From the NCBI RefSeq assembly GCF_900220975.1, contig NZ_OBQD01000008.1, positions 62,001 to 126,000 on the forward strand: DNA of 64,000 nucleotides, given 5' to 3'. The DNA comes from Rhizobium subbaraonis (GTDB lineage Bacteria > Pseudomonadota > Alphaproteobacteria > Rhizobiales > Rhizobiaceae). Each line of letters begins with the position of its first letter. Position 1 is the first letter of the stretch. A program made the translations under genes and the position numbers. The notes beneath the pieces were generated by a model. That model had not been told where the DNA came from and did not search any database. It saw nothing but the letters and a program-made list of their open reading frames with translations. This document shows positions 1-64,000 of this stretch, one piece after another.

Positions 1-1274
1 ACGTGTTGAAGCCGCGGCTGCCGGCTGAACGGATGACGGCGGTCTACGAGCGCCTGGAGCGGCCGCTCGTGCCGGTGCTCGCGCACATGGAAGAGCGTGG
101 CATCACCATTGATCGACAGATCCTCGCCCGCCTCTCCGGTGACCTCGCCCAGGGTGCAGCCGCGCTGGAGGACGAGATCTACGAACTTGCAGGCGAGCGT
201 TTCACGATCGGCTCGCCCAAGCAGCTGGGCGACATCCTGTTCGGAAAGATGGGCCTGCCCGGCGGTTCGAAGACGAAGACGGGGCAATGGTCGACCTCCG
301 CACAGGTGCTGGAAGACCTGGCGGCCCAAGGCATTCCCTTGCCGCGCAAGATCGTCGACTGGCGTCAGCTGACCAAGCTTAAGTCGACCTATACCGATGC
401 GCTGCCAGGCTTCGTCCATCCCGACACCCGGCGTGTGCACACCTCATACGCGCTCGCAGCGACCACCACCGGTCGTCTGTCATCGTCAGATCCGAACTTG
501 CAGAACATCCCCGTGCGAACGGCCGAAGGACGCAAGATCCGCACCGCCTTCATCGCCTCCCCCGGCCACAAGCTGGTATCGGCCGACTACAGCCAGATCG
601 AACTGCGGGTGCTTGCGCATGTTGCCGACATTCCGCAGTTGAAGCAGGCCTTCGCGGACGGCGTCGACATTCACGCCATGACGGCATCCGAGATGTTCGG
701 CGTACCGGTGAAGGACATGCCCGCCGAAGTGCGCCGCCGCGCCAAGGCGATCAATTTCGGCATCATCTACGGCATCTCGGCCTTCGGGCTCGCCAATCAG
801 CTGTCGATCGAGCGGTCGGAAGCGGGCGACTACATCAAGCGCTACTTCGAGCGCTTTCCCGGCATCAGGGACTATATGGATTCCACCAAGGCCTTCGCCC
901 GTGGCAACGGCTATGTCGAAACGATCTTCGGCCGCCGGGCGCACTATCCCGAGATCAAGTCGTCCAACCCTTCCGTGCGGGCCTTCAACGAACGGGCCGC
1001 CATCAATGCTCCGATACAGGGTTCGGCTGCGGACATCATCCGCCGGGCGATGGTCAAGATGGAGCCCGCACTCGCCGAGAGCGGGCTTTCCGCCGTCCGC
1101 ATGCTGTTGCAGGTACATGACGAGCTCATCTTCGAGGTGGAGGATGGGGACGTCGAGCGTGCGATCCCGGTCATCGTCGGCGTGATGGAAAACGCTTCGA
1201 TGCCGGCAGTATCGATGAAGGTGCCGCTGAAGGTCGACGCACGCGCCGCACTGAACTGGGACGAGGCGCATTGA
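1..1274 (+). CDS. polA: DNA polymerase I, C-terminal part (partial, runs off the left edge)
   Basis: This is the polymerase domain of family A DNA polymerase I, which fills gaps and removes RNA primers during replication and repair. All three polymerase motifs are visible: motif A (DYSQIELR, near base 587), motif B (RRAKAINFGIIYG, near 733-772) and motif C (VHDE, near 1113-1124). The tail is the usual end of the family. The 5'-nuclease and exonuclease domains lie outside the window, so only about 424 residues are seen, with no interruption. The gene ends 173 bases before the next one, and the two appear unrelated in function. Confidence 0.97.
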   Translation, partial: VLKPRLPAERMTAVYERLERPLVPVLAHMEERGITIDRQILARLSGDLAQGAAALEDEIYELAGERFTIGSPKQLGDILFGKMGLPGGSKTKTGQWSTSAQVLEDLAAQGIPLPRKIVDWRQLTKLKSTYTDALPGFVHPDTRRVHTSYALAATTTGRLSSSDPNLQNIPVRTAEGRKIRTAFIASPGHKLVSADYSQIELRVLAHVADIPQLKQAFADGVDIHAMTASEMFGVPVKDMPAEVRRRAKAINFGIIYGISAFGLANQLSIERSEAGDYIKRYFERFPGIRDYMDSTKAFARGNGYVETIFGRRAHYPEIKSSNPSVRAFNERAAINAPIQGSAADIIRRAMVKMEPALAESGLSAVRMLLQVHDELIFEVEDGDVERAIPVIVGVMENASMPAVSMKVPLKVDARAALNWDEAH

Positions 1275-1367
1275 GCGGTCGCGGCCAATATCGAGGGTAC
1301 AACTGTTGCGGGTCCATTTACCACGTGCCGACGTTCGACGTCAGTACGGCACAACAATGTTTGCGCC

Positions 1368-1383
1368 TTAACGCCGCCTTAAT
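1368..1383. promoter_or_regulatory. Perfect CtrA-type box (TTAA-N7-TTAA) upstream of the GT4 gene
   Basis: TTAACGCCGCCTTAA matches the full TTAA-N7-TTAA consensus of the cell-cycle regulator CtrA, about 65 bases before the GT4 start codon. The match is seen in the sequence; binding is inferred. It may drive the glycosyltransferase and GH5 pair. Confidence 0.45.
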
Positions 1384-1447
1384 CGCTTGATGCGCTTCTG
1401 CAGGTGGCTTGTGGGGCGCGCGGCGCCTGAAACGTGCGGGTGACGGG

Positions 1448-2677
1448 ATGGACGCGGCGCGGCAAGGTAGTCTTTCTGCAGATTTCGAGCGGCGCGCGCC
1501 GCTGGTGGTGCAGGTCGTGCGCCAGTACGCGCCGAGCCGCGGCGGGCTGGAGGATGTCGTCGTCAACCTGTCGCGTCAGTTGCAAAGCCGTGGCTATCGG
1601 GTCCGCGTCGTGACGCTCGACCGCGTCTTCACCGCCCTGGACCGCAAGCTGCCCGCAAGGGAAACGATCGACGGTATCGAGGTCGTTCGCATTCCCTTTC
1701 GCGGCAGCACCCGTTACCCCATCGCCCCGGAGGTCTTTCGCCACCTCAAGGACGCGGATCTCGTCCATGTCCACGCGATCGACTTCTTCTTCGACGCGCT
1801 GGCATGGGGCAAGGTCCTGCACGGCAAGCCGCTCGTGGCGACCACGCATGGCGGCTTCTTTCATACGTCGAGATATGCGGCGATCAAGCGCATCTGGTTC
1901 AATGTTGCGACTCGTCTGTCGGCACTTGCCTATCGAAGGGTGATCGGTTGCAGCGCGCAGGATACGCGCCTGTTCCGCAAGATCGCCGGGCGCCGCACGG
2001 TCGAGATTGGCAACGGCGCCGATGTCGCCAAATTCCATGATGCCGGTGCGACGGAGCCGCTGCGCAGGATCGTCACCATCGGACGCTTTTCGTCCAACAA
2101 GCGCCTGGACCGTCTTCTGGATGCCCTGTCGCAGTTGATCGTCCACGAGCCTGACTGGCGTCTCTTCATCGTCGGCGTGCCCGGCGAGGTCAGCGAGACG
2201 GAACTGAGGGCGATGATCGCCGAGCGCAACCTCGACAACTATGTCGAAGTGCTTATCGGGCTCTCGAATGAAGGAATCAGGAATACGCTGTCCGGCTGCT
2301 CGCTCTTCGCGTCGGCTTCCGAATATGAGGGCTTCGGGCTCGTGGCCGTGGAGGCGATGAGCGCCGGTCTGATGCCGCTGCTCCATCCCAATCAGGCCTA
2401 TACTGATCTCGCCGGAAGCCATCCCGAAGTGCGGCTTTGCGATTTTCAGGACGCGGAAGAGGCCGCAGGCACCATCCACGCCGCCTTCCTGGGGCTGGCG
2501 CGCGACGTCGCCGGCTACCGGACCGGAGCGATGCGGGCGGCAAATGGCTATTCCTGGGACAAGGTTGCCGGGCGTTATGCCGAGATCTATACCGAAATAC
2601 TCGGAACTGTCGCGCCGGCCGCACGGGTCGCGCCGGCGAAGGGCGTTGAAGGCAATGGGGTTGCGGCCGATGGCTGA
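1448..2677 (+). CDS. Glycosyltransferase family 4 (polysaccharide biosynthesis)
   Basis: This is a GT-B fold retaining glycosyltransferase that moves a sugar from a nucleotide donor to a growing glycan in the cytoplasm. The N-terminal half has the acceptor-side pattern (QYAPSRGGLEDVV) and a THGG element. The C-terminal half has GRFSSNKRLDRLL and the EX7E donor motif EGFGLVAVE. I take ATG 1448 as start; a GTG at 1409 would add 13 atypical residues. It overlaps the next gene by 8 bases, so the two are probably translated together. Donor and acceptor sugars cannot be told. The gene begins a polysaccharide region extending to about 17.6 kb. Confidence 0.88.
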   Translation: MDAARQGSLSADFERRAPLVVQVVRQYAPSRGGLEDVVVNLSRQLQSRGYRVRVVTLDRVFTALDRKLPARETIDGIEVVRIPFRGSTRYPIAPEVFRHLKDADLVHVHAIDFFFDALAWGKVLHGKPLVATTHGGFFHTSRYAAIKRIWFNVATRLSALAYRRVIGCSAQDTRLFRKIAGRRTVEIGNGADVAKFHDAGATEPLRRIVTIGRFSSNKRLDRLLDALSQLIVHEPDWRLFIVGVPGEVSETELRAMIAERNLDNYVEVLIGLSNEGIRNTLSGCSLFASASEYEGFGLVAVEAMSAGLMPLLHPNQAYTDLAGSHPEVRLCDFQDAEEAAGTIHAAFLGLARDVAGYRTGAMRAANGYSWDKVAGRYAEIYTEILGTVAPAARVAPAKGVEGNGVAADG

Positions 2678-3764
2678 GTGCCGACCTGAGCGTAAAGGCT
2701 TGCTTGCGACCCGGCCCGGCAAACCGATGGCGGCCCGTGTTGTTGGAGCTCTGCTGATGGCCATTCTCCTGCCGCTCGAAGTCTCCGCCGCCTGCCTGCG
2801 GGGGGTGAACTTCGCCGGTGCCGAGTTCGGCGATCCTCCCGGCGTCTACGGCAAGGACTACATCTACCCGAGCGACGAGACGATCCGCTATTTTGCCGGC
2901 AAAGGATTTAACGGCGCCCGCCTGCCGTTCCGCTGGGAGCGGCTTCAGCCGAAGCTCGGCAGGGCGTTTGCGATGGGTGAACGCAGACGGCTTCACGATG
3001 CGGTCAAGCGGTTGAAGGCGGCCGGCTTCACCGTCGTTCTCGATCCGCACAACTATGCGTACTATCAGGGCCAGCAGATCGGTTCCGCCGACGTGCCGAT
3101 AGCGGCCTTCGCCGATTTCTGGCACCGGCTGGCCACGGAGTTCAAGAACGATCCCGCGGTGCAGTTCGGCCTGATGAACGAACCGCACGACATCGCTGCT
3201 ACAGATTGGCTGACGGCCGCGAATGCCGCGATCGCCGCCATCCGTTCGGCTGGCGCCACGAATCTCGTCTACGTTCCGGGAACCATCTGGACGGGTGCGC
3301 ACAGCTGGGAGCGCGACAATCCCGGCGGATCGAATGCGACCGTCATGCTGGGTATCGAGGATCCGGAAAGGAACTTCGCCTACGAGGTTCACCAATACCT
3401 CGACAATGACTTCTCCGGCACGCACGAGACCTGCGAGGCTGCCGATGCGGCGGTTTCGGCTCTGGAGCGCTTCACCGCATGGCTGCGCGAAAACGGCAAG
3501 CGGGGCTTCCTCGGCGAGTTTGGCGCGCCTGCGAAGACCGAGTGCCTCACCGCCCTTTCCCGGATGACCGCCGTTGTCGACGGCTCGCCCGATGTCTGGA
3601 CCGGCTGGACCTACTGGGCGGCCGGCGACTGGTGGCCCGAGAACGAGGCGCTCAACATCCAGCCCACCAAGGAAGGCGATCGCCTGCAGCTGCGGGCACT
3701 GGAGTACGGCGGCAGCATCCCCGCGCCCAAGGACGCATGTCCTGCCTTGGGTGAATCCCGCTAA
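2670..3764 (+). CDS. Secreted glycoside hydrolase family 5 (cellulase-like)
   Basis: GH5 endoglucanase-type (beta/alpha)8 enzyme. The acid/base glutamate sits in GLMNEPHD (about Glu171) and the nucleophile in FLGEFGAPA (about Glu283). A hydrophobic segment (ALLMAILLPLEVSAA) follows a basic N-terminus, so export to the periplasm is likely; ATG 2727 is an alternative start that gives a neater signal peptide. The start at 2670 overlaps the stop of the upstream GT4 gene. Hydrolases of this type in polysaccharide loci often trim or release the polymer, for instance bacterial cellulose or other beta-glucans; here the substrate is unknown. Confidence 0.88.
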   Translation: MAECRPERKGLLATRPGKPMAARVVGALLMAILLPLEVSAACLRGVNFAGAEFGDPPGVYGKDYIYPSDETIRYFAGKGFNGARLPFRWERLQPKLGRAFAMGERRRLHDAVKRLKAAGFTVVLDPHNYAYYQGQQIGSADVPIAAFADFWHRLATEFKNDPAVQFGLMNEPHDIAATDWLTAANAAIAAIRSAGATNLVYVPGTIWTGAHSWERDNPGGSNATVMLGIEDPERNFAYEVHQYLDNDFSGTHETCEAADAAVSALERFTAWLRENGKRGFLGEFGAPAKTECLTALSRMTAVVDGSPDVWTGWTYWAAGDWWPENEALNIQPTKEGDRLQLRALEYGGSIPAPKDACPALGESR

Positions 3765-3803
3765 CGATCAGGCCTTTGTGAAAGTTCTGCGTGATCCTGT
3801 CTG

Positions 3804-5111
3804 CTATGCGGACAGGGGCGTGGCCGCGCGTGATTGTCCTGATCGCGGCCCATCGGCCCGGCGGTAGGCGCTGGCGGTGCCGACGAGAAACCACATCAGC
3901 GCTCCGGTCTTGATCGAATAGAAGCTGTCGCTGATCAGCATCAGAAGCAGCAGATAGATGATCATCATCGAGTGGAAACGCCATCCACGCGCATCCGCCA
4001 TCGGGGCATAGACGAACAGGCTCCACAGCGCGACGAAACCGAAGATGCCAAACGCCGTCAGCGAGTAGCTGATGCCGGAATCGGCCGTAAAGGCGTTGGT
4101 CGTCTCCCAGCCCAGCACGACGCCGAGATCGAGCTGCGTGAGGATGTGCGCAGTGACCGCAAATCGGCCAGCAACGTCGTTCGGCCCGCCCCCCGAAACC
4201 GACGTGATGCCATAGATCGCCAGAACTGCGAGCAGGAAGAACGGCATGACCACCCAGACGAGGCGCGGAATGAAAGAGTAAAATGGATAGAGTAGGGTGA
4301 TGAGGATGCAGGTGTACAGGCCGAAGCGGGCGTCGGCGAGCGCGACGACGGTGAAGGCGAGCAGGAACACGACCCAGCGCAGCCTGAATTCCCGGCCGCG
4401 AAAAAGAGCCCAGGCGTAGATGATGGCGCCGAAGTTGCCCATCGAGACCGGCTCGAGGAAGACGGAGGAGACGCGATGCTGCCCGAGGAAGGGCAGGATG
4501 GTGCGTGCCTCCGGCCGCTGCCCGGAGATGAACAGGCCCTTTGTCTGCCCGAAGACCTGATCCAGCGTCACGGTGCCGCGCGCCAGATAGTAGCCGATCA
4601 CGTTGAAGTATTCGAGGAACGTCGGCAGGAACAGATACTCGAACAGTCCGAAGCCGACGACGATCAGGCCGCTCGCCAGCACGAGCCTGTCTGCCAGCTT
4701 CACATCCGCAATCCGCGTCGCCAGGAAATAGAAGGCGAGCGGAATGAGAATGTCGCGCACGGCCTTCGGATTGACCTGACCGCCGCGCAGCATGAACAGA
4801 AACACCATGTAGCTGACGAACAGCCCGAAGATGACGTAAAATGCCGACTTGCGGGTCATCGCCGCGAGAACGGTGCAGCCCACGATCGCAAGCTCGGCCA
4901 TGATGACGTGGCGGTCGGCCGTTCCCATGATGCGGGTGTTGACGAAGCAGAGGATGGCGTTGAACACCAGCCCGCCAAGAACGGTTGCAGTCGCCACCTT
5001 CCGTAGAATATCCGGGGCGTCGGTATCGCCTACAGGGATTGCCGCGCCGCGCCGGCTGCGCGTCGGGTAGCGGGAACCGTAGCCAAGCGATCCGGTGTGC
5101 GACATCGGCAA
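3804..5111 (-). CDS. Polysaccharide polymerase, Wzy/O-antigen ligase-like membrane protein
   Basis: A 435-residue protein with about ten hydrophobic segments and a large loop in the second half, as expected of Wzy-type polymerases that join undecaprenyl-linked repeat units on the periplasmic face. Weak sequence conservation in this family makes the assignment rest on topology and context. It starts 6 bases after the stop of the GumC-like co-polymerase, the usual partner of Wzy, so the two form a leftward operon. It converges on the GH5 gene with a 39-base gap. It could also be a ligase of the WaaL type, but the chain-length partner argues for polymerase. Confidence 0.75.
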   Translation of the reverse strand: MPMSHTGSLGYGSRYPTRSRRGAAIPVGDTDAPDILRKVATATVLGGLVFNAILCFVNTRIMGTADRHVIMAELAIVGCTVLAAMTRKSAFYVIFGLFVSYMVFLFMLRGGQVNPKAVRDILIPLAFYFLATRIADVKLADRLVLASGLIVVGFGLFEYLFLPTFLEYFNVIGYYLARGTVTLDQVFGQTKGLFISGQRPEARTILPFLGQHRVSSVFLEPVSMGNFGAIIYAWALFRGREFRLRWVVFLLAFTVVALADARFGLYTCILITLLYPFYSFIPRLVWVVMPFFLLAVLAIYGITSVSGGGPNDVAGRFAVTAHILTQLDLGVVLGWETTNAFTADSGISYSLTAFGIFGFVALWSLFVYAPMADARGWRFHSMMIIYLLLLMLISDSFYSIKTGALMWFLVGTASAYRRADGPRSGQSRAATPLSA

Positions 5112-5117
5112 GCCCCG

Positions 5118-7139
5118 CTACCGGCCGCCGCCGGCGAGAAGCACGCAGCCGAGCAGCTTGTCGCGCCAGGGACCGATCTCGGCCATCAGCGCGTCCAGCG
5201 CGTCGTTGTCTGCGGTTTCCGGCGACGCAACGATGACGATCCCGTCTGCCTGCTTGAGTACGGTCGGAATGACGGCTTCCGCCTGGGTTCCGCAGCAGTC
5301 GACGATCGTGAAGTCGATGGCCTCGACTTGCGGCGCTGTGCTGATGCGCGACGACGACAGGGCTGCGAGACGTCGCAATCCGCCGGAGCCTATGCGCTCC
5401 ACCTGCAGGATGTTCTCCAGTTCCTGGCCGCTGGGCCTTACGCCATCGGTCCTGACTTTCACAGACCAGGACTGCCGGCTTGCCGAGCCGAGGCCCGAGC
5501 GAAGCGCGCCGTTGGCGAGAAGAACCACTTCGCCGGCGGCATGAAGGTCGCGCGCGACGTCTCCGGCAAGGCCGTTGCTGGCGCCGCCTGCAGGTGCAAG
5601 AAAGGCCACCGTGACCGGCCGGGTGGTTGCGAATTCGGCCTGCAGCAGCTGCGAAAGGCGATGAATGCCGGTATCGCGCGCAAGCGCTGCAGGTGCGGCG
5701 GGCCTGGCAAAGGGCAGGCGCTGCACGAGCTGATCGATCCGTCCGGGATGCGGCGGTCCGGCGGGAGCGACCGTCGAAAGGATTGGGGTGCCGGTCTTGG
5801 TCACGAGCCGTCGCTCGAGCCGCTTGGCGCCGCCAAAGAGTTCACGGGCGACGGCGAGTGCTGCCCCGGCGGCTGAGCCGAACAGGACGGCCGCGATCAG
5901 CACCAGGAGTTTCGGCGCCTGGACGGGCTTGTCCGACGGCACCGCCTCGGAAATGATGCGAGAGTTGCCGCTGCCTAGATCCTGCTGCCTGCTGAGCTCC
6001 TCCGACCGCGTCAGGAAGGCCTTGTAGACGGCGTCGATGGCCTGGGCCTCGCTGACGAGCTGCACGAGTTGGAACCGGAGCCTGCCGTTGTCCTTTGTCG
6101 AGGCCGCCTGATCGTCGAAACGCGTTTCGAGGGAGGCGAGGTTGGCCTTGGCACGCTCGTAGGTATTCGCCGATAGTTCACGGACGCGCTGCAGCTCGAT
6201 TTCGATCGCATTACGGATGCTGGCGATCTGCGAGCGGATGGCGCGCATCTGCGGATGGTCGTTGCCGAGGTTGGCGGAAAGTTCGGCCTGGCGGTCGAGC
6301 GCCTGGGAGTAGCGACTGCGAAGGCCGGACAGCGCGCCGGAATTGAGCGTCTCGGGAATGGCACCGGCTTCGACGTTCGACACGTTGAGCTGCCGCGCCT
6401 GTTCGTACGCCGTCCTCTGCTGTTCGACCTGCTGGCGGGCGGCGAGCAACTGCTGGTTCAGCCCGACGAGCTGCTGGTCGGTGATCAGCCCCTGGTCGCC
6501 TATGCTGATCATTCCGTTCTCGGACCGGAAGTTCTCCACCGCCTCCTGTGCGTCGAGGACGCGCTGGCGCAATTCCTCCGCCTGCTCGGCGATGGTGCGG
6601 GTCGTGCGCAGGTTCACGTCGAGGCGTGCCTTGTCGGCTATCGCGATGTAGCTCTCGGAGATCGCGTTGGCGATCTTGGCGGCCATCTCGCTGTTGCCGT
6701 GCTTGACGGTGACGGTGAACACATAGCTGTCGCCATTGCGCTCGACGCTGAGATTTTCGAGCAGCGAGTTGATCACGCCGTCGACGGTCGCAGCTTCCGC
6801 CGTCGTTTGCCCGAGCAGTCTCGATGCAAGACCGACGCGATTGAAATAGGGGTCTTTCGTCAGGTCCAGCTTCCTGACCACTTCGCGCAGCACGTCGCGC
6901 GACTGGATCAGGTAGACCTGGCTGCCGATTACCTGCTGCGTGTTCGTGCCGCCGCCGGTGTCGGTGCCGACCACCGGTCCCCGCCCCGTATCGACGAAGA
7001 GTTCGGCCGTGGAGCGGAAGAACGGTTTCTGGGTGAAGACGAACACCATTCCGAACATGACGCATGCCAGTGCGGCGAGGATGACGTAGTGGATCCTCTT
7101 CCTCACGATGCCCGGCAACTGAAAAATGTCGATGTCCAT
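5118..7139 (-). CDS. Exopolysaccharide co-polymerase (GumC/Wzc-like) with degenerate kinase domain
   Basis: Inner-membrane chain-length protein. It has an N-terminal Wzz segment with TM1 near residues 20-40, a periplasmic coiled-coil region to about residue 390, and TM2 (LLVLIAAVLFGSAAGAALAV). The C-terminal region (about residues 440-673) has the layout of a BY-kinase. However, Walker A is replaced by a GGASNG-type loop without lysine, Walker A' reads VVLLANG and there is no C-terminal tyrosine cluster, so it is probably inactive as a kinase. Walker B survives as DFTIVDC. I use ATG 7139; an upstream in-frame start at 7232 would add 31 unusual residues. It is transcribed with the Wzy-like gene and diverges from the carrier-protein operon. 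Confidence 0.88.
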   Translation of the reverse strand: MDIDIFQLPGIVRKRIHYVILAALACVMFGMVFVFTQKPFFRSTAELFVDTGRGPVVGTDTGGGTNTQQVIGSQVYLIQSRDVLREVVRKLDLTKDPYFNRVGLASRLLGQTTAEAATVDGVINSLLENLSVERNGDSYVFTVTVKHGNSEMAAKIANAISESYIAIADKARLDVNLRTTRTIAEQAEELRQRVLDAQEAVENFRSENGMISIGDQGLITDQQLVGLNQQLLAARQQVEQQRTAYEQARQLNVSNVEAGAIPETLNSGALSGLRSRYSQALDRQAELSANLGNDHPQMRAIRSQIASIRNAIEIELQRVRELSANTYERAKANLASLETRFDDQAASTKDNGRLRFQLVQLVSEAQAIDAVYKAFLTRSEELSRQQDLGSGNSRIISEAVPSDKPVQAPKLLVLIAAVLFGSAAGAALAVARELFGGAKRLERRLVTKTGTPILSTVAPAGPPHPGRIDQLVQRLPFARPAAPAALARDTGIHRLSQLLQAEFATTRPVTVAFLAPAGGASNGLAGDVARDLHAAGEVVLLANGALRSGLGSASRQSWSVKVRTDGVRPSGQELENILQVERIGSGGLRRLAALSSSRISTAPQVEAIDFTIVDCCGTQAEAVIPTVLKQADGIVIVASPETADNDALDALMAEIGPWRDKLLGCVLLAGGGR

Positions 7140-7516
7140 CAAATGACCAAGGCCCGTATGGGACGGGCAACGCCTATTCCAACGATTGCACGCGTGTCCG
7201 GCGGCCGATATCGCCCGCAGGATCGTCCTCAACCTCTCAGATTATGGTTAACAAGTGATCAACCGTTTGCGGCAAAGGCACCATGCTCATCGCCGCGCGC
7301 AAAATGAATCATATTGGAAATACGATGCTTTTCGGGGCGGAGCGGCCGGAGACGGAAGCTGCGCCATGTCGCGGATCGACCATCGCGGCGTTTTCATGGA
7401 AATTTATCCATGTCCTTTCAGGCCATCTTATCTCTCCCTCGTGTATGCCTCTGGTTGAACTGGCAAGGTGCGCGGCATCGTGCGCCGGCCGCAAAGAACA
7501 CGCGGGAGAAAATGTC
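7140..7516. promoter_or_regulatory. 377-bp divergent intergenic region (co-polymerase / carrier-protein operon)
   Basis: I find no credible gene here. It must hold promoters for the leftward gumC-wzy pair and the rightward carrier-protein operon. It is more AT-rich than its flanks near 7241-7320. TTAA-CAAGTGA-TCAAC at 7248-7263 matches the CtrA box in 7 of 8 positions, and ATGGTTAAC at 7244-7252 contains, on the other strand, the TTAACCAT half-motif linked to CtrA in Sinorhizobium. Confidence 0.5.
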
Positions 7517-7771
7517 ATGAAACAGAAAATCCGTGAACTGCTCGCCAAGCATGGCGGTTTGCCGGTCGCAGTGGACCAGGTTGCCGACAATGCCGATCTC
7601 TATGCTGCGGGCATGTCGTCCTTCGCGTCCGTGCAGATCATGCTGGCGATCGAGGAAGCGTTCGACCTCGAGTTCCCTGACAGCCTTCTCAACCGCAAGT
7701 CGTTCCAGAGCATCGACGCCATCGCGAAAACCGTCGAAGGTCTCACGGGCAGCGCGGAGGCCGCCGAATGA
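7517..7771 (+). CDS. Aminoacyl carrier protein (ACP-like, phosphopantetheine-binding)
   Basis: An 84-residue four-helix carrier protein. The attachment serine aligns with Ser35 in GMSSFASVQ, so the usual DSL triad reads SSF, with Ser replacing Asp. The following helix (MLAIEEAFDLEFPD) is typical. ATG 7517 is preceded by CGGGAGAA. The stop overlaps the next start (ATGA), and the ligase encoded two genes downstream is of the family that aminoacylates such stand-alone carriers. Known carriers of this kind accept glycine or alanine on the phosphopantetheine thiol and are not used in fatty-acid synthesis. It should need a 4'-phosphopantetheinyl transferase encoded elsewhere. Confidence 0.9.
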   Translation: MKQKIRELLAKHGGLPVAVDQVADNADLYAAGMSSFASVQIMLAIEEAFDLEFPDSLLNRKSFQSIDAIAKTVEGLTGSAEAAE

Positions 7772-8940
7772 ACATGTCGACCGGCGCAGGTCTGGCGGAG
7801 CGAGCCGCGCGCGTGGCCGCCGTGGCCGAGGCGCACGCCGATGATGTCGATGCAAAGGGCCGCTTTCCGAAGGAGGCGGTCGATGCGATGCGGGCGGAAC
7901 GCCTGCTGTCGATCCAGATTTCGCCAGGTCTCGGCGGCGAAGGCGCGTCGATTTCCGATATCGCCGAGCTCTGCTCGCTCATCGGCCAGGCCTGTGCGGC
8001 GTCGGCCATGGTCTTCGCCATGCACCAGATCAAGGCTTCGAGCCTCGTCTCGCATGGCGAGGACGCGGACTGGCATCGCGCGTTCATGCGTCGCATCTCC
8101 GACGAGCAGCTGCTGCTGGCATCGGCCACAACCGAGGGTGGGATCGGCGGCAACCTCCGCAACAGCATCTGCGCCATCGCGGTCGAGGGCGACCGCTGCC
8201 GGCTGGAGAAGGACGCGACCGTCATCTCCTACGGTGCCTACGCCGATGCAATCCTGATCACCTCGCGCAGCCATCCGGATGCCGCTTCCACCGACCAGGT
8301 GATGACGGTATTCACCAGGGACCAGTACACGCTCGAGCGCACCCATGTCTGGGACACGCTCGGCATGCGTGGCACCTGCTCTGACGGCTATCTCTTCAAG
8401 GGCGAGGCGCCGGCAACCCAGATCCTGCCCAAGCCGTTTGCGGAGATCGCGGCGCAGTCGATGCTGGCGACCTCGCACCTGCTGTGGAGCGCGGTCTGGT
8501 ACGGGATCGCCGTCAACGCCGTGGCCCGCGCGCAGGCTTTCGTGCGCGCTGCGGCGCGCAGGAGCCCCGGTCAGACGCCGCCGGGCGCGCTGCGGCTCGC
8601 CGAAGCCTCAAGCCTGTTGCAGATGTTGAAATCGAATGTCGTCGAGGGCCTGCGGGAATTCGAGGCGGCAAAGGCAGATCCTGACCGGCTCTCGTCGATG
8701 GGTTTTGCCGTCGCCATGAACAATCTCAAGATCGGCTCGTCGGAAACGATCCTGACGATCATCAATCACGCCATGCTGATCTGCGGGATCATGGGCTACA
8801 AGAACGGTACCCCCTTCAGCCTCGGGCGCCATTTGCGCGACGCGCATTCGGCCCAGCTGATGATCTCCAACGATCGCATTCTCGGCAATACGTCCAATCT
8901 CCTGCTTGTCCATAAGCAGGACACCAGTCTCGTGGGGTGA
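7768..8940 (+). CDS. Acyl-CoA dehydrogenase-fold flavoenzyme, unusual active site
   Basis: A 390-residue protein with the acyl-CoA dehydrogenase N-terminal helical, middle beta and C-terminal helical domains; the middle region contains ATTEGGIGG. At the position where many members carry the catalytic Glu in YEGT after the RDA motif, this one reads M365-I366-S367-N368 (RDAHSAQLMISN). So either the base lies elsewhere, as in isovaleryl-CoA dehydrogenase, or the enzyme uses its flavin in another way, such as a monooxygenase of the DszC/nitrososynthase type. It is translationally coupled to the carrier protein (ATGA), so an aminoacyl thioester on that carrier is a reasonable substrate. That is inference. 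Confidence 0.85.
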   Translation: MNMSTGAGLAERAARVAAVAEAHADDVDAKGRFPKEAVDAMRAERLLSIQISPGLGGEGASISDIAELCSLIGQACAASAMVFAMHQIKASSLVSHGEDADWHRAFMRRISDEQLLLASATTEGGIGGNLRNSICAIAVEGDRCRLEKDATVISYGAYADAILITSRSHPDAASTDQVMTVFTRDQYTLERTHVWDTLGMRGTCSDGYLFKGEAPATQILPKPFAEIAAQSMLATSHLLWSAVWYGIAVNAVARAQAFVRAAARRSPGQTPPGALRLAEASSLLQMLKSNVVEGLREFEAAKADPDRLSSMGFAVAMNNLKIGSSETILTIINHAMLICGIMGYKNGTPFSLGRHLRDAHSAQLMISNDRILGNTSNLLLVHKQDTSLVG

Positions 8941-8946
8941 AGCACG

Positions 8947-9858
8947 ATGGATATGCAGACCTCGTTTCTCGACCGGCTTTTCGATGCCGGCCTTCTGATC
9001 GAAACCGGCGTTGAGGGCCTCTACGGCCGCAGCGGCCAGTTCGAGGACGTGATCACAGCCTTCGAGCGCCTGATCGATCGCTTTGGCGGCGCTGATGGCG
9101 CCGAGGCCATGCGCTTTCCGCCGGGCATGAACCGCGCCTTCTTCGAAAAGAGCGGCTACATGAAGAGCTTCCCGCAGCTGGCGGGCACCGTGCATTCCTT
9201 CTGCGGCAACGAACTCGACCACATGAGCCTGCTGCAGTGCATGGAGGTCGGCGAGGAGGACTGGACGAAGGACCAGAAGGCGACCGATATCGTCCTGACG
9301 CCCGCCGCCTGCTATCCGCTTTATCCGACGATCGCACGGCGTGGACTCATTCCGGCGAAGGGCGCGCTCTACGATCTCCAATCCTACTGCTTCCGGCATG
9401 AGCCATCGCAGGATCCGGCGCGCCAGCAGCTGTTCCGCATGCGCGAATATGTCTGCATGGGGACGGAGACGCACGTCACCGATTTCCGCCAGTCCTGGAT
9501 GGACCGCGGTGTGCAGATGATGAAGGACGTCGGCCTCGAGGTGACCATCGATGTCGCCAACGATCCCTTCTTCGGGCGGGCCGGCAGGATGCTGGCCAAC
9601 AACCAGCGCGACCAGAACCTGAAGTTCGAGCTCCTGATCCCGATCACCTCGGTCGCCAAGCCCACCGCCTGCATGAGCTTTAACTACCATCAGGACGCGT
9701 TCGGCTCGAAATGGGGGCTGATGATGGAGGACGGCAGCGTGGCGCACACCGCCTGCGTCGGCTTCGGCCTGGAGCGCATCGCGCTGGCGTTGTTCCACAC
9801 CCACGGCCTCGACGTCGCCGACTGGCCGGAAAACGTCCGCAAGACCCTCTGGGGCTGA
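8947..9858 (+). CDS. Amino acid:[carrier-protein] ligase (truncated seryl-tRNA synthetase homologue)
   Basis: A 303-residue class II synthetase catalytic core without a tRNA-binding arm. Motif 2 shows as FRHE (Arg150-Glu152) with FRMREY, and motif 3 as [11 protein letters not shown] (around Arg277). Cys122, Glu167 and Cys270 match the Cys-Glu-Cys zinc triad of methanogen-type SerRS and of the Bradyrhizobium amino acid:carrier-protein ligases. Those enzymes use ATP to activate glycine or alanine and attach it to the phosphopantetheine of a partner carrier protein, and they do not charge tRNA. The carrier gene lies two genes upstream, as in characterised clusters. The amino acid used here cannot be read from sequence with confidence. 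Confidence 0.92.
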
Positions 9859-9860
9859 CC

Positions 9861-10835
9861 TTGCAGGCACCGAGCGTCTTTCCGGGCCTGGATCCCGCCA
9901 ACCACCGGCCGCACGCGCTTCACGACCAGGAGCGCATGTGGCCGGAAACCAACTGCTATGTCGATCTCTGGATCGAAGTCCTCCACGCGCTGGGGCTCTC
10001 GCCCGAAGCCATGCTCGGCTTCACCCTGACGCAGGATTTCGAGGGCGACCAGTTCACCTTCTTCAAGGTCCCTCTGGAAGATCTCGAGGCGCTGTACGGC
10101 ATTCGCTGTACGGAGCTTGCGGTCTATGACCGGGTGGAGCGGCATGTCGCCGAGCAGATCGGCCGCGGCCGGCTCTGCCTCGTCGAGATGGATAGCTTTT
10201 ACATGCCCGATACGCGCGGTGTCGGCTACCGGCAGGAGCATGGCAAAACGACAGTTGCAATCAACCGGCTCGACCTTGAAGGCCGGGTACTGGACTATTT
10301 CCACAACGCCGGTTTCTTCCGTCTGGAGGGCGAGGATTTCGACGGGCTTTTCCAGATGAACGCATCCGCCGATGCGCTGCCGTTCCTGCCCTATACCGAA
10401 TTTGCCAAGTTTCCTTCGTCCTATCCATCCGAAGCGGACCTGCTTGCGGCTGCCCATCGCCTTTTGCGCTTTCATTTCGCGCGCCGGCCCCGAGAAAATC
10501 CGATCGCCGCCTTTGCCGGCGTTTTCCCGGGACAGGTGCAAGCGGTGGCCGAGCGCCCGTTCGGCTTCTTCCACAAATACGCCTTCAACACGCTACGCCA
10601 GGTCGGCGCCAACTTCGAACTTGCGGCAAGCCATCTCGACTGGCTCGCAGCAGACGGTTCGCTGGCGCCGGCATCGGACGCCGCTCGCCGGATTTCCGAA
10701 GTTGCGAAGTCAGTTCAGTTCCAGCTTGCCCGCGCCGTGACGCGCAAGCGGTTCGAGCCGCTCGCAACTGCACTGGACCCGGCCGTCGAAGCCTGGGAGG
10801 AGCTGATGCAGGTGCTCTCCCGGCACATCGGTTAA
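9861..10835 (+). CDS. DUF1839 family protein (aminoacyl-carrier-protein cassette)
   Basis: A 324-residue protein with conserved-looking blocks ETNCYVDLWIE, GFTLTQDFEGDQFTFFK and VEMDSFYMPDT, which I recognise as DUF1839. This family is repeatedly found next to amino acid:carrier-protein ligases, and its activity is unknown. The natural start is TTG 9861, two bases after the ligase stop, because the family conserves the LDP...H..H.....W.ETNCY stretch that a later ATG (near 9936) would cut. It has no signal peptide or membrane segment. From its position, a role in passing the aminoacyl group from carrier to acceptor is possible but unproven. Confidence 0.8.
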   Translation: MQAPSVFPGLDPANHRPHALHDQERMWPETNCYVDLWIEVLHALGLSPEAMLGFTLTQDFEGDQFTFFKVPLEDLEALYGIRCTELAVYDRVERHVAEQIGRGRLCLVEMDSFYMPDTRGVGYRQEHGKTTVAINRLDLEGRVLDYFHNAGFFRLEGEDFDGLFQMNASADALPFLPYTEFAKFPSSYPSEADLLAAAHRLLRFHFARRPRENPIAAFAGVFPGQVQAVAERPFGFFHKYAFNTLRQVGANFELAASHLDWLAADGSLAPASDAARRISEVAKSVQFQLARAVTRKRFEPLATALDPAVEAWEELMQVLSRHIG

Positions 10836-10848
10836 CCGGAGCGGCAGG

Positions 10849-13305
10849 ATGGGCGATCATAGACGCGAGCACGGCACGAAGCTCGACAGCGGCTGGCGCC
10901 TATGCCTGACGCCGCCTGGCGCGTGGTCTGCCCCCTCAATGCGTACCGCAGAGACGGCCGCTTTTGACGCCCCTGTTCCCGGAACCGTTGCTGGCGCGCT
11001 GGAGCGGGCCGGGTTGTTCGATCGGACGGACCCTGAGCCCTTGATCGACCGGGACGCCTGGTATTTCCTCGACATTGCAGGCGGCGCACCGGGCCCGGCC
11101 GTCCTTGCCCTCGATGGCCTGGCGACCATCGCGGAGGTCTACTGGAACGGCGAGAGGACGCTCTCTACGCGGTCCATGTTCGTCGCCCACGAGATCGCCG
11201 TGACCGTGAGCGGCGATGATCGTCTTGCCATCTGCTTCCGCGCCCTGGCGCCGCATCTCGAACGACGCGGCCCGCGCGCCCGCTGGCGCCCGCAGATGAT
11301 CGTGCCGCAGGGCCTGCGCCTCGTGCGGACCACGCTGCTCGGTCACATGCCGGGCTGGTGCCCGTCGGTACAGGCTGTAGGCCCGTACCGGCCGGTGCGG
11401 CTAAGGCGACCGCAGGAAGCCAAGTTCGAGGATGTGCAGATCCGTGCCGCTCTAGATGATGAGGGAAACGGACATCTTCACGTCTCGTTGCGGGCGGGCG
11501 ATCGCTCTGTCCCCCCGGAACTCTGCTGTGCCGGTTTTCGCGCGACGATGGAGCGGATGCCGGATGGCCGCTGGTCGGGTGACTTGGCCATGGCGGACGT
11601 CGAGCCCTGGTGGCCGCACACGCATGGAAAGCCCGTCCTGCATGCGGTCGAAGTCCGTGTCGCAGGAGACCGGCAGGTGATCGGGCGCACGGGCTTTCGC
11701 CGACTTCATGTCGATCGCGGCCCGGAAGGCTCGGGCTTCTCTCTGCAGGTGAACGGCGTTCCCGTCTTCTGCCGCGGCGCGGTGTGGACGACGGCCGACA
11801 TCGTCGATCTGCCGGGCGACCGGGAACGATACGCACCGTTGCTTCGCCTGGCGAGAGAAGCGGGCATGAACATGCTGCGCATCGGCGGCACGATGACCTA
11901 TGAGGCGAAGGCGTTCTTCGACCTTTGCGATGAGCTCGGCATTCTCGTCTGGCAGGATTTCATGCTGGCGAACTTCGACTACCCCGCTGCCGATCCGGAG
12001 TTCTGCGATCTCCTGCGCGAGGAGGCGAAGCAACTGCTGAGCCGGCTGTCCGCTTCGCCGTCGCTGGCTGTTCTCTGCGGCGGAAGCGAGATGTTCCAGC
12101 AGGCGGCGATGCTGGGCCTTCCGAAGGCCAGCTGGAGCGGTGCGCTGACCGACAATCTTCTGCCGGAAGTGGCGCAAGCGTTGCGTCCGGACGTGCCCTA
12201 CGTTGCCAATTCCCCCTTTGGCGGCGCCATGCCGTTCTCGCCCGATGCCGGGGTTACCCACTACTATGGCGTCGGAGCCTATTCCCGGCCGCTGGAGGAT
12301 GCGCGCCGGGCCGGTGTGCGCTTCGCCGCCGAATCGCTCGCCTTCGCCCATGTGCCGGAGCAGGCCACGCTGGATGCGCATCTGCCCGTTCCCTCGGTCC
12401 ACGATCCACGCTGGAAGGCGCGCGTCCCTCGCGACCGCGGTGCTTCCTGGGATTTCGAGGACGTGCGGGACCATTATCTCGGCCTGCTCTATGACTGCGA
12501 TCCCGCGCGCCTGCGTCGTGAGAATCCGGCTCGTTATCTCGATCTCTCGCGGGCGGTCAGCGGCGAGGTGATGGAGGCGACATTTGCCGAGTGGCGTCGC
12601 CCGCAATCGACCTGCAAGGGCGCGCTGGTCTGGACCCTGCAGGATCTGCTGCCGGGCGCCGGCTGGGGCGTGATCGACGCCACCGGCCTGCCCAAGCCGG
12701 CGTGGCATGCACTTCGGCGCGCGTTCCGGCCGGTGCAGCTTCTGCTGTCCGATGAGGGGACGAACGGGCTGGACCTGCATGTCCTGAATGACACCGACGC
12801 GGAGCGCCGGTTCGTTCTGGAGATCGCCTGCCTGCGCGACGGCCGCCAGCCGGTGGTATCCGGGCGCTGCGAGCTTTCGCTGGATCCACGCAAGGCTACG
12901 ACGATGGCCGCGACCGATCTGTTCGGCGCCTTCTTCGACACGACCTATGCCTTCCGCTTCGGTCCGCCCGCGCATGACGTCACGGTCGCTGTCCTGCGCG
13001 ATCGCGAAACGGCGTCCCCTGTCGCAGAGGCTTTCCATTTCCCGCAAGGACGTGCCAGCGCGCTGCATCCGGCAACGGCGACAGTCGTGCTCGAGGAGAT
13101 CGACGGACGCTGGCTGTTGCAGATTTCGTCGGACCGGCTCCTCCAGTCCGTGCATATCGATTGCCCAGGATTTTTGCCGTCCGATAACTGGTTCCATCTC
13201 GCGCCGGGCACGCCACGCGCAATTTGCCTGACCGGGACCGGCGGGCTGGAGCGCCCGACGGGCGAGGTCGGTGCACTGAATCTGCCCGGCACTTTGTCGT
13301 TCTAG
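10849..13305 (+). CDS. Glycoside hydrolase family 2-like protein (beta-mannosidase-type)
   Basis: An 818-residue protein with the GH2 layout: N-terminal jelly roll, immunoglobulin-like domain, TIM barrel (VNGVPVFCRGAVWTTAD, GMNMLRIGG, LCDELGILVWQDFMLANFDYP) and C-terminal beta domains. The acid/base region reads CGGSE (Glu414) instead of the usual NNE, and the nucleophile region reads FAAES (Glu495) instead of VSEFG-like. Both glutamates are present but their surroundings have changed. No signal peptide is seen, so it should act in the cytoplasm, which is odd for trimming an exported polymer. It starts 13 bases after DUF1839 and is the last gene of the rightward operon. Confidence 0.82.
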   Translation: MGDHRREHGTKLDSGWRLCLTPPGAWSAPSMRTAETAAFDAPVPGTVAGALERAGLFDRTDPEPLIDRDAWYFLDIAGGAPGPAVLALDGLATIAEVYWNGERTLSTRSMFVAHEIAVTVSGDDRLAICFRALAPHLERRGPRARWRPQMIVPQGLRLVRTTLLGHMPGWCPSVQAVGPYRPVRLRRPQEAKFEDVQIRAALDDEGNGHLHVSLRAGDRSVPPELCCAGFRATMERMPDGRWSGDLAMADVEPWWPHTHGKPVLHAVEVRVAGDRQVIGRTGFRRLHVDRGPEGSGFSLQVNGVPVFCRGAVWTTADIVDLPGDRERYAPLLRLAREAGMNMLRIGGTMTYEAKAFFDLCDELGILVWQDFMLANFDYPAADPEFCDLLREEAKQLLSRLSASPSLAVLCGGSEMFQQAAMLGLPKASWSGALTDNLLPEVAQALRPDVPYVANSPFGGAMPFSPDAGVTHYYGVGAYSRPLEDARRAGVRFAAESLAFAHVPEQATLDAHLPVPSVHDPRWKARVPRDRGASWDFEDVRDHYLGLLYDCDPARLRRENPARYLDLSRAVSGEVMEATFAEWRRPQSTCKGALVWTLQDLLPGAGWGVIDATGLPKPAWHALRRAFRPVQLLLSDEGTNGLDLHVLNDTDAERRFVLEIACLRDGRQPVVSGRCELSLDPRKATTMAATDLFGAFFDTTYAFRFGPPAHDVTVAVLRDRETASPVAEAFHFPQGRASALHPATATVVLEEIDGRWLLQISSDRLLQSVHIDCPGFLPSDNWFHLAPGTPRAICLTGTGGLERPTGEVGALNLPGTLSF

Positions 13306-13351
13306 TTTCAAGGACGCCGCCAGAAACTGAGGCTGGAAGGCTTCGCCGGCG

Positions 13352-15166
13352 CTATTTCGCCGCCGCGAGCGCCATTTCGAGGATATGCCGCCGCAGAAAG
13401 GTTTTCGCGTCCGGTGGAGACATGTTGTGGTCTGCGCCCTGCACGATCTCGACGGTGACGCCCGGATAGGCCTTGATGCCCGTCCCGTCCGCGCCGAAAT
13501 AGGCGTGGTAGCGTTCCAGTCCGACGTCGGTTTCGCTGTAGATCAGCCGCATCGGAACGTGCCGCTCCGAAAGTCTGCCAAAAGACGCATGCACCGCATG
13601 CCTCAGCCGGCCGAATTTCGACAGCCGCCAGAAGATGCTAGGTGCCGAGCGTGCGACGCGGCTGCCAAGCTGGCGGCATATGTTGCCAGCCGCCCGCCGG
13701 ATGTCGATCTCGCCGGAGGCCAGCCGCCTGAACGTGTCCGCACGCAGGGCCCGCTTGCGGTAATCGCCAAGGGAACGCGGGTTGTAGCGCAGCGCCTCCT
13801 CGACGTTCTCGTCCTCGTCCCACACGAAAGTGAACGGATTGACGGCAACGACGCCGAGGCAACGCTCTTCCTCCAGTGCGCTGCGGAAGGCGAGATAGGC
13901 CCCGCTACAGCGCCCGGCGAGCACGGCAGGCCCGAGCCCGCGTCCGCCAAGAAGGTCGAAGGCCGCACGCACGTCGTCCTGCTGGCCGGCGGAAAAGAGC
14001 ACCTGCCCCGGAGCGTCGGCAACCGGCGGACTGTCGCCGACATTGGCCGCGTCGAAGCGCAGGGACACGACGCCGTTTGAGGCCAGGTACCGCGCGGTTT
14101 CCACGGTGGAGCGCGCCCAGCCAGCCTGCCGGTCGTAGGCCGTACCGAGAAGCACGACCGCGGCGCCACGCCGCTCACCCTTCGGCAGGCAGAGCGTCCC
14201 GAACAGCCGGTGCCGGGGCCCGAAGCGGATCGGCTCCTCGCAGAATTCGTCGCCCTCCACGATTGTCGGAGCGGGGGGCATTGCAGGATGGACGGCGGTG
14301 CCTGTGTCCGCGGCCAGCGAGGCGACCCAGGCGGCAACGGCGGTCGCCACCGCCTCCGGCTGCCTTGCGATGGTGGGATTCGACACGAGATCGTCGTAGC
14401 CGTCATAGTCGCGGCGGGTCACGGTCGCACCGAGGCTCTCCAGCCGATCGGCGAACGCAGCTTCGTTGTCCCGCGCGGCACGATGAACGACGAGCACGGA
14501 CCGGGCCGGGATCGCCTCGATGGCCTGAATGCTGAGACCCCGGACGGCGGCTGCGATCTCCCCCGGCATGACCAGCCCGGCGATCGACACTTTTGCGGCA
14601 ATGCGCTGTTCGTCGCTCAGTCCGAGGCCGTCATCGACCATTTTCGACCAGGCGGCGAGTTCGCGCAGGTAGAAACGGCCGCTGATGACGGGTGCCATCA
14701 GGACGGCACCTTCGACGGGACCGAGACTGCCGGCATTCAGGGCGGCAAAGGTCGCACCAAGTCCATGCCCGACGAGGATCAGTCGGGAAGCGCCGGAAAG
14801 CCGGCGAAGCTCGGCCGCGGCCGCCTCGATCGCCGCCTCCCATACCGGAAGACCACCGGGAAATTCCATGTCGTCGGGCGCGTCGCCGGTGCCGGGGTAG
14901 TCGAAACGCAGGCTGGAAACCCCTGACGCGGCAAAGCGCTCGGCGAGATCGCGCCAGAGCTTGCGCGTGCACATTTCCTCGAAACCCCAGGGGCTGAGGA
15001 AGAGCACCGCGCAATCCGACGGCGCCGTCCCCGCCATTGCGGGTGTGTAGTGCCCGACCGTCCTGCTGAAGGATACGGGCATCGAAGCCGAACCCGGCTC
15101 CCAGGATAGTGTATCGAAGCTGTCGGCGGTTTCCTCTTTCGTGACGTAAAGCATCTGGCAAGTCAC
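13352..15166 (-). CDS. Tandem alpha/beta hydrolase: dead N-domain, Cys-type C-domain
   Basis: A 604-residue protein made of two alpha/beta-hydrolase domains (about residues 50-285 and 305-600). In the first, the nucleophile elbow reads G133-H-G-L-G137, so the serine is missing. In the second it reads G418-R-C-S-G422, with Cys420 as nucleophile, Asp547 and His580 (GADHNM) as likely partners. Cysteine boxes of this form occur in acyl transferases such as PHA synthases and in some dienelactone hydrolases. The GTG start at 15166 overlaps the flippase stop; ATG 15154 is an alternative. It belongs to the leftward group GT2-flippase-hydrolase, facing the carrier-protein operon, and could transfer or remove an acyl group on the glycan. 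Confidence 0.8.
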   Translation of the reverse strand: MTCQMLYVTKEETADSFDTLSWEPGSASMPVSFSRTVGHYTPAMAGTAPSDCAVLFLSPWGFEEMCTRKLWRDLAERFAASGVSSLRFDYPGTGDAPDDMEFPGGLPVWEAAIEAAAAELRRLSGASRLILVGHGLGATFAALNAGSLGPVEGAVLMAPVISGRFYLRELAAWSKMVDDGLGLSDEQRIAAKVSIAGLVMPGEIAAAVRGLSIQAIEAIPARSVLVVHRAARDNEAAFADRLESLGATVTRRDYDGYDDLVSNPTIARQPEAVATAVAAWVASLAADTGTAVHPAMPPAPTIVEGDEFCEEPIRFGPRHRLFGTLCLPKGERRGAAVVLLGTAYDRQAGWARSTVETARYLASNGVVSLRFDAANVGDSPPVADAPGQVLFSAGQQDDVRAAFDLLGGRGLGPAVLAGRCSGAYLAFRSALEEERCLGVVAVNPFTFVWDEDENVEEALRYNPRSLGDYRKRALRADTFRRLASGEIDIRRAAGNICRQLGSRVARSAPSIFWRLSKFGRLRHAVHASFGRLSERHVPMRLIYSETDVGLERYHAYFGADGTGIKAYPGVTVEIVQGADHNMSPPDAKTFLRRHILEMALAAAK

Positions 15167-16686
15167 TCCGCGGGAGCATTCGCCTTCGCCCCGGCGACGA
15201 AGGACAAGCCGCGTCGAAGCGGGGCAAGGCGGGCGGACGATCGCGAGAGCACCATGTCGAGAACATGTGCATCCGCCGGATCGACCGCGCGCAGGAGGCG
15301 CAGGGCTGCGGCATATCCCAGCGCGCCGGCGAGAACACCCGCCGCCAGCCCTGCAAAACCGCGGACGATGTCGGTCACGGCGAAGGCCGCGAGAGCGCAG
15401 ACTGCCGCAGCTGCCGCCACCTTGCCGACCGTCAGCGCAAGCCTGGGCGACATGTCGGCGCTCTTCATGCTGCGAAGGAGGAGGACGCAGATCAGCAGGA
15501 AGACGCCGCCGCGCACCAGCGCACCACCTGCGCCCCCGAACTGCGGAATGACGGCGATGCAGCCGATGAGCATGGCCAGAGCGCCGATGCCCGTCGTCAC
15601 CAGCCTGATGCCGATGCGATCCATGGAGTAGAGGTACTGCGTCGTCAGCTGGCTGAAGACGAAGGCCGGCGAGCCGGCGGCGAGGATCGCGACAATGAGA
15701 CCGCTCGGCCTGAAACTCTCCCCGTAGATCGTCACGACGAGCGGTTCGGCGATGGCGGCAAGGCCGAAGCAGAGCGGAAAGGTGATGTAGGCGAAGCTGC
15801 GCGTGACGGCGGCGAAGATGCCGGCCGGCAGGACGCCGTCGGAGCCTTCACGGCTATGGACATAGAACGGCAGCAGGCTGCCCGTCAGTTGCACCGGCAG
15901 TTGCAGCGCCAGATTGGCAAGCGACAGCGCCACGGCGTAGAAGCCAACGTCCTCCAGGCTCCGAAACTGCTGGAGAAAGAAGAGCTCGGGCCGGTTCAGG
16001 AACACCGCGCTCAGGACGAATTCGAAGAACAGGACGGCCGACGACGATATCAGCGCCTTCGGGGCAAAGCCGGCGCTGTTGCGCGGCGCCAGCACAATCC
16101 CGAGCGCAAAGGCAAAGGGTGCGGCCTGACCGGCGATATAGCCAAGCAACGCGCCTTCCACGCCCCAGCCGACGGCGCCAGCGATGACGAGAACGAGTTG
16201 CAGGATCGACGAAACAACCGTGATGCGGAAGAAGGCGGAAACCCGCTGCTCGCCGAGCAGATAGTTCTTGGTCAGCGCCCCGATCGACTGCACGAAGAGA
16301 AGCGCGCCTGTAAGGATGACGATGCTTTCCGGTGTGCCGATCACCGCTTCGCGCTCGGCTTCCCACGAAACGGACGCATAGAGGATCACGAGCAGGACGG
16401 TGGAGACAAGGACTGGCAAGGCGATATAGGCGGCGAAACCGCGCCGGTCCTGGGTGCCAAGGCCACGCGCCTTCAGCTGCGGAAGGCAGCGCATCAAGAG
16501 CACACCGGTTCCCAGTTCGGCGACGAGCGCGCCGGTCGTGGCGACCCAGAGCGCAAAGGCGACGGTACCGTTCGCCTCGGGCCCTAGCAGGCGGGCGATG
16601 GCGATCGAGCAGGCAAAGCCGGTCACGAGCAGCAGCATTCCCGCCGCCGCGTTCGTGATCGAATTCGACATGATGCCCTTGCTCAT
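15163..16686 (-). CDS. Polysaccharide flippase, Wzx/MATE-like
   Basis: A 507-residue membrane protein with some twelve to fourteen hydrophobic segments and the MOP-superfamily start (AAAGMLLLVTGFACSIAIARLLGPEANG). Proteins of this group flip undecaprenyl-diphosphate-linked repeat units to the periplasm, where a Wzy polymerase uses them. With the Wzy-like and GumC-like proteins encoded at 3.8-7.1 kb, a Wzx/Wzy-dependent pathway is almost complete; the initiating phosphoglycosyl transferase and the outer-membrane exporter are not in the window. It overlaps the hydrolase gene downstream by 4 bases. Confidence 0.87.
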   Translation of the reverse strand: MSKGIMSNSITNAAAGMLLLVTGFACSIAIARLLGPEANGTVAFALWVATTGALVAELGTGVLLMRCLPQLKARGLGTQDRRGFAAYIALPVLVSTVLLVILYASVSWEAEREAVIGTPESIVILTGALLFVQSIGALTKNYLLGEQRVSAFFRITVVSSILQLVLVIAGAVGWGVEGALLGYIAGQAAPFAFALGIVLAPRNSAGFAPKALISSSAVLFFEFVLSAVFLNRPELFFLQQFRSLEDVGFYAVALSLANLALQLPVQLTGSLLPFYVHSREGSDGVLPAGIFAAVTRSFAYITFPLCFGLAAIAEPLVVTIYGESFRPSGLIVAILAAGSPAFVFSQLTTQYLYSMDRIGIRLVTTGIGALAMLIGCIAVIPQFGGAGGALVRGGVFLLICVLLLRSMKSADMSPRLALTVGKVAAAAAVCALAAFAVTDIVRGFAGLAAGVLAGALGYAAALRLLRAVDPADAHVLDMVLSRSSARLAPLRRGLSFVAGAKANAPAE

Positions 16687-16735
16687 CGCGCCTTGCTACC
16701 TGCCCTGACAGCCCCGCCGGCTCCGGGGGGGAAAA

Positions 16736-17644
16736 CTAGCGCTCATACGTTAAAATATCCTGCGCCGGCCGCACGACGCCGGCCGCCGTCCGCCAGCCGT
16801 CCCAGCGGCCGATCAGGATTTGCTGCGAGCGGCGCGCCATGTCTGGCCTGAGCGTTAGCGCATAGATCGCCATTCCGGCGATCGGTCGCAGGAGGCGCGG
16901 CAGAAAACCGGCGGCACCGAAGCGATGCTTGCGCATCACATAGCCAAGGCCGGCGCTGTAGCGGCGGATCTTGGCGATGTTCTCGGGCACGGTCTGGTCG
17001 CAGCCATCCTCCGGGTGGTGGCCGAAAAGGGAGGGATCGTAGTACCCCCTCTCGCCGCGTTCGATGAGCGTCAGGGCCAGGTCCTGGATCTCGTATGCCC
17101 CCCATGGCGTGCCCGAGCCGGGGCCGATCTTCTCATCGAACCCGCCGGCCGCGGCAAAAGCGCTTCGCCGCACGAGGAGCATCCACTCGATCAGTGTCGT
17201 CCAGACGTTGCTGCGGTCGATTGTGGTCGCTTCGGTGTCGAACTGGCCCATGATGGTGGCACCGGCGGCATTGGTAGCCCGGCCGCAATAGAAGTCGGCG
17301 GGCATCCGGTCCGTCAGGCGGAAATACCGTTCCAGCAGGTCGGCCGGATACCAGCAGTCGTCGTCCGGAAACATCAACCATTCGCCGCGCGCCTGGGCCG
17401 CGCCGAGGTTTCGGGCACGGCAGACGCCCTTCTTTGCGGTCTTCAGGTGGACGATCTCGAGCGTCCGAGAGAACGGCACGATCACGTCCAGCAGACGGTC
17501 ATCCTCGTTCTGATCGACCACGATCACCTCGAAATCACGTCCGCTCTGCGCCGCCAGCGACCGAAACAGACGCGACAGTTCATTGGTGCGGCCAAGCGTG
17601 GCCACCACGAGGGAGAGGCGGAATGATCGTTCGTTCGGCGTCAT
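16736..17644 (-). CDS. Glycosyltransferase family 2
   Basis: A 302-residue GT-A inverting glycosyltransferase. The nucleotide-binding start is LSLVVATLGRTNEL, followed by VIVVDQNEDD. The metal-binding DxD region is MFPDDDCWYP, and GAYEIQDLAL lies near the acceptor site. A weak hydrophobic stretch near the C-terminus may bind the membrane. It is first in a leftward run with the flippase (49-base gap) and the tandem hydrolase. Its donor is unknown. A 186-base gap separates it from divergent recF. Confidence 0.87.
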   Translation of the reverse strand: MTPNERSFRLSLVVATLGRTNELSRLFRSLAAQSGRDFEVIVVDQNEDDRLLDVIVPFSRTLEIVHLKTAKKGVCRARNLGAAQARGEWLMFPDDDCWYPADLLERYFRLTDRMPADFYCGRATNAAGATIMGQFDTEATTIDRSNVWTTLIEWMLLVRRSAFAAAGGFDEKIGPGSGTPWGAYEIQDLALTLIERGERGYYDPSLFGHHPEDGCDQTVPENIAKIRRYSAGLGYVMRKHRFGAAGFLPRLLRPIAGMAIYALTLRPDMARRSQQILIGRWDGWRTAAGVVRPAQDILTYER

Positions 17645-17830
17645 ATCGACCTTGAGGACGGAGGCCGCTACCGGCAGGTCGCGGATATGGCCGCGACATT
17701 ATCCGGACGAGGCGTTAAGGCTGAATGAACGTCGCAGCGGCAATGTATCGGATTTTGGAGAAGGTACCCCGATGGCCTTGCGTCGGTGGACGCTTCGGCA
17801 TAGCTCTCTGGCGAAAGAGCCGGATGCCCG

Positions 17831-18955
17831 ATGCCCCACAAGGTCACCATTTACAGCCTCAAGCTTCACGATTTTCGCAACTATGCGTCAGTCGCGCTCG
17901 GGCTCGATGATCGCCATGTCGTACTCACCGGCGCAAACGGTGCGGGAAAGACGAACCTCATGGAGGCCGTCTCGTTTCTTTCCCCCGGACGCGGGCTGCG
18001 TCGGGCGGCCTATGCCGACGTCGCCCGCGAGGGTGCTGCCGGCGGCTTCAGCGTCTTCGCCGCAATCGATGGAATGCAGGGCGAGGTCGAGATCGGCACG
18101 GGCACGGATACCGGCGAGGACGGGCAATCACGTCGCCTCAGGCTGAACGGGACGACGGCACGTTCGGTGGACGAGCTCCTGGACCATCTGCGCGTCGTCT
18201 GGCTGACGCCCTCCATGGACGGCCTTTTCACCGGCTCGTCCTCGGATCGCCGCCGCTTCCTCGATCGGCTCGTGCTGTCGCTCGACCCCGAACACGGACG
18301 AAGGGCCGCCGATTTCGAAAAGGCGATGCGCGGCCGCAACCGCCTGCTGTCGGAACCTCGCCCCGATGCACGCTGGCTGGACGCGCTGGAAACGCAGATG
18401 GCCGAGCTCGGAGTCGCCATGGCGCTGGCGCGCCGGGAGCTGGTCGGCCTGCTCGCCGATATCGTCGAGGCTTCCCGCGACGAAGGGCCGTTCCCGTCTT
18501 CTTCCATGACGTTGAGCGGATTCCTCGACGACCGGCTCGATCGTCCCGCCTACGAGATCGAGGAGGAATATGCTGCCCTCCTGCGCGACGGACGCTTTCG
18601 CGATGCCGCCGCCGGCCGAACGCTGGACGGCCCGCACCGCGTCGATCTCCTCATTCGCCATCGGGAAAAGAGCATGGACGCGGCCCGTTGCTCCACCGGT
18701 GAGCAGAAGGCGCTGCTGGTCGGCATGATCCTCGCCCATGCGGGTCTCGTCGCAGGCATGACCGGACATGCGCCGATACTGCTGCTGGACGAGATCACCG
18801 CCCATCTCGACGAGGGGCGGCGTGCGGCCCTGTTCGATCGGATCGACGCGCTCGGCGGGCAGGCCTTCATGACGGGAACCGATCGTGCGATGTTTGCGGC
18901 GCTCGGCGAGCGGGCGCGCCTGCTGACCGTCGAAAACGGCAGGATCGAGGGATGA
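17831..18955 (+). CDS. recF: DNA replication and repair protein RecF
   Basis: An SMC-like ATPase that loads RecA on gapped DNA with RecO and RecR. The Walker A motif is GANGAGKTN near residues 35-43, the ABC-type signature lies in STGEQKALLVGM, and Walker B is LLLDEITAHLDE near the C-terminus. At 374 residues it has normal length. ATG 17831 fits the conserved start (KVTIYSLKLHDFRNYASV). Unlike in gammaproteobacteria it is not next to dnaN-gyrB; here it precedes a MoeB-like gene. Confidence 0.96.
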   Translation: MPHKVTIYSLKLHDFRNYASVALGLDDRHVVLTGANGAGKTNLMEAVSFLSPGRGLRRAAYADVAREGAAGGFSVFAAIDGMQGEVEIGTGTDTGEDGQSRRLRLNGTTARSVDELLDHLRVVWLTPSMDGLFTGSSSDRRRFLDRLVLSLDPEHGRRAADFEKAMRGRNRLLSEPRPDARWLDALETQMAELGVAMALARRELVGLLADIVEASRDEGPFPSSSMTLSGFLDDRLDRPAYEIEEEYAALLRDGRFRDAAAGRTLDGPHRVDLLIRHREKSMDAARCSTGEQKALLVGMILAHAGLVAGMTGHAPILLLDEITAHLDEGRRAALFDRIDALGGQAFMTGTDRAMFAALGERARLLTVENGRIEG

Positions 18956-18977
18956 AACCCAACTTCGGAGACGGCAG

Positions 18978-19778
18978 GTGACCGGCGACAAAACCAGGCT
19001 CGACAAGATAGCGGGTAGGGATGCACTGGCGCCAGACGAGATCGAGCGTTACCGGCGCCACATCGTTCTCTCGGAGATCGGAGGGGCAGGGCAGCAACGG
19101 TTGAAGAACGCGTCCGTTCTGGTTATTGGCGCGGGCGGTCTCGGTGCCCCCGTCCTTCAGTATCTGGCAGCGGCAGGCGTCGGCCATATCGGCATCGTCG
19201 ACGACGATACCGTCTCGCTGTCGAACCTGCAGCGGCAGGTGATCCACGCGACCGGAGCGGTCGGACGGCGGAAGATCGAAAGTGCTGCGGCAGCCATCGC
19301 CGCGATCAATCCGCATGTGCGGGTCACGACCTTCGAGCGTCGGTTTACGCCCGATACCGCGCCGCAGCTTCTGGCAGGCGTCGATCTTCTGGTCGACGGG
19401 TCGGACAATTTCGAGACGCGCTATGCCGCCGCCGACGCGGCGGAGGCAGCACGGGTGCCGCTCGTCACCGGCGCGGTCGGCCGCTTCGATGGCTCGCTGA
19501 CGGTGCTGAAGCCGTGGGAGGCGGATGACGACGGGCGAAGGAACCCCGGTTACCGCGACCTCTTTCCCGAAGCGCCCCCACCCGGCGTCGTTCCTTCCTG
19601 CGCCGAGGTCGGCATCGTAGGCGCGCTGACCGGCGTGATCGGCACGCTGATGGCGATGGAGACGATCAAGCTCATCACCAGCGCCGGCGAGCCTCTCGTC
19701 GGACGGCTACTGTTGTACGACGGGCTTGCGGCACGCTTCGATGTGATGCGCTACCGCCGCCGCAAGGAGGGCCGGTGA
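18978..19778 (+). CDS. MoeB/ThiF/HesA family adenylyltransferase, zinc cysteines absent
   Basis: An E1-like enzyme that adenylates the C-terminal glycine of small sulfur carriers such as MoaD or ThiS. The nucleotide loop is GAGGLGAPVLQYLAAAGVG, followed by DDDTVSLSNLQRQ and SDNFETRY. The catalytic cysteine region is PSCAEVGIVGAL. In E. coli MoeB, two CxxC pairs hold zinc; here the first site reads GYRD and the protein ends before the second, so zinc is probably not bound. It is 266 residues long and has no rhodanese domain. The start is GTG 18978. It is coupled to the downstream GNAT gene. MoaD or ThiS as partner cannot be decided. Confidence 0.85.
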   Translation: MTGDKTRLDKIAGRDALAPDEIERYRRHIVLSEIGGAGQQRLKNASVLVIGAGGLGAPVLQYLAAAGVGHIGIVDDDTVSLSNLQRQVIHATGAVGRRKIESAAAAIAAINPHVRVTTFERRFTPDTAPQLLAGVDLLVDGSDNFETRYAAADAAEAARVPLVTGAVGRFDGSLTVLKPWEADDDGRRNPGYRDLFPEAPPPGVVPSCAEVGIVGALTGVIGTLMAMETIKLITSAGEPLVGRLLLYDGLAARFDVMRYRRRKEGR

Positions 19779-20245
19779 TGCAGGTTCGGCGCCTGGAGCC
19801 GTCATTCGGCCGCTACGACGAACTGCTGGCGATGATACGCGCCGCCTTTGCCTACATGGACGCCCGCATCGATCCACCGTCCTCAGCCCAGCGGCTGACG
19901 CCGGCCACCCTGAAGGAAAAGGCCCTGTCCGAAATCGTCTTTCTGGCGGTCGACGACCAGAGGCTTGTGGGCTGCATCTTCTGCCGTCCGGAGCCGCAGC
20001 GCCTCTACATCGGCAAGCTTGCGGTGGTGCCGGACCGGCAGGGGGACGGCATTGGCCGCGCGCTGTTGATGGCGGCGGAGGCCGAGGCCCGCAGACTGTC
20101 GCTTCCGGCGATGCGGCTGGAGACGCGCATCGAACTCACGGAAAACCACGCGCGTTTTCACGCCATGGGCTTCGAGAAGACGGCCGAGAACCGTCATTTG
20201 GGCTTCGACCGGACGACGTCCATCGAGATGACGAAGCACCTCTGA
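19778..20245 (+). CDS. GNAT family N-acetyltransferase
   Basis: A 155-residue acetyltransferase of the GNAT superfamily, moving acetyl from acetyl-CoA to an amine. Motif A is clear (KLAVVPDRQGDGIGRALLMAAE), with the Q/R-x-x-G-x-G/A loop at RQGDGIGRA. The C-terminal part (NHARFHAMGFEKTAEN) is typical. ATG 19778 overlaps the stop of the MoeB-like gene by one base and follows AAGGAGG. The substrate is unknown. Confidence 0.87.
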   Translation: MQVRRLEPSFGRYDELLAMIRAAFAYMDARIDPPSSAQRLTPATLKEKALSEIVFLAVDDQRLVGCIFCRPEPQRLYIGKLAVVPDRQGDGIGRALLMAAEAEARRLSLPAMRLETRIELTENHARFHAMGFEKTAENRHLGFDRTTSIEMTKHL

Positions 20246-20273
20246 ACCTTTGACTCCGTCTGGCCGGCGCCCG

Positions 20274-21278
20274 TCAGGTGCGCCCGGGCAGGACCCGGTC
20301 CGGCGGTCGGTGGCCGTCGAAGAAGGTGCGGATGTTGATGACGACCTTCTCGCCCATCTCGATCCGCCCTTCCAGCGTCGCAGACCCCATATGGGGCAGC
20401 AGCACCACCTTGCCTTCGGTCGCAAGCTTGACCAGCTTCGGGTTGACGGCGGGTTCGTGTTCGAAAACGTCGAGGCCGGCGCCGGCGATCTTTCCCTCGC
20501 GGAGCGATTTTATCAGTGCCACCTCGTCGATGATCCCCCCGCGTGCGGTGTTGACGATGTAGCTCGACGGCTGCATCAGCGCCAGCCGCCGGGCGGAGAG
20601 CAAGTGGTACGTCGCAGGCGTCGAGGGGCAGTTGACAGAGACGATATCGACGCGCGCCAGCATCTGGTCCAGGCTGTCCCAGTAGGTCGCCTCGAGTGCC
20701 TCTTCCGTCGCCGTGCTTACGCGGTGGCGGTTGTGATAGTGGATCGACAGGCCGAAGGCCTTGGCGCGGCGGGCGACGGCGGTGCCGATACGGCCCATGC
20801 CGACAATCCCGAGGCGCTTGCCCCAGATCCGGTGCCCGAGCATCCAGGTGGGCGACCATCCGGCCCACTCGCCCTTGCGGTCGGTCAGAAGGTGCGCGCC
20901 CTCGGCAAGCCTTCTCGGCACCGACAGGATCAGCGCCATCGTCATGTCGGCGGTGTCCTCGGTCAAAACGTTCGGCGTGTTGGTGACGGTGATGCCGCGC
21001 CGCGCCGCCGCGTCCACGTCGATATGGTCCACACCGTTGGAGAAGCTGGCGATAAGCTTGAGCTGCGGCCCCGCCTGCTCGATCAGCGCCGCGTCGATTC
21101 GGTCCGTGACCGTCGGCACCAGCACGTCATTGCTCTTCACCGCCGCCACCAGCTCCGGCTGCGTGCGCGGCGTGTCCTCGATATTGAGCTCGGCATCGAA
21201 CAGCTCGCGCATACGCGTTTCGACCACGTCGGGCAGGCGACGGGTGAGGTAGACCTTCGGCTTTTTCTTGTTCGTCAT
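20274..21278 (-). CDS. D-2-hydroxyacid dehydrogenase (glyoxylate reductase-like)
   Basis: A 334-residue NAD(P)-dependent dehydrogenase. The nucleotide fold shows GIVGMGRIGTAVARRAKAFGL, the catalytic arginine lies in FSNGVDHID/NTARGGII, and the acid-base histidine in LLPHMGSATLEGR. The pattern fits GyaR/GhrB-type enzymes that reduce glyoxylate or hydroxypyruvate. The assignment to a specific substrate is uncertain. It faces the GNAT gene and diverges from the SH3 gene. Confidence 0.88.
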   Translation of the reverse strand: MTNKKKPKVYLTRRLPDVVETRMRELFDAELNIEDTPRTQPELVAAVKSNDVLVPTVTDRIDAALIEQAGPQLKLIASFSNGVDHIDVDAAARRGITVTNTPNVLTEDTADMTMALILSVPRRLAEGAHLLTDRKGEWAGWSPTWMLGHRIWGKRLGIVGMGRIGTAVARRAKAFGLSIHYHNRHRVSTATEEALEATYWDSLDQMLARVDIVSVNCPSTPATYHLLSARRLALMQPSSYIVNTARGGIIDEVALIKSLREGKIAGAGLDVFEHEPAVNPKLVKLATEGKVVLLPHMGSATLEGRIEMGEKVVINIRTFFDGHRPPDRVLPGRT

Positions 21279-21461
21279 GGTCCGTTCGGCGTCCTGTTGA
21301 CGGGTCCTTAACCAAGATAGGCAAGACTTGCTTCATCAAGGGCATTTTCTACCAGACCCCGTCGCGAAGACAATCCGCTCTGAAGACCGGTCGCGCGAAT
21401 TGCGTGCTCCGGCCGGGGTCCGGTCACCGGATGCCTTGTCTGGCTGGAAGTGGATCACGTC

Positions 21462-22004
21462 ATGCGTCACTTACATTCTCGCATCTGCACCGTTGTGTTG
21501 GTCGCCCTGATGGCGCTGGGATCGCAGGCAGTTTCCAACGCCTTCGCCCAGGCTGCAAAAGGTCCGAGCGGGCTGCCCCTGCCGCGTTTCGTCAGCCTCA
21601 AGGCCAAGAGCGTGAACCTGCGCGTGGGGCCGAGCGTCGATTACGCGGTCGCCTGGCGCTACATGAAATCGGGTGTCCCGGTCGAGATCATCCAGGAGTA
21701 CGACAACTGGCGGCGCATCCGCGACGCGGACGGTACCGAAGGCTGGGTCAACCAGGCGCTTCTGTCCGGAGAGCGGACGGCGGTCACGGCACCCTGGATG
21801 CGCGGCAAGGGCGCCGACGTCTTCGTCAACATGCGCCGGGAGCCCCAGTCGTCGAGCGCCATCATCGCAAAGCTCGAGCCCGGCGTCGTGATCAAGGTCG
21901 GCGAATGCAATGGCGACTGGTGCAGGGCCGAAGTGGAGGGTGCCGGCGGCTGGGTTTCGCAGGCCGAAATCTGGGGCGCCTATCCCGGCGAAGCCTTCAA
22001 GTAG
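21462..22004 (+). CDS. Secreted SH3-domain protein
   Basis: A 180-residue exported protein. The signal peptide (RICTVVLVALMALGSQAVSNAFAQA) is followed by two bacterial SH3 modules, one starting KSVNLRVGPSVDYAVAW and the other ADVFVNMRREPQSSSAIIAKLEPG. Such modules usually bind cell-wall peptide or act as adaptors in the periplasm. No catalytic domain is present. ATG 21462 gives the best signal peptide; a GTG at 21450 is possible. Confidence 0.85.
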   Translation: MRHLHSRICTVVLVALMALGSQAVSNAFAQAAKGPSGLPLPRFVSLKAKSVNLRVGPSVDYAVAWRYMKSGVPVEIIQEYDNWRRIRDADGTEGWVNQALLSGERTAVTAPWMRGKGADVFVNMRREPQSSSAIIAKLEPGVVIKVGECNGDWCRAEVEGAGGWVSQAEIWGAYPGEAFK

Positions 22005-22023
22005 CGACCTCGCCGGCGGGGGC

Positions 22024-23016
22024 TCAGGCGAGCCCGGCCGCTGTTGCGGCCTCGGCAAGGGAAACCATCGGCCGCGGCCCGATCTGCTCGATCACGATGC
22101 CGGCGGCAAGGCTGCCGAGCCTGCCGCAGTCTTGCAGCGAGCGGCCCTGCGTATAGCCGTGCAGAAATCCCGCAGCGTAGAGATCGCCCGCCCCGGTCGT
22201 ATCCACCACCGACTCGATCGCGGTGGCGTGCACCCGCACGCGCTCGCCGTCCTTCATGATGATCGAACCCTCCTCGCTCATCGTGACGATCGCCAGCCGG
22301 CAGTCCTTTTCGATCATCGACAGCGCATACTCGAAGTTCTCCGTCTCGTAGAGTGCCAGGACCTCGGCCTTGTTGGCGAACACGATGTCGACCGTTCCCG
22401 AGCGCATCAGATCCAGGAATTCGTCCCGGTAGCGATGGACGCAGAAGCTGTCGGACAGCGTCATCGACATCTCCCGCCCGTTGGCGTGGGCGATGCGGGC
22501 GCAGGCGAGAATGGCTTCCTTGGCGCGCGGAGGATCCCAGAGATAGCCCTCGAAATAGGTCACCTTGGCCGCAGCCACTACCTCTTCCTCGACGTCCTCC
22601 GGGCCAAGCTCGACGCAGGCACCGAGATAGGTGTTCATCGAGCGTTCGCCGTCCTCCGTCACGAAGATCATCGATCGCGCGGTCGGTGGAATGCGGTCGA
22701 GCGGGTTGGTCGCGAAGTGGACGCCCTGAGCGCGAATGTCGTGGGTGAAGATGTCGCCCAACTGGTCCCTGGCCACCTTGCCGAAATAGGCCGCGCGCCC
22801 GCCGAAGCTGGCAATGCCGGCGGCGGTGTTGCCGGCGCTGCCGCCCGAGGCCTCCACCGCCGGTCCCATCCGCGAATAGAGCAGCTCAGCGCGCTCGGCG
22901 TCGATGAGGTTCATCGCGCCCTTGATGATGTCGTTGTCGGTGAGGAAAGTTTCGTCGCAGCGGGCGATGATGTCGACGATCGCGTTGCCGACCGTCAGCA
23001 CGTCGAATTGGGTCAT
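22024..23016 (-). CDS. PfkB-family sugar/nucleoside kinase (adenosine kinase-like)
   Basis: A 330-residue ribokinase-fold enzyme that phosphorylates a sugar or nucleoside with ATP. The N-terminal GNAIVDIIA and SGGSAGNTAAGIASFGG blocks bind the sugar, and the C-terminal signature DTTGAGDLYAAGFLHGY includes the catalytic Asp. Rhizobial orthologues are usually called adenosine kinase. The gene lies in the same direction as efp but with 108 bases and a hairpin between them. Confidence 0.88.
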   Translation of the reverse strand: MTQFDVLTVGNAIVDIIARCDETFLTDNDIIKGAMNLIDAERAELLYSRMGPAVEASGGSAGNTAAGIASFGGRAAYFGKVARDQLGDIFTHDIRAQGVHFATNPLDRIPPTARSMIFVTEDGERSMNTYLGACVELGPEDVEEEVVAAAKVTYFEGYLWDPPRAKEAILACARIAHANGREMSMTLSDSFCVHRYRDEFLDLMRSGTVDIVFANKAEVLALYETENFEYALSMIEKDCRLAIVTMSEEGSIIMKDGERVRVHATAIESVVDTTGAGDLYAAGFLHGYTQGRSLQDCGRLGSLAAGIVIEQIGPRPMVSLAEAATAAGLA

Positions 23017-23087
23017 GCGGTTTATCCGTCTCGAAAGGTAAGAGCCGGTTACCGGTCTTAGCGGATTTTCGACGGATTGTAAGGGGT

Positions 23088-23115
23088 GCCGCCCGAAGGT
23101 TGCCCGTCGGGCGGC
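23088..23115 (-). terminator. Probable efp terminator hairpin
   Basis: A perfect 9-bp stem (GCCGCCCGA / TCGGGCGGC) with a 10-base loop lies 10 bases beyond the efp stop. There is no long T-run after it, so termination efficiency is uncertain. Confidence 0.45.
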
Positions 23116-23124
23116 GAAATATCG

Positions 23125-23694
23125 TCAGTCCTTGGCGCGCTCGACGTAGGAGCCGTCCTCGGTGGCGATCACGACGCGGGTGCCAGCCTGGATGTGCGGC
23201 GGAACGAGCGTGCGCACGCCGTTGGACAGCATGGCGGGCTTGTAGGAGGAGGATGCCGTCTGGCCCTTCACGACCGGCTCGGTCTCGGTGATCTCCAGCG
23301 TGACGTGACGCGGCAGGTCGAGCGCGATCGCCACGCCCTCATGCGTCGACAGGATCACGGCCATGCCCTCCTGCAGGTAGGCCTTGGCATCGCCGACGTC
23401 GTCCGCCGACATCGTCAGCTGGTCGTAGCTCTCCGGGTTCATGAAGTGAAACCCGTCGCCGTCTTCGTAAAGGAAGGTGTGCTCGCGGTCTTCGACATGG
23501 GCGCGCTCGACCTGTTCGGTCGTGCGGTAGCGCTCCGATACCTTCACGCCGTCGGAGATGCGGCGCATGTCGACCTGTGTGACCGGCGTGCCCTTGCCCG
23601 GGTGGAAGTTCTGTGCCGTCAGAACCACGTAGAGTTTGCCGTCGACGTCGAGCACGTTGCCCTTGCGGACGGAAGAAGCGATGATCTTTGCCAT
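23125..23694 (-). CDS. efp: Elongation factor P
   Basis: EF-P of 189 residues relieves ribosome stalling at polyproline stretches. It has the KOW-like N-domain and two OB domains. The modified lysine is Lys34 in HPGKG, exactly where EpmA attaches beta-lysine in E. coli. The start at [13 protein letters not shown] gives the usual length. The modification genes epmA and epmB diverge from it across 145 bases, so substrate and modifying enzymes may share a control region. Confidence 0.96.
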
Positions 23695-23839
23695 AAGACT
23701 TCCTTGTATCTGGAGCGGCCGCGTCGTAGAGGACGCAGCAAGTGTCATCCCCGGACCGCAGAAAGCGGGATCGGGCCGCAACTACCCTAAATTCCGGTAA
23801 AAGGCCAGCGCGTCCGCCGGAATCTGATAGAAACTTGCC

Positions 23840-24904
23840 ATGACCGTGAAGACCTCCGCCCCATCCCCCTGGTGGACGCCCGACGTCCATGCCGACCGCC
23901 GTCCGTTCCTGCTCGCGCGCAACCGTGTCCAGGCGGCGTTGCGAGGCTTCTTCGCAGAGCGCGACTTCATCGAGGTCGATACGGCGACGTTGCAGGTATC
24001 GCCGGGAAACGAGGCGCATCTGCATGCCTTTCGCACGGAGGCGATCGGCCATTCGGGCGCGGCGACGCAGCTTTATCTGCACACCTCGCCGGAGTTCGCC
24101 TGCAAGAAGCTGCTCTCTGCGGGTGAGAAGCGCATCGCCTGCTTCGCCCACGTCTATCGCAACCGCGAGCGCGGCCCCCTCCACCATCCGGAATTCACCA
24201 TGCTGGAATGGTACCGGGCCGGGGAGAGCTATGAGGCGCTGATGGACGACTGTGCCGATATCCTGGCGCTGGCGGCCCGAACGGCGGGGGCCGACCGGCT
24301 CGCCCATCGCGGCCGTACATGCGATCCGTTTGCCGTGCCCGAACGTCTGACGGTTGCGGACGCCTTCGAGCGCCATGCCGGCATCGACCTTTTGGCGACG
24401 ATCGCCTCGGACGGGGCGACGGACCGCCAGGGACTGGCTCAGGCGATGGCCGAAAGCGGCATGCGCGTTGCCGAAGACGATACCTGGGCAGATCTCTTCA
24501 GCCGCGTCTTGGTCGAGCGCGTCGAGCCGAAACTGGGGTTCGATCGCGCCACGGTCCTCTGCGAGTATCCGGTTGCCGAGGCCGCGCTGGCGCGGCCTTC
24601 GCCGCGCGATCCGCGGGTTGCCGAACGCTTCGAGCTCTATGCCTGCGGCGTCGAACTCGCCAATGCCTTCGGCGAGCTTACGGATGCAGCCGAACAGCGC
24701 CGCCGTTTCGGTCTGGAGATGGCGGAGAAGCAGCGCGTCTACGGCGAGCGCTATCCGCTGGACGAGGATTTTCTCGCAGCACTCGCAAACATGCCGGAGG
24801 CGAGCGGCATCGCGCTCGGCTTCGACCGTCTGGTGATGCTCGTGACGGGCGCTTCGCGCATCGACCAGGTGATCTGGGCGCCGGTTTCGGAGACCGCGTT
24901 GTGA
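23840..24904 (+). CDS. epmA: EF-P beta-lysine ligase (EpmA/PoxA/GenX)
   Basis: A 354-residue paralogue of the class II lysyl-tRNA synthetase catalytic core without the anticodon-binding domain. Motif 2 appears as YRNRERGPLHHPEFTMLEWY and motif 3 as GIALGFDRLVMLV. It activates (R)-beta-lysine with ATP and joins it to EF-P Lys34. It is followed directly by the aminomutase that makes beta-lysine and faces efp. Confidence 0.95.
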   Translation: MTVKTSAPSPWWTPDVHADRRPFLLARNRVQAALRGFFAERDFIEVDTATLQVSPGNEAHLHAFRTEAIGHSGAATQLYLHTSPEFACKKLLSAGEKRIACFAHVYRNRERGPLHHPEFTMLEWYRAGESYEALMDDCADILALAARTAGADRLAHRGRTCDPFAVPERLTVADAFERHAGIDLLATIASDGATDRQGLAQAMAESGMRVAEDDTWADLFSRVLVERVEPKLGFDRATVLCEYPVAEAALARPSPRDPRVAERFELYACGVELANAFGELTDAAEQRRRFGLEMAEKQRVYGERYPLDEDFLAALANMPEASGIALGFDRLVMLVTGASRIDQVIWAPVSETAL

Positions 24905-26025
24905 GCGGGGCCGCGCGAATGATCCCGGCCGGGTCCGTCGCGTCGATTGGCGCGAGGACATTGCGCTCCGTTGCGGAACTGGACGACGCACTGCTTCTGC
25001 CGCCGGATGCCAGGGCCGAAGATCTCGCCCGCGTCGGCGAGCGCTATGCGGTGGCCGTAACGCCCGCCATGGCAGCGCTGATCGATCCGAACGATCCGTC
25101 CGATCCGATCGCGCGCCAGTTCATACCGGATGTCGCGGAGCTTGAGGCACTGCCCGGGGAACAGTCCGACCCGATCGGTGACCTGGCGCACAGTCCCGTG
25201 CCGGGCATCGTCCATCGCTATCCGGACCGGGTGCTGCTGAAGGCGGTGCATGTTTGCCCGGTCTACTGCCGGTTCTGTTTCCGACGCGAGATGGTCGGCC
25301 CTGCCGGCCTCGGAACGCTGACGACGGAGGAACTGGATCGGGCGATCGATTATATTGCCGGACGTCCGGAGATCTGGGAGGTGATCCTCACCGGCGGCGA
25401 TCCGCTTGTGCTCTCGCCCCGCAGGCTGCGGGAGATCACGCAGCGGCTGGCGGCGATCGGCCACGTCAGGGTCGTGCGCTTCCATACGCGCGTGCCCGTC
25501 GTCGATCCAGACAAGGTGGATGCGGGTCTCGTCGACGCGTTGAAGGCGTCGGGAAAGACCACCTACGTGGCCCTGCATGCCAACCATCCGCGCGAACTGA
25601 CGGCGGATGCGCGTGCTGCCTGCGCCCGCCTGATCGATGCCGGCATCGCCATGATCAGCCAGACTGTCCTTTTGAAGGGCGTCAACGACGATGCCGATGT
25701 CCTGACGGCGTTGATGCGCGCTTTTGTCGAGAACCGGATTCGGCCCTACTACCTTCATCACCCGGATCTGGCGCCCGGCACGAGCCATTTCCGCCTCGGT
25801 CTCGACGAGGGCCGGGCGCTGGTCGAGCAGATGCGCGGCCGCATATCCGGCCTGTGCCAGCCGACCTACATCCTCGATATACCGGGCGGCTACGGCAAGG
25901 TTCCGGTGCTCTCGCCAGCGGTTCGCGAAGGCGACGACGGTTGCTTCCGCATCCGCGACTATCGCGGCGGCGAGCATATCTATCCGCCGCCGGCCGAAAG
26001 TTCCGTCGCCAACGAGAAGGGCTGA
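24901..26025 (+). CDS. epmB: EF-P-lysine 2,3-aminomutase (EpmB), radical SAM
   Basis: A radical SAM, PLP-dependent lysine 2,3-aminomutase of about 374 residues. The iron-sulfur motif CxxxCxxC is CPVYCRFC, followed by LTGGDPLVLSPRRL, with the PLP region near the C-terminus (ILDIPGGYGKVPVLSP). It makes (R)-beta-lysine for EpmA. GTG 24901 overlaps the epmA stop and has a GGAG sequence 8-9 bases upstream; ATG 24919 is an alternative. I see no EpmC-like hydroxylase, which matches the common alphaproteobacterial set. Confidence 0.93.
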   Translation: MSGAARMIPAGSVASIGARTLRSVAELDDALLLPPDARAEDLARVGERYAVAVTPAMAALIDPNDPSDPIARQFIPDVAELEALPGEQSDPIGDLAHSPVPGIVHRYPDRVLLKAVHVCPVYCRFCFRREMVGPAGLGTLTTEELDRAIDYIAGRPEIWEVILTGGDPLVLSPRRLREITQRLAAIGHVRVVRFHTRVPVVDPDKVDAGLVDALKASGKTTYVALHANHPRELTADARAACARLIDAGIAMISQTVLLKGVNDDADVLTALMRAFVENRIRPYYLHHPDLAPGTSHFRLGLDEGRALVEQMRGRISGLCQPTYILDIPGGYGKVPVLSPAVREGDDGCFRIRDYRGGEHIYPPPAESSVANEKG

Positions 26026-26102
26026 GGGGCGGCGAGAGGCGTTCGTCCGGAACGATCTTTCCGACCTTCCAACGGCACTGGCTCAGGCCAGCGGCCACGG
26101 GA

Positions 26103-28187
26103 TCAGAATTCCTCCCAGTCGCCGTCCTTGCTCTGCGACTTGGCGCCGAGAGCGCCCATCAGTTTCTGTTTCAGGAGGTGCGCCGGCGAGGCGACGGCTT
26201 TCGACGTCTCGCTGGCTGCCTTGACGTTCCACTGGCCAGCGGATTTGCGCGGAAGCCTGGTAACCGTGCCGGACGGCGCGGCAGGTGGCGCGGAGGTGTA
26301 CGATGCGTCCGGCTCGCGTTGCGTCGTTGCCGATCGCGGCGCCGGTGTCCCCTCCGATCCGGCGGCCTGCAGGCCCGGCGAACGGGAAGGCTGGCTGATG
26401 GCGTTGCCGACGTTGAAACGGCCGATCAGGCCATTGAGCGCCTGAACGTCGTTGGCAAGGCCGTGGCTGGCGGCGGTTGTCTCTTCCACCATGGCGGCGT
26501 TCTGCTGCGTTCCCTGATCCATGTTGCCTACGGCCGTATTGATCTCCGACAGGCCCAGCGCCTGTTCGCGGGCGGCCTGCACGATTGCCTGCACATGGCC
26601 GTTGATCTCCTGAACCTGGGTCACGATCGCCTGCAGCGCCGTACCGGTCTCGGCGACAAGCGCCACGCCGCTGCCCACATGTTCGCCGGAGGCGCCGACA
26701 AGGGCCTTGATCTCGCGGGCGGCTTTGGCCGAGCGCTGGGCGAGTTCGCGCACTTCCTGCGCCACGACGGCAAAGCCCTTGCCGGCTTCGCCGGCGCGTG
26801 CGGCCTCGACGCCGGCGTTCAGGGCCAGCAGGTTGGTCTGGAAGGCGATGTCGTCGATCACGCCGATGATGTTGCCAATCTCGCCGGAGGAGCGCTCGAT
26901 CTGCTGCATGGCGGCGATCGCACGGTGGACGATCTCGCCCGACCGTTCCGCGCCCTGGCGCGTACGGGCCACGAGCGCCCCGGCTTCCTCGGCGCGCCGC
27001 GTCGAATCCTTCACCGTGGTGGTGATCTGTTCCAGGGCCGCCGCCGTCTCCTCCACCGAGGCCGCCTGGTTTTCCGTCCGCCGCGCCAGCGAATCGGCAG
27101 CTGCGCGGATCTCCCGGGCGCTGGCGTCGATCGCCCTGGCATTGTCGCCGACCTCGCACAGCGCCTCGCGCAGGTGCGACACCGACGTATTGAAGTCCTG
27201 GCGCAGCCGGTCGAGGTCACCTTCGAAGGGCGTTTCGATCGAAGACGTCATGTCGCCGGCTGCAAGACGGCCAAGGGCCGCGCCGAGCGTGGCAACGGCG
27301 GCCTGCACCTTGCCGCTCTCGCGGTTGCGTTCCGCGTCGCGCGCCATGCGCTCGCCCTCGGCGATCGCGCGGTCGGACGTGGCCTGCCGCTCGAGCCGCA
27401 TCCGCTCCGCCGCATTGTCGCGGAAGACGGCGACGGCCGCCGCCATCTCGCCGATCTCGTCGCGCCGCTCCGCGTAGGGAATTTCCTGCCCGATATTGCC
27501 GTCGGCAACTCTGTTCATCGCGGCAGAAATGCCTCCGAGCGGGCGAACGACCCGGCGCTGCACGACGAAGATGGCGGCGATCGCGAGGCCGACCGAAAGC
27601 AGGAGGGATGCAATGGTCAGACGATAGGCGGAATCCTGCTCCGCCTGGGCTGCATCGATCGCCGCGGCCGTCGAGGTCTGGTTGGCGGCGATCAGGCTCT
27701 TCAGCGCGGTCTCGATGCTGTCGGCCTGCTGCTGCATCGGACCGTGGAATATCTCAAGCGCCGGCCCCTTGGCGGCAATGGCGGAGAACTGCTTCAGTTT
27801 CTCGGATTCGGCCAGGTAGGCGGCCAGGCTTGCCTTGATGGTGGCGACGGTTGCCGTGGCTTCCGCGGCGTCGGAGATGCTCGCCGCATAAGCGTCGATC
27901 CGCTTGCCGAGTGCATCGGCGCGCTCCGTGATCTGCGCCTCGATTGCGGTGAGTTCGTCCGGATCCATCGAAAGGAGATGGGCCGAATAGGTCCCGCTCA
28001 ATTCCGAGAAGGCGTTGCTGATTTGCAGGATTTCGCTCATCTGGGGCATGCGCTCCATGCCGATCCGCTCGAACTGGCCCGTGATCGTGGACAGCGAGCG
28101 GAACGCGACGGCGCCTTGCAGCGCTCCCAGAAGCACCATCAGGACGAAAAGGGTTGGAAGCAGTCTGCTGATCCGGACGGCACGCAT
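26103..28187 (-). CDS. Methyl-accepting chemotaxis protein with CheR-docking tail
   Basis: A 694-residue chemoreceptor. TM1 is near residues 10-30 and TM2 near 190-211 ([19 protein letters not shown]), enclosing a helical periplasmic sensor of about 160 residues. HAMP follows ([15 protein letters not shown]), then a second HAMP-like helix and the signalling domain with the highly conserved hairpin ([20 protein letters not shown]). The C-terminus is DWEEF, the type of pentapeptide that tethers CheR/CheB. The ligand is unknown. It ends convergently with epmB and starts 67 bases from a perfect CtrA-like box. Confidence 0.94.
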
Positions 28188-28253
28188 GTTAAAGTTCCCA
28201 AAGTATTTATTGTGATCCCAGTACTTTCGCGCCGGGAGTCTAGTGTCGGGCGT

Positions 28254-28269
28254 TTAATGGGGCCTTAAT
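28254..28269. promoter_or_regulatory. Perfect CtrA-type box between chemoreceptor and EI24-family genes
   Basis: TTAATGGGGCCTTAA is an exact TTAA-N7-TTAA, 67 bases upstream of the chemoreceptor start and 75 upstream of the EI24 gene. A GAGTC (CcrM-type site) lies at 28236-28240. Binding is inferred. Confidence 0.45.
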
Positions 28270-28343
28270 GAGGGTTGCCAAACCCTGCCTTGCGGGACGG
28301 TCGCCCACACCCTACATCGCTTCAGCAAAAAGGGAGTAGCAGC

Positions 28344-29057
28344 ATGATCCTCGACGCGGCGCGGCTGGCGCTGGCCAATCTTCTGGCACCGGAAACGCGG
28401 CGTGTTTTCTGGAAGGTTCTCGGACTGACGATCTTCGTCCTTGCGGTGCTGTGGTTCTCCCTGCGCGAGAGCTTCATCGCCTGGGTGCTGCCGTGGTTTG
28501 CCGGCTACATGCCGGCCATGCCTGACTGGGGGGTATGGCTGACATTCGTCTTTGGCATCGTGGCGAGCATCGGCCTTGCGCTGTCGATGGCGCTTCTGCT
28601 GGCTCCGGTCACCGCCGTCATTGCCGGCTTCTTCCTCGACGACGTGGCCGAGGTCGTGGAAAGGCGCGACTATCCCGCCGACCGGCCCGGCCGGGCCTTG
28701 CCGCTCGGTGCGGCGATCGCCGGATCGTTGAAGTTTCTGGGTGTGGTGCTGGCCGGCAACCTCGTCGCCCTGCTCCTGCTTTTCATTCCCGGCATCAACC
28801 TGATCGCGTTCTTCCTGGTCAACGGCTACCTGCTTGGGCGCGAGTTCTTCGAATTCGCCGCCATGCGCTTCCGCTCGCCGGAAGAGGCGCGCCTGTTCCG
28901 CGCCAAGCACGCCTCCACGGTCTTTCTGGCCGGCCTCGTCGTCGCGGCATTTCTCGCCGTGCCGATCGTCAACCTGCTGACGCCGCTCTTCGCCGCCGGC
29001 CTCATGGTTCATCTGCACAAGCTGCTTTCGCGCGAAGATCCTGGCTTTCGCGGCTGA
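28344..29057 (+). CDS. EI24/CysZ-like integral membrane protein
   Basis: A 237-residue protein with about four transmembrane stretches (LGLTIFVLAVLWFSL, WLTFVFGIVASIGLALSMALLLAPVTAVIAGF, LKFLGVVLAGNLVALLLLFIPGINLIAFFLVNGYLLGREFFE). The YLLGREFFE and FRSPEEARLFRAKH blocks are typical of the EI24 domain family, which includes the sulfate permease CysZ. A transport role is possible, but the substrate is not clear. ATG 28344 follows AGGGAG. It ends 2 bases before the convergent VOC gene. Confidence 0.8.
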   Translation: MILDAARLALANLLAPETRRVFWKVLGLTIFVLAVLWFSLRESFIAWVLPWFAGYMPAMPDWGVWLTFVFGIVASIGLALSMALLLAPVTAVIAGFFLDDVAEVVERRDYPADRPGRALPLGAAIAGSLKFLGVVLAGNLVALLLLFIPGINLIAFFLVNGYLLGREFFEFAAMRFRSPEEARLFRAKHASTVFLAGLVVAAFLAVPIVNLLTPLFAAGLMVHLHKLLSREDPGFRG

Positions 29058-29059
29058 CG

Positions 29060-29485
29060 CTACTTCGGCAATGCCGCCGGATCGTAGTGGCCCGCGAACG
29101 CCGCGCTGGGCGGGATCGGCTTGATGACGTCGATCAGCACGCCATTCGGATCGGCGGTGATGAAGTGCCGCTGGCCGAAGGCTTCGTCACAGATGTCCTT
29201 CAGGATCGGGAGGCCGGCGGCGCGGCAGGCAACGTATACCGCATCCACGTCATCGACTTCAAAATTGAGAAGGATGCCCGAGGCCTTACCCCGTCCGGAC
29301 AGCGGGATCGTCTCGTGCTGGCCGTCCAGGACCGCAAGCGTCACATGCTCGTCCTCGATCGATTGCAGGTGAACGTACCAGTCGCTTGAGAAGAGGGGCG
29401 TGAAACGGAAATGCTCGCGGTAGAATGCCGCGGTTCCGGGCACGTCGTCGGTCATGATGACGGGATAGTAGCTCGTGCATTTCAT
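29060..29485 (-). CDS. VOC superfamily protein (glyoxalase/bleomycin resistance-like)
   Basis: A 141-residue vicinal-oxygen-chelate protein with two beta-alpha-beta-beta-beta modules ([23 protein letters not shown] and [20 protein letters not shown]). It resembles the PhnB/glyoxalase-like group that binds metal and small molecules. Start ATG 29485 follows AAGGGGAAA. It diverges from a TetR gene and the shared region carries operator-like repeats, so the regulator probably controls it. The chemical function is unknown. Confidence 0.82.
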
Positions 29486-29508
29486 CACTTTCCCCTTCTT
29501 GATGGGTA

Positions 29509-29555
29509 ACGTACAATCTGTATGTCTTTATTTAACATACATGCAGACTGTATGT
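29509..29555. promoter_or_regulatory. TetR operator region with three TGTATGT/ACATACA half-sites
   Basis: Half-sites lie at 29519-29525 (TGTATGT), 29535-29541 (ACATACA) and 29549-29555 (TGTATGT). The last two form a 21-bp imperfect palindrome centred on 29545. CTGTATGT recurs at 30-bp distance, or three helical turns. The region sits between divergent VOC and TetR genes, as expected for a TetR-autoregulated switch. Confidence 0.65.
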
Positions 29556-29567
29556 AAAGGAGGGGCT

Positions 29568-30143
29568 GTGAGCCGCAGCAACAGGGACCGGACGGAGGCG
29601 ACGCGCGCCGCGCTCATCGATGCCGCGCGCAGGCTTTTCGTGGAAAAGGGATATGCCGAGACGGCCACGCCCGACATCGTCGCCGCAGCCGGTGTCACCC
29701 GGGGCGCGCTCTATCATCATTTCGAGGACAAGAAGGCGTTGTTCCTCGCTGTCGTCGAACGGGAGGCTGCCAGGGTTGCGGCGGAGATCGAGGCGTCGTC
29801 TGCGACGGCCGGCGACGCGCGCGCAGCCCTTCTTGCCGGTGCGCGCGGATATTTCGACGCGATGTCGGTCGAGGGGCGCACGCGCCTCTTGCTGCTGGAA
29901 GCGCCGGCCGTACTCGGCGCGGCGGCCGTCGCCGCCCTCGACCGCGACAATGCGGAAGGGGCGTTGCGCATCGGCCTGACGGCGCTGCTGCAGCACCAGG
30001 AGGGCCGGATCCCTCTCGTGGAGCAACTGACGGCATTGCTATCGTCGGCGTTCGACCGCGCGGCGCTCGAGATTGCCGCCGGCGGCAAGCGCTCCCACTT
30101 CGAGGCGGCGATCGCGGAAGTGCTGGACGGGCTTTCGGCCTGA
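29568..30143 (+). CDS. TetR family transcriptional regulator
   Basis: A 191-residue one-domain repressor. The N-terminal helix-turn-helix covers about residues 10-56 (ATRAALIDAARRLFVEKGYAE, ATPDIVAAAGVTRGALYHHFEDKKALF), and the C-terminal part is a helical ligand domain without recognised specificity. GTG 29568 is chosen because a strong AAAGGAGGGG lies 5-13 bases before it; upstream in-frame starts would run through the operator. It likely represses itself and the divergent VOC gene. Confidence 0.9.
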   Translation: MSRSNRDRTEATRAALIDAARRLFVEKGYAETATPDIVAAAGVTRGALYHHFEDKKALFLAVVEREAARVAAEIEASSATAGDARAALLAGARGYFDAMSVEGRTRLLLLEAPAVLGAAAVAALDRDNAEGALRIGLTALLQHQEGRIPLVEQLTALLSSAFDRAALEIAAGGKRSHFEAAIAEVLDGLSA

Positions 30144-30162
30144 TCGATCGGGACAGGCTGCT

Positions 30163-30936
30163 CTACTGCGCCGCGACGATCGCCTGCGGCGGCAGTTCCA
30201 CGAGAGGTGCGGGAATGTCGCAGGTCTTCTCTGCAGACTTGCAGATGTCGGCGATGACGCAACGTTCGCATTCAGGCTTTCGCGCCTTGCAGACATAGCG
30301 GCCGTGCAGGATCAGCCAGTGGTGGGCGTGGTAGAGATATTCGCCCGGCACGATCTTCATCAGATGATCTTCGACTTCGTCCGGGGTCTTGCCCGGTGCC
30401 AGACAGATCCGGTTGGCGATGCGGAAGATGTGGGTATCGACCGCCATCGTCGCCTGGCCGAACGCCATGGACAGCACCACGTTCGCCGTCTTGCGGCCGA
30501 CGCCCGGCAGCGTCACCAGTTCCTCGCGCGTGCGCGGTACCTCGCCGCCGAATTCTTCGACGAGCTTCCGGCTCAGCGCGATCACGTTTTTGGCCTTGTT
30601 GCGATAGAGCCCGATCGTCTTGATGTAGTCGCGCACCTTGTCCTCGCCGACCGCGAGCATCTTTTCCGGCGTATCGGCAACCTTGAAGAGCGCCCGCGTC
30701 GCCTTGTTGACGCCGGCATCGGTCGCCTGCGCCGAAAGGGCGACGGCAACGACGAGCGTGAACGGGTTGACGTGCTCCAGTTCGCCCTTGGGCTCCGGCC
30801 TTTGGATGGAGAAGCGCCGGAAGATCTCGCGCACCTCTTCGCGCGAGTACGCCGTCCTCGGCCTCCTGCTGACGCGCTTCGGAGCTGAGCGCGACGCTGG
30901 CGCAGCGACGATCGATTTCGGTTTCGCCTTCTTCAT
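30163..30936 (-). CDS. nth: Endonuclease III
   Basis: A bifunctional DNA glycosylase/AP lyase that removes oxidised pyrimidines. The helix-hairpin-helix (LPGVGRKTANVVL) carries the catalytic Lys, and the Asp lies in VDTHIFRI. The 4Fe-4S cluster cysteines follow the exact C-x6-C-x2-C-x5-C spacing near the C-terminus. The 257 residues include an extra basic N-terminal tail (MKKAKPKSIVAAP...) of about 40 residues. It diverges from a DUF2244 gene across 22 bases. Confidence 0.96.
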   Translation of the reverse strand: MKKAKPKSIVAAPASRSAPKRVSRRPRTAYSREEVREIFRRFSIQRPEPKGELEHVNPFTLVVAVALSAQATDAGVNKATRALFKVADTPEKMLAVGEDKVRDYIKTIGLYRNKAKNVIALSRKLVEEFGGEVPRTREELVTLPGVGRKTANVVLSMAFGQATMAVDTHIFRIANRICLAPGKTPDEVEDHLMKIVPGEYLYHAHHWLILHGRYVCKARKPECERCVIADICKSAEKTCDIPAPLVELPPQAIVAAQ

Positions 30937-30958
30937 GCTGCCTCTATAGTCAGTGGTC

Positions 30959-31474
30959 ATGAGCGATGGCAACGACGATATCAGCCTGGATGACCGGCCC
31001 CTGAATGATCGGCCCGTGTTCTTCGCCGAACTCAGGCCGCATCGTTCGCTGGGCCAGCGCGGCCATTTCGTCTTCTTTCTCGTCGCGGGAATGCTGACCG
31101 TGGCGCATATGGCCATCTTCCTGATCTCCGGCGCCTGGCCGATCGTGATGTTCTTCGGCGTGGACTTTCTGATCCTGTTCGGTGCGTTCTGGCTCAACAA
31201 TCGCGCTGCCCGGGCATGCGAACTGGTCGAAGTCTCGCGTACCAGCATCTCGATCCGCAAGCGCGCCCCGTCCGGCTGCGAGACCGCGCATGAGTTCAAT
31301 CCTTTCTGGGCGCGCTTCCAGGTTTCCCGCAAGGAGGAGATCGGAATTACGGACATGTCGGTCAGCGGTCAGGGCAGGCGCACCGACGTCGGGTCCTTTC
31401 TCCATCTCGACGACCGCGAACGCTTTGCTTCAACCTTTGCCGGCGCGCTGGCCCGCGTGAAGCGCGGGCTCTGA
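30959..31474 (+). CDS. DUF2244 domain membrane protein
   Basis: A 171-residue protein with two adjacent transmembrane helices (GHFVFFLVAGMLTVAHMAIFLI and WPIVMFFGVDFLILFGAFWLNN) followed by a small cytoplasmic beta domain. It matches DUF2244, a family of unknown function in alphaproteobacteria, usually encoded next to nth as here. ATG 30959 is chosen because the upstream GTG would crowd the nth start. Confidence 0.82.
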   Translation: MSDGNDDISLDDRPLNDRPVFFAELRPHRSLGQRGHFVFFLVAGMLTVAHMAIFLISGAWPIVMFFGVDFLILFGAFWLNNRAARACELVEVSRTSISIRKRAPSGCETAHEFNPFWARFQVSRKEEIGITDMSVSGQGRRTDVGSFLHLDDRERFASTFAGALARVKRGL

Positions 31475-31558
31475 CGACCGAGGCGGGTTCTTGCGGGGCA
31501 AGTTTCGGGTGGCGCTGTGGCTGGCGGCGTGTTTTCCTGCTGCCACAGGAGACGAACG

Positions 31559-32431
31559 ATGAACATGACCGCCACACTGAAGTCCGACATCACCCCGCAA
31601 GGGGCGGACTACGAAACTGTCCGGCAGGTGATCGAGCTGATCACCGAGGACTATCGCGACCAGCCGTCGCTCGAGGATATCGCGGCCCGGCTGAAGCAGC
31701 CGCCGACGCAGTTGCAGAAGACGTTTACCCGCTGGGCCGGCCTTTCTCCGAAGGCGTTTCTGCAGGCGGTGACCTTGGACCACGCCAAGCGCCTCCTTCG
31801 CCAGGAATCGATGCCGCTTCTGGAAACGAGCATCGAGATAGGCCTGTCCGGTCCCGGCCGCCTGCATGATCTCTTCGTCACCCACGAAGCCATGTCGCCG
31901 GGCGAATGGAAGGCGCGCGGCGCCGGTCTGACGATCCGCTATGGCTTCCATCCTTCGCCCTTCGGCCAAGCCCTGGTGATGGCCACCGAGCGCGGGCTTG
32001 CCGGCCTGGCATTCGCAGACGACGGCAACGAGCAGGCCTGTCTCGACGACATGACCTGCCGTTGGCCCAACGCGACCTATGTCCGCGACCAGGAAGCAAC
32101 CGCCCCCTATGCCGCGCGGATTTTCGATCCCGGGCGTTGGCGTCCGGAGGAGCCGTTGCGCATCGTGCTTATCGGGTCCGACTTCCAGGTCCGCGTCTGG
32201 CAGGCGCTGTTGCGCATTCCGATGGGCAAGGCCGTGACCTATTCGGATATCGCCGGAGAACTCGGCCAGCCCACCGCCTCGCGGGCGGTCGGCGCCGCGG
32301 TGGGGCGCAACCCGATCTCCTTCGTCGTGCCCTGCCATCGCGCGCTCGGCAAGAGCGGTGCGCTGACCGGATATCACTGGGGCCTCACCCGCAAGCGTGC
32401 CATGCTCGGCTGGGAAGCGGGCAAGGCGTGA
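31559..32431 (+). CDS. AraC-type HTH / methylated-DNA-cysteine S-methyltransferase fusion
   Basis: A 290-residue protein. Its N-terminal part (about residues 15-105) is an AraC helix-turn-helix (LEDIAARLKQPPTQLQKTFTRWAGLSPKAF), and its C-terminal part is an Ogt/MGMT domain with the acceptor cysteine in VVPCHRALG. This is the architecture of Ada without the N-terminal zinc/phosphotriester domain, so it can repair O6-alkylguanine, but the known Ada switch by Cys methylation is absent. The start is ATG 31559 after GGAGACGAAC. A strong terminator follows. Confidence 0.9.
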   Translation: MNMTATLKSDITPQGADYETVRQVIELITEDYRDQPSLEDIAARLKQPPTQLQKTFTRWAGLSPKAFLQAVTLDHAKRLLRQESMPLLETSIEIGLSGPGRLHDLFVTHEAMSPGEWKARGAGLTIRYGFHPSPFGQALVMATERGLAGLAFADDGNEQACLDDMTCRWPNATYVRDQEATAPYAARIFDPGRWRPEEPLRIVLIGSDFQVRVWQALLRIPMGKAVTYSDIAGELGQPTASRAVGAAVGRNPISFVVPCHRALGKSGALTGYHWGLTRKRAMLGWEAGKA

Positions 32432-32436
32432 TACAA

Positions 32437-32460
32437 AAAGGGCCGCGCAAGCGGCCCTTT
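32437..32460. terminator. Bidirectional rho-independent terminator
   Basis: A perfect 10-bp stem (AAAGGGCCGC / GCGGCCCTTT) around a GCAA tetraloop, with A-rich and T-rich flanks. It lies between the convergent AraC-Ogt and gpmA genes and should stop both. Confidence 0.9.
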
Positions 32461-32482
32461 CGTCTGATCTTCGTCGTTGCGC

Positions 32483-33118
32483 TCAGTGCGCGCCGGACAT
32501 GTCGCCGAGCACTTCCTTGGAGGCGACGGTCGAATCCGCGTTCAACCGATAGACCATCGGCACGCCGGTTGCGAGGTTGAGGTCCAGCACCTGCTCCTTC
32601 GTCAGCCGGTCGAGCACCATCACGAGCGCACGCAGCGAGTTGCCGTGGGCGGCGACCAGCACCGTCTGCCCTGCAAGCACACGCGGCAGGATGTCGGTCA
32701 GGTAATAGGGCCAGACGCGGGCGCCGGTGTCGCGCAGGCTTTCGCCGCCCGGCGGCGGAACATCGTAGGAGCGGCGCCAGATGTGCACCTGCTCCTCGCC
32801 CCACTTGGCGCGGGCGTCGTCCTTGTTGAGGCCGGAGAGGTCGCCGTAGTCGCGCTCGTTCAGCGCCTGGTTGCGGATTGTCTCCAGGTCTGGCTGGCCG
32901 ACATTGTCGAGCACGATCTGGCAGGTCTTCTGCGCGCGGGAAAGATCGGATGTAAAGGCGATGTCGAACTTGATGCCGGTATCGGCCAGCGCCTTGCCTC
33001 CGGCATTGGCTTCCTCGACGCCAAGCGGCGTCAGGTCCGGATCCTTCCAGCCGGTGAACAGGTTCTTCAGGTTCCATTCGCTCTGGCCGTGGCGAACAAG
33101 GACAAGGGTTCCGCTCAT
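32483..33118 (-). CDS. gpmA: 2,3-bisphosphoglycerate-dependent phosphoglycerate mutase
   Basis: A 211-residue glycolytic mutase converting 3- to 2-phosphoglycerate. The phosphohistidine motif is [24 protein letters not shown]. The second histidine is in [14 protein letters not shown]. It is the last gene of a leftward run from mgsA and ends at the shared terminator. Confidence 0.96.
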
Positions 33119-33149
33119 GTGGTCTTCGCTCCTCGCGTTGGGATTGGGG

Positions 33150-33968
33150 TCAGTTCAGCCCGAGCACGTCGAGCATTGAATAGCGTCCGGGTTTCTTGTC
33201 GCGCGCCCACAAGGCAGCCTTGACGGCACCGCGCGCGAAGATCGAACGGTCGATCGCACTATGGGAAAGGGTGACGGTCTCGCCCTCGCCGGCCAGCAGC
33301 ACCGAGTGCTCGCCGATCACCGAGCCGCCGCGCAGGGTGGCGAAGCCGATCGTGCCGGAAACACGGGCCCCGGTGTGTCCGTCGCGGACCCGGACGGCGT
33401 TTTCGGCAAGCGGGATGCCGCGGCCCTGAGCGGCGGCCTCGCCGAGCAGGAGTGCAGTGCCGGAAGGCGCATCGACCTTGTGGCGATGATGCATTTCCAC
33501 GATCTCGATGTCCCAGTCGGTCGCGTCCAGCGCCTTCGCCGCCTGCCGCGTCATCACCGAGAGAAGATTGACGCCGAGGCTCATGTTGCCGGACTTGACG
33601 ACACGGGCATGGCGGGCGGCAGCCCCAATTCTGTCCTCGTCCTCCGCGGAGCAACCGGTCGTTCCGATGACGTGGACGATCCGCGCCTGTGCGGCGAGCC
33701 CAGCGAACTCGACGGTGATGTCGGGCTTTGTGAAGTCGAGCACGCCTTCGGCCTCGACGAAGGCCTCGAGCGGCTGGTCCGTCACGGGGATGCCGATCGG
33801 CCCCAGGCCCGCCAGTTCGCCTGCGTCCTTGCCGACAAAGGGAGAACCGGGGCGGACGACGGCTGCATGCAGCTTTGCGCCATCCATCGCATGGACGGTT
33901 CTGATCAGCGCCTGGCCCATGCGGCCGCTCGCTCCGACCACGACAAGCTTCATGTCCGCTGCCGTCAT
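33150..33968 (-). CDS. dapB: 4-hydroxy-tetrahydrodipicolinate reductase
   Basis: Catalyses the NAD(P)H reduction step of the diaminopimelate/lysine pathway. The nucleotide loop is [14 protein letters not shown]. The family signature is [23 protein letters not shown] 33968 overlaps the stop of the upstream ABC exporter gene (ATGA), which suggests coupling; the more usual start would be ATG 33953 ([10 protein letters not shown]). gpmA follows after 31 bases. Confidence 0.96.
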
Positions 33969-35779
33969 TCTCCCGCTTCCTTCTCGTTTTCCTGCATTGG
34001 GACGCCCGGTGCCTGCAGGTTGTGCAGGCGAGCGTAGAGACCGTCGATCCGCCCTGCAAGGATGTCATGGGTGCCCTCTTCGGCGACCGTCCCGCTCTGC
34101 ATGACGATGATCTTGTCGGCGTTGACGACGGTCGACAGGCGATGGGCGATCACCACCACCGTCCGGCCGCTCATGGCGTGCTCCAGCGCCTTCTGCACGG
34201 CCTGTTCGGATTCGGTGTCGAGTGCCGAGGTCGCCTCGTCGAGCAGCAGGATCGGCGCGTTGCGCACCAGCGCGCGGGCGATCGACAGCCGCTGGCGCTG
34301 GCCGCCGGAGAGCGTCACGCCGTTTTCGCCGACCGGCGTCTCGTATCCCTGTGGCTGATCGAGGATGAAGTCATGCGCGTAGGCGAGCCTGGCGGCTTCC
34401 TCGACCTCTGCATCGCTCGCCTCCGGGCGGCCGTAACGGATGTTGTCCCGGATCGTCCCCTCGAACAGATAGGGTTGCTGGGAGACATAGGCGAGGTTGT
34501 TGCGCAGCGATTGCTTGGTGACGTTGGCAATGTCCTGTCCGTCGATCAGGATCTGTCCCGAAGCCGGATCGTAGAAGCGCGGAATGAGGCTGATGACGGT
34601 CGACTTTCCCGCCCCCGACGGTCCGACGAGCGCGGTCGTCCTGCCGCCCTCGGCAATGAAGCTCACACCGTTGAGGATGCTCTTGCCGCCATTGGCATAG
34701 GAGAACGACACGTCGCGGAATTCGATCGTGGCCTGGGTGACAGCGAGCGGCTTGGCGTCTGGCTTGTCGCGCTGGTGCGGCTCGATGTCGAGAATCTCGT
34801 AGATCATCCGCGCATTGACCACGGCGCGCTCCATCTGCACCTGCAGCCGCGCCAGGCGCCGGGCCGGATCATAAGCCATCAGAAGCGCGGCGATGAAGGC
34901 GAAGAAGGCGCCTGGCAGAACCCCGCCATAGATCGCCTGATAGGCGGAATAGCCGAGCACGCTCGCGATCGCCACGCCCGCGAACGTTTCGGTCATCGGC
35001 GCCGTCCGCTCGGACAGCCGCGCGATCCGGTTTGAGCGCTTCTCCGCCTGGTCGATAATCGTTTCCACTTTGGAGCGGAGCTGATCCTCCATCGTGAAGG
35101 CCTTGACGATGCTGATGCCCTGGATCGTCTCCTGGATCGCGCCGAGCACGTGGCTGTTGATGACGACGGATTCGCGGGTTGCGGACTTGAGCCGCTTGGA
35201 CACGTAGCGAAGGCCGAGCAGAAGCGGCGGGGCGACGAGGAAGACGATCGCCGTCAGCAGCGGGTCCTTAGAGATCATCACGCCGATCAGCGCTATCAGC
35301 GTCAGGAAATCGCGTGCGATCGACGTCACGGTCATGTTGAGGACGTCGCGGATGCCGTTGATGTTCTGGTTGATCTGTGCTGCCAGACGCGCCGAGCGTG
35401 CCTCGCTGAAGAAGCCGACGCTCAGCGACATCAGGTGCGAATAGAGCCGCCGCTGATAGTTTGCGACGATGTTGTTGCCGATTTTCGACAGGGTGACGGC
35501 CTGGCCGTAGGTGGCGAAGCCGCGCAGGATGAAGGCGATCAGGATCGCCCCGCAGATCCAGGCGACTAGGTCGGCCCTCCGGTTGGCAAACGCTTCGTTG
35601 ACCACCGCTTCCATGATCCAGGCGGTGAAGGCGGTGGAGCCCGCGACGACGACGAGGCAGAAGATCGCGAAAGCATAGCCGCGAATGTGGTTGCGGCCGT
35701 TCTCCGCAATGACGCGCTTCAGAACGCCGGTGATCGTTTCGGCACTGACGTGACGATCGGTACGGCTCTTTTCGCTCAA
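33965..35779 (-). CDS. MsbA-type ABC transporter, fused permease and ATPase
   Basis: A 604-residue half-transporter. Six transmembrane helices occupy about residues 30-320, and the ATPase domain follows with Walker [10 protein letters not shown], signature [15 protein letters not shown], Walker [13 protein letters not shown] and the H-loop AHRLSTV. It should work as a homodimer in the inner membrane. The family includes lipid A flippase MsbA and peptide or drug exporters; the substrate is not determined here. Its place between glk and dapB is conserved in Rhizobiales as far as I can recall. Confidence 0.92.
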
Positions 35780-35806
35780 TAACCCATCTTTCCTGCAGCT
35801 GCGTAG

Positions 35807-35830
35807 GATGCCCGCTCCGGAGCGGGCATC
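35807..35830. repeat. 24-bp perfect palindrome between glk and the ABC transporter gene
   Basis: A perfect inverted repeat with 12-bp arms (GATGCCCGCTCC and its complement) and no spacer. It lies 65 bases past the glk stop and 27 before the transporter start. No T-run follows on either strand, so it could be a weak terminator, an RNA-processing stem or a protein site. Confidence 0.6.
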
Positions 35831-35895
35831 TGTTGCGCCGCTCTATAGTGCCTCGCAGGCAATTTGGCGAGTCTGCCGTTGCGCAAAGCGGCCGC

Positions 35896-36921
35896 CTACC
35901 TTTGCCAGTGGCGCCCTTCGCTGGTGACGCCGAAGCGATCCGGCATGCGCGCGAAGGCGGCAAGTCCGGCAAGGGCCGCCATTGGATGGGTGACGACGTA
36001 GGTCGGAATTTGCCGCAGCAGCTCGCCGTGCGGGGCCTTGTCCTCGAAGGCGGCGCGGAACTCCGGCCCGCGCAACGCCGGCAGGATCTTCTGCGAGATG
36101 CCGCCGGCCAGATAGACCCCGCCCTTGGCCATGAAGATCATGGCGATGTCGCCGGCGACGCGGCCGAGATAGGTGGAAAATAGCGAGACCGTCTCCACGG
36201 CGGCCGCATCGCTACCCGTGAGCGCGGCCGAGGTCACGGCTGCGGGAACGTCGAGCGTCGCCTCCCGCGCGTCCGCAGCGCTGATGGCGCGGTAGATGTT
36301 CATGATGCCGCGGCCGCAGAGCAGTTGTTCGGCGGAGATACGGCCCTCTATCGGTTCCAGGAAGGGCCAGATCTGGTAATCGCGCTCGGTGCGCGGTCCC
36401 ATGTCGATATGTCCGCCTTCGCCCGGAACCGGTATCCAGGCGTGCATGGCGTGGACGAGGCCGGCAACCCCGAGCCCGGTGCCAGGGCCGAGCACCGCGC
36501 GCGAGGCAACGGGATGTTCGTCCCCGCCGCCGATCTTCTCCCGGTCGCCGTCGGAAAGCGAGGCGACGGCCAACGCCTGTGCCTCGAAGTCGTTGACGAG
36601 CAGCACTTCCTCGAACCCGAGCTTCGCGATCATCTCGCGCGGACGCACGACCCAATCGCAATTGGTCAGCGGCACCTCGTCGCCCTCGATCGGTCCGGCC
36701 AGTGCCAGGATCGCCGAGCGCGGCTGGACCGAGGTCTTGTCGAGGATGCAGTTCTGCAGCGCATCGTCGATGTTTTCGAATTGCGCCGTCTGGATGATCG
36801 GATACTCCTTCGGCGCGGCGAAGGCGTCGAGCAGAAGCGCGAACCTGGCGTTGGTGCCGCCGATGTCTCCGATCAGGATGGGAAAGGGAAAGGCGAGCTC
36901 GCCATCGTTCGACTTTGCCAT
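35896..36921 (-). CDS. glk: Glucokinase
   Basis: Bacterial glucokinase (Glk family), 341 residues, which makes glucose-6-phosphate with ATP. The phosphate loop is [15 protein letters not shown], the sugar-binding region [12 protein letters not shown] and EGGHIDMG. I chose the start at [11 protein letters not shown]; the in-frame extension upstream looks non-coding. It lies 70 bases downstream of mgsA in the same direction. Confidence 0.95.
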
Positions 36922-36991
36922 GAAACCTGTTTCTTCCTGCGGGCGCTTTTGCCGCAATCCGTTTTCGATCCGAAAGCTTTTGCCACCGTTG

Positions 36992-37366
36992 TCAGTTGGC
37001 CGCAACCAGCCGTTCCGCCGTAGCAAGGTTCAATGCCATGGGGATGTCGTAGACGATCGCAAGCCGCATCAGCGCCTTCACGTCGACGTCGTGCGGCATG
37101 GCCGTCAGCGGATCGACGAAGAAAATCAGCATGTCCACCTCGCCAGTGGCGATCAGCGCGCCAATCTGCTGGTCGCCGCCGAGCGGCCCGCTCTTCAGGC
37201 GCGTGACGTCGAGTTCCGGGCAGGCTTCCAGCACGCGCCCACCGGTCGTTCCGGTCGCGAAGATCCGGCTTTGCCGTAGCGCAGCCTCGTTGCGCCGGGC
37301 GAAATCCGCCATCTCGTCCTTCTTCTCGTCGTGCGCGATAAGAGCGATGGTCTTTGGAAGCGACAT
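36992..37366 (-). CDS. mgsA: Methylglyoxal synthase
   Basis: A 124-residue enzyme converting dihydroxyacetone phosphate to methylglyoxal and phosphate, a bypass of lower glycolysis. The family blocks [19 protein letters not shown] and [12 protein letters not shown] are present, followed by the [15 protein letters not shown] active-site region. It is short compared with the E. coli enzyme (152 residues) but complete for alphaproteobacteria. It precedes glk. Confidence 0.95.
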
Positions 37367-37474
37367 GGGTGGCCCCGAAACTAAATCGATTTGATGGCTC
37401 TATACAGGACCATGGTCGCCGTGAAAAGCCGCCTCCAGCGGAGCGTCGCGGCCCCGGTCGATCTGCAGCGGCTC

Positions 37475-38539
37475 CTACTGCAGCGACGGTCGCGGCAACG
37501 GCACGGGAACGGCGAAGGAAGGCTGCGCGCCATCGGCGGCAATTACGGCGGCGATGCTGCCATCGGCGGTCTCCGGCTCCTGGGTGGAATAGGCAAGAGA
37601 GCTGCCGCCGCCATATGTGACCTCCTGCTCCGATGCGGGGGCAGGGCCCGCCAGAACCGCCGCGCAGGCCTTCGGAAGATCGGAAAGCGTGGCAAGGCGC
37701 GGCGGCTTTGCCGGCTTTTGGTCCTTTTTCGGCGAAGGCTTTGCCCAGGGTTCGTCGGTGAACCACCAGGCGAGCGACTTGTCGCAGCCGTCGCCTGTCG
37801 GCACGGCCGCCTGCCCCTTGCAGTTCGCCGAGCCGGGCGGGCACTTGATGCGGATGTGGAAATGGTAGTCGTGCCCGTAGATCGGGCGAACCTTGCCGAG
37901 ATCGGTGCGGTCGCCGGTCCAGGTGTCGCAGAGCTTCTTCTTGATGGCCGGATTGACGAAAATGCGCTCCACCTGCGGATAGCTCGCAGCAAGCATGATC
38001 AGGCGCGCCTGCCGCTCGCTCCAGGCGCTCGGATTGATCGTCAGGAACCGCTTCGGCTGCAGCATTGAGGTTGCCTGGATGCTTTCGCGCTCCTGGTAGG
38101 TCAGCGTCCGGTCCGGCATCGGCGTCAGCCAGATGTCGGCGTCGAGGCCGATCTGGTGCGAGGCGTGGCCGTTCATCATCGGCCCGCCGCGTGGCTGGGC
38201 GATGTCGCCGAGAAGCAACCCGTTCCAGCCGACCTTGGTGCGCGCGTCCTTCGAGAACTGCTCGATCAGCTCGATCATCGCCGGGTGTCCCCAGCGGCGG
38301 TTGCGCGAAAGCCGCATCGCCTGCCATGTCGGCCCGTCCGTCGGGATGGCCACGCCGCCGGCAAGGCAGCCCTTGGAATAGAAGCCGTAGGCCTGCGGCT
38401 GCATCACCGATGGCAGGGCCTTGCCGCCGAAAAGCTCCCGCGCCGGTCTGTCTTCGGCATGCAGCGGGGAGGCGATGGCCGCCAAAAGCGCTGCCGCGGT
38501 TCCAAGGCGGGTCAGGAGTGGCTTGAACGTGGGAAGCAT
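37475..38539 (-). CDS. mepA: Penicillin-insensitive murein endopeptidase (MepA, M74)
   Basis: A periplasmic zinc peptidase that cleaves D-Ala-meso-DAP cross-links. The signal peptide is MLPTFKPLLTRLGTAAALLAAIASPLHA. Zinc ligands lie in SHQIGLDADIWL and HDYHFHIRIKCP. The catalytic part ends near residue 255; about 100 further residues form a low-complexity tail rich in Pro, Ala and Ser that E. coli MepA lacks. The 354-residue start is chosen for the signal peptide; in-frame ATGs upstream precede an unlikely N-terminus. It may belong to the mgsA-glk run, though 108 bases separate them. Confidence 0.92.
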   Translation of the reverse strand: MLPTFKPLLTRLGTAAALLAAIASPLHAEDRPARELFGGKALPSVMQPQAYGFYSKGCLAGGVAIPTDGPTWQAMRLSRNRRWGHPAMIELIEQFSKDARTKVGWNGLLLGDIAQPRGGPMMNGHASHQIGLDADIWLTPMPDRTLTYQERESIQATSMLQPKRFLTINPSAWSERQARLIMLAASYPQVERIFVNPAIKKKLCDTWTGDRTDLGKVRPIYGHDYHFHIRIKCPPGSANCKGQAAVPTGDGCDKSLAWWFTDEPWAKPSPKKDQKPAKPPRLATLSDLPKACAAVLAGPAPASEQEVTYGGGSSLAYSTQEPETADGSIAAVIAADGAQPSFAVPVPLPRPSLQ

Positions 38540-38634
38540 TTCGTCGTCCAGAATCGATTTTGACTGTCGTACGGGCACGAAGTAGCACGGCGCGCGCCCG
38601 GCGGGGATGAAATCTGCGATGGCAAGGGGGCTGC

Positions 38635-38659
38635 AAAAAATCGCCGCTTTCATGGCGGC
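38635..38659 (-). terminator. Hairpin plus T-run in the mepA leader (attenuator-like)
   Basis: On the minus strand, GCCGC-CATGAAA-GCGGC is followed by GATTTTTTG, about 100 bases before the mepA start. It looks like an intrinsic terminator, but no minus-strand gene lies upstream, so it could be a leader attenuator or chance. Confidence 0.35.
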
Positions 38660-38732
38660 TCCTGTCATTTGCCCGGATTTTGTCTAATCTTTCCGGCAGA
38701 CGGTTGCGGCAGTCGATAACAAGGGGCTTGGT

Positions 38733-40583
38733 ATGAAGATAGGCAAATCCGGAATTCTCAGTGCGTTCGTGCTTGCGGCGGCGGTATCGTCGCTTGCCGC
38801 AGGGGCGGGGGCGCAGGAGAAGGCGCCGGAATGGCGGCACGGGATCTCCACCGTCGGCGAGCTCAAGTATCCGGCCGGATTTGCCCACTACAGCTACGTC
38901 AACCCCAAGGCGCCAAAGGGCGGCACGCTTCGGCTTTCCAGCGCCGGCGCATTTGATTCCTTCAATCCGCTGCTTGCCAAGGGTGAGGCCGCAGCCGGCC
39001 TCAACCTCGTCTTCGATACGCTGATGAAGTCTTCCGAGGACGAGGTCACCACCTCTTACGGCCTTCTGGCCGAGGGCGTCTCCTATCCGGACGATATCTC
39101 GTCCGCCACCTTTCGGCTCCGTCCGGAAGCGAAATGGGCGGACGGCCAGCCGGTGACGCCGGAAGACGTGATCTTTTCGTTCGAAAAAGTGATCGAGCAC
39201 AATCCGCTCTACACCAACTACTACAAGCACGTCGTCTCCGTCGAAAAGACCGGTGACCGCGACGTCACCTTCCAGTTCGACGAGAAGAACAACCGCGAGC
39301 TGCCGCAGATTCTCGGCCAGTTCCCGATCGTGCCGAAGCACTGGTGGGAGGGCAAGGATGCCTCGGGCAAGGAGCGCGACATCTCGCGAACGACGCTCGA
39401 ACCGGTCATGGGATCCGGCCCCTACAAGATCGCCACGTTCTCGCCGGGCTCGACGATCCGCTACGAACTGCGCGACGATTATTGGGGCAAGGACCTGAAC
39501 GTCAACGTCGGGGAGAACAATTTCGGGCGCATCGAGTATTCCTATTTCGGCGATCGCAATGTCGAATTCGAGGCGTTTCGCGCCGGCAATGTCGATTACT
39601 GGTTCGAAAACCAGGCAAGCCGCTGGGCTACGAGCTATGACTTCCCTGCCGTAAAAGACGGGCGGGTGACGCGCGAGGAGATCGCCAACCCGTATCGCGC
39701 CACCGGCATCATGCAGGCCATGGTGCCGAACATGCGCAAGCCGATGTTCCAGGACGAGCGGGTTCGAGAGGCCCTGAGCTATGCCTTCGATTTCGAGGAA
39801 CTGAACAAGACGGTGTTCTACGAGCAGTACAAACGGGTCAACAGCTTCTTCTTCGGAACGGAGCTTGCCTCCTCCGGCCTGCCGGAAGGCAAGGAGCTGG
39901 AAATCCTCAACGAGCTGAAGGATCAGGTGCCGCCGAGCGTTTTCACCACGCCGTTCGAAAATCCGGTCGGCGGCGACCCCGGCAAGCAGCGCGAGAACCT
40001 GCGCAAGGCCGTCGCGCTGCTCAAGGATGCAGGCTACGTGCTGAAGGGCAATCGCATGGTCAAGGAGGATACCGGCGAGCCGCTATCCTTCGAGATCCTG
40101 CTGTCGAGCCCCACGCTGGAGCGCGTTGCCCTTCCATACGCCAACAATCTCAAGCGCATCGGCATCGACGCCCGGGTGCGCACCGTCGATTCATCGCAGT
40201 ATACCAATCGCACGCGCGCCTTCGACTACGATATGACCTGGGTCGTCTGGGGCCAGACCCTGCATCCGGGCAACGAGCAGAGCGACTATTGGGGTTCTTC
40301 CTCGGTCGACCGCCAGGGGTCCAAGAACTATGCCGGCATTTCCGATCCGGCTATCGACGCTTTGATAAACCGGATCATCTTTGCCAAGGACCGCGAAGAG
40401 CTGGTTGGGGCGACGAGGGCCCTCGACCGCGTCTTGCTCGCGCATCACTATGTCGTGCCGATGTACTACCGCATGGCCGCGCCGATCGCCTACTGGAACC
40501 GCATTGCCCGACCGGCGGAGCTGCCGGCCTACGGCATCGGCTTCCCCGACGCCTGGTGGTCGACCGAGGTCAAGCCGGAGTGA
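38733..40583 (+). CDS. yejA: Peptide-binding protein of ABC importer, YejA-like
   Basis: A 616-residue family 5 extracellular solute-binding protein. The signal peptide is followed by HGISTVGELKYPAGFAHYSYVNPKAPKGGTLRL, a hallmark of YejA-type proteins. It binds oligopeptides in the periplasm for YejBEF. In Sinorhizobium meliloti the YejABEF system is linked to uptake of host NCR peptides, and in enterics to microcin C uptake. ATG 38733 follows AAGGGG. A 151-base gap separates it from yejB. Confidence 0.93.
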   Translation: MKIGKSGILSAFVLAAAVSSLAAGAGAQEKAPEWRHGISTVGELKYPAGFAHYSYVNPKAPKGGTLRLSSAGAFDSFNPLLAKGEAAAGLNLVFDTLMKSSEDEVTTSYGLLAEGVSYPDDISSATFRLRPEAKWADGQPVTPEDVIFSFEKVIEHNPLYTNYYKHVVSVEKTGDRDVTFQFDEKNNRELPQILGQFPIVPKHWWEGKDASGKERDISRTTLEPVMGSGPYKIATFSPGSTIRYELRDDYWGKDLNVNVGENNFGRIEYSYFGDRNVEFEAFRAGNVDYWFENQASRWATSYDFPAVKDGRVTREEIANPYRATGIMQAMVPNMRKPMFQDERVREALSYAFDFEELNKTVFYEQYKRVNSFFFGTELASSGLPEGKELEILNELKDQVPPSVFTTPFENPVGGDPGKQRENLRKAVALLKDAGYVLKGNRMVKEDTGEPLSFEILLSSPTLERVALPYANNLKRIGIDARVRTVDSSQYTNRTRAFDYDMTWVVWGQTLHPGNEQSDYWGSSSVDRQGSKNYAGISDPAIDALINRIIFAKDREELVGATRALDRVLLAHHYVVPMYYRMAAPIAYWNRIARPAELPAYGIGFPDAWWSTEVKPE

Positions 40584-40734
40584 GTGCTTGCATTGGACCG
40601 CGCCGGCGCTCCAAATGGCAGCCAGTACGAATCACCGCCACGGCGGCCAAGGTTTATCGGGGATTTCGCGGATTGAGAGCTGACAGGGCGACAGGTGGCG
40701 GCATGGCTGCCGCGATCACGCGGAGGCCCGGCTG

Positions 40735-41817
40735 ATGGGCGCCTACATCCTCAGACGCCTGCTGCTGATGATCCCGACGATCGTCGGCATCATGGCGATC
40801 TCCTTCATCGTCGTGCAGTTTGCGCCGGGCGGCCCGGTCGAGCAGGTGATTTCCGACCTGACCAGCCAGGGCGGTGGCGACCGCCTGTCCGGCGGTGGCG
40901 ACATGCTGCAGGACTTCTCCCAGGACGCCTCGTCGGGCTATCGCGGCGCCCGCGGGCTCGATCCCGAATTCATCGCCAAGCTGGAAAAGCAGTTCGGCTT
41001 CGACAAGCCGCCGCTCGAACGCTTCCTGACGATGATGGGCAACTATCTCCGCTTCGACTTCGGCGAGAGCTTCTTCCGCAACACCTCCGTCGTCGACCTG
41101 ATCATCGAGAAGATGCCAGTGTCGATCTCGCTCGGCGTCTGGATCCTGATCCTGTCCTACGCGATCTCGATCCCGCTCGGCATCAAGAAGGCGGTGTCCG
41201 ACGGCTCGCCCTTCGACGTCTGGACGTCCGGCGTCATCATCGTCGGCTACGCCGTACCCAGCTTCCTGTTCGGCATCCTGCTGATCGTTTTGTTCGCCGG
41301 CGGATCCTTCTTTGACTGGTTCCCCTTGCGCGGCATCGTCTCCGACAATTTCTGGCAGTTGCCCTGGTGGCAGAAGCCGCTCGACTACATGTGGCACATG
41401 ACGCTGCCGCTGATCACGCTGCTTTTGTCGGCTTTCGCCACAACGACGCTCCTGACGAAGAATTCCTTCATCGACGAGATCAAGAAGCAGTACGTCGTCA
41501 CCGCCCGCGCCAAGGGGTTGACCGAACGCCAGGTGCTCTACGGCCACGTCTTCCGCAATGCGATGCTGATCATCATTGCCGGTTTTCCCGGCGCCTTCAT
41601 CTCGGCCTTCTTCACCGGCTCGCTGCTGATTGAATACATCTTCTCGCTCGACGGCCTCGGCCGCCTCGGTTACGAAGCTGTGGTTCGCCGCGACTATCCG
41701 ATCGTCTTCGCGACGCTCTTCATCTTCTCGTTGATGGGGCTGGTCGTCAGTCTGATTTCCGACCTTATCTATACCTGGGTCGATCCTCGCATCGACTTCG
41801 AGCGGAGGGAGGTTTGA
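40735..41817 (+). CDS. yejB: Peptide ABC transporter permease YejB
   Basis: A 360-residue inner-membrane permease with TM1 (MIPTIVGIMAISFIVVQFAPGGPVEQ) and five further helices. The EAA loop is TARAKGLTERQVLYGHVFRNAM. The extended N-terminal loop (about residues 35-100) is typical of YejB compared with DppB. It overlaps yejE by 4 bases (ATGA). Confidence 0.95.
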   Translation: MGAYILRRLLLMIPTIVGIMAISFIVVQFAPGGPVEQVISDLTSQGGGDRLSGGGDMLQDFSQDASSGYRGARGLDPEFIAKLEKQFGFDKPPLERFLTMMGNYLRFDFGESFFRNTSVVDLIIEKMPVSISLGVWILILSYAISIPLGIKKAVSDGSPFDVWTSGVIIVGYAVPSFLFGILLIVLFAGGSFFDWFPLRGIVSDNFWQLPWWQKPLDYMWHMTLPLITLLLSAFATTTLLTKNSFIDEIKKQYVVTARAKGLTERQVLYGHVFRNAMLIIIAGFPGAFISAFFTGSLLIEYIFSLDGLGRLGYEAVVRRDYPIVFATLFIFSLMGLVVSLISDLIYTWVDPRIDFERREV

Positions 41818-42962
41818 TGGCTGTTCTTCCCGTCGCCCGCGCCCTTCCTGAAGGGTCTCCGCCGAAGGGCCTTCTCTCCCCCACCAACCAGCGGCGCTGG
41901 GAGAACTTCAAGGCCAACCGGCGCGGCTACTGGTCGCTCTGGATCTTCCTCGCCTTGTTTATCGTCAGCCTTTGCGCCGAGTTCATCGCCAACGACCGGC
42001 CAATCATCGCTTCCTACAAGGGCGAGATCCTGTTTCCTGTGCTGGCGAACTACCCCGAGGAAAAGTTCGGCGGCTTCCTTGCCGAGACCGACTACAAGTC
42101 GGATTTCATTCGCGACGAGATCGAGGCGAACGGCTGGATGGTCTGGCCCCCGATCCGCTATTCCTATCGCACCGTCAATTCCAACATCCCCCACTCCGCG
42201 CCGACGAAGCCGTTCTGGCTGATGAGCGCGGAGGAGCGATGCTCCGGCTACCCGGATGGGGCGGCCGATCGGGGCTGCATGCTCGGCAACTTGAACTGGC
42301 TCGGCACCGACGATCAGGCGCGCGACGTGCTTGCCCGCGCCATCTACGGCTTCCGTATCTCTGTCCTGTTCGGGCTGGCGCTGACGATCGCGTCCGCCAT
42401 CGTCGGCGTGTCGGCCGGGGCCGTGCAGGGCTATTTCGGCGGCTGGACCGATCTTCTCATGCAGCGTTTCATCGAGATCTGGTCGTCGATGCCGGTGCTC
42501 TACATCCTCTTGATCATCTCGGCGATCCTGCCGCCCGGCTTCTGGATCCTCCTGTCGATCATGCTCTTGTTTTCCTGGGTCGGCTTCGTGGGCGTCGTAC
42601 GCGCCGAGTTCCTGCGGGCGCGAAACTTCGAATACGTGCGGGCCGCCCGCGCGCTCGGCGTCGGCAACGGCACGATCATGGTCCGCCATCTGCTGCCGAA
42701 CGCGATGGTGGCGACGCTGACCTTCCTGCCCTTCATCCTGTCGGGCTCCATCACCACGCTGACCTCGCTTGACTTCCTGGGCTTCGGCATGCCGCCGGGT
42801 TCGCCCTCGCTGGGCGAACTGATCGCCCAGGGCAAGCAGAACCTGCAAGCGCCATGGCTGGGCCTGACCGCGTTCATCGTCATGTCGCTGATGCTGTCGC
42901 TTTTGATCTTCGTCGGCGAAGCCACGCGCGACGCCTTCGACCCGAGAAAGACCTTCCGTTGA
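41814..42962 (+). CDS. yejE: Peptide ABC transporter permease YejE
   Basis: A 382-residue permease with six membrane helices. The long periplasmic segment between TM1 and TM2 (about residues 60-160, KGEILFPVLANYPEEKFGGFLAETDYKSDF) is a known YejE feature. The EAA loop is RAARALGVGNGTIMVRHLLPNAM. It is coupled to yejB upstream and separated by 8 bases from yejF. Confidence 0.95.
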   Translation: MMAVLPVARALPEGSPPKGLLSPTNQRRWENFKANRRGYWSLWIFLALFIVSLCAEFIANDRPIIASYKGEILFPVLANYPEEKFGGFLAETDYKSDFIRDEIEANGWMVWPPIRYSYRTVNSNIPHSAPTKPFWLMSAEERCSGYPDGAADRGCMLGNLNWLGTDDQARDVLARAIYGFRISVLFGLALTIASAIVGVSAGAVQGYFGGWTDLLMQRFIEIWSSMPVLYILLIISAILPPGFWILLSIMLLFSWVGFVGVVRAEFLRARNFEYVRAARALGVGNGTIMVRHLLPNAMVATLTFLPFILSGSITTLTSLDFLGFGMPPGSPSLGELIAQGKQNLQAPWLGLTAFIVMSLMLSLLIFVGEATRDAFDPRKTFR

Positions 42963-42970
42963 GCCCGGCC

Positions 42971-44611
42971 ATGAACGAAAAGAAGAGCGAGCCGATCCTA
43001 AGCGTGGAAGACCTCTCGGTCGCCTTCCATCAGGGCGGCAAGACGTCGCTTGCCGTCGACCAGGTTTCCTTCGAGATCGGTCGCGGCGAGGTCGTGGCGC
43101 TCGTCGGTGAATCCGGTTCCGGCAAGTCGGTGACGGCGAATTCCGTCCTCAGGCTTTTGCCATATCCCTCCGCCAGCCACCCCTCGGGTGCGGTGATGTT
43201 CAAGGGGCAAGACCTTTTGAAGGCGGCTGACGAGAAGCTGCGGCAGGTGCGCGGCAACGACATCACCATGATCTTCCAGGAGCCGATGACCTCGCTCAAT
43301 CCGCTGCACACAATCGAGCGGCAGATCGGCGAGATCCTCGAGCTGCACCAGGGGCTGAAGGGCGCTCCAGCCAGGGTGCGCACCCTGGAGCTCCTGAACC
43401 AGGTCGGCATACGCGAGCCGGAGAAGCGGCTTTCCGCCTATCCTCACGAACTTTCCGGGGGACAGCGCCAGCGTGTGATGATCGCGATGGCTCTGGCCAA
43501 CCGCCCAGAGCTCCTGATCGCCGACGAGCCGACGACGGCACTCGACGTCACCGTGCAGGCGCAGATCCTCGAGCTCCTGAAGAAGCTGAAGGAGGAGCAC
43601 GGCATGTCCATGCTCTTCATCACCCATGACCTCGGTATCGTCCGCAAGTTCGCCGATCGGGTCTGCGTCATGACCAAGGGCAAGATCGTGGAAAGTGGGC
43701 CGGTGGAGACGATCTTCACCCATCCGCAGCACGACTACACCAGGCACCTGCTCTCGTCCGAACCGCGCGGCATGCCGCTGCCGGCCGACGACGCCAAACC
43801 GGTCGTCATGGAGGCCGAAGACATCAAGGTCTGGTTCCCGATCAAGGCCGGTTTCATGCGCAAGGTGGTCGATCACGTAAAGGCCGTCGACGGCATCGAT
43901 CTGAGGCTGCGCGCCGGACACACGCTCGGCGTCGTCGGCGAATCCGGCTCGGGCAAGACGACGCTCGGCCTGGCCCTGACGCGCCTCATCCCGTCTTCGG
44001 GCAGGATCGCCTTTGTCGGCAAGGATATTGCTACATATTCGTTCCAGGAAATGCGACCGCTCCGCAACCGGATGCAGATCGTCTTCCAGGATCCCTTCGG
44101 ATCGCTTTCGCCACGCATGTCGGTGGCCGACATCGTCGCCGAGGGGCTGCAGATCCATGAGCCGAACCTTTCCGCCGACGAGCGCGACCGCCGGGTCGCC
44201 GCCGCCCTGGAAGAGACCGGCCTCGACGCCAGCACCCGCTGGCGCTACCCGCACGAGTTTTCCGGCGGCCAGCGCCAGCGCATTGCGATCGCCCGCGCCA
44301 TGGTGCTGAAGCCGCAGTTCGTGATGCTGGACGAGCCGACCTCGGCGCTCGACATGAGCGTGCAGGCCCAGGTCGTCGACCTGCTGCGCGACCTTCAGGC
44401 CAAACACAATCTCGCCTACCTTTTCATCAGTCACGATCTCAAGGTCGTTCGCGCGCTCGCCAACGAGATCATCGTCATGCGCGCCGGCAAGGTGGTGGAG
44501 CAGGGGCTGGCGTCGCGGATCATCGAGGCGCCGGAAATGCCCTATACCCGGGCGCTGATGGCTGCCGCGTTCGATCTGGCCGCGGTAAAGTCGGACGTGG
44601 TCCACCAGTAA
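42971..44611 (+). CDS. yejF: Peptide ABC transporter ATPase YejF (double NBD)
   Basis: A 546-residue protein with two ABC ATPase domains. Each has Walker A (GESGSGKSV and GESGSGKTT), a signature ([15 protein letters not shown] and [15 protein letters not shown]) and Walker B ([12 protein letters not shown] and [12 protein letters not shown]), as in the oligopeptide importer family. It powers YejBE. ATG 42971 follows the yejE stop by 8 bases. Confidence 0.96.
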
Positions 44612-44640
44612 TTCCCTTCCCCGTATCGCGCAGGTTCGCC

Positions 44641-45600
44641 GTGTCAAAGAAAAACCCCGTCATCATCGACCTGAAATTCGACCGCGAGCAGGTCGCTTCG
44701 GCACTGAAGAGTGCCTTCGCCGGCCGTGAGGTGATCGACCTTGCATTGCCAGCCAACAGGACACGCGACCTTTCCGAGGCCGGCTATGCGGTGGTCTGGA
44801 AGCCCTCGCCCGACCTTTTCTCGAGGGCGCGCGGCCTGAAGGCGATCTTTTCGGGCGGTGCCGGCGTGGACCACGTGCTGACGATTCCCGGCCTGCCGGA
44901 CATCCCCCTCGTTCGCTTTGTCGACCCGAGCCTGACGAACCGCATGAGCGAATGGGTGGTCCTGCAGTGCCTGCTGCACCTTCGGCAGTTCAAGACCTAT
45001 CAGGCGCAGAGCGAGAAGCGCGTCTGGCACGAACTCGACCAACCCGCGGCGGCCGACGTGACGGTCGGCATCATGGGAATGGGGGTGCTTGGCGTGGATG
45101 CGGCCCACAAGCTCAAGACGATAGGCTTCGACGTCATTGGTTGGTCGCGCCGGAAGAAGGTCGCCGATGGTGTGGAAACATTCGATGCTGCCGGACGGGA
45201 CACGTTTCTCGCCCGCACCGATATTCTCGTCGGCCTGCTGCCGTTGACCGAAGACACCCGTGGTATCTTCAATGGCGCGCTCTTTTCGAAGCTGCGCCGG
45301 AACGGGCCGCTCGGCGGACCGTTCTTCGTGAATGCCGGCCGGGGCGGCAGCCAGGTGGAGGCAGATATCCTCGCCGCGCTCGACGGCGGCACGCTTGCGG
45401 GGGCCTCGCTCGACGTCTTCGAGACCGAACCCCTGCCGCTTCAAAGCCGGCTATGGAACCATGCCAAGGTATTCGTCACCCCGCATGCGGCCGCAGCTTC
45501 CGATGTGAGGGCGCTCTTTGCCCATGTCGAGCAGCAGATCGCTCGCCATGAGAACGGCGAGCCGCTTCAGCATCTCGTCGACCGGTCGAGCGGCTATTGA
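44641..45600 (+). CDS. D-2-hydroxyacid dehydrogenase, GhrA-like glyoxylate/hydroxypyruvate reductase
   Basis: A 319-residue NAD(P)-dependent reductase of the GhrA branch. Nucleotide-binding motif GIMGMGVLGVDAAHKLKTIGFDVIGWSR, catalytic Arg in NAGRGGSQVEADIL and acid-base His in VTPHAAAASD. The GTG start at 44641 lies 29 bases after yejF and may be in the same transcript. This is a second, sequence-distant hydroxyacid dehydrogenase besides that at 20-21 kb. Confidence 0.9.
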   Translation: MSKKNPVIIDLKFDREQVASALKSAFAGREVIDLALPANRTRDLSEAGYAVVWKPSPDLFSRARGLKAIFSGGAGVDHVLTIPGLPDIPLVRFVDPSLTNRMSEWVVLQCLLHLRQFKTYQAQSEKRVWHELDQPAAADVTVGIMGMGVLGVDAAHKLKTIGFDVIGWSRRKKVADGVETFDAAGRDTFLARTDILVGLLPLTEDTRGIFNGALFSKLRRNGPLGGPFFVNAGRGGSQVEADILAALDGGTLAGASLDVFETEPLPLQSRLWNHAKVFVTPHAAAASDVRALFAHVEQQIARHENGEPLQHLVDRSSGY

Positions 45601-45631
45601 TCCGTTCGCTCGCCGGGTCTGCGCGCGTGGG

Positions 45632-46489
45632 TCATGGCCGGCGATAGCCGGTCGGCTGCTGATAGAGCCAGCCGATCCGCTCGATGGCACTGTCCAGCCG
45701 CTCGCGCGCCACGCTCATCGTATTGCCGTTCGCGTGGACGATCGTCTCTGCGTCTTCCATGATCGCGACGTGCCCCTTCCAGAACACGAGGTCGCCGCGC
45801 CGAAGTTCCGCCCGGTCGATCGTCGCGCCGAGACCGCTCGCCTGCATGTCTGAATCACGCGGCGCCTGCCGCCCGGCCATCATCATGGAAAGCTGCACGA
45901 GCGCCGAGCAATCGATGCCGAAACCGCTGCGCCCGCCCCAGAGATAGGGCGTTTCCAAGAAGCGCAGGGCGATCGATACGTAGTCGTCGGCGATCGGCTG
46001 GCCGGCCGGCGCGCAATGGGAAGCGACGACCGACTGGCCGTCTGCTAGCGTCAGATAGCGTGTGCCGCGCGTCTCGGTCTCGCCGATCGCCGTCAGCCGG
46101 CTGCCGGCAGACAGAGCAAATGCCGCAGGTGTGCGCAGGTCCGCACCGGTATAGGCGAACGTCCGGGGAGCGGCGACGACGTGGGTGGCGGGCGCCCCGG
46201 CTTCCGAAATGGCCGTCTCGGGGACGTAGCCGACGTAGCCGTCAAAATCGGCCTTCACCCATGCCCAGCCGCCGGCGCGGTCCAGCACCCGTAGCGTTTC
46301 GCCGAACAGAAGCTCGGAATCGATGCCCGCCGTCACGTCCGGCCGTGGCCGCAAGGCGACGACAGGCGCCGAAACGGTCGCCGCGATGCCGGCCACGTAG
46401 CGCGGCGCCTCGACAGTTCCGCGCAACGCTTCCTCCGCGAGGTCGCTGCGATAGGCGTTCAGGCGCCTGTCTGGAAGGGTGTTCATCAT
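45632..46489 (-). CDS. NlpC/P60 family peptidase with SH3 domain
   Basis: A 285-residue C40 peptidase that likely cleaves cell-wall peptide. An SH3-like N-terminal region (VVALRPRPDVTAGIDSELLFGETLRVLD) leads to the catalytic Cys in GFGIDCSALVQL and the His in GHVAIMED. No clear signal peptide is seen, so it may be cytoplasmic or exported by another route. It begins 4 bases after the MarR gene in the same direction, with the leucyl aminopeptidase further upstream, as in other rhizobia, suggesting cell-wall peptide recycling. Confidence 0.9.
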   Translation of the reverse strand: MMNTLPDRRLNAYRSDLAEEALRGTVEAPRYVAGIAATVSAPVVALRPRPDVTAGIDSELLFGETLRVLDRAGGWAWVKADFDGYVGYVPETAISEAGAPATHVVAAPRTFAYTGADLRTPAAFALSAGSRLTAIGETETRGTRYLTLADGQSVVASHCAPAGQPIADDYVSIALRFLETPYLWGGRSGFGIDCSALVQLSMMMAGRQAPRDSDMQASGLGATIDRAELRRGDLVFWKGHVAIMEDAETIVHANGNTMSVARERLDSAIERIGWLYQQPTGYRRP

Positions 46490-46493
46490 GGCC

Positions 46494-46844
46494 TCATGGC
46501 TTCAGCGCACGGCCCTGGTCGATGATCAGGTCGCACAATTGCTCAAGATAGAGCGCCCCGTCCACGGTGCGCTGGATGACGACGTTGCGGCGGTCGCGTT
46601 CGTCGCGTTGGCGCGTCACCAACCCCATGGCGCCCATCGTGTCCAGCGCGCGCGTGATCACGGGCTTGGTGACGCTGAGCTTGGCTGCCAGCCCGCGAAC
46701 GGTGTGCGGTGGCGGCACGAGATAGATCTCCAGCAAGATCGCCATCTGCCTCAGGGTCAGGTCTCGTCCGTCGAGCTTGACCTGGCCGGAAGAGACTGCA
46801 TGCCAGAGGCCGAGCGCCTGTGAGGCGGAGAGTTCCAGTGGCAA
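46494..46844 (-). CDS. MarR-like transcriptional regulator
   Basis: A 116-residue winged-helix protein. The recognition region is TVRGLAAKLSVTKPVITRALDTMGAMGLVTRQRDERDRRNVVIQRT. It lies 4 bases before the P60 gene, so the two are cotranscribed; it may control them. Its target and signal are unknown. It is shorter than typical MarR (about 140 residues) and lacks a long C-terminal dimer helix. Confidence 0.82.
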   Translation of the reverse strand: MPLELSASQALGLWHAVSSGQVKLDGRDLTLRQMAILLEIYLVPPPHTVRGLAAKLSVTKPVITRALDTMGAMGLVTRQRDERDRRNVVIQRTVDGALYLEQLCDLIIDQGRALKP

Positions 46845-46910
46845 TGTGTTTCCCGATCCAGTGACGTCAGCTTCGTTACGCTACCGTATCGGTGAAGATT
46901 TGCAAAGCAC

Positions 46911-46936
46911 GCGCAGCCCCGCGATCGGGGCTGCGC
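46911..46936 (-). terminator. Probable terminator hairpin after the leucyl aminopeptidase gene
   Basis: A perfect 10-bp stem (GCGCAGCCCC / GGGGCTGCGC) with a six-base loop lies about 25 bases beyond the aminopeptidase stop. The T-run is weak on the minus strand (GTGCTTTGC). Confidence 0.55.
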
Positions 46937-46961
46937 GCCTCCCGCGCCGAAGCAGATTTGC

Positions 46962-48353
46962 TTAGCCGGCTGTCATTCGCAGATGGTGGTAGAGCGCGCG
47001 AATAGCCTGCGCTTCCCCGCCGACCGGCGAATGCGGCCGTTCGGTCGGCGCCCAGCCGTAGATGTCGAAATGCGCCCAGCTCCTGGTGCGAGTGACGAAC
47101 CGCTTGAGGAACAGGGCCGCGGTGATGGCGCCCGCCATGCCGCCCGCCGGCGCGTTCGTCAGGTCTGCGATCCGGGCGGATACGTCCTTGTCGTAGCCCA
47201 TGTAGAGCGGCATGCGCCACAACGGATCGTCCACGAAGACGCTGGCCTCTGCGAGGTCCGCGGCCAGATCTCCGTCATCGGTGAAGAAGGGCGGAAGATC
47301 TGGACCGAGCGCCACGCGGGCGGCTCCCGTCAGCGTTGCCATGTCGATCAGAAGGTCCGGTTCGTCCTCGTCGGCGAGCGCGAGCGCATCGGCAAGGATC
47401 AGCCGGCCCTCGGCGTCGGTGTTGTCGATCTGCACGGTCAGCCCCTTTCGGCTGCGATAGATGTCGCCAGGCCGGAAGGCATTAGCCGAGATCGAGTTTT
47501 CAACAGCGGGAACTAGAATGCGCAGGTCGATCTTCAGCTTGGCGTCCATGATCATCAGCGCCAGGCCCAAGACGTTCGCCGCCCCACCCAGGTCCTTCTT
47601 CATCAGCAGCATCGACGATGCCGGCTTGATGTCGAGCCCGCCCGTATCGAAACAGACGCCCTTGCCGACCAGCGTGACCTTGCGATGGCCCTTCTTGCCC
47701 CAGCGCATCTCAAGCAGCCGCGGGGCTTCGGCCGAGGCCCTGCCGACGGTGTGGATCAGCGGGAAATTCTCCTTGAGCAGATCGTCGCCCTTTATCACCG
47801 AGACCTTGGCCTTGTAGTGCTCGCCGAGCGCCCGGAAGACGTCTTCCAGCGCTTCCGGCCCCATGTCGTTGGTCGGCGTGTTGATGAGGTCGCGTGCCAG
47901 GAAAACCCCGGCAAGCTGGCGCCTGATGTCGGCCGCATCCGCATCGGCGGGGATCAGCAGCGTCGGTGCGTCCTTGGTGGCGCCGCGATAGCGCTCGAAT
48001 CGGTAGCTGCCGAGCCCATAGCCGAGGGAAAGCCGGTTCGCTGTCAACGGCGCGGTCTCGATGTGCCAGTCACCGGCTGGAAGCGCACGCGCCAGCTTGC
48101 CCGTCAGGAAGGGCGCCTCGGAGGGCGTCTTGCCGAGACCGAACAGCGCGCCGCCCAGATGGCCGTCCTCGGTAGGAATGAGGAGGAGCGAACCGGATTC
48201 GGCCCTGAAGCCTGCCTTCCTCGCCCAATCCAGGGCGATCGGGTCGATCGTACCGGTCTCTATATGGGCAGGGGTGATCGCGAAGATCGGAAGCGTCTTG
48301 CCGCCGCGTGTGCTGAAGGGGGAGGGGCGTTCGATGAACTGGTACGGGGCCAT
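46962..48353 (-). CDS. Leucyl aminopeptidase, M17 family
   Basis: A 463-residue cytosolic metallo-aminopeptidase, smaller than PepA and closer to PepB. The signature is NTDAEGRLILADAL, and other metal ligands are in LVGKGVCFDTGGLDIKP with KKDLGGAANVLGLAL. It removes N-terminal residues from peptides. Its operon-like order with the MarR and P60 genes suggests a role in peptide or wall-peptide turnover, but a hairpin between them argues for partial separation. Confidence 0.93.
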   Translation of the reverse strand: MAPYQFIERPSPFSTRGGKTLPIFAITPAHIETGTIDPIALDWARKAGFRAESGSLLLIPTEDGHLGGALFGLGKTPSEAPFLTGKLARALPAGDWHIETAPLTANRLSLGYGLGSYRFERYRGATKDAPTLLIPADADAADIRRQLAGVFLARDLINTPTNDMGPEALEDVFRALGEHYKAKVSVIKGDDLLKENFPLIHTVGRASAEAPRLLEMRWGKKGHRKVTLVGKGVCFDTGGLDIKPASSMLLMKKDLGGAANVLGLALMIMDAKLKIDLRILVPAVENSISANAFRPGDIYRSRKGLTVQIDNTDAEGRLILADALALADEDEPDLLIDMATLTGAARVALGPDLPPFFTDDGDLAADLAEASVFVDDPLWRMPLYMGYDKDVSARIADLTNAPAGGMAGAITAALFLKRFVTRTRSWAHFDIYGWAPTERPHSPVGGEAQAIRALYHHLRMTAG

Positions 48354-48391
48354 GGGGAGAGCCTTTGCAGGAGGTCCGGGAATCGGCGGAT

Positions 48392-48418
48392 TAACATTCT
48401 GTTAGGGTTAACAGAATA
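48392..48418. promoter_or_regulatory. Inverted repeat and CtrA-like box upstream of tadD
   Basis: ATTCTGTTA-GGGT-TAACAGAAT (48397-48418) is a perfect 9-bp inverted repeat with a 4-base spacer. TTAA-CATTCTG-TTAG (48392-48406) overlaps it and matches the CtrA box in 7 of 8 positions. It sits between the divergent aminopeptidase and tadD genes. Confidence 0.5.
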
Positions 48419-48486
48419 TTGCTGGAGTGAGGATTGCGGCGTGATTCTTTCACTTCGCGCTGCAGGAGACGCTCTGGGGATCTTTC

Positions 48487-49305
48487 ATGCTTTGCTTCGT
48501 CAACGCAAAAACGTCTTGCCGAAAATTCGTCCTTTTGACGGCCACCGCCCTGGTCACGGCCACCCTTGCGGGTTGCTCGGCCGGCACAAGCAAGATGACG
48601 ACCGGCTCTATTCCGAAAATGTCGAAGCCGATTACGGAGATGAATGCCAGCGAATTGAGCCGGGCGGCCGAGAGTGTCGGAAAGGCCTATGAGAAGAATC
48701 CGAAAGACCGTCAGGCCGGCCTGAACTACGCGAACCTCCTTCGCATGACCGGCAGGAACGATCAGGCGCTCGCCGTCATGCAGCAAGTGGCGATCTTCCA
48801 TTCGTCCGACCGCGAAGTTCTGGCAGCCTACGGAAAGTCGCAGGCGGCGGCGGGTCAGCTCCAGCAGGCGCTCGGCACGATCCAGCGCGCCCAGACGCCT
48901 GATCGGCCGGATTGGCGGCTGAAGTCGGCCGAAGGGGCAATCCTCGACCAGCTGGGCCGCTCCGAAGAGGCGCGCGGGCGCTACCGCGAAGCGCTCGACC
49001 TGAAGCCCAACGAGCCGTCGGTCATGTCCAATCTCGGCATGTCCTATCTTCTCGCCCGCGACCTTCGCACGGCGGAAACCTATCTGCGTTCGGCCACGCA
49101 GCAGCCAGGGGCCGATTCCAGCGTCCGGCAGAACCTCGCGCTTGCCATCGGTCTGCAGGGGCGCTTCGCCGAGGCGGAACAGATCGCGCGCCAGGAACTG
49201 AGCGCCGAACAGGCCGAGGCAAACGTCGCCTACCTTCGCAGCATGCTTTCCCAGCAGAACTCGTGGAAGCAACTCGCCAAGAACGACGACAACAACACCA
49301 ACTGA
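48487..49305 (+). CDS. tadD: Tad pilus TPR lipoprotein TadD
   Basis: A 272-residue protein with a lipoprotein signal (TATLAGCSAG) and several tetratricopeptide repeats (about residues 55-240), e.g. AGLNYANLLRMTGRNDQALAVMQQ. TadD is an outer-membrane-anchored part of the tight-adherence pilus that helps secretin assembly. It faces tadC across 170 bases in which I see no gene. Confidence 0.86.
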   Translation: MLCFVNAKTSCRKFVLLTATALVTATLAGCSAGTSKMTTGSIPKMSKPITEMNASELSRAAESVGKAYEKNPKDRQAGLNYANLLRMTGRNDQALAVMQQVAIFHSSDREVLAAYGKSQAAAGQLQQALGTIQRAQTPDRPDWRLKSAEGAILDQLGRSEEARGRYREALDLKPNEPSVMSNLGMSYLLARDLRTAETYLRSATQQPGADSSVRQNLALAIGLQGRFAEAEQIARQELSAEQAEANVAYLRSMLSQQNSWKQLAKNDDNNTN

Positions 49306-49475
49306 ATCGAGTTTGCAGCCGCACGCGATATTGACGTTCGCCCGTCCTCCACTGGGGGCGCGGCGCCGCTGTGCCGGAGCTTGCTGTAGGGCTCGGCCGA
49401 ACGCAGCGCATACCAGAGTGATGGCGCGCCCCGGACCGTATCGGTCGCGGGGCACTACGCTTGCTTGACCAGCGG

Positions 49476-50459
49476 TCAGAAGTTGTCGGCGACCTGAATG
49501 CCGGCAGGGCCGAGAATGACTGCGATCAGCACCGGCAGGAAGAAAACGATCATCGGCACCGTCAGCTTGGGCGGCAGCGCGGCTGCCTTTTTCTCGGCCT
49601 CGTTCATGCGCGTGTCACGGCTTTCCTGCGCGAGCACGCGCAGCGCCTGCGCGATCGGCGTCCCGTAGCGTTCGGCCTGGATGAGCGCCTGCATGACGGC
49701 CTTGACGATGTCGAGGCCCGTACGCGTGCCGAGATTTTCATAGGCGACGCGACGGTCCTGCAGGAAGGAGAGTTCGGCCGTCGTCAGCACCAGTTCTTCG
49801 GCCAGTTCCGGCGAAGCCATGGCGATTTCGTCCGCCACGCGCCGCAACGCCACCTCCATCGAGACACCCGATTCGACGCAGATGAGCAGCAGGTCGAGCG
49901 CGTCCGGCCATGCCCGCTTGATCGAGAGCTGACGCTTGCTTATTCGGTTCGAGATGTAGATGTTGGGCGCGTAGAAGCCGAGATAGGCGGCGCCTATCGA
50001 GGCGAAGATCCGGACGCTCATCGGCTTGTCGCCGAGATAGCCGAGATAGAAGATATAGAAGGCGCCGACCGCGAAGAAGATGAACGGCAGGACGAAACGG
50101 GCGAACAGGAAGATGTTGAGCGCGTTTTGCGAGCGGTAGCCGGCCTGGCGCAGGCGGTTGACGGTGCCGGTGTCCACCAGCGCTTGCCGCAGGTTCAGCT
50201 TCTCGACGACCTGCCGCACCGAGCCGTTCTGTTGAGCGCGCAGCGAACCCTTGCCCTGGCTGCCTTCGGAGTTCAGCCGTGCCCGTTCCCTTGCGCGGAT
50301 TTGGTCCCGTTCCAGCGCCACGGATTTCATTCGTTTGTCGAGGTCGCCGCGCTCGAAATAGGGTGCTGCGAGCGAATAGAACGTGGCAAGCACCGCGAGC
50401 GCGACGAAGACCGGCAAGAGCAGGTCAGGATTGGTGAGGGTCGCTGCGAGTTCCTTCAT
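49476..50459 (-). CDS. tadC: Tad pilus platform protein TadC
   Basis: A 327-residue GspF-family inner-membrane protein with one N-terminal TM helix, a cytoplasmic helical domain (YGTPIAQALRVLAQESRDTRMNEAEKKAAALPPKLTVPM at its end) and a C-terminal hairpin. It pairs with TadB under the ATPase CpaF. It begins 9 bases after tadB. Confidence 0.94.
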   Translation of the reverse strand: MKELAATLTNPDLLLPVFVALAVLATFYSLAAPYFERGDLDKRMKSVALERDQIRARERARLNSEGSQGKGSLRAQQNGSVRQVVEKLNLRQALVDTGTVNRLRQAGYRSQNALNIFLFARFVLPFIFFAVGAFYIFYLGYLGDKPMSVRIFASIGAAYLGFYAPNIYISNRISKRQLSIKRAWPDALDLLLICVESGVSMEVALRRVADEIAMASPELAEELVLTTAELSFLQDRRVAYENLGTRTGLDIVKAVMQALIQAERYGTPIAQALRVLAQESRDTRMNEAEKKAAALPPKLTVPMIVFFLPVLIAVILGPAGIQVADNF

Positions 50460-50468
50460 CGTTTCCCC

Positions 50469-51479
50469 TCAGATGTCGAAGTTGATCATGTTGCGCATCA
50501 TGAGAATGCCGATCGACATCCAGACGGCGGAGCATCCGAGGATGAGGTGGCCGCGCGAATCGGTGAAGAGGATCATCATGTATTCGGGCGTCGTCAGGTA
50601 GACGAGCAGCATGACGATCAGGGGCAGGGCACCGATGATCGCCGCAGACGCCTTTGCTTCCATCGACATGGCAGAGACCTTGGCCCTCATCTTCCGCCTC
50701 TCGCGCAGGACGCGGGACAGGTTGCTGAGCGCCTCCGACAGGTTGCCGCCGGCCTGGCTCTGGATCGCGATGACGATCGAGAAGAAGTTGACTTCCTGAA
50801 GCGGGATGTGGGTGAACATGCGTGCGCAGGCCTCGGGGATGCTGAGGCCCATCTGCTGGGATTCGACGACGCGACGGAACTCGGATTTCACCGGATCCTG
50901 TCCTTCGGCGGCAATAAGTCGGAGAGCGTCCGTCAGCGGCAGGCCCGACTTGATCGAGCGCACCATCACGTCCAGGGAGTTGGGAAACTCTTCGAGGAAC
51001 TTGTTCATGCGCCGCTTGACGATGAAGTTGAGGACCCAGCGCGGCACACCCAGGCCCGTGATGACGAACAGGCCTGCGGAGATGACCGGCGGCGCGCCGG
51101 CCACGAGCGAGGCGAACGCCATGAACAAGCCGAAGGCCAGGCCGATCAGAATGAATTGCGTCGGCGTCAGGCCGAGGCCCGCCTGCGACAGCTTTGCCTT
51201 CAGCGTCGGCGCTGCCTTCTTGTGGCGCTCCTGCTGCTTCTTCTCCAGGTCTTTGAGCGAGTCCTGCACCGACTTGCGGCGCTTGGACATTTCCTGCATG
51301 CGCTCGCGGGCCGCCCGGACCTTGTTCTGGTCGGTTTCGGCTGACTTGACCCGGTTGACCCGGCTCTCGGCCTTCTTTTCCGTCTCGATTCGCGAGAACA
51401 GCAGGCCATAGCCGAGCGCGCCGGCGGCCAGGGCCGCCAGGGCGACGATCGCGAGGATGGTGGGATCAAGTCCGAACAT
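50469..51479 (-). CDS. tadB: Tad pilus platform protein TadB
   Basis: A 336-residue T2SSF-domain membrane protein. After an N-terminal TM helix comes a charged region of about 60 residues (TDQNKVRAARERMQEMSKRRKSVQDSLKDLEKK) with coiled-coil propensity, then two TM helices and the GspF domain (SLDVMVRSIKSGLPLTDALRLIAAEG). It forms the pilus motor platform with TadC. Confidence 0.94.
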   Translation of the reverse strand: MFGLDPTILAIVALAALAAGALGYGLLFSRIETEKKAESRVNRVKSAETDQNKVRAARERMQEMSKRRKSVQDSLKDLEKKQQERHKKAAPTLKAKLSQAGLGLTPTQFILIGLAFGLFMAFASLVAGAPPVISAGLFVITGLGVPRWVLNFIVKRRMNKFLEEFPNSLDVMVRSIKSGLPLTDALRLIAAEGQDPVKSEFRRVVESQQMGLSIPEACARMFTHIPLQEVNFFSIVIAIQSQAGGNLSEALSNLSRVLRERRKMRAKVSAMSMEAKASAAIIGALPLIVMLLVYLTTPEYMMILFTDSRGHLILGCSAVWMSIGILMMRNMINFDI

Positions 51480-51490
51480 CTGCCCCTCGG

Positions 51491-52960
51491 CTAGTCAGGT
51501 TTCTGCATCTGGTCGAGCGTAGCCGCCAGGCGCCGCTCCTCGTTGAAATAGCGGGCGCGATCCCAGAAGTGCGGTTTGCCGATGCCTGTGCCGACATGGC
51601 GGCCGATAATACGGCCGTTGGCATCTTCGCCTTCGATCTCGAAGCGCATCAGGTCCTGCGTGACGATCACGTCGCCTTCCATGCCCACGACCTCGGTGAT
51701 GTGGGTGATGCGGCGCGTGCCGTCGCGCAGGCGCGTGGCCTGGATGACGACGTCCACCGAGCCGGCGATGATTTCTCGCACCGTCTTTGCCGGAAGCGTG
51801 TAGCCACCCATGGCGATCATCGATTCCATGCGGCTCAGGCATTCGCGCGGCGAGTTGGCGTGGATCGTTCCCATCGAGCCGTCGTGACCGGTGTTCATCG
51901 CCTGCAGCAGGTCGAATACCTCCGGGCCACGCACTTCACCGACGATGATCCGTTCGGGTCGCATGCGCAGGCAGTTCTTGATGAGATCGCGCATGGTGAT
52001 CTCGCCCTCGCCCTCGATGTTCGGCGGGCGGGTTTCGAGGCGCACCACATGTGGCTGCTGCAGCTGGAGTTCGGCCGAATCTTCGCAGGTGATGACGCGC
52101 TCGTCGGCATCGATGTAGCGCGTCATGCAGTTGAGAAGCGTCGTCTTGCCCGAGCCGGTGCCGCCGGAGATCACGAGGTTGCAGCGGACACGGCCGATGA
52201 TCTGCAGGAGGGTGGAGCCCTCCGGCGTGATCGAGCCGAACTTCACCAGCTGATCGAGCGTCAGCTTGTCCTTCTTGAACTTTCGGATCGTCAACGCCGT
52301 GCCGTCGATGGCAAGCGGCGAGGCGATGACGTTGACGCGCGAGCCGTCGGGAAGGCGGGCGTCGCAGATCGGGCTCGATTCGTCGACCCGGCGGCCGACC
52401 TGGCTGACGATGCGCTGGCAGATCGACAGCAACTGCGCGTTGTCGCGGAACCGGATCTCCGATTCCTGCACCTTGCCGCTCACTTCGATATAGGTCTTGC
52501 CCGCGCCGTTGACCATGATGTCGGCGATGTCGTCGCGTGCGAGCAGCGGCTCCAGCGGGCCATAACCCAGAACGTCGTTGCAGATGTCGTCGAGCAGCTC
52601 TTCCTGCTCCGAGATCGACATCGCGAAGTTCTTGATGGTGATGATGTCGTTGACGATGTCGCGGATTTCCTCGCGCGCGCTCTCGGCGTCGAGTTTGGCG
52701 AGCTGCGACAGGTCGATCGTGTCGATCAGGGCGGAGAAGACCTGCGACTTGGTGTCGTAGTAGTCTTCTGTCCGCGGCAAGCGTTTGCGGGCGATCGGCG
52801 AGGGCTGATGCGCCGGCGCGACGGCCACCGTCTCGCGAACGGGTTCGGCCACAGGTTGCGGCGCCAGGGCTGCCGGTGCAGGCATCGAGGCGGCCTGCGG
52901 CGCATGGCCGGCAAAACCGCCGCCCTTTCCACTGCCTTCGTTTCCGCGTCTACCGAACAT
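51491..52960 (-). CDS. cpaF: Tad pilus ATPase CpaF/TadA
   Basis: A 489-residue secretion ATPase that drives pilus assembly. Walker A is [13 protein letters not shown], the Asp box [11 protein letters not shown], Walker B region [37 protein letters not shown] with the histidine box. Its first 60 residues are disordered and rich in Ala and Pro. It lies between cpaE and tadB in the leftward operon. Confidence 0.96.
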
Positions 52961-52997
52961 TCCGTGTCATCCAGTTCTCGTCAAGGCTCTGGCCCGT

Positions 52998-54293
52998 TCA
53001 CTTCCGGCCGAGCATCCCCAGCATCTTGCCAAGCCCGCCCTTCTTGGGCTTCTTCACGGTGGCTCGCCCCGTCACCACATGGGCGATCTGCGAAAAGGTC
53101 TCGGCCGCCGGCGATTTCTTGTCCATTTCCGCGATCATCCGTCCGCTGTTGGCTGCCGCGCCGAACAGCTGGGCATCGAACGGAATGATCGCGATCGGCT
53201 GCGTCTCGATGGCTTCGCAGAAGTCGTTGGGCGCGATCTCCGGCCGCTTCGGCATACCGACCTGATTGAGGATCAGATGCGGCGGCCGGTCGTTGGGCCG
53301 CAGCTTCTTCAAGGCATCGAACATGTTCTTCGCATTGCGCAGGTTTGCGAGATCGGGCACGGCCGTCACGATCACTTCGTCCACCTCCGACAGAAGCGTG
53401 CGCGTCCATTCCGACCAGGCATGCGGAACGTCAAGCACGTTCACCGGCGCGCTTCTCTGCAGCACCTCCATCATCGGCTGGAACGATCCGCGCTCCAGAT
53501 CGTAGGCGCGGTCGAGCATCGACGGCGCGGCGAGCAGCGAAAGGTGATCGGAGCACTTGGCGAGCAGGCGGTCGAGAAACACCTCGTCCAGCCTTTCCGG
53601 CGTATAGACGGCTTCCGCCATGCCCTGGGGGGGATCCTGGTCGAAGTTGATGTTGGCCGTGCCGTAGGGCAGGTCAAGGTCGGCCAGCACCACTTCCGTC
53701 GAAAACAGGTTGGAGATGTCCCAGGCGCAATTGTGCGCGATGGTGGACGAGCCCACGCCACCCTTGGCGCCGATGAAGGCGATCGTGCGGCCGAGCGGTT
53801 CGGCCTCCGGATCGACGAAGATGGCTGCGACCGCGTTCAGCACGTCGGCCATCGACACGGGGGCGACGAGATATTCCGAAATGCCGTTGCGGATCAGCTC
53901 GCGGTAGAGCGTGATGTCGTTGTGGTGGCCGACGACGATGACCTTGGTGCTGGGATCGCAAACCTCCGCAAGCGGAGCCAGTTCGCCCATCAGTGCGGAT
54001 GGAGGGGCCGAGGTCTCCAGTATGATGAGGTTCGGCGTGGGGGCGGCGGAGAACATGTTGACCGCCGCCTGGATGCTGCCGTTGTTGATGCGGAAGCTCA
54101 CCTTCGACATCCGCCGGTCGCTGGCGCAGCGCTCCATCGCCTGGAACATGCCTTCGCTTTCGCAAAAGGCATGGATCGATATGCGCGGCAGCGGGCGCAC
54201 GTTGTCGAGCTCGCCGGCGCCCGGGCCTTCGTCAGGGCCGGCCGCCGCGGCGTGTGCCGCGTCGATGCTGTACTGGATGCTCGTCATCTTCAA
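52998..54293 (-). CDS. cpaE: Tad pilus localisation protein CpaE/TadZ
   Basis: A 431-residue ParA/MinD-like protein that places the pilus machinery at the pole. The N-terminal part (about residues 30-150) is receiver-like (LIILETSAPPSALMGELAPLAEVCDPSTKVIVVGHHND). The deviant Walker A reads GAKGGVGSSTIAHN, where the second lysine of the MinD motif is Ser, a common CpaE feature. Walker A' is ADLDLPYGTANIN. Confidence 0.93.
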   Translation of the reverse strand: MKMTSIQYSIDAAHAAAAGPDEGPGAGELDNVRPLPRISIHAFCESEGMFQAMERCASDRRMSKVSFRINNGSIQAAVNMFSAAPTPNLIILETSAPPSALMGELAPLAEVCDPSTKVIVVGHHNDITLYRELIRNGISEYLVAPVSMADVLNAVAAIFVDPEAEPLGRTIAFIGAKGGVGSSTIAHNCAWDISNLFSTEVVLADLDLPYGTANINFDQDPPQGMAEAVYTPERLDEVFLDRLLAKCSDHLSLLAAPSMLDRAYDLERGSFQPMMEVLQRSAPVNVLDVPHAWSEWTRTLLSEVDEVIVTAVPDLANLRNAKNMFDALKKLRPNDRPPHLILNQVGMPKRPEIAPNDFCEAIETQPIAIIPFDAQLFGAAANSGRMIAEMDKKSPAAETFSQIAHVVTGRATVKKPKKGGLGKMLGMLGRK

Positions 54294-54317
54294 AGCCCCG
54301 TCACTGTTCGCTCACCG

Positions 54318-55034
54318 TCACTCGCTCATTCCGTAGTCGCGATAGTCCTGGATCACCGTGCCGCGGCGTTCCGCATCGATGGACGTCATGCCGCGCGGGC
54401 CGACGAGATCCATGGGATTTGCGATCTGGGCGGCAAGGTTTGCCTGGCTCGCGCAGCCGAAATTGTAATACTGCCTGTTTTCCATCGTGTTCAGCGTCAG
54501 GTCCTCCGGCCACTGGCCGCAGGCGTTCGTCTTCGCGGTGGTGGAGACGAAGGCCAGCCGGATCGGTGCGGCATCCCCCTGTCCCGTCGCGCTGTAGGAC
54601 GTTTCGATGATGCGCTTGCTGGGAATGCCTTCCTTCACGAGCGTGGCGCGGATATCCTTGCGAAGCGCTGCTGCGGCGCCGGCATTGTGCGACCCCTGCG
54701 GCACCATGATCTGCACCGTTCCCTTCGATGTCGCCTCATAGTCCTGCGCAAAGCCGCGAATGTTATCGCGCATGGGCAGCGTCAGCGAACGGTCCCCGGA
54801 AGCGACAGGCACGTCCAGAGTATGCTCGGCTTCGGTCAGCACGATCGGATGGCGCGTGCGGTAGTCGTCAGGGATCGATCCCGTCGCCGTCGCGTCCTTG
54901 GACGCGCAGCCGGCCAGCATGGCCGCCGAGAGGAGGAGCGAGGCCGTCACGAGGCGGGAGATCGGCATGAGGCGTTGCCTTTCGACAGGGGCGTGGATGC
55001 GGGTGGGTTCGGTCATTTTCCTGCCCCCGCTCAC
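54318..55034 (-). CDS. cpaD: Tad pilus lipoprotein CpaD
   Basis: A 238-residue protein of the CpaD family with a lipobox (LLLSAAMLAGCAS) following a leader; translation may begin at MPISRL (54968) or upstream. The core has LTEAEHTLDVPVASGDRSLTLP and NFGCASQANLAAQIANPMDLVGPRGMT. It assists the CpaC secretin in the outer membrane. Its start overlaps the cpaC stop. Confidence 0.9.
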   Translation of the reverse strand: MSGGRKMTEPTRIHAPVERQRLMPISRLVTASLLLSAAMLAGCASKDATATGSIPDDYRTRHPIVLTEAEHTLDVPVASGDRSLTLPMRDNIRGFAQDYEATSKGTVQIMVPQGSHNAGAAAALRKDIRATLVKEGIPSKRIIETSYSATGQGDAAPIRLAFVSTTAKTNACGQWPEDLTLNTMENRQYYNFGCASQANLAAQIANPMDLVGPRGMTSIDAERRGTVIQDYRDYGMSE

Positions 55035-56593
55035 TTGTAGATGAAGCCGACGGAGCCACTATATGTGCCGGCGGGCACACCTGCTTCCTTGCGGCCGTAG
55101 ATCTGGTTGACGCGACCGAGGAAGAAGCCTGCGGCGTCGTTCGTCGGGTTGAAGTTGTCGTCCGGCTTGTTCAGGGCGGTTCTGGCGACAGGGCGAACCA
55201 GATAGGGCGTCGCGATGATCACCATTTCCGTCTCGTTGCGGACGAAATCCCTGGATCGGAACAGGGTGCCGAAGATCGGGATTTTCGAAAGACCCGGGTA
55301 GCCGGACATGGCCTGGCGGATATCGTCGCGGACAAGACCTGCGATGACGATCGAACCGCCCGAGGGCAGCTCGACGCTGGTCGATGCCTGCCTGCGGCGA
55401 ATGCCGAGCGCGGTGGCGCCCGGAATGGCCTTCTGGCCGATCAGCGATGCCGATCCTTCCAGGGTCGGCTCGGAAACTTCGGTCTCCACCTTGAGGCTGA
55501 TGCGCCCGGCGGAAAGCACGACCGGCCTGAAATTCAGGCGGATGCCATAGTCGACCGTGTCATAGGTGCGGGCGACTTCGGGCGCGCCGGTGTCCTCGTT
55601 TGCCTTGATGCTCTGCTCGCTGAGGACCTTGAAGTCGCCGCCGACATAGAACTTTGCCTGTTCGCCGGAAATGGCCGTGAGGCTCGGTTCGGCGAGCGTG
55701 CGCATCACGCCGGCCTGCTCCATCGCGCTGATATAGCTTGCGATTGCGGTTCCGCCGATCGTTCCGGTGAGCCCGCCGCTGGTCGCCCAGTCGATGGCGC
55801 CGCCGAGATTGGTGGGGTTGCGGAAGGAGATGCCGCCGTCGCTGCCGGTCACCGAGCCGTTGAAACCGAGCTGCTTCAGCACCTGGCGGCTCACTTCGGC
55901 CACGGTGATCTTCAGCGTGACCTGGTCCTCGCCGTCGATCTTGAGCATGTTGACGACCTGCGACTTCTGCCGATCTTCGCCGAAGATGGCGGCGTCGCCG
56001 TTGTTGCCCTGGGCCGTCACGGTTCGCGTTGTCGCTTCACCGCCCGTGAGGAAGACATCGGCCAGGCGTGCTGCCTGCAGCGCGTCCTGCGGGGTCCGCA
56101 CGGTGCCTGTCAGCACGATGTTGTCGGAGATGATCTCGACGGAAATGTCGGAATCCGGGATGAACCGGCGAAGATGGGCTTCGAGCCCGGAGATGTCACG
56201 CTCGACGGCGAGGTCCAGGCTGACGATTTCTTCGCCATTCGGCCCGAAGATGAAGACGTTCGTCTGTCCGATCTCCTTGCCGAAGATGTAGATGCGGCGC
56301 GAGGTCCGCGTCACCGCATCGGCCTTCATGGGGTCGGCCACCAGGATGTCGTGCGCATCGGTCGGAAGATCGACGACGATGGCCTTGTTGAGACCGAGCT
56401 TCAGCGACTTGCGCGCCCCCGGTCCGGCATTGGCGATGCGAACGATCGAGGCGGAAGCCGCCTCCGCCCTGCCTGCCGCTCCGTCGATCATCGCTGCGGG
56501 CATACCCGAAAAGGCGAGGCAGAAGCTCAGCCCGCCGGCAACCGAAGCCCGAAATTTCTTCCCGATTTCACGCACCTTGCGCTCCTGCTTCAC
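55031..56593 (-). CDS. cpaC: Tad pilus secretin CpaC/RcpA
   Basis: A 520-residue outer-membrane secretin. It has a signal peptide (VAGGLSFCLAFSGMPAAMIDGAAGRAEA region), an N-terminal pilus domain (LKLGLNKAIVVDLPTDAHDILVADPMKADAVTRTSRRIYIFGK), a BON domain (about residues 145-195) and the C-terminal secretin signature (VELPSGGSIVIAGLVRDD). It forms the exit pore of the Flp pilus. It overlaps cpaB by 4 bases. Confidence 0.95.
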   Translation of the reverse strand: MKQERKVREIGKKFRASVAGGLSFCLAFSGMPAAMIDGAAGRAEAASASIVRIANAGPGARKSLKLGLNKAIVVDLPTDAHDILVADPMKADAVTRTSRRIYIFGKEIGQTNVFIFGPNGEEIVSLDLAVERDISGLEAHLRRFIPDSDISVEIISDNIVLTGTVRTPQDALQAARLADVFLTGGEATTRTVTAQGNNGDAAIFGEDRQKSQVVNMLKIDGEDQVTLKITVAEVSRQVLKQLGFNGSVTGSDGGISFRNPTNLGGAIDWATSGGLTGTIGGTAIASYISAMEQAGVMRTLAEPSLTAISGEQAKFYVGGDFKVLSEQSIKANEDTGAPEVARTYDTVDYGIRLNFRPVVLSAGRISLKVETEVSEPTLEGSASLIGQKAIPGATALGIRRRQASTSVELPSGGSIVIAGLVRDDIRQAMSGYPGLSKIPIFGTLFRSRDFVRNETEMVIIATPYLVRPVARTALNKPDDNFNPTNDAAGFFLGRVNQIYGRKEAGVPAGTYSGSVGFIYK

Positions 56594-57399
56594 TGGTTGG
56601 CCGCGGGCGAATTGGCCCTGACGATCTCGCCGGATTTGATGACCTGGATGGTCGGAGCGCCGTCGCCGCCGCTCAGCAGATGTTCCGCCGCCTGCGTGTC
56701 TTCCTCCTGGGCATCGGCCACGCTGCGAAGCGCCAGCTGCAGCCGTTCGGCCATCTGCTGGGCAACCGTGATCACCTTTGCCTGGTCGGGGGTCAGTTCC
56801 AGTGTGGCGGTGGTGCCGACGACGGTCTTCGAGCCGTCGTCCTTTTCCTGGATCTGCTGGTCGATCGCCAGCACGCGGACATTGTTTAGAATGGTTTCCG
56901 TGATCTTGGCGTCGTCGTCGCCTTCACGCACCATGATCACGTCGACGCGGTCGTTCGGCAAGATGAAGCCGCCGGCACCGGTGGCAACCGAGATCTCGGT
57001 GGAAACCGCCCGCTTTCCGGCGGGGAGCAGCGAGGACATGATCTTGCTGCTGGAATCGGCGATCTTTTCCTGCCGGATCGGCTCTCCGTTGAAGATCGGC
57101 ATGCGCACGACCGCACCTGCGAGCTTTTCCAGCGCATCGGGCCGGCCCTGCTCGGTAATGAAGCCCTCGACGACGTTGCCCTTGGGCCACTCGCTCCAGC
57201 CGATCGAATCGGCGTTGAGCCGCGCGCCGATCGGAAGGCTTTGCTTGGCGACGAGCACGTTGATGCTCGGTTCGCGTTCGACCACCGGCTTACTTGCGAC
57301 GGATATCTTGTTGCCGCGGGCGAGCTGCAGCGCGAGATAGCCTGCAACACCGGCCGACAAGACGGCCACTGCCAGAATAATGATTCGCGCCGGTTTCAT
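56590..57399 (-). CDS. cpaB: Tad pilus assembly protein CpaB/RcpC
   Basis: A 269-residue protein with an N-terminal anchor (IIILAVAVLSAGVAGYLALQLARG) and SAF/RcpC domains (VLVAKQSLPIGARLNADSIGWSEWPKGNV; PNDRVDVIMVREGDDD). It joins the secretin at the periplasmic side. I choose ATG 57399. Upstream lies a 232-base gap with TTAA repeats, which may hold a separate promoter. Confidence 0.93.
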   Translation of the reverse strand: MKPARIIILAVAVLSAGVAGYLALQLARGNKISVASKPVVEREPSINVLVAKQSLPIGARLNADSIGWSEWPKGNVVEGFITEQGRPDALEKLAGAVVRMPIFNGEPIRQEKIADSSSKIMSSLLPAGKRAVSTEISVATGAGGFILPNDRVDVIMVREGDDDAKITETILNNVRVLAIDQQIQEKDDGSKTVVGTTATLELTPDQAKVITVAQQMAERLQLALRSVADAQEEDTQAAEHLLSGGDGAPTIQVIKSGEIVRANSPAANQ

Positions 57400-57461
57400 G
57401 GTTCGCCCCTGGACGTGCAAGATTGCATCGTCACATTGCGCACCAAATGGTATAATTATGG

Positions 57462-57489
57462 TTAATGAGTTGCTTAAGGATGTGGTTAA
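57462..57489. promoter_or_regulatory. Three TTAA elements at exact 12-bp spacing upstream of cpaB
   Basis: TTAA occurs at 57462, 57474 and 57486, each pair separated by 8 bases. The spacing is one base longer than a CtrA box. The first element reads TTAACCAT on the minus strand, the half-motif linked to CtrA in Sinorhizobium. It lies 60-90 bases before the cpaB start. Confidence 0.4.
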
Positions 57490-57631
57490 CGAAGTGTTGT
57501 GCGACGCACACTATGATACGTTGCCGGCCTTTATGCTCAATCTGGAATTGCAGATGCTCACGCCGGACCAGAATTCTCCGTCTGGCGTGTCGAGGATTGC
57601 CCTGACCATCAAGCCGTCGCGGCCGGCAGTT

Positions 57632-58144
57632 TCAGTGGAACGTGGCGAGGGCAGCCTGCATCAGGGGCGATGCCGGATAGGCGACAAAGGCTGCAATGCC
57701 GATCGCGATGCCATAGGGCACCTTCTTATGCGTCAGCAGGTGACCGGGAACCGGCAGGCCTGATGCGAGGATCGTGTTGGAACGGGCGCGCATCGAGAGC
57801 AGCACAAGGGTGAGAAGGCCGCCGAAAACCGACACGTAGAGCAGGTAGGACACGAGCGAGGCACTCATTCCGAACCAGACGGAACTCGCGGTCAAAAGCT
57901 TCGCGTCACCCCCGCCCATGACGTTCGCAGCGAAGAGCATGAAGCAGACGCCGAAGACCAGAAGGCCGGCAAGAAGGTGGAGACCGATCTGTGTCAGCGT
58001 CAGTCCCGCCAGCGGTGCAACAAGAATGAAGGAAGCGAGAAGTATCGCAGAGACGCGATTGGGTATCGTCATCGTGAGCAGGTCGGACAACGCTGCAATC
58101 GCCAGGCAAATCGGAAATACGACAAAGATAGCTGCTTCGGTCAC
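57632..58144 (-). CDS. cpaA: Prepilin peptidase CpaA/TadV
   Basis: A 170-residue membrane aspartic peptidase (A24 family) that cleaves the Flp prepilin and pseudopilins. The two catalytic aspartates lie in ALSDLLTMTIPN and MGGGDAKLL. It has six hydrophobic stretches. GTG 58144 is chosen because AGGAAGAG stands just before it and the membrane region starts there. It is the first gene after pilA in the leftward cluster. Confidence 0.93.
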   Translation of the reverse strand: MTEAAIFVVFPICLAIAALSDLLTMTIPNRVSAILLASFILVAPLAGLTLTQIGLHLLAGLLVFGVCFMLFAANVMGGGDAKLLTASSVWFGMSASLVSYLLYVSVFGGLLTLVLLSMRARSNTILASGLPVPGHLLTHKKVPYGIAIGIAAFVAYPASPLMQAALATFH

Positions 58145-58333
58145 AAGCTCTTCCTCACGCGCCCAGTATGACTTGCCCAGTATGGCCTTGCGACAATTAA
58201 GAATTCGCGACCAGCTGCCAATCATGACGGCAGGCTGCCGGCAAGGCGGCTGAAATGAAGAGAGGACCGGCCTTTGGGCGCGGTCCTCAACATCATGCTG
58301 TCCATGCGGCGAACCGCCTGGCATCCATCGAAA

Positions 58334-58516
58334 TCAGGGGGCCGTGTTGTTTTCCCCGAGGGTGGTCGACAGGTTGTTGAACGTCTCGTTCAGTTCGCCG
58401 CCGAGGAGGCCAGCGCCGCCGATCAGGGCAACGGAGATGAGGGCAGCGATCAGGCCATATTCGATGGCGGTCGCGCCGGATTCGTCCTTCAGGAAGCGAG
58501 CGAAGATCTTGGTCAT
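58334..58516 (-). CDS. pilA: Flp/Fap-type pilin PilA
   Basis: A 60-residue type IVb pilin. The prepilin processing site is ESG^ATAIEYGLIAALISVALIG, with the conserved Glu5 and Tyr6 of the mature protein. CpaA encoded next door should cleave it. The short mature form ends NNLSTTLGENNTAP. It is the pilus subunit and is divergent from a second Tad gene group. Confidence 0.96.
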   Translation of the reverse strand: MTKIFARFLKDESGATAIEYGLIAALISVALIGGAGLLGGELNETFNNLSTTLGENNTAP

Positions 58517-58883
58517 GGGAATTTCTCCTAACTCCAGGGTTTTGGTTCAGCACGTCCGACAACTGTTTGCCGTTGTTCGGATGACTGCAACCTACACGGG
58601 CCGGATTGCTGGCTGCTTAAGGAAGTGGGTTACCATCGCGTTAACATGGCTTCCCGAATATCGTGGTAAACAAAGGAGCAACATCGCCGCTAAAAGGCGC
58701 GCTGTCGCTCGCGTGCATACCGGCTATACTGAGAGCGGCTCCTTTTTCCCGCTGTTGCGATATCCTTGCCGAGAGGGCAGTCCCGCAACGCTCCGTGCGG
58801 GCAGGAAGAAAGCGCCGGGCGCTTAAGTATTCATTCACCATTCGAGTCCATCTTCTAGGCGACCTCAGTTCGGGACATTGTAG
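58517..58883. promoter_or_regulatory. 367-bp divergent region between pilA and the second tad gene group
   Basis: I see no gene here. TTAC-CATCGCG-TTAAC at 58630-58645 and TTAA-GTATTCA-TTCA at 58823-58837 each match the CtrA box in 7 of 8 positions. A GAGTC site lies at 58844-58848. A bulged stem (CCGACAAC / GTTGTTCGG) at 58556-58580 lies in the pilA leader. In Caulobacter, pilA is directly activated by CtrA. Confidence 0.5.
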
Positions 58884-59321
58884 ATGAGAACCGCTGGCAC
58901 ACTTGCGACTTCCAGGGGCATCCGCCTCGCCGTTGGCGCTCTCCTGCTTCCCTCTTGTATGGCGGTGGGCGTCGCCCGCGCCGAGGATGGCGAGATGATG
59001 CGGGTCTATATGGATCACGCGCGCGTGCTTAAGCTCGACCGTCCGGTCAGCAAGGTCATCGTCGGAAATGCCGAAGTCGCCGATGCGACGGTCGCGGACG
59101 CCAAGACCATCGTGCTCACCGGCCGCAATTTCGGAACGACCAACCTCGTCCTGCTGGATGTGGACGGCAACGCGATCGTGGACGAGCGCATCCTCGTCTC
59201 CATCGACGAGGGCAACACGGTTCGCGTCTTCCGCCAGACCGAGCGTTCCGTACTCTCCTGCACGCCGATCTGCGAGCAGCACGCCGATCGCGCTAAGAAT
59301 GCGGCCGCCAGCGGTCCCTGA
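58884..59321 (+). CDS. Secretin N-domain-like Tad protein (free-standing)
   Basis: A 145-residue exported protein with a signal peptide (RLAVGALLLPSCMAVGVARA) followed by the pilus-assembly N-terminal domain found at the start of CpaC secretins (MDHARVLKLDRPVSKVIVGNAEVADATVADAKTIVLTGRNFGTTNLVLLD). It lacks the BON and secretin domains. Such short proteins occur in rhizobial tad loci, and may cap or help the pore. It opens the rightward Tad group. Confidence 0.85.
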   Translation: MRTAGTLATSRGIRLAVGALLLPSCMAVGVARAEDGEMMRVYMDHARVLKLDRPVSKVIVGNAEVADATVADAKTIVLTGRNFGTTNLVLLDVDGNAIVDERILVSIDEGNTVRVFRQTERSVLSCTPICEQHADRAKNAAASGP

Positions 59322-59508
59322 CGCATTTTTCACCGTCACGACCTGCGCGAAAGTGAGAAGTGACTAAAATACGTCTTTCTCCGCTCACGAAAAATAAACG
59401 TTCTATCTCTTAGGCTCGTTGATAACCGTCGTGGACAGTCGTCGTGACGTCCTGATGGAGCTTGGGCACGGGTCTGTGCGTCGATTGTCCGGCGCGAATT
59501 TGGATGGG

Positions 59509-60135
59509 ATGGCGGCCATGCTGAGGAAATCGGGCGGATTTGGTGAAAGAGCAAGGGGCAGGCTGAGGGCTCTTCTGCGGGAGCGCTCGGGCGGATCCGC
59601 TCTGCAATTCGCAATCCTTGCCCCGATGTTCTTTGTGGTCGTCTTTGCAACCATGGAAACGGTTGCTTCCTTCGCCGCCGAGCAAGTCCTGGTCAACGCC
59701 AACGACACGATCGCCCGCAAGATCAGAATGGGCGAAATTACCTTCAATACCGGCCAGCCGACCGACGTGAAGGATGAAGCGGCATTCCGCGCCAAGTTCT
59801 GCGAGGAACTCAATATCATGATGACCTGCTCGCTGCAGGAAATCGACATTCCCTCCCGGCTGTTCCTCGACGTGCGCAGCGCTCCGAGCTTCGCGGATTT
59901 GCCGGCCAACACGGTCCCTCGAACCGGAGATCCTAAGACCGGCCCGCTCGACCCCACGAAGTTGAAATTTTCGCCGGGCGGAAAATCCGCGATCAACATC
60001 GTGCGCGCCTATTATCGCTGGCCGGTTATCCTCGATTTCATGCGGCCCTACCTGGCGAACCTGCAGGCGCCCGACGGTTCGTTGAGCGACTATCTCCTCG
60101 TCGCAACGGCGGTCATTCAGAACGAGGCATATTGA
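59509..60135 (+). CDS. TadE/TadG-like pseudopilin
   Basis: A protein of about 208 residues with a prepilin-like N-terminus: basic leader, then RERSGGSALQFAILAPMFFVVVFATMETVASFAAEQ, in which Ala-Leu-Gln-Phe replaces the more common Val-Glu-Phe. The rest is a periplasmic domain with two cysteines (CEELNIMMTC). I choose ATG 59509; ATG 59518 or an earlier start at 59419 are possible. It is coupled to the next TadE gene by a one-base overlap. Confidence 0.85.
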   Translation: MAAMLRKSGGFGERARGRLRALLRERSGGSALQFAILAPMFFVVVFATMETVASFAAEQVLVNANDTIARKIRMGEITFNTGQPTDVKDEAAFRAKFCEELNIMMTCSLQEIDIPSRLFLDVRSAPSFADLPANTVPRTGDPKTGPLDPTKLKFSPGGKSAINIVRAYYRWPVILDFMRPYLANLQAPDGSLSDYLLVATAVIQNEAY

Positions 60136-60728
60136 TGACGAAGAGCACGAGAACACCGAGTTCAGGTCGAAGCTTGAGGGCCGCTTTCCGCAGACTGATA
60201 CGCGCACGCGACGGAGCGGGTGCTGTCGAGTTTGCCATCGTGATGCCGCTGTTGCTCGTTGGTTACATTGGAGCCTACGAAATCTCCGTCGCCTGGTCCT
60301 TCACCTCCAAGGTCGGGCGTTCCGCCGCCACGATTGCCGACGTCGTTGCCCAGGCTAAGGAAGTTTCACCCACGTATCTCGACGAGATGCCGTCGATAGC
60401 GTCGAACCTTCTGGCACCGTACAACGCCAACAACTACACCTTGAAAATCACCGGCATCCAGATCGACGACAACGGGAATGCCACGATTGCCTGGTCGCGC
60501 AACGAGGCCAAGGGCGTGCCCTACGTCAAGGGCACGACCGTGGAGCTGCCCTCGGAAATGACGAAGGTCAAATCCTTCATCGTCAGGACCGAACTGACGA
60601 TGCCCTACAAGGTGCTGGTGGCCATACCCGGTGCGACCGCCGAGACGATCAAGTCTATCAATCTTCATCGGACGAGCTACAGCCGAGCGCGATTGGACAG
60701 CACCATCACGTGCACGACCTGTGGCTGA
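60135..60728 (+). CDS. TadE-like pseudopilin
   Basis: A 197-residue protein with the TadE motif GAGAVEFAIVMPLLLVGYIGAYEISVAWSF near residues 30-60, followed by an extracytoplasmic domain that ends in CTTCG. Such pseudopilins are cleaved by the prepilin peptidase and are needed for Flp pilus assembly. ATG 60135 overlaps the preceding stop. Its end lies 142 bases from deoB. Confidence 0.9.
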   Translation: MTKSTRTPSSGRSLRAAFRRLIRARDGAGAVEFAIVMPLLLVGYIGAYEISVAWSFTSKVGRSAATIADVVAQAKEVSPTYLDEMPSIASNLLAPYNANNYTLKITGIQIDDNGNATIAWSRNEAKGVPYVKGTTVELPSEMTKVKSFIVRTELTMPYKVLVAIPGATAETIKSINLHRTSYSRARLDSTITCTTCG

Positions 60729-60870
60729 CGCCGATTTTTCTTGAGCCGGTCCCCTCTTCCATGCCATTCCGACCCTAGATAAGCGTTTTTGAGCCGCGGC
60801 GCATATAACCTTCCGGAGTGCGTCCGGAGGCTTTGCGCCCGCTGCCAAACCCGATGTCGATAGGTGAAAG

Positions 60871-62100
60871 ATGGCGAGAGCCTTTCTATTCGTGCTGGAT
60901 TCCTTCGGTATCGGCGCCGGACCGGATGCGGCCGACTTCGGCGATGACGGCGCCGATACGCTTGGCCACATCGCCGAATTCTGCGCTGCCGGCGCCGCCG
61001 ACCGCGCCGGGCTGCGTCACGGGCCGCTGAAGCTCCCCAACATGTCCGCACTCGGTCTGCTGCATGCGGCCAAAGCTTCCTCCGGGCGATTCCCCGACGG
61101 AATGGAAGTGCCTGCCCGCGTCTTCGGCCAGCATGGCGCGGCGAGCGAAGTCTCGCGCGGCAAGGACACGCCGTCGGGCCACTGGGAGATCGCCGGCACG
61201 CCGGTGATGTTCGATTGGGGGTACTTCCCGGCCGAAGGTGAAGCCTTTTCCGCCGATCTCGTCTCCACGATCTGCGAGCTCGGAAGGGTGCCTGGCATCC
61301 TCGGCAACTGCCATGCGTCCGGCACCGACATCATCGCCCGTCTCGGCGAAGAGCATATCCGCACCGGCAAGCCGATCTGCTACACCTCCTCCGATTCCGT
61401 CTTCCAGGTCGCCGCGCACGAAGGCCATTTCGGCCTCGACCGGCTGCTCGCCTTCTGCCAGACCGTCCGTATCATCCTTGACGAGTGGCCCGGCGGAAAG
61501 GTCGGTCGTGTCATTGCCCGTCCCTTCGTCGGCGAGACGCCGGCGACGTTCGACCGAACCGGCAACAGGCGCGACTATTCCGTTCCTCCGCCGGAGCCGA
61601 CCCTGCTCGACCGCCTCAGCGAGGCAGGGCGCACGGTGCATGCGGTGGGCAAGATCGGCGACATCTTCGCCCACCAGGGCATCGGCCGGCTGACCAAGGC
61701 CAACGGCAACATGGCGCTGTTCGACGCCACGCTCAAGGCCATGGACGAGGCGGAGGCCGGCGATCTGGTGTTCGCCAATTTCGTCGATTTCGACATGCTC
61801 TACGGCCATCGCCGTGACGTTGCCGGCTATGCGGCGGCACTTGAGGCCTTCGACCGGCGCCTGCCGGAGGTGGACCGCAAGCTTCATGCGGGGGATCTGG
61901 TGATCCTCACCGCCGACCACGGTTGCGACCCCACCTGGCGCGGCACCGATCATACCCGCGAGCGCGTGCCCATCATGAGCTTCGGGCCGGGCATCCGCTC
62001 CCGCCTTCTCGACATCCGTCCGACCTTCGCCGACATCGGCGAGACGATCGCAAAGCATCTCGGCATCCCGCCGGGGCCTCATGGGCGCAGCTTCCTGTGA
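60871..62100 (+). CDS. deoB: Phosphopentomutase
   Basis: A 409-residue enzyme that interconverts (deoxy)ribose-1- and 5-phosphate in nucleoside salvage. The metal-binding start is [26 protein letters not shown], with SGHWEIAG and [18 protein letters not shown] near the C-terminus, all typical of DeoB. ATG 60871 follows AGGTGAAAG. Its stop overlaps the GTG start of add. Confidence 0.97.
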
Positions 62101-63065
62101 CGCGGCTGCTGAGAAAGGCGGAACTTCACTGCCATCTCGAAGGCGCCGTTCCCCCGGCGCTGGCCCTGGCGCAGGCGCGCAGATACGGCGTCGCCACGGA
62201 CGCCTTCATGAAGGATGGCGCCTACGTCTGGCACGACTTCACCAGCTTCCTCGGAGCCTACGATGCCGTGTCCGGGCTGTTTCGCAGCGAGGACGATTAC
62301 GCGCTTCTGACCGAAACCTACCTCGACGACCTGGCAGCCGCCGGCGCGATCTACAGCGAACTCTTCATCTCGCCCGACCATGCAGAGGCTGTGGGCGTTG
62401 GCGCAGATGCCTATGTTGCCGGCATCGGTCGGGGCATCGAGGCGGTACGGGCGCGTAGCGGCATCGAGTGTCGCATGGTCGTCGTCGGACTGAGGCATTG
62501 CGGCCCGGAACGGGTCGAATGGGCGGCGCGCTACGCCGCGGCCGCCCGAAATCCGCTGATGACCGGCTTCAACATGGCTGGCGAGGAGCGCATGGGGGCT
62601 GTTGCCGATTTCGCCCGCGCCTTCGATATCGCCCGCGACGCCGGCCTTGGGATCACCATACACGCCGGCGAATTGAGCGGTGCGTCCAGCGTGCGCGACG
62701 CGCTCGACCTTATCCGCCCCACCCGCATCGGCCATGGCGTGCGCGCCGTCGAGGATCCCGGTCTCCTGGCGCGGCTGGCCGACGAAGGCGTCGTGCTCGA
62801 AGTCTGCCCCGGTTCGAATGTCGCGCTGGGCGTCTTTCCCGACTTCCCCGCCCATCCGCTCCGCCGCCTGCAGGCGGCCGGCGTGAAGGTCACGCTGAAT
62901 TCCGACGATCCGCCCTTCTTCAAGACCTCGCTTGAGCGCGAATACGAGATCGCCTCGCGCATCATGGGCTTTTCCGACGAGGAACTGGATACGATGACGA
63001 GGACGGCGATCGAGGCTGCCTTCGTGGATGAGGAGACGAGAGCGCGCCTGCTCGCGCGGCTCTGA
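62097..63065 (+). CDS. add: Adenosine deaminase
   Basis: A 322-residue zinc hydrolase that turns adenosine to inosine. Zinc ligands are in [20 protein letters not shown] and IGHG; the last lies in NSDDPPFF, with the catalytic Glu in HAGE. GTG 62097 overlaps the deoB stop (GTGA), so translation is coupled. Shorter than E. coli Add but standard for rhizobia. Adenine deaminase is the nearest alternative. Confidence 0.93.
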
Positions 63066-63183
63066 TCGTGCTTGCCGCGGCGCGAACCGGGGATGACGCG
63101 GCGCCACCGCCTGCATTCTCTTGCAGGACATGGAGCGAATGTGAAAAAAGAAGGGATCAACCAACATGACGGAAGGTTTGGCC

Positions 63184-63813
63184 ATGGACGGCGTCACAGT
63201 CATCGATCACCCGCTCGTGCAGCACAAGCTGACCATCATGCGCAAGAAGGACACTTCCACCGGCAGCTTCCGCCGGCTGCTGCGCGAGATCTCGACGCTG
63301 CTTTGCTACGAGGTCACGCGTGATCTCGAACTGACCACCGAGCGCATCGAAACGCCGCTGCAGACGATCGATGCGCCGGTCCTCGAAGGCAAGAAGCTCG
63401 TCTTCGCCTCGATCCTGCGCGCCGGCAACGGCCTGCTGGAGGGCATGCTGGAACTCGTACCCTCCGCGCGCGTCTCGCATATCGGCGTCTACCGTGACCA
63501 CGAGACGCTCGAGGCCGTCGAGTACTTCTTCAAGGCGCCGGACCTTCTGAACGAACGTCTGGTCATCGTCGTCGATCCCATGCTGGCGACCGGAAACTCC
63601 GCCATCGCCGCAATCGAGAAGCTCAAGGAGCGCGGCGCCACCAATCTCCGTTTCCTTTGCCTGCTCGCCGCACCCGAAGGCATCCGCAATTTCCGCGCCG
63701 CCCATCCCGACGTCCCGGTCTATACCGCCTCCGTCGACAGCCACCTGAATGAAAAGGGCTACATCATGCCGGGCCTCGGCGACGCCGGCGATCGCATGTA
63801 CGGCACCAAATGA
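63184..63813 (+). CDS. upp: Uracil phosphoribosyltransferase
   Basis: A 209-residue enzyme making UMP from uracil and PRPP. The PRPP loop is [10 protein letters not shown], and the uracil-binding tail is [17 protein letters not shown] 63184 ([10 protein letters not shown]) gives the usual length and has GGAAGG upstream; ATG 63166 would add six residues. With deoB and add, it forms a salvage operon. Confidence 0.95.
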
Positions 63814-63923
63814 GCGTCTTAACGGTCCGTTAGCCACGTCTTTCATTGATTGTGGCGAAATAGGACGCCCGCGCCGGTTCTTTGTGGTCCGTCAACCCGC
63901 GCATGGTCTACTGCCGGCATCCG

Positions 63924-63980
63924 CCCGGGGAGCTTCGAGTCTTGAGCTCGCCCGGGTCGGGGATGATTCCCGAAGGAGAT
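63924..63980 (+). promoter_or_regulatory. Structured 5' leader before the gene at the right edge
   Basis: CCCGGGGAGCT (63924-63934) pairs with AGCTCGCCCGGG (63945-63956) with one bulge and a 10-base loop. GGGGATGATTCCC (63958-63970) forms a second small stem just before CGAAGGAGAT, the ribosome site of the edge gene. It might control translation; no known riboswitch class is evident. Confidence 0.35.
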
Positions 63981-63983
63981 GCC

Positions 63984-64000
63984 ATGTTCGCTCGCAGTCT
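63984..64000 (+). CDS. Start of an unidentified gene cut by the right edge
   Basis: ATG 63984 follows a strong GAAGGAGAT at a good distance. Only MFARS can be read, so no function can be given. Confidence 0.4.

What the first reader, a model, noticed from the sequence alone, without database searches (positions are those of the whole stretch)
7517..13305. Aminoacyl-carrier-protein cassette embedded in a polysaccharide locus
A carrier protein, an acyl-CoA dehydrogenase-fold enzyme, an amino acid:carrier-protein ligase, a DUF1839 protein and a GH2-like protein form one tightly packed operon inside a region with flippase, polymerase, co-polymerase and glycosyltransferases. The ligase family is known to load Gly or Ala on a carrier and not on tRNA, but the fate of the aminoacyl group is, as far as I know, not described. 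The context suggests the group is oxidised or transferred onto a surface glycan, giving an amino-acid-decorated polysaccharide made by a route unlike D-alanylation.
Basis: partly seen in the sequence, partly recalled or inferred. Interest (0 to 1): 0.88.

Follow-up and report, generated by a model that had tools for sequence, protein, structure and literature searches.

The report
Amino-acid relay for bacterial surface sugars
A conserved set of soil-bacterium genes appears to hook an amino acid onto a small carrier protein and pass it, through two enzymes that each use a cysteine, towards a surface sugar polymer, which would be an undescribed way of decorating biofilm polysaccharides.

Summary
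The operon is real. Carrier protein (CP), acyl-CoA-dehydrogenase-fold protein (ACAD), amino acid:CP ligase (LIG), DUF1839 and GH2 keep order and strand in 78 of 80 named loci. Every DUF1839-positive genome in three surveys also carries it: 15 of 15, 16 of 16, 36 of 36, sometimes on another contig. The DUF1839 model folds like CcbD, CtaG and AziU2/U3, which work on carrier-bound acyl groups. HYD has a near-invariant Cys in GxCSG and a dead N-half. In one genome the ligase is absent and the CP Ser, DUF1839 Cys and HYD Cys are all gone. Most likely this is an aminoacyl relay that decorates an exopolysaccharide or its precursor. Acceptor, amino acid, and the roles of ACAD and GH2 are not shown.

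The parts
7517..7771 (+). Aminoacyl carrier protein (CP), 84 aa; pantetheine Ser35
   Evidence: PF00550 and NF005480 over cut-off; PDB 4h2w_C E 3.1e-29; Ser35 in 28 of 28 representatives
7768..8940 (+). Acyl-CoA-dehydrogenase-fold flavoprotein (ACAD), 390 aa; no Glu at the canonical base positions (positions recalled)
   Evidence: PF02771, PF00441; alignment to 7p98; Ile/Val at 366, Ser/Ala/Cys at 236, His237, Asn368 and Arg370 invariant in 27
8947..9858 (+). Amino acid:[carrier protein] ligase (LIG), 303 aa, aminoacyl-tRNA-synthetase-like
   Evidence: NF005479 514 bits; 4h2w E 4.4e-96, 3mey (Bll0957) E 2.4e-91; Cys122, Glu167, Cys270 in 23 of 23
9861..10835 (+). DUF1839, 324 aa (start uncertain, TTG at 9861), predicted papain-like carrier-protein acyltransferase, Cys32
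   Evidence: PF08893 456 bits; model pLDDT 92.2; the 19 Foldseek hits at E<=0.001 are all AziU2/U3, CtaG or CcbD; Cys32 in 36 of 38
10849..13305 (+). GH2 beta-mannosidase-like protein, 818 aa, no signal peptide seen
   Evidence: PF22666; 5n6u, 2je8; Glu414 and Glu495 in 46 of 46
13352..15166 (-). HYD: tandem alpha/beta hydrolase, dead N-half, C-half with Cys420 in GxCSG; sixth component
   Evidence: TIGR03100/TIGR03101 matches below cut-off; co-occurrence; Cys420 in 45 of 45, later one exception, G788
15163..16686 (-). Flippase (Wzx-type), context gene
   Evidence: PF13440; strong in 5 of 15 DUF1839-positive relatives
16736..17644 (-). GT2 glycosyltransferase, context gene
   Evidence: PF00535
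5118..7232 (-). Wzz/GNVR co-polymerase, context gene
   Evidence: PF02706, PF13807
3804..5111 (-). Polytopic Wzy-like polymerase candidate, context gene
   Evidence: No Pfam match; hydrophobic stretches
2544..3764 (+). GH5 glycoside hydrolase with a hydrophobic stretch near its start, context gene
   Evidence: PF00150
1409..2677 (+). GT4 glycosyltransferase, context gene
   Evidence: PF00534, PF13439

Best explanation
A six-protein cytosolic aminoacyl relay that serves an exopolysaccharide pathway. (1) LIG activates an amino acid (glycine or alanine, from recall of the family) with ATP and loads it on the pantetheine arm of CP: family-level, strong. (2) ACAD acts on the CP-bound aminoacyl group; it lacks the usual dehydrogenase base, so perhaps as an oxidase or monooxygenase: inferred, weak. 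(3) HYD takes the acyl group from CP onto Cys420: inferred from a near-invariant Cys nucleophile, genome-wide co-occurrence and joint decay with the CP Ser. (4) DUF1839, a papain-like enzyme of the CcbD/CtaG fold, also works by a Cys acyl-enzyme and hands an aminoacyl group to an amine or hydroxyl of a sugar: inferred from fold and joint decay. Whether HYD and DUF1839 act in series or on different acceptors is open. (5) GH2 trims or transfers sugar on the acceptor side: inferred, weak. Result: an exopolysaccharide, or its lipid- or nucleotide-linked precursor, carrying an aminoacyl-derived group that matters for biofilm.
For: Order and strand kept in 78 of 80 named loci, and seen in other families and another class. 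DUF1839 and full-length HYD (both / DUF1839 only / HYD only / neither): 15/0/0/46 in 61 relatives, 16/0/1/381 in 398 of the phylum, 36/0/5/59 in 100 of family f225 (Fisher p 1e-14, 1e-27, 4e-22). HYD and DUF1839 lie on different contigs in G017, G023, G046, G517 and G438. All five f225 genomes with HYD but no DUF1839 have an amino-acid loader near HYD: CP-ACAD-LIG-HYD in two, LIGs on both sides of HYD in two, adenylation ligase-CP-HYD in one. Catalytic columns: CP Ser35 28/28, LIG Cys/Glu/Cys 23/23, GH2 Glu414 and Glu495 46/46, DUF1839 Cys32 36/38, HYD Cys420 45/45. In G788, where GH2 and LIG are absent from the fetched locus and the LIG search finds none, CP Ser35 is Pro, DUF1839 Cys32 is Ala and HYD Cys420 is Gly, with frames open. 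Fold: all 19 PDB hits at E<=0.001 are AziU2/U3, CtaG or CcbD; CcbD moves a CP-tethered amino acid via Cys to an amino sugar (PMC12945683, passages). EPS link: a VpsR/sigma-54 regulator, GH2-DUF1839-LIG-ACAD-CP and two CRP-type regulators in G642 and G772 match the interval between berB (BCAM1342) and berA (BCAM1349); 15 of 18 bec genes were hit in a biofilm screen (PMC5507470).
Against: No aminoacylated polysaccharide of this kind was found in the papers seen. The one repeat unit read here (Bep: Gal, Glc, Gal, Man; PMC7084887) has no amino sugar and no amino acid, though it was extracted in 0.3 M NaOH and measured in NaOD, which would strip esters but not amides. 24 of 80 named loci (over 18 kb) have neither HYD nor a recognised polysaccharide gene nearby. 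In G748 and G771 tblastn finds no CP in the fetched 20 kb around LIG and HYD, nor in the second LIG-HYD locus of G746 (L165, L166, L174). LIG occurs without HYD: G051 and G130, where HYD matches are only weak. A DUF1839 profile finds no CcbD, CtaG or AziU sequence, and the reported DUF1839 triad order differs (PMC10318531). G713 and G737 keep CP Ser35 and HYD Cys420 but have a Cys-less DUF1839 and no GH2 or LIG beside it, so DUF1839 chemistry is not needed wherever the relay exists; G246 has DUF1839 but no GH2 within its 20 kb. becG is the mildest bec mutant tabulated and polar effects are possible. ACAD and GH2 roles are guesses. Survey genomes are related, so the p values overstate independence; the HYD cut was set after seeing the gap in E-values, and in the phylum survey at most three HYD candidates per genome were scored. 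Different contigs in draft genomes do not prove distance (G017).
Confidence: 0.55

Rival explanations
1. The cassette makes a small aminoacyl-sugar or other metabolite (a signal or a building block) that is not part of the polymer; the polysaccharide genes next door are co-regulated neighbours.
For: The 19 significant fold neighbours of DUF1839 come from natural-product pathways. 24 named loci over 18 kb show no recognised polysaccharide gene or HYD nearby. A distant ligase relative lies with an AurF-type N-oxygenase, a nitronate monooxygenase and a methyltransferase (L132).
Against: HYD follows DUF1839 genome-wide and, where the two lie apart, HYD lay beside recognised polysaccharide genes in at least three of the loci examined (L146, L149, L151). 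Smooth, biofilm-poor bec mutants in print.
Confidence: 0.22
2. HYD and DUF1839 hydrolyse rather than transfer: they clear wrongly loaded carrier or act in quality control, and the cassette senses amino-acid supply to gate polysaccharide synthesis.
For: HYD has an alpha/beta hydrolase fold; the 50 PDB hits listed are esterases, lipases and other hydrolases. The Bep paper suggested quality control for BCAM1334 (PMC3584217).
Against: A Cys in place of Ser in GxCSG, near-invariant, is more usual for acyl transfer (recalled). A clearing enzyme needs no second Cys enzyme, no GH2 and no ACAD.
Confidence: 0.1
3. The aminoacyl group goes to a lipid (undecaprenyl carrier, lipid A or a membrane lipid) rather than to the polymer.
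For: Soluble transferases and a flippase nearby; such lipids are known aminoacyl acceptors (recalled).
Against: No membrane transferase in the operon; the fold neighbour CcbD uses a sugar amine.
Confidence: 0.08
4. The genes travel together by hitch-hiking, without a shared pathway.
For: HYD and the flippase stand in several orientations and distances to the operon.
Against: HYD co-occurs even from other contigs; joint loss of catalytic residues in G788.
Confidence: 0.05

Closest known systems
Amino acid:[carrier protein] ligase and its carrier (Bll0957; NF005479, NF005480)
   Same: Same families over curated cut-offs; Cys122, Glu167, Cys270 line up with Cys/Glu/Cys of the solved enzyme
   Different: The solved work stops at loaded carrier (recalled); here the downstream enzymes and a likely destination are proposed
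CcbD/LmbD, CtaG, AziU2/U3 (papain-like proteins of carrier-protein pathways)
   Same: Fold over most of the chain, TM about 0.6 for the best hits, Cys at the start of the first helix
   Different: No detectable sequence kinship; triad order reported as Cys-Thr/Ser-His against Cys-His-Glu in CcbD; polysaccharide rather than antibiotic context
Hydrolases 1 and 2 filed as exosortase A-associated (TIGR03100, TIGR03101)
   Same: HYD looks like a fusion of both kinds; separate pairs in L153 and L154 also have GxCSG in one partner and GxRLG in the other
   Different: Scores are below both family cut-offs; no exosortase was looked for
bep (Burkholderia cenocepacia) and bec (B. pseudomallei) biofilm exopolysaccharide clusters
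   Same: Regulator order around the cassette in unnamed G642 and G772 matches the interval between berB and berA; ManC, Wzc-like and HYD genes lie within about 30 kb in G642
   Different: The papers treat BCAM1334 as a hydrolase and describe no aminoacyl relay in the passages and sections seen
Dlt D-alanylation of teichoic acids
   Same: Amino acid on a carrier protein destined for a surface polymer (recalled)
   Different: Unrelated ligase, soluble Cys enzymes, no DltB-type family matched in the operon

Membership tests
Amino acid:[carrier protein] ligase | Over the curated NF005479 cut-off | tested here: met
   514.1 bits against 357
Amino acid:[carrier protein] ligase | Zinc ligands Cys/Glu/Cys (identity of the ligands recalled) | tested here: met
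   Cys122, Glu167, Cys270 in 23 of 23 representatives and in all 14 later rows; aligned to 3mey and 4h2w
Amino acid:[carrier protein] ligase | Catalytic core only, no tRNA-binding part | tested here: met
   303 aa; matches only positions 296-504 of the 518-position SerRS model
Amino acid:[carrier protein] ligase | Loads Gly or Ala on the partner carrier (recalled) | not testable with these tools
   Needs enzymology
Aminoacyl carrier protein (NF005480) | Over cut-off and pantetheine Ser present | tested here: met
   119.9 bits against 72; Ser35 28 of 28; later 11 of 13 rows, the two others being the one G788 gene with Pro
CcbD/CtaG-type papain-like transferase | Same fold over the chain | tested here: met
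   19 of 19 Foldseek hits at E<=0.001
CcbD/CtaG-type papain-like transferase | Cys nucleophile | tested here: met
   Cys32 in 36 of 38; exceptions are the operon copies of L137, L140 and L171, and the copies of L170, L175 and L176
CcbD/CtaG-type papain-like transferase | Cys-His-Glu/Asp triad in canonical order | tested here: inconclusive
CcbD/CtaG-type papain-like transferase | Sequence kinship | tested here: not met
   Profile A2 finds none at E<=10; claimed only as 'works like'
Exosortase A hydrolase 1 / 2 | Over TIGR03100 / TIGR03101 cut-offs | tested here: not met
   92.2 against 168.45 and 59.4 against 202.75 bits; not filed there
GH2 beta-mannosidase-like | Homology and both catalytic Glu (roles recalled) | tested here: met
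   5n6u E 1.3e-50; Glu414, Glu495 46 of 46; substrate unknown
Acyl-CoA dehydrogenase | Fold family | tested here: met
   PF02771 and PF00441 over cut-off
Acyl-CoA dehydrogenase | Catalytic base Glu at one of the two usual positions (recalled) | tested here: not met
   Ile/Val366 and Ser/Ala/Cys236 in 27 of 27; position 366 read from the alignment, position 236 placed from recall
Dlt system | DltC-type carrier and DltA ligase | tested here: not met
   DltC model 28.4 bits against 68; no adenylation ligase in the operon
bep/bec cluster | Cassette lies between the two regulators inside the cluster | tested here: inconclusive
   Order matches in unnamed G642 and G772; named Burkholderia sequences were not compared

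The most novel reading that the evidence does not exclude
A previously undescribed class of glycan-modification machine: an aminoacyl-tRNA-synthetase relative, a dedicated carrier protein and two unrelated cysteine transferases (papain-like DUF1839 and a Cys alpha/beta hydrolase fused to a dead twin) pass an oxidised aminoacyl group to a biofilm exopolysaccharide. The same HYD module also appears with adenylation-type loaders, so it would be the shared transfer unit of several aminoacyl-carrier systems, bep/bec loci and loci with the hydrolase pairs named after exosortases included.
Probability: 0.35. Interest if true: 0.92.

Novelty: new variant of a known kind. Interest (0 to 1): 0.8.

Why it matters
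The fate of the amino acid loaded by amino acid:carrier-protein ligases is, as far as I recall, an open question since these enzymes were described. The finding names two concrete candidate transferases with testable cysteines, adds a gene (HYD) that accompanied DUF1839 in every positive genome surveyed, across two proteobacterial classes, and connects the system to biofilm polysaccharides. It also suggests why a decoration could have been missed: the one polysaccharide structure read here was solved after alkali extraction (PMC7084887). A carrier-protein route to surface decoration in Gram-negative bacteria would sit beside D-alanylation of teichoic acids.

Tried and rejected
Flippase as the invariant partner: rejected; strong in 5 of 15 DUF1839-positive relatives. 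The minus-strand 461-aa frame 1379-2764: rejected as the antisense of a GT4 gene. HYD as a plain esterase: its PDB fold matches are generic hydrolases, which settles nothing; the Cys motif argues otherwise. DUF1839 kinship by sequence: nothing convincing in the PDB. My early note that every genome keeps one Cys-bearing DUF1839 (as worked on after entry 5) was wrong: in G713, G737 and G788 the only copy found is Cys-less. My note that both incomplete named loci are cut by contig ends (entry 9) was wrong for L083. A strict core of CP, loader and HYD side by side does not hold everywhere: no CP was found near LIG and HYD in G748 and G771. Haft 2006 (PMC1569441, term search only) has no mention of 'hydrolase'. 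Searches for DUF1839, bll0957/Atu2571/Atu2572 and aminoacyl carrier protein, BCAM1343-1348 and becF-K (908 matches mostly to the name Beck, 10 listed) showed no account of the fate of the amino acid; the library lacks most subscription journals. The original Bll0957 and Atu papers were not read (recalled only).

Full report
What is there. The window is 64 kb of a 6.58-Mb genome (G000) whose nearest named relatives by DUF1839 are Rhizobium rhizolycopersici and Mycoplana. Between a DNA polymerase I gene end (3-1274) and a recF-like/ThiF pair (17831-19778) lies a polysaccharide locus. Inside it, five genes on + run head to tail: carrier protein (CP), an acyl-CoA-dehydrogenase-fold protein (ACAD), amino acid:carrier-protein ligase (LIG), DUF1839 and a GH2 protein.

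Conservation. A DUF1839 alignment (A1) found at least 525 relatives in named genomes; the best 80 loci were kept, so this sample is close kin. 78 of 80 hold all five genes in the same order and strand. L073 begins inside ACAD at its contig start; L083 has unrelated DNA upstream of a LIG fragment, with DUF1839 and part of GH2. The same block occurs in other families of the order and in another class, family f225. DUF1839 is patchy: 15 of 61 relatives, 4 of 289 of the class, 16 of 398 of the phylum, 36 of 100 of f225.

A sixth component. The minus-strand gene 13352-15166 (HYD) is a tandem alpha/beta hydrolase. In the 61 relatives full-length HYD (E 3.5e-66 or better) is found in exactly the 15 DUF1839-positive genomes; other hits are partial (E 1.5e-6 or worse). 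In the phylum all 16 DUF1839-positive genomes have it (E 1.1e-44 or better) and one more, G640; the next hit is 3.5e-23 and partial. In f225 all 36 have it (E 1e-20 or better; in G737 and G782 as two pieces) and five more. HYD and DUF1839 lie on different contigs in G017, G023, G046, G517 and G438; in G046 HYD is in the middle of a 1.8-Mb contig, while in the fragmented G017 closeness is not excluded. The five extra f225 genomes: G718 and G751 have CP-ACAD-LIG-HYD; G748 and G771 have LIGs on both sides of HYD, but no CP was found in the 20 kb; G640 has an amino-acid adenylation ligase, a carrier of the same family and HYD in a row. LIG is found in 38 of 100 f225 genomes, all within the 41 with HYD; G640, G713 and G788 have no match, and G737 only a weak, unlinked one. 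G191 has CP, LIG, a 555-aa protein and HYD in a row, without ACAD, DUF1839 or GH2 in the 20 kb. The reverse does not hold: G051 has LIG but neither DUF1839 nor HYD, and G130 has LIG with only weak HYD matches. So HYD goes with an amino-acid loader, and DUF1839 looks like an added module, usually with GH2 (not in G246). By contrast the window's flippase has a strong homologue in only 5 of the 15 DUF1839-positive relatives and a weak one in four more.

Catalytic residues. CP Ser35 is invariant in 28 representatives; LIG Cys122, Glu167, Cys270 in 23; GH2 Glu414 and Glu495 in 46. HYD Cys420 in GxCSG and His580 are invariant in 45, Asp547 in 44, while the N-half nucleophile position is Gly (33), Arg (11) or Ser (1). 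In one search, which adds later loci, 14 of 16 HYD rows keep Cys420, the two others being one gene, that of G788. Separate hydrolase pairs in L153 and L154 show the same split, GxCSG in one and GxRLG in the other. DUF1839 Cys32 is present in 36 of 38 and His148 in 38 of 38; the two Cys-less copies are operon copies in genomes with a second, Cys-bearing copy (both in L137; L140 with L162), and L171 shows the same. ACAD has Ile/Val and Ser/Ala/Cys where I recall the two usual base glutamates to lie. None of the six window proteins shows a signal-like N-terminus by a hydropathy scan; among homologues 1 of 46 GH2, 2 of 38 DUF1839 and 5 of 45 HYD exceed the threshold.

A natural experiment. In G788 the ligase and GH2 are missing from the fetched locus, and the LIG survey finds none in the genome; tblastn of LIG on the fetched DNA gives only a 57-residue hit at E 0.007 elsewhere (L177). 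There CP Ser35 is Pro, DUF1839 Cys32 is Ala and HYD Cys420 is Gly, all in open frames. Joint loss of the three residues that would hold the acyl group fits one relay. In G713 and G737, also without LIG or GH2 beside it, DUF1839 is degenerate (Arg or Ser for Cys32, Arg for His148), while CP Ser35 and HYD Cys420 stay; G737 has an adenylation ligase some 4 kb from CP (L176, 52% identical to that of L152). So HYD's Cys tracks the CP Ser, and DUF1839's Cys tracks LIG. This rests on three genomes.

Fold of DUF1839. The model has mean pLDDT 92.2. All 19 PDB matches at E 0.001 or better are AziU2/U3, CtaG or CcbD; the next is phytochelatin synthase at E 0.025. CcbD loads a carrier-tethered proline on its Cys and passes it to the amino group of a sugar (PMC12945683, passages). 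CtaG is proposed as the peptidyl transferase that moves hydroxybenzoate between carriers (PMC6772006, passages). I read nothing on AziU2/U3. A 2023 survey had placed DUF1839 among papain-like proteins, with a Cys-Thr/Ser-His triad and a guess that it processes glycans at the cell wall (PMC10318531, passages). CcbD contacts its carrier through arginines near its C-terminus; DUF1839 has Arg291 in 38 of 38 and Arg295 in 35 of 38 in a late helix, a parallel only. Sequence profiles do not connect the families. The HYD model (pLDDT 89.2) gives generic hydrolase matches in the 50 rows listed.

Link to exopolysaccharide. In G642 and G772 the order is a sigma-54 regulator with a VpsR domain, GH2, DUF1839, LIG, ACAD, CP, a CRP-type regulator, a second CRP-type regulator, a sugar transferase. 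In B. cenocepacia berB is BCAM1342 and berA BCAM1349 (PMC9684580, table passage), which by numbering leaves six genes between, the number seen here; that they are this cassette is inference. BCAM1334 of the bep cluster is annotated TIGR03100 (PMC3584217, section 19). In the homologous bec cluster 15 of 18 genes were hit in a biofilm screen; two of the other three were not in the library, and becF was in the library but not found; becG, annotated acyl-CoA dehydrogenase, gave OD600 0.84 against 1.25 in wild type and smooth colonies (PMC5507470, sections 17-18 and passages). Polar effects cannot be excluded. The Bep repeat has no amino acid or amino sugar, but extraction and NMR used 0.3 M NaOH or NaOD (PMC7084887, abstract and passages), so an ester would be lost; an amide would not. 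Against a universal link: 24 named loci over 18 kb have no recognised polysaccharide gene or HYD nearby. Where HYD lies apart from DUF1839, L149 has a polysaccharide set homologous to the window's, L146 and L151 have flippase-type and other polysaccharide genes, L147 and L150 have a glycosyltransferase, while L145 and L148 are less clear.

Mechanism and verdict. Shown by sequence: family membership of LIG and CP, operon conservation, co-occurrence of HYD, retained or jointly lost catalytic residues. Inferred: acyl transfer by HYD and DUF1839, a sugar or polysaccharide acceptor, the amino acid, and the roles of ACAD and GH2. I give 0.55 to the relay serving an exopolysaccharide, 0.22 to a small metabolite. 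It works like CcbD-type transfer and, at the loading step, like D-alanylation, but is a member of neither on the tests made. Novelty: new variant of a known kind, with a real chance of being a new class.

Noticed in passing
window 23125-26025: Elongation factor P, an EpmA-like class II synthetase paralogue and an EpmB-like radical SAM protein (the Epm names are recalled). In several Rhizobiaceae loci the homologous trio lies directly upstream of the carrier-protein operon (e.g. L021, L049, L076), which puts two different synthetase-derived ligases side by side.
   Followed up: partly
L137, L140/L162, L171: Genomes with two DUF1839 copies, the operon copy without Cys32 and the other with it (for L171 both copies are in the locus); recalls the AziU2-AziU3 pair.
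   Followed up: partly
L132:8372-12697: A distant ligase relative with an AurF-type N-oxygenase, an 84-aa possible carrier, a nitronate monooxygenase and an O-methyltransferase: looks like a natural-product cluster on an aminoacyl carrier.
   Followed up: partly
L153:8792-16709: The separate hydrolase pair beside a large protein with condensation, adenylation and carrier domains, another sign that this hydrolase pair goes with aminoacyl carriers.
   Followed up: partly
L129, L130, L155: Ligase plus ACAD without DUF1839, GH2 or HYD in the 20 kb; in L130 beside homoserine succinyltransferase and a Cys/Met PLP enzyme.
   Followed up: no
L127:7850-9517: A 555-aa protein without any Pfam or NCBIfam match between HYD and the ligase-carrier pair in G191.
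   Followed up: no
L083:1-4080: A named Rhizobium leguminosarum contig with other DNA in place of CP, ACAD and the start of LIG: a rearrangement or an assembly fault.
   Followed up: no
window 1379-2764: A 461-aa minus-strand open frame that is only the antisense of a GT4 gene.
   Followed up: yes
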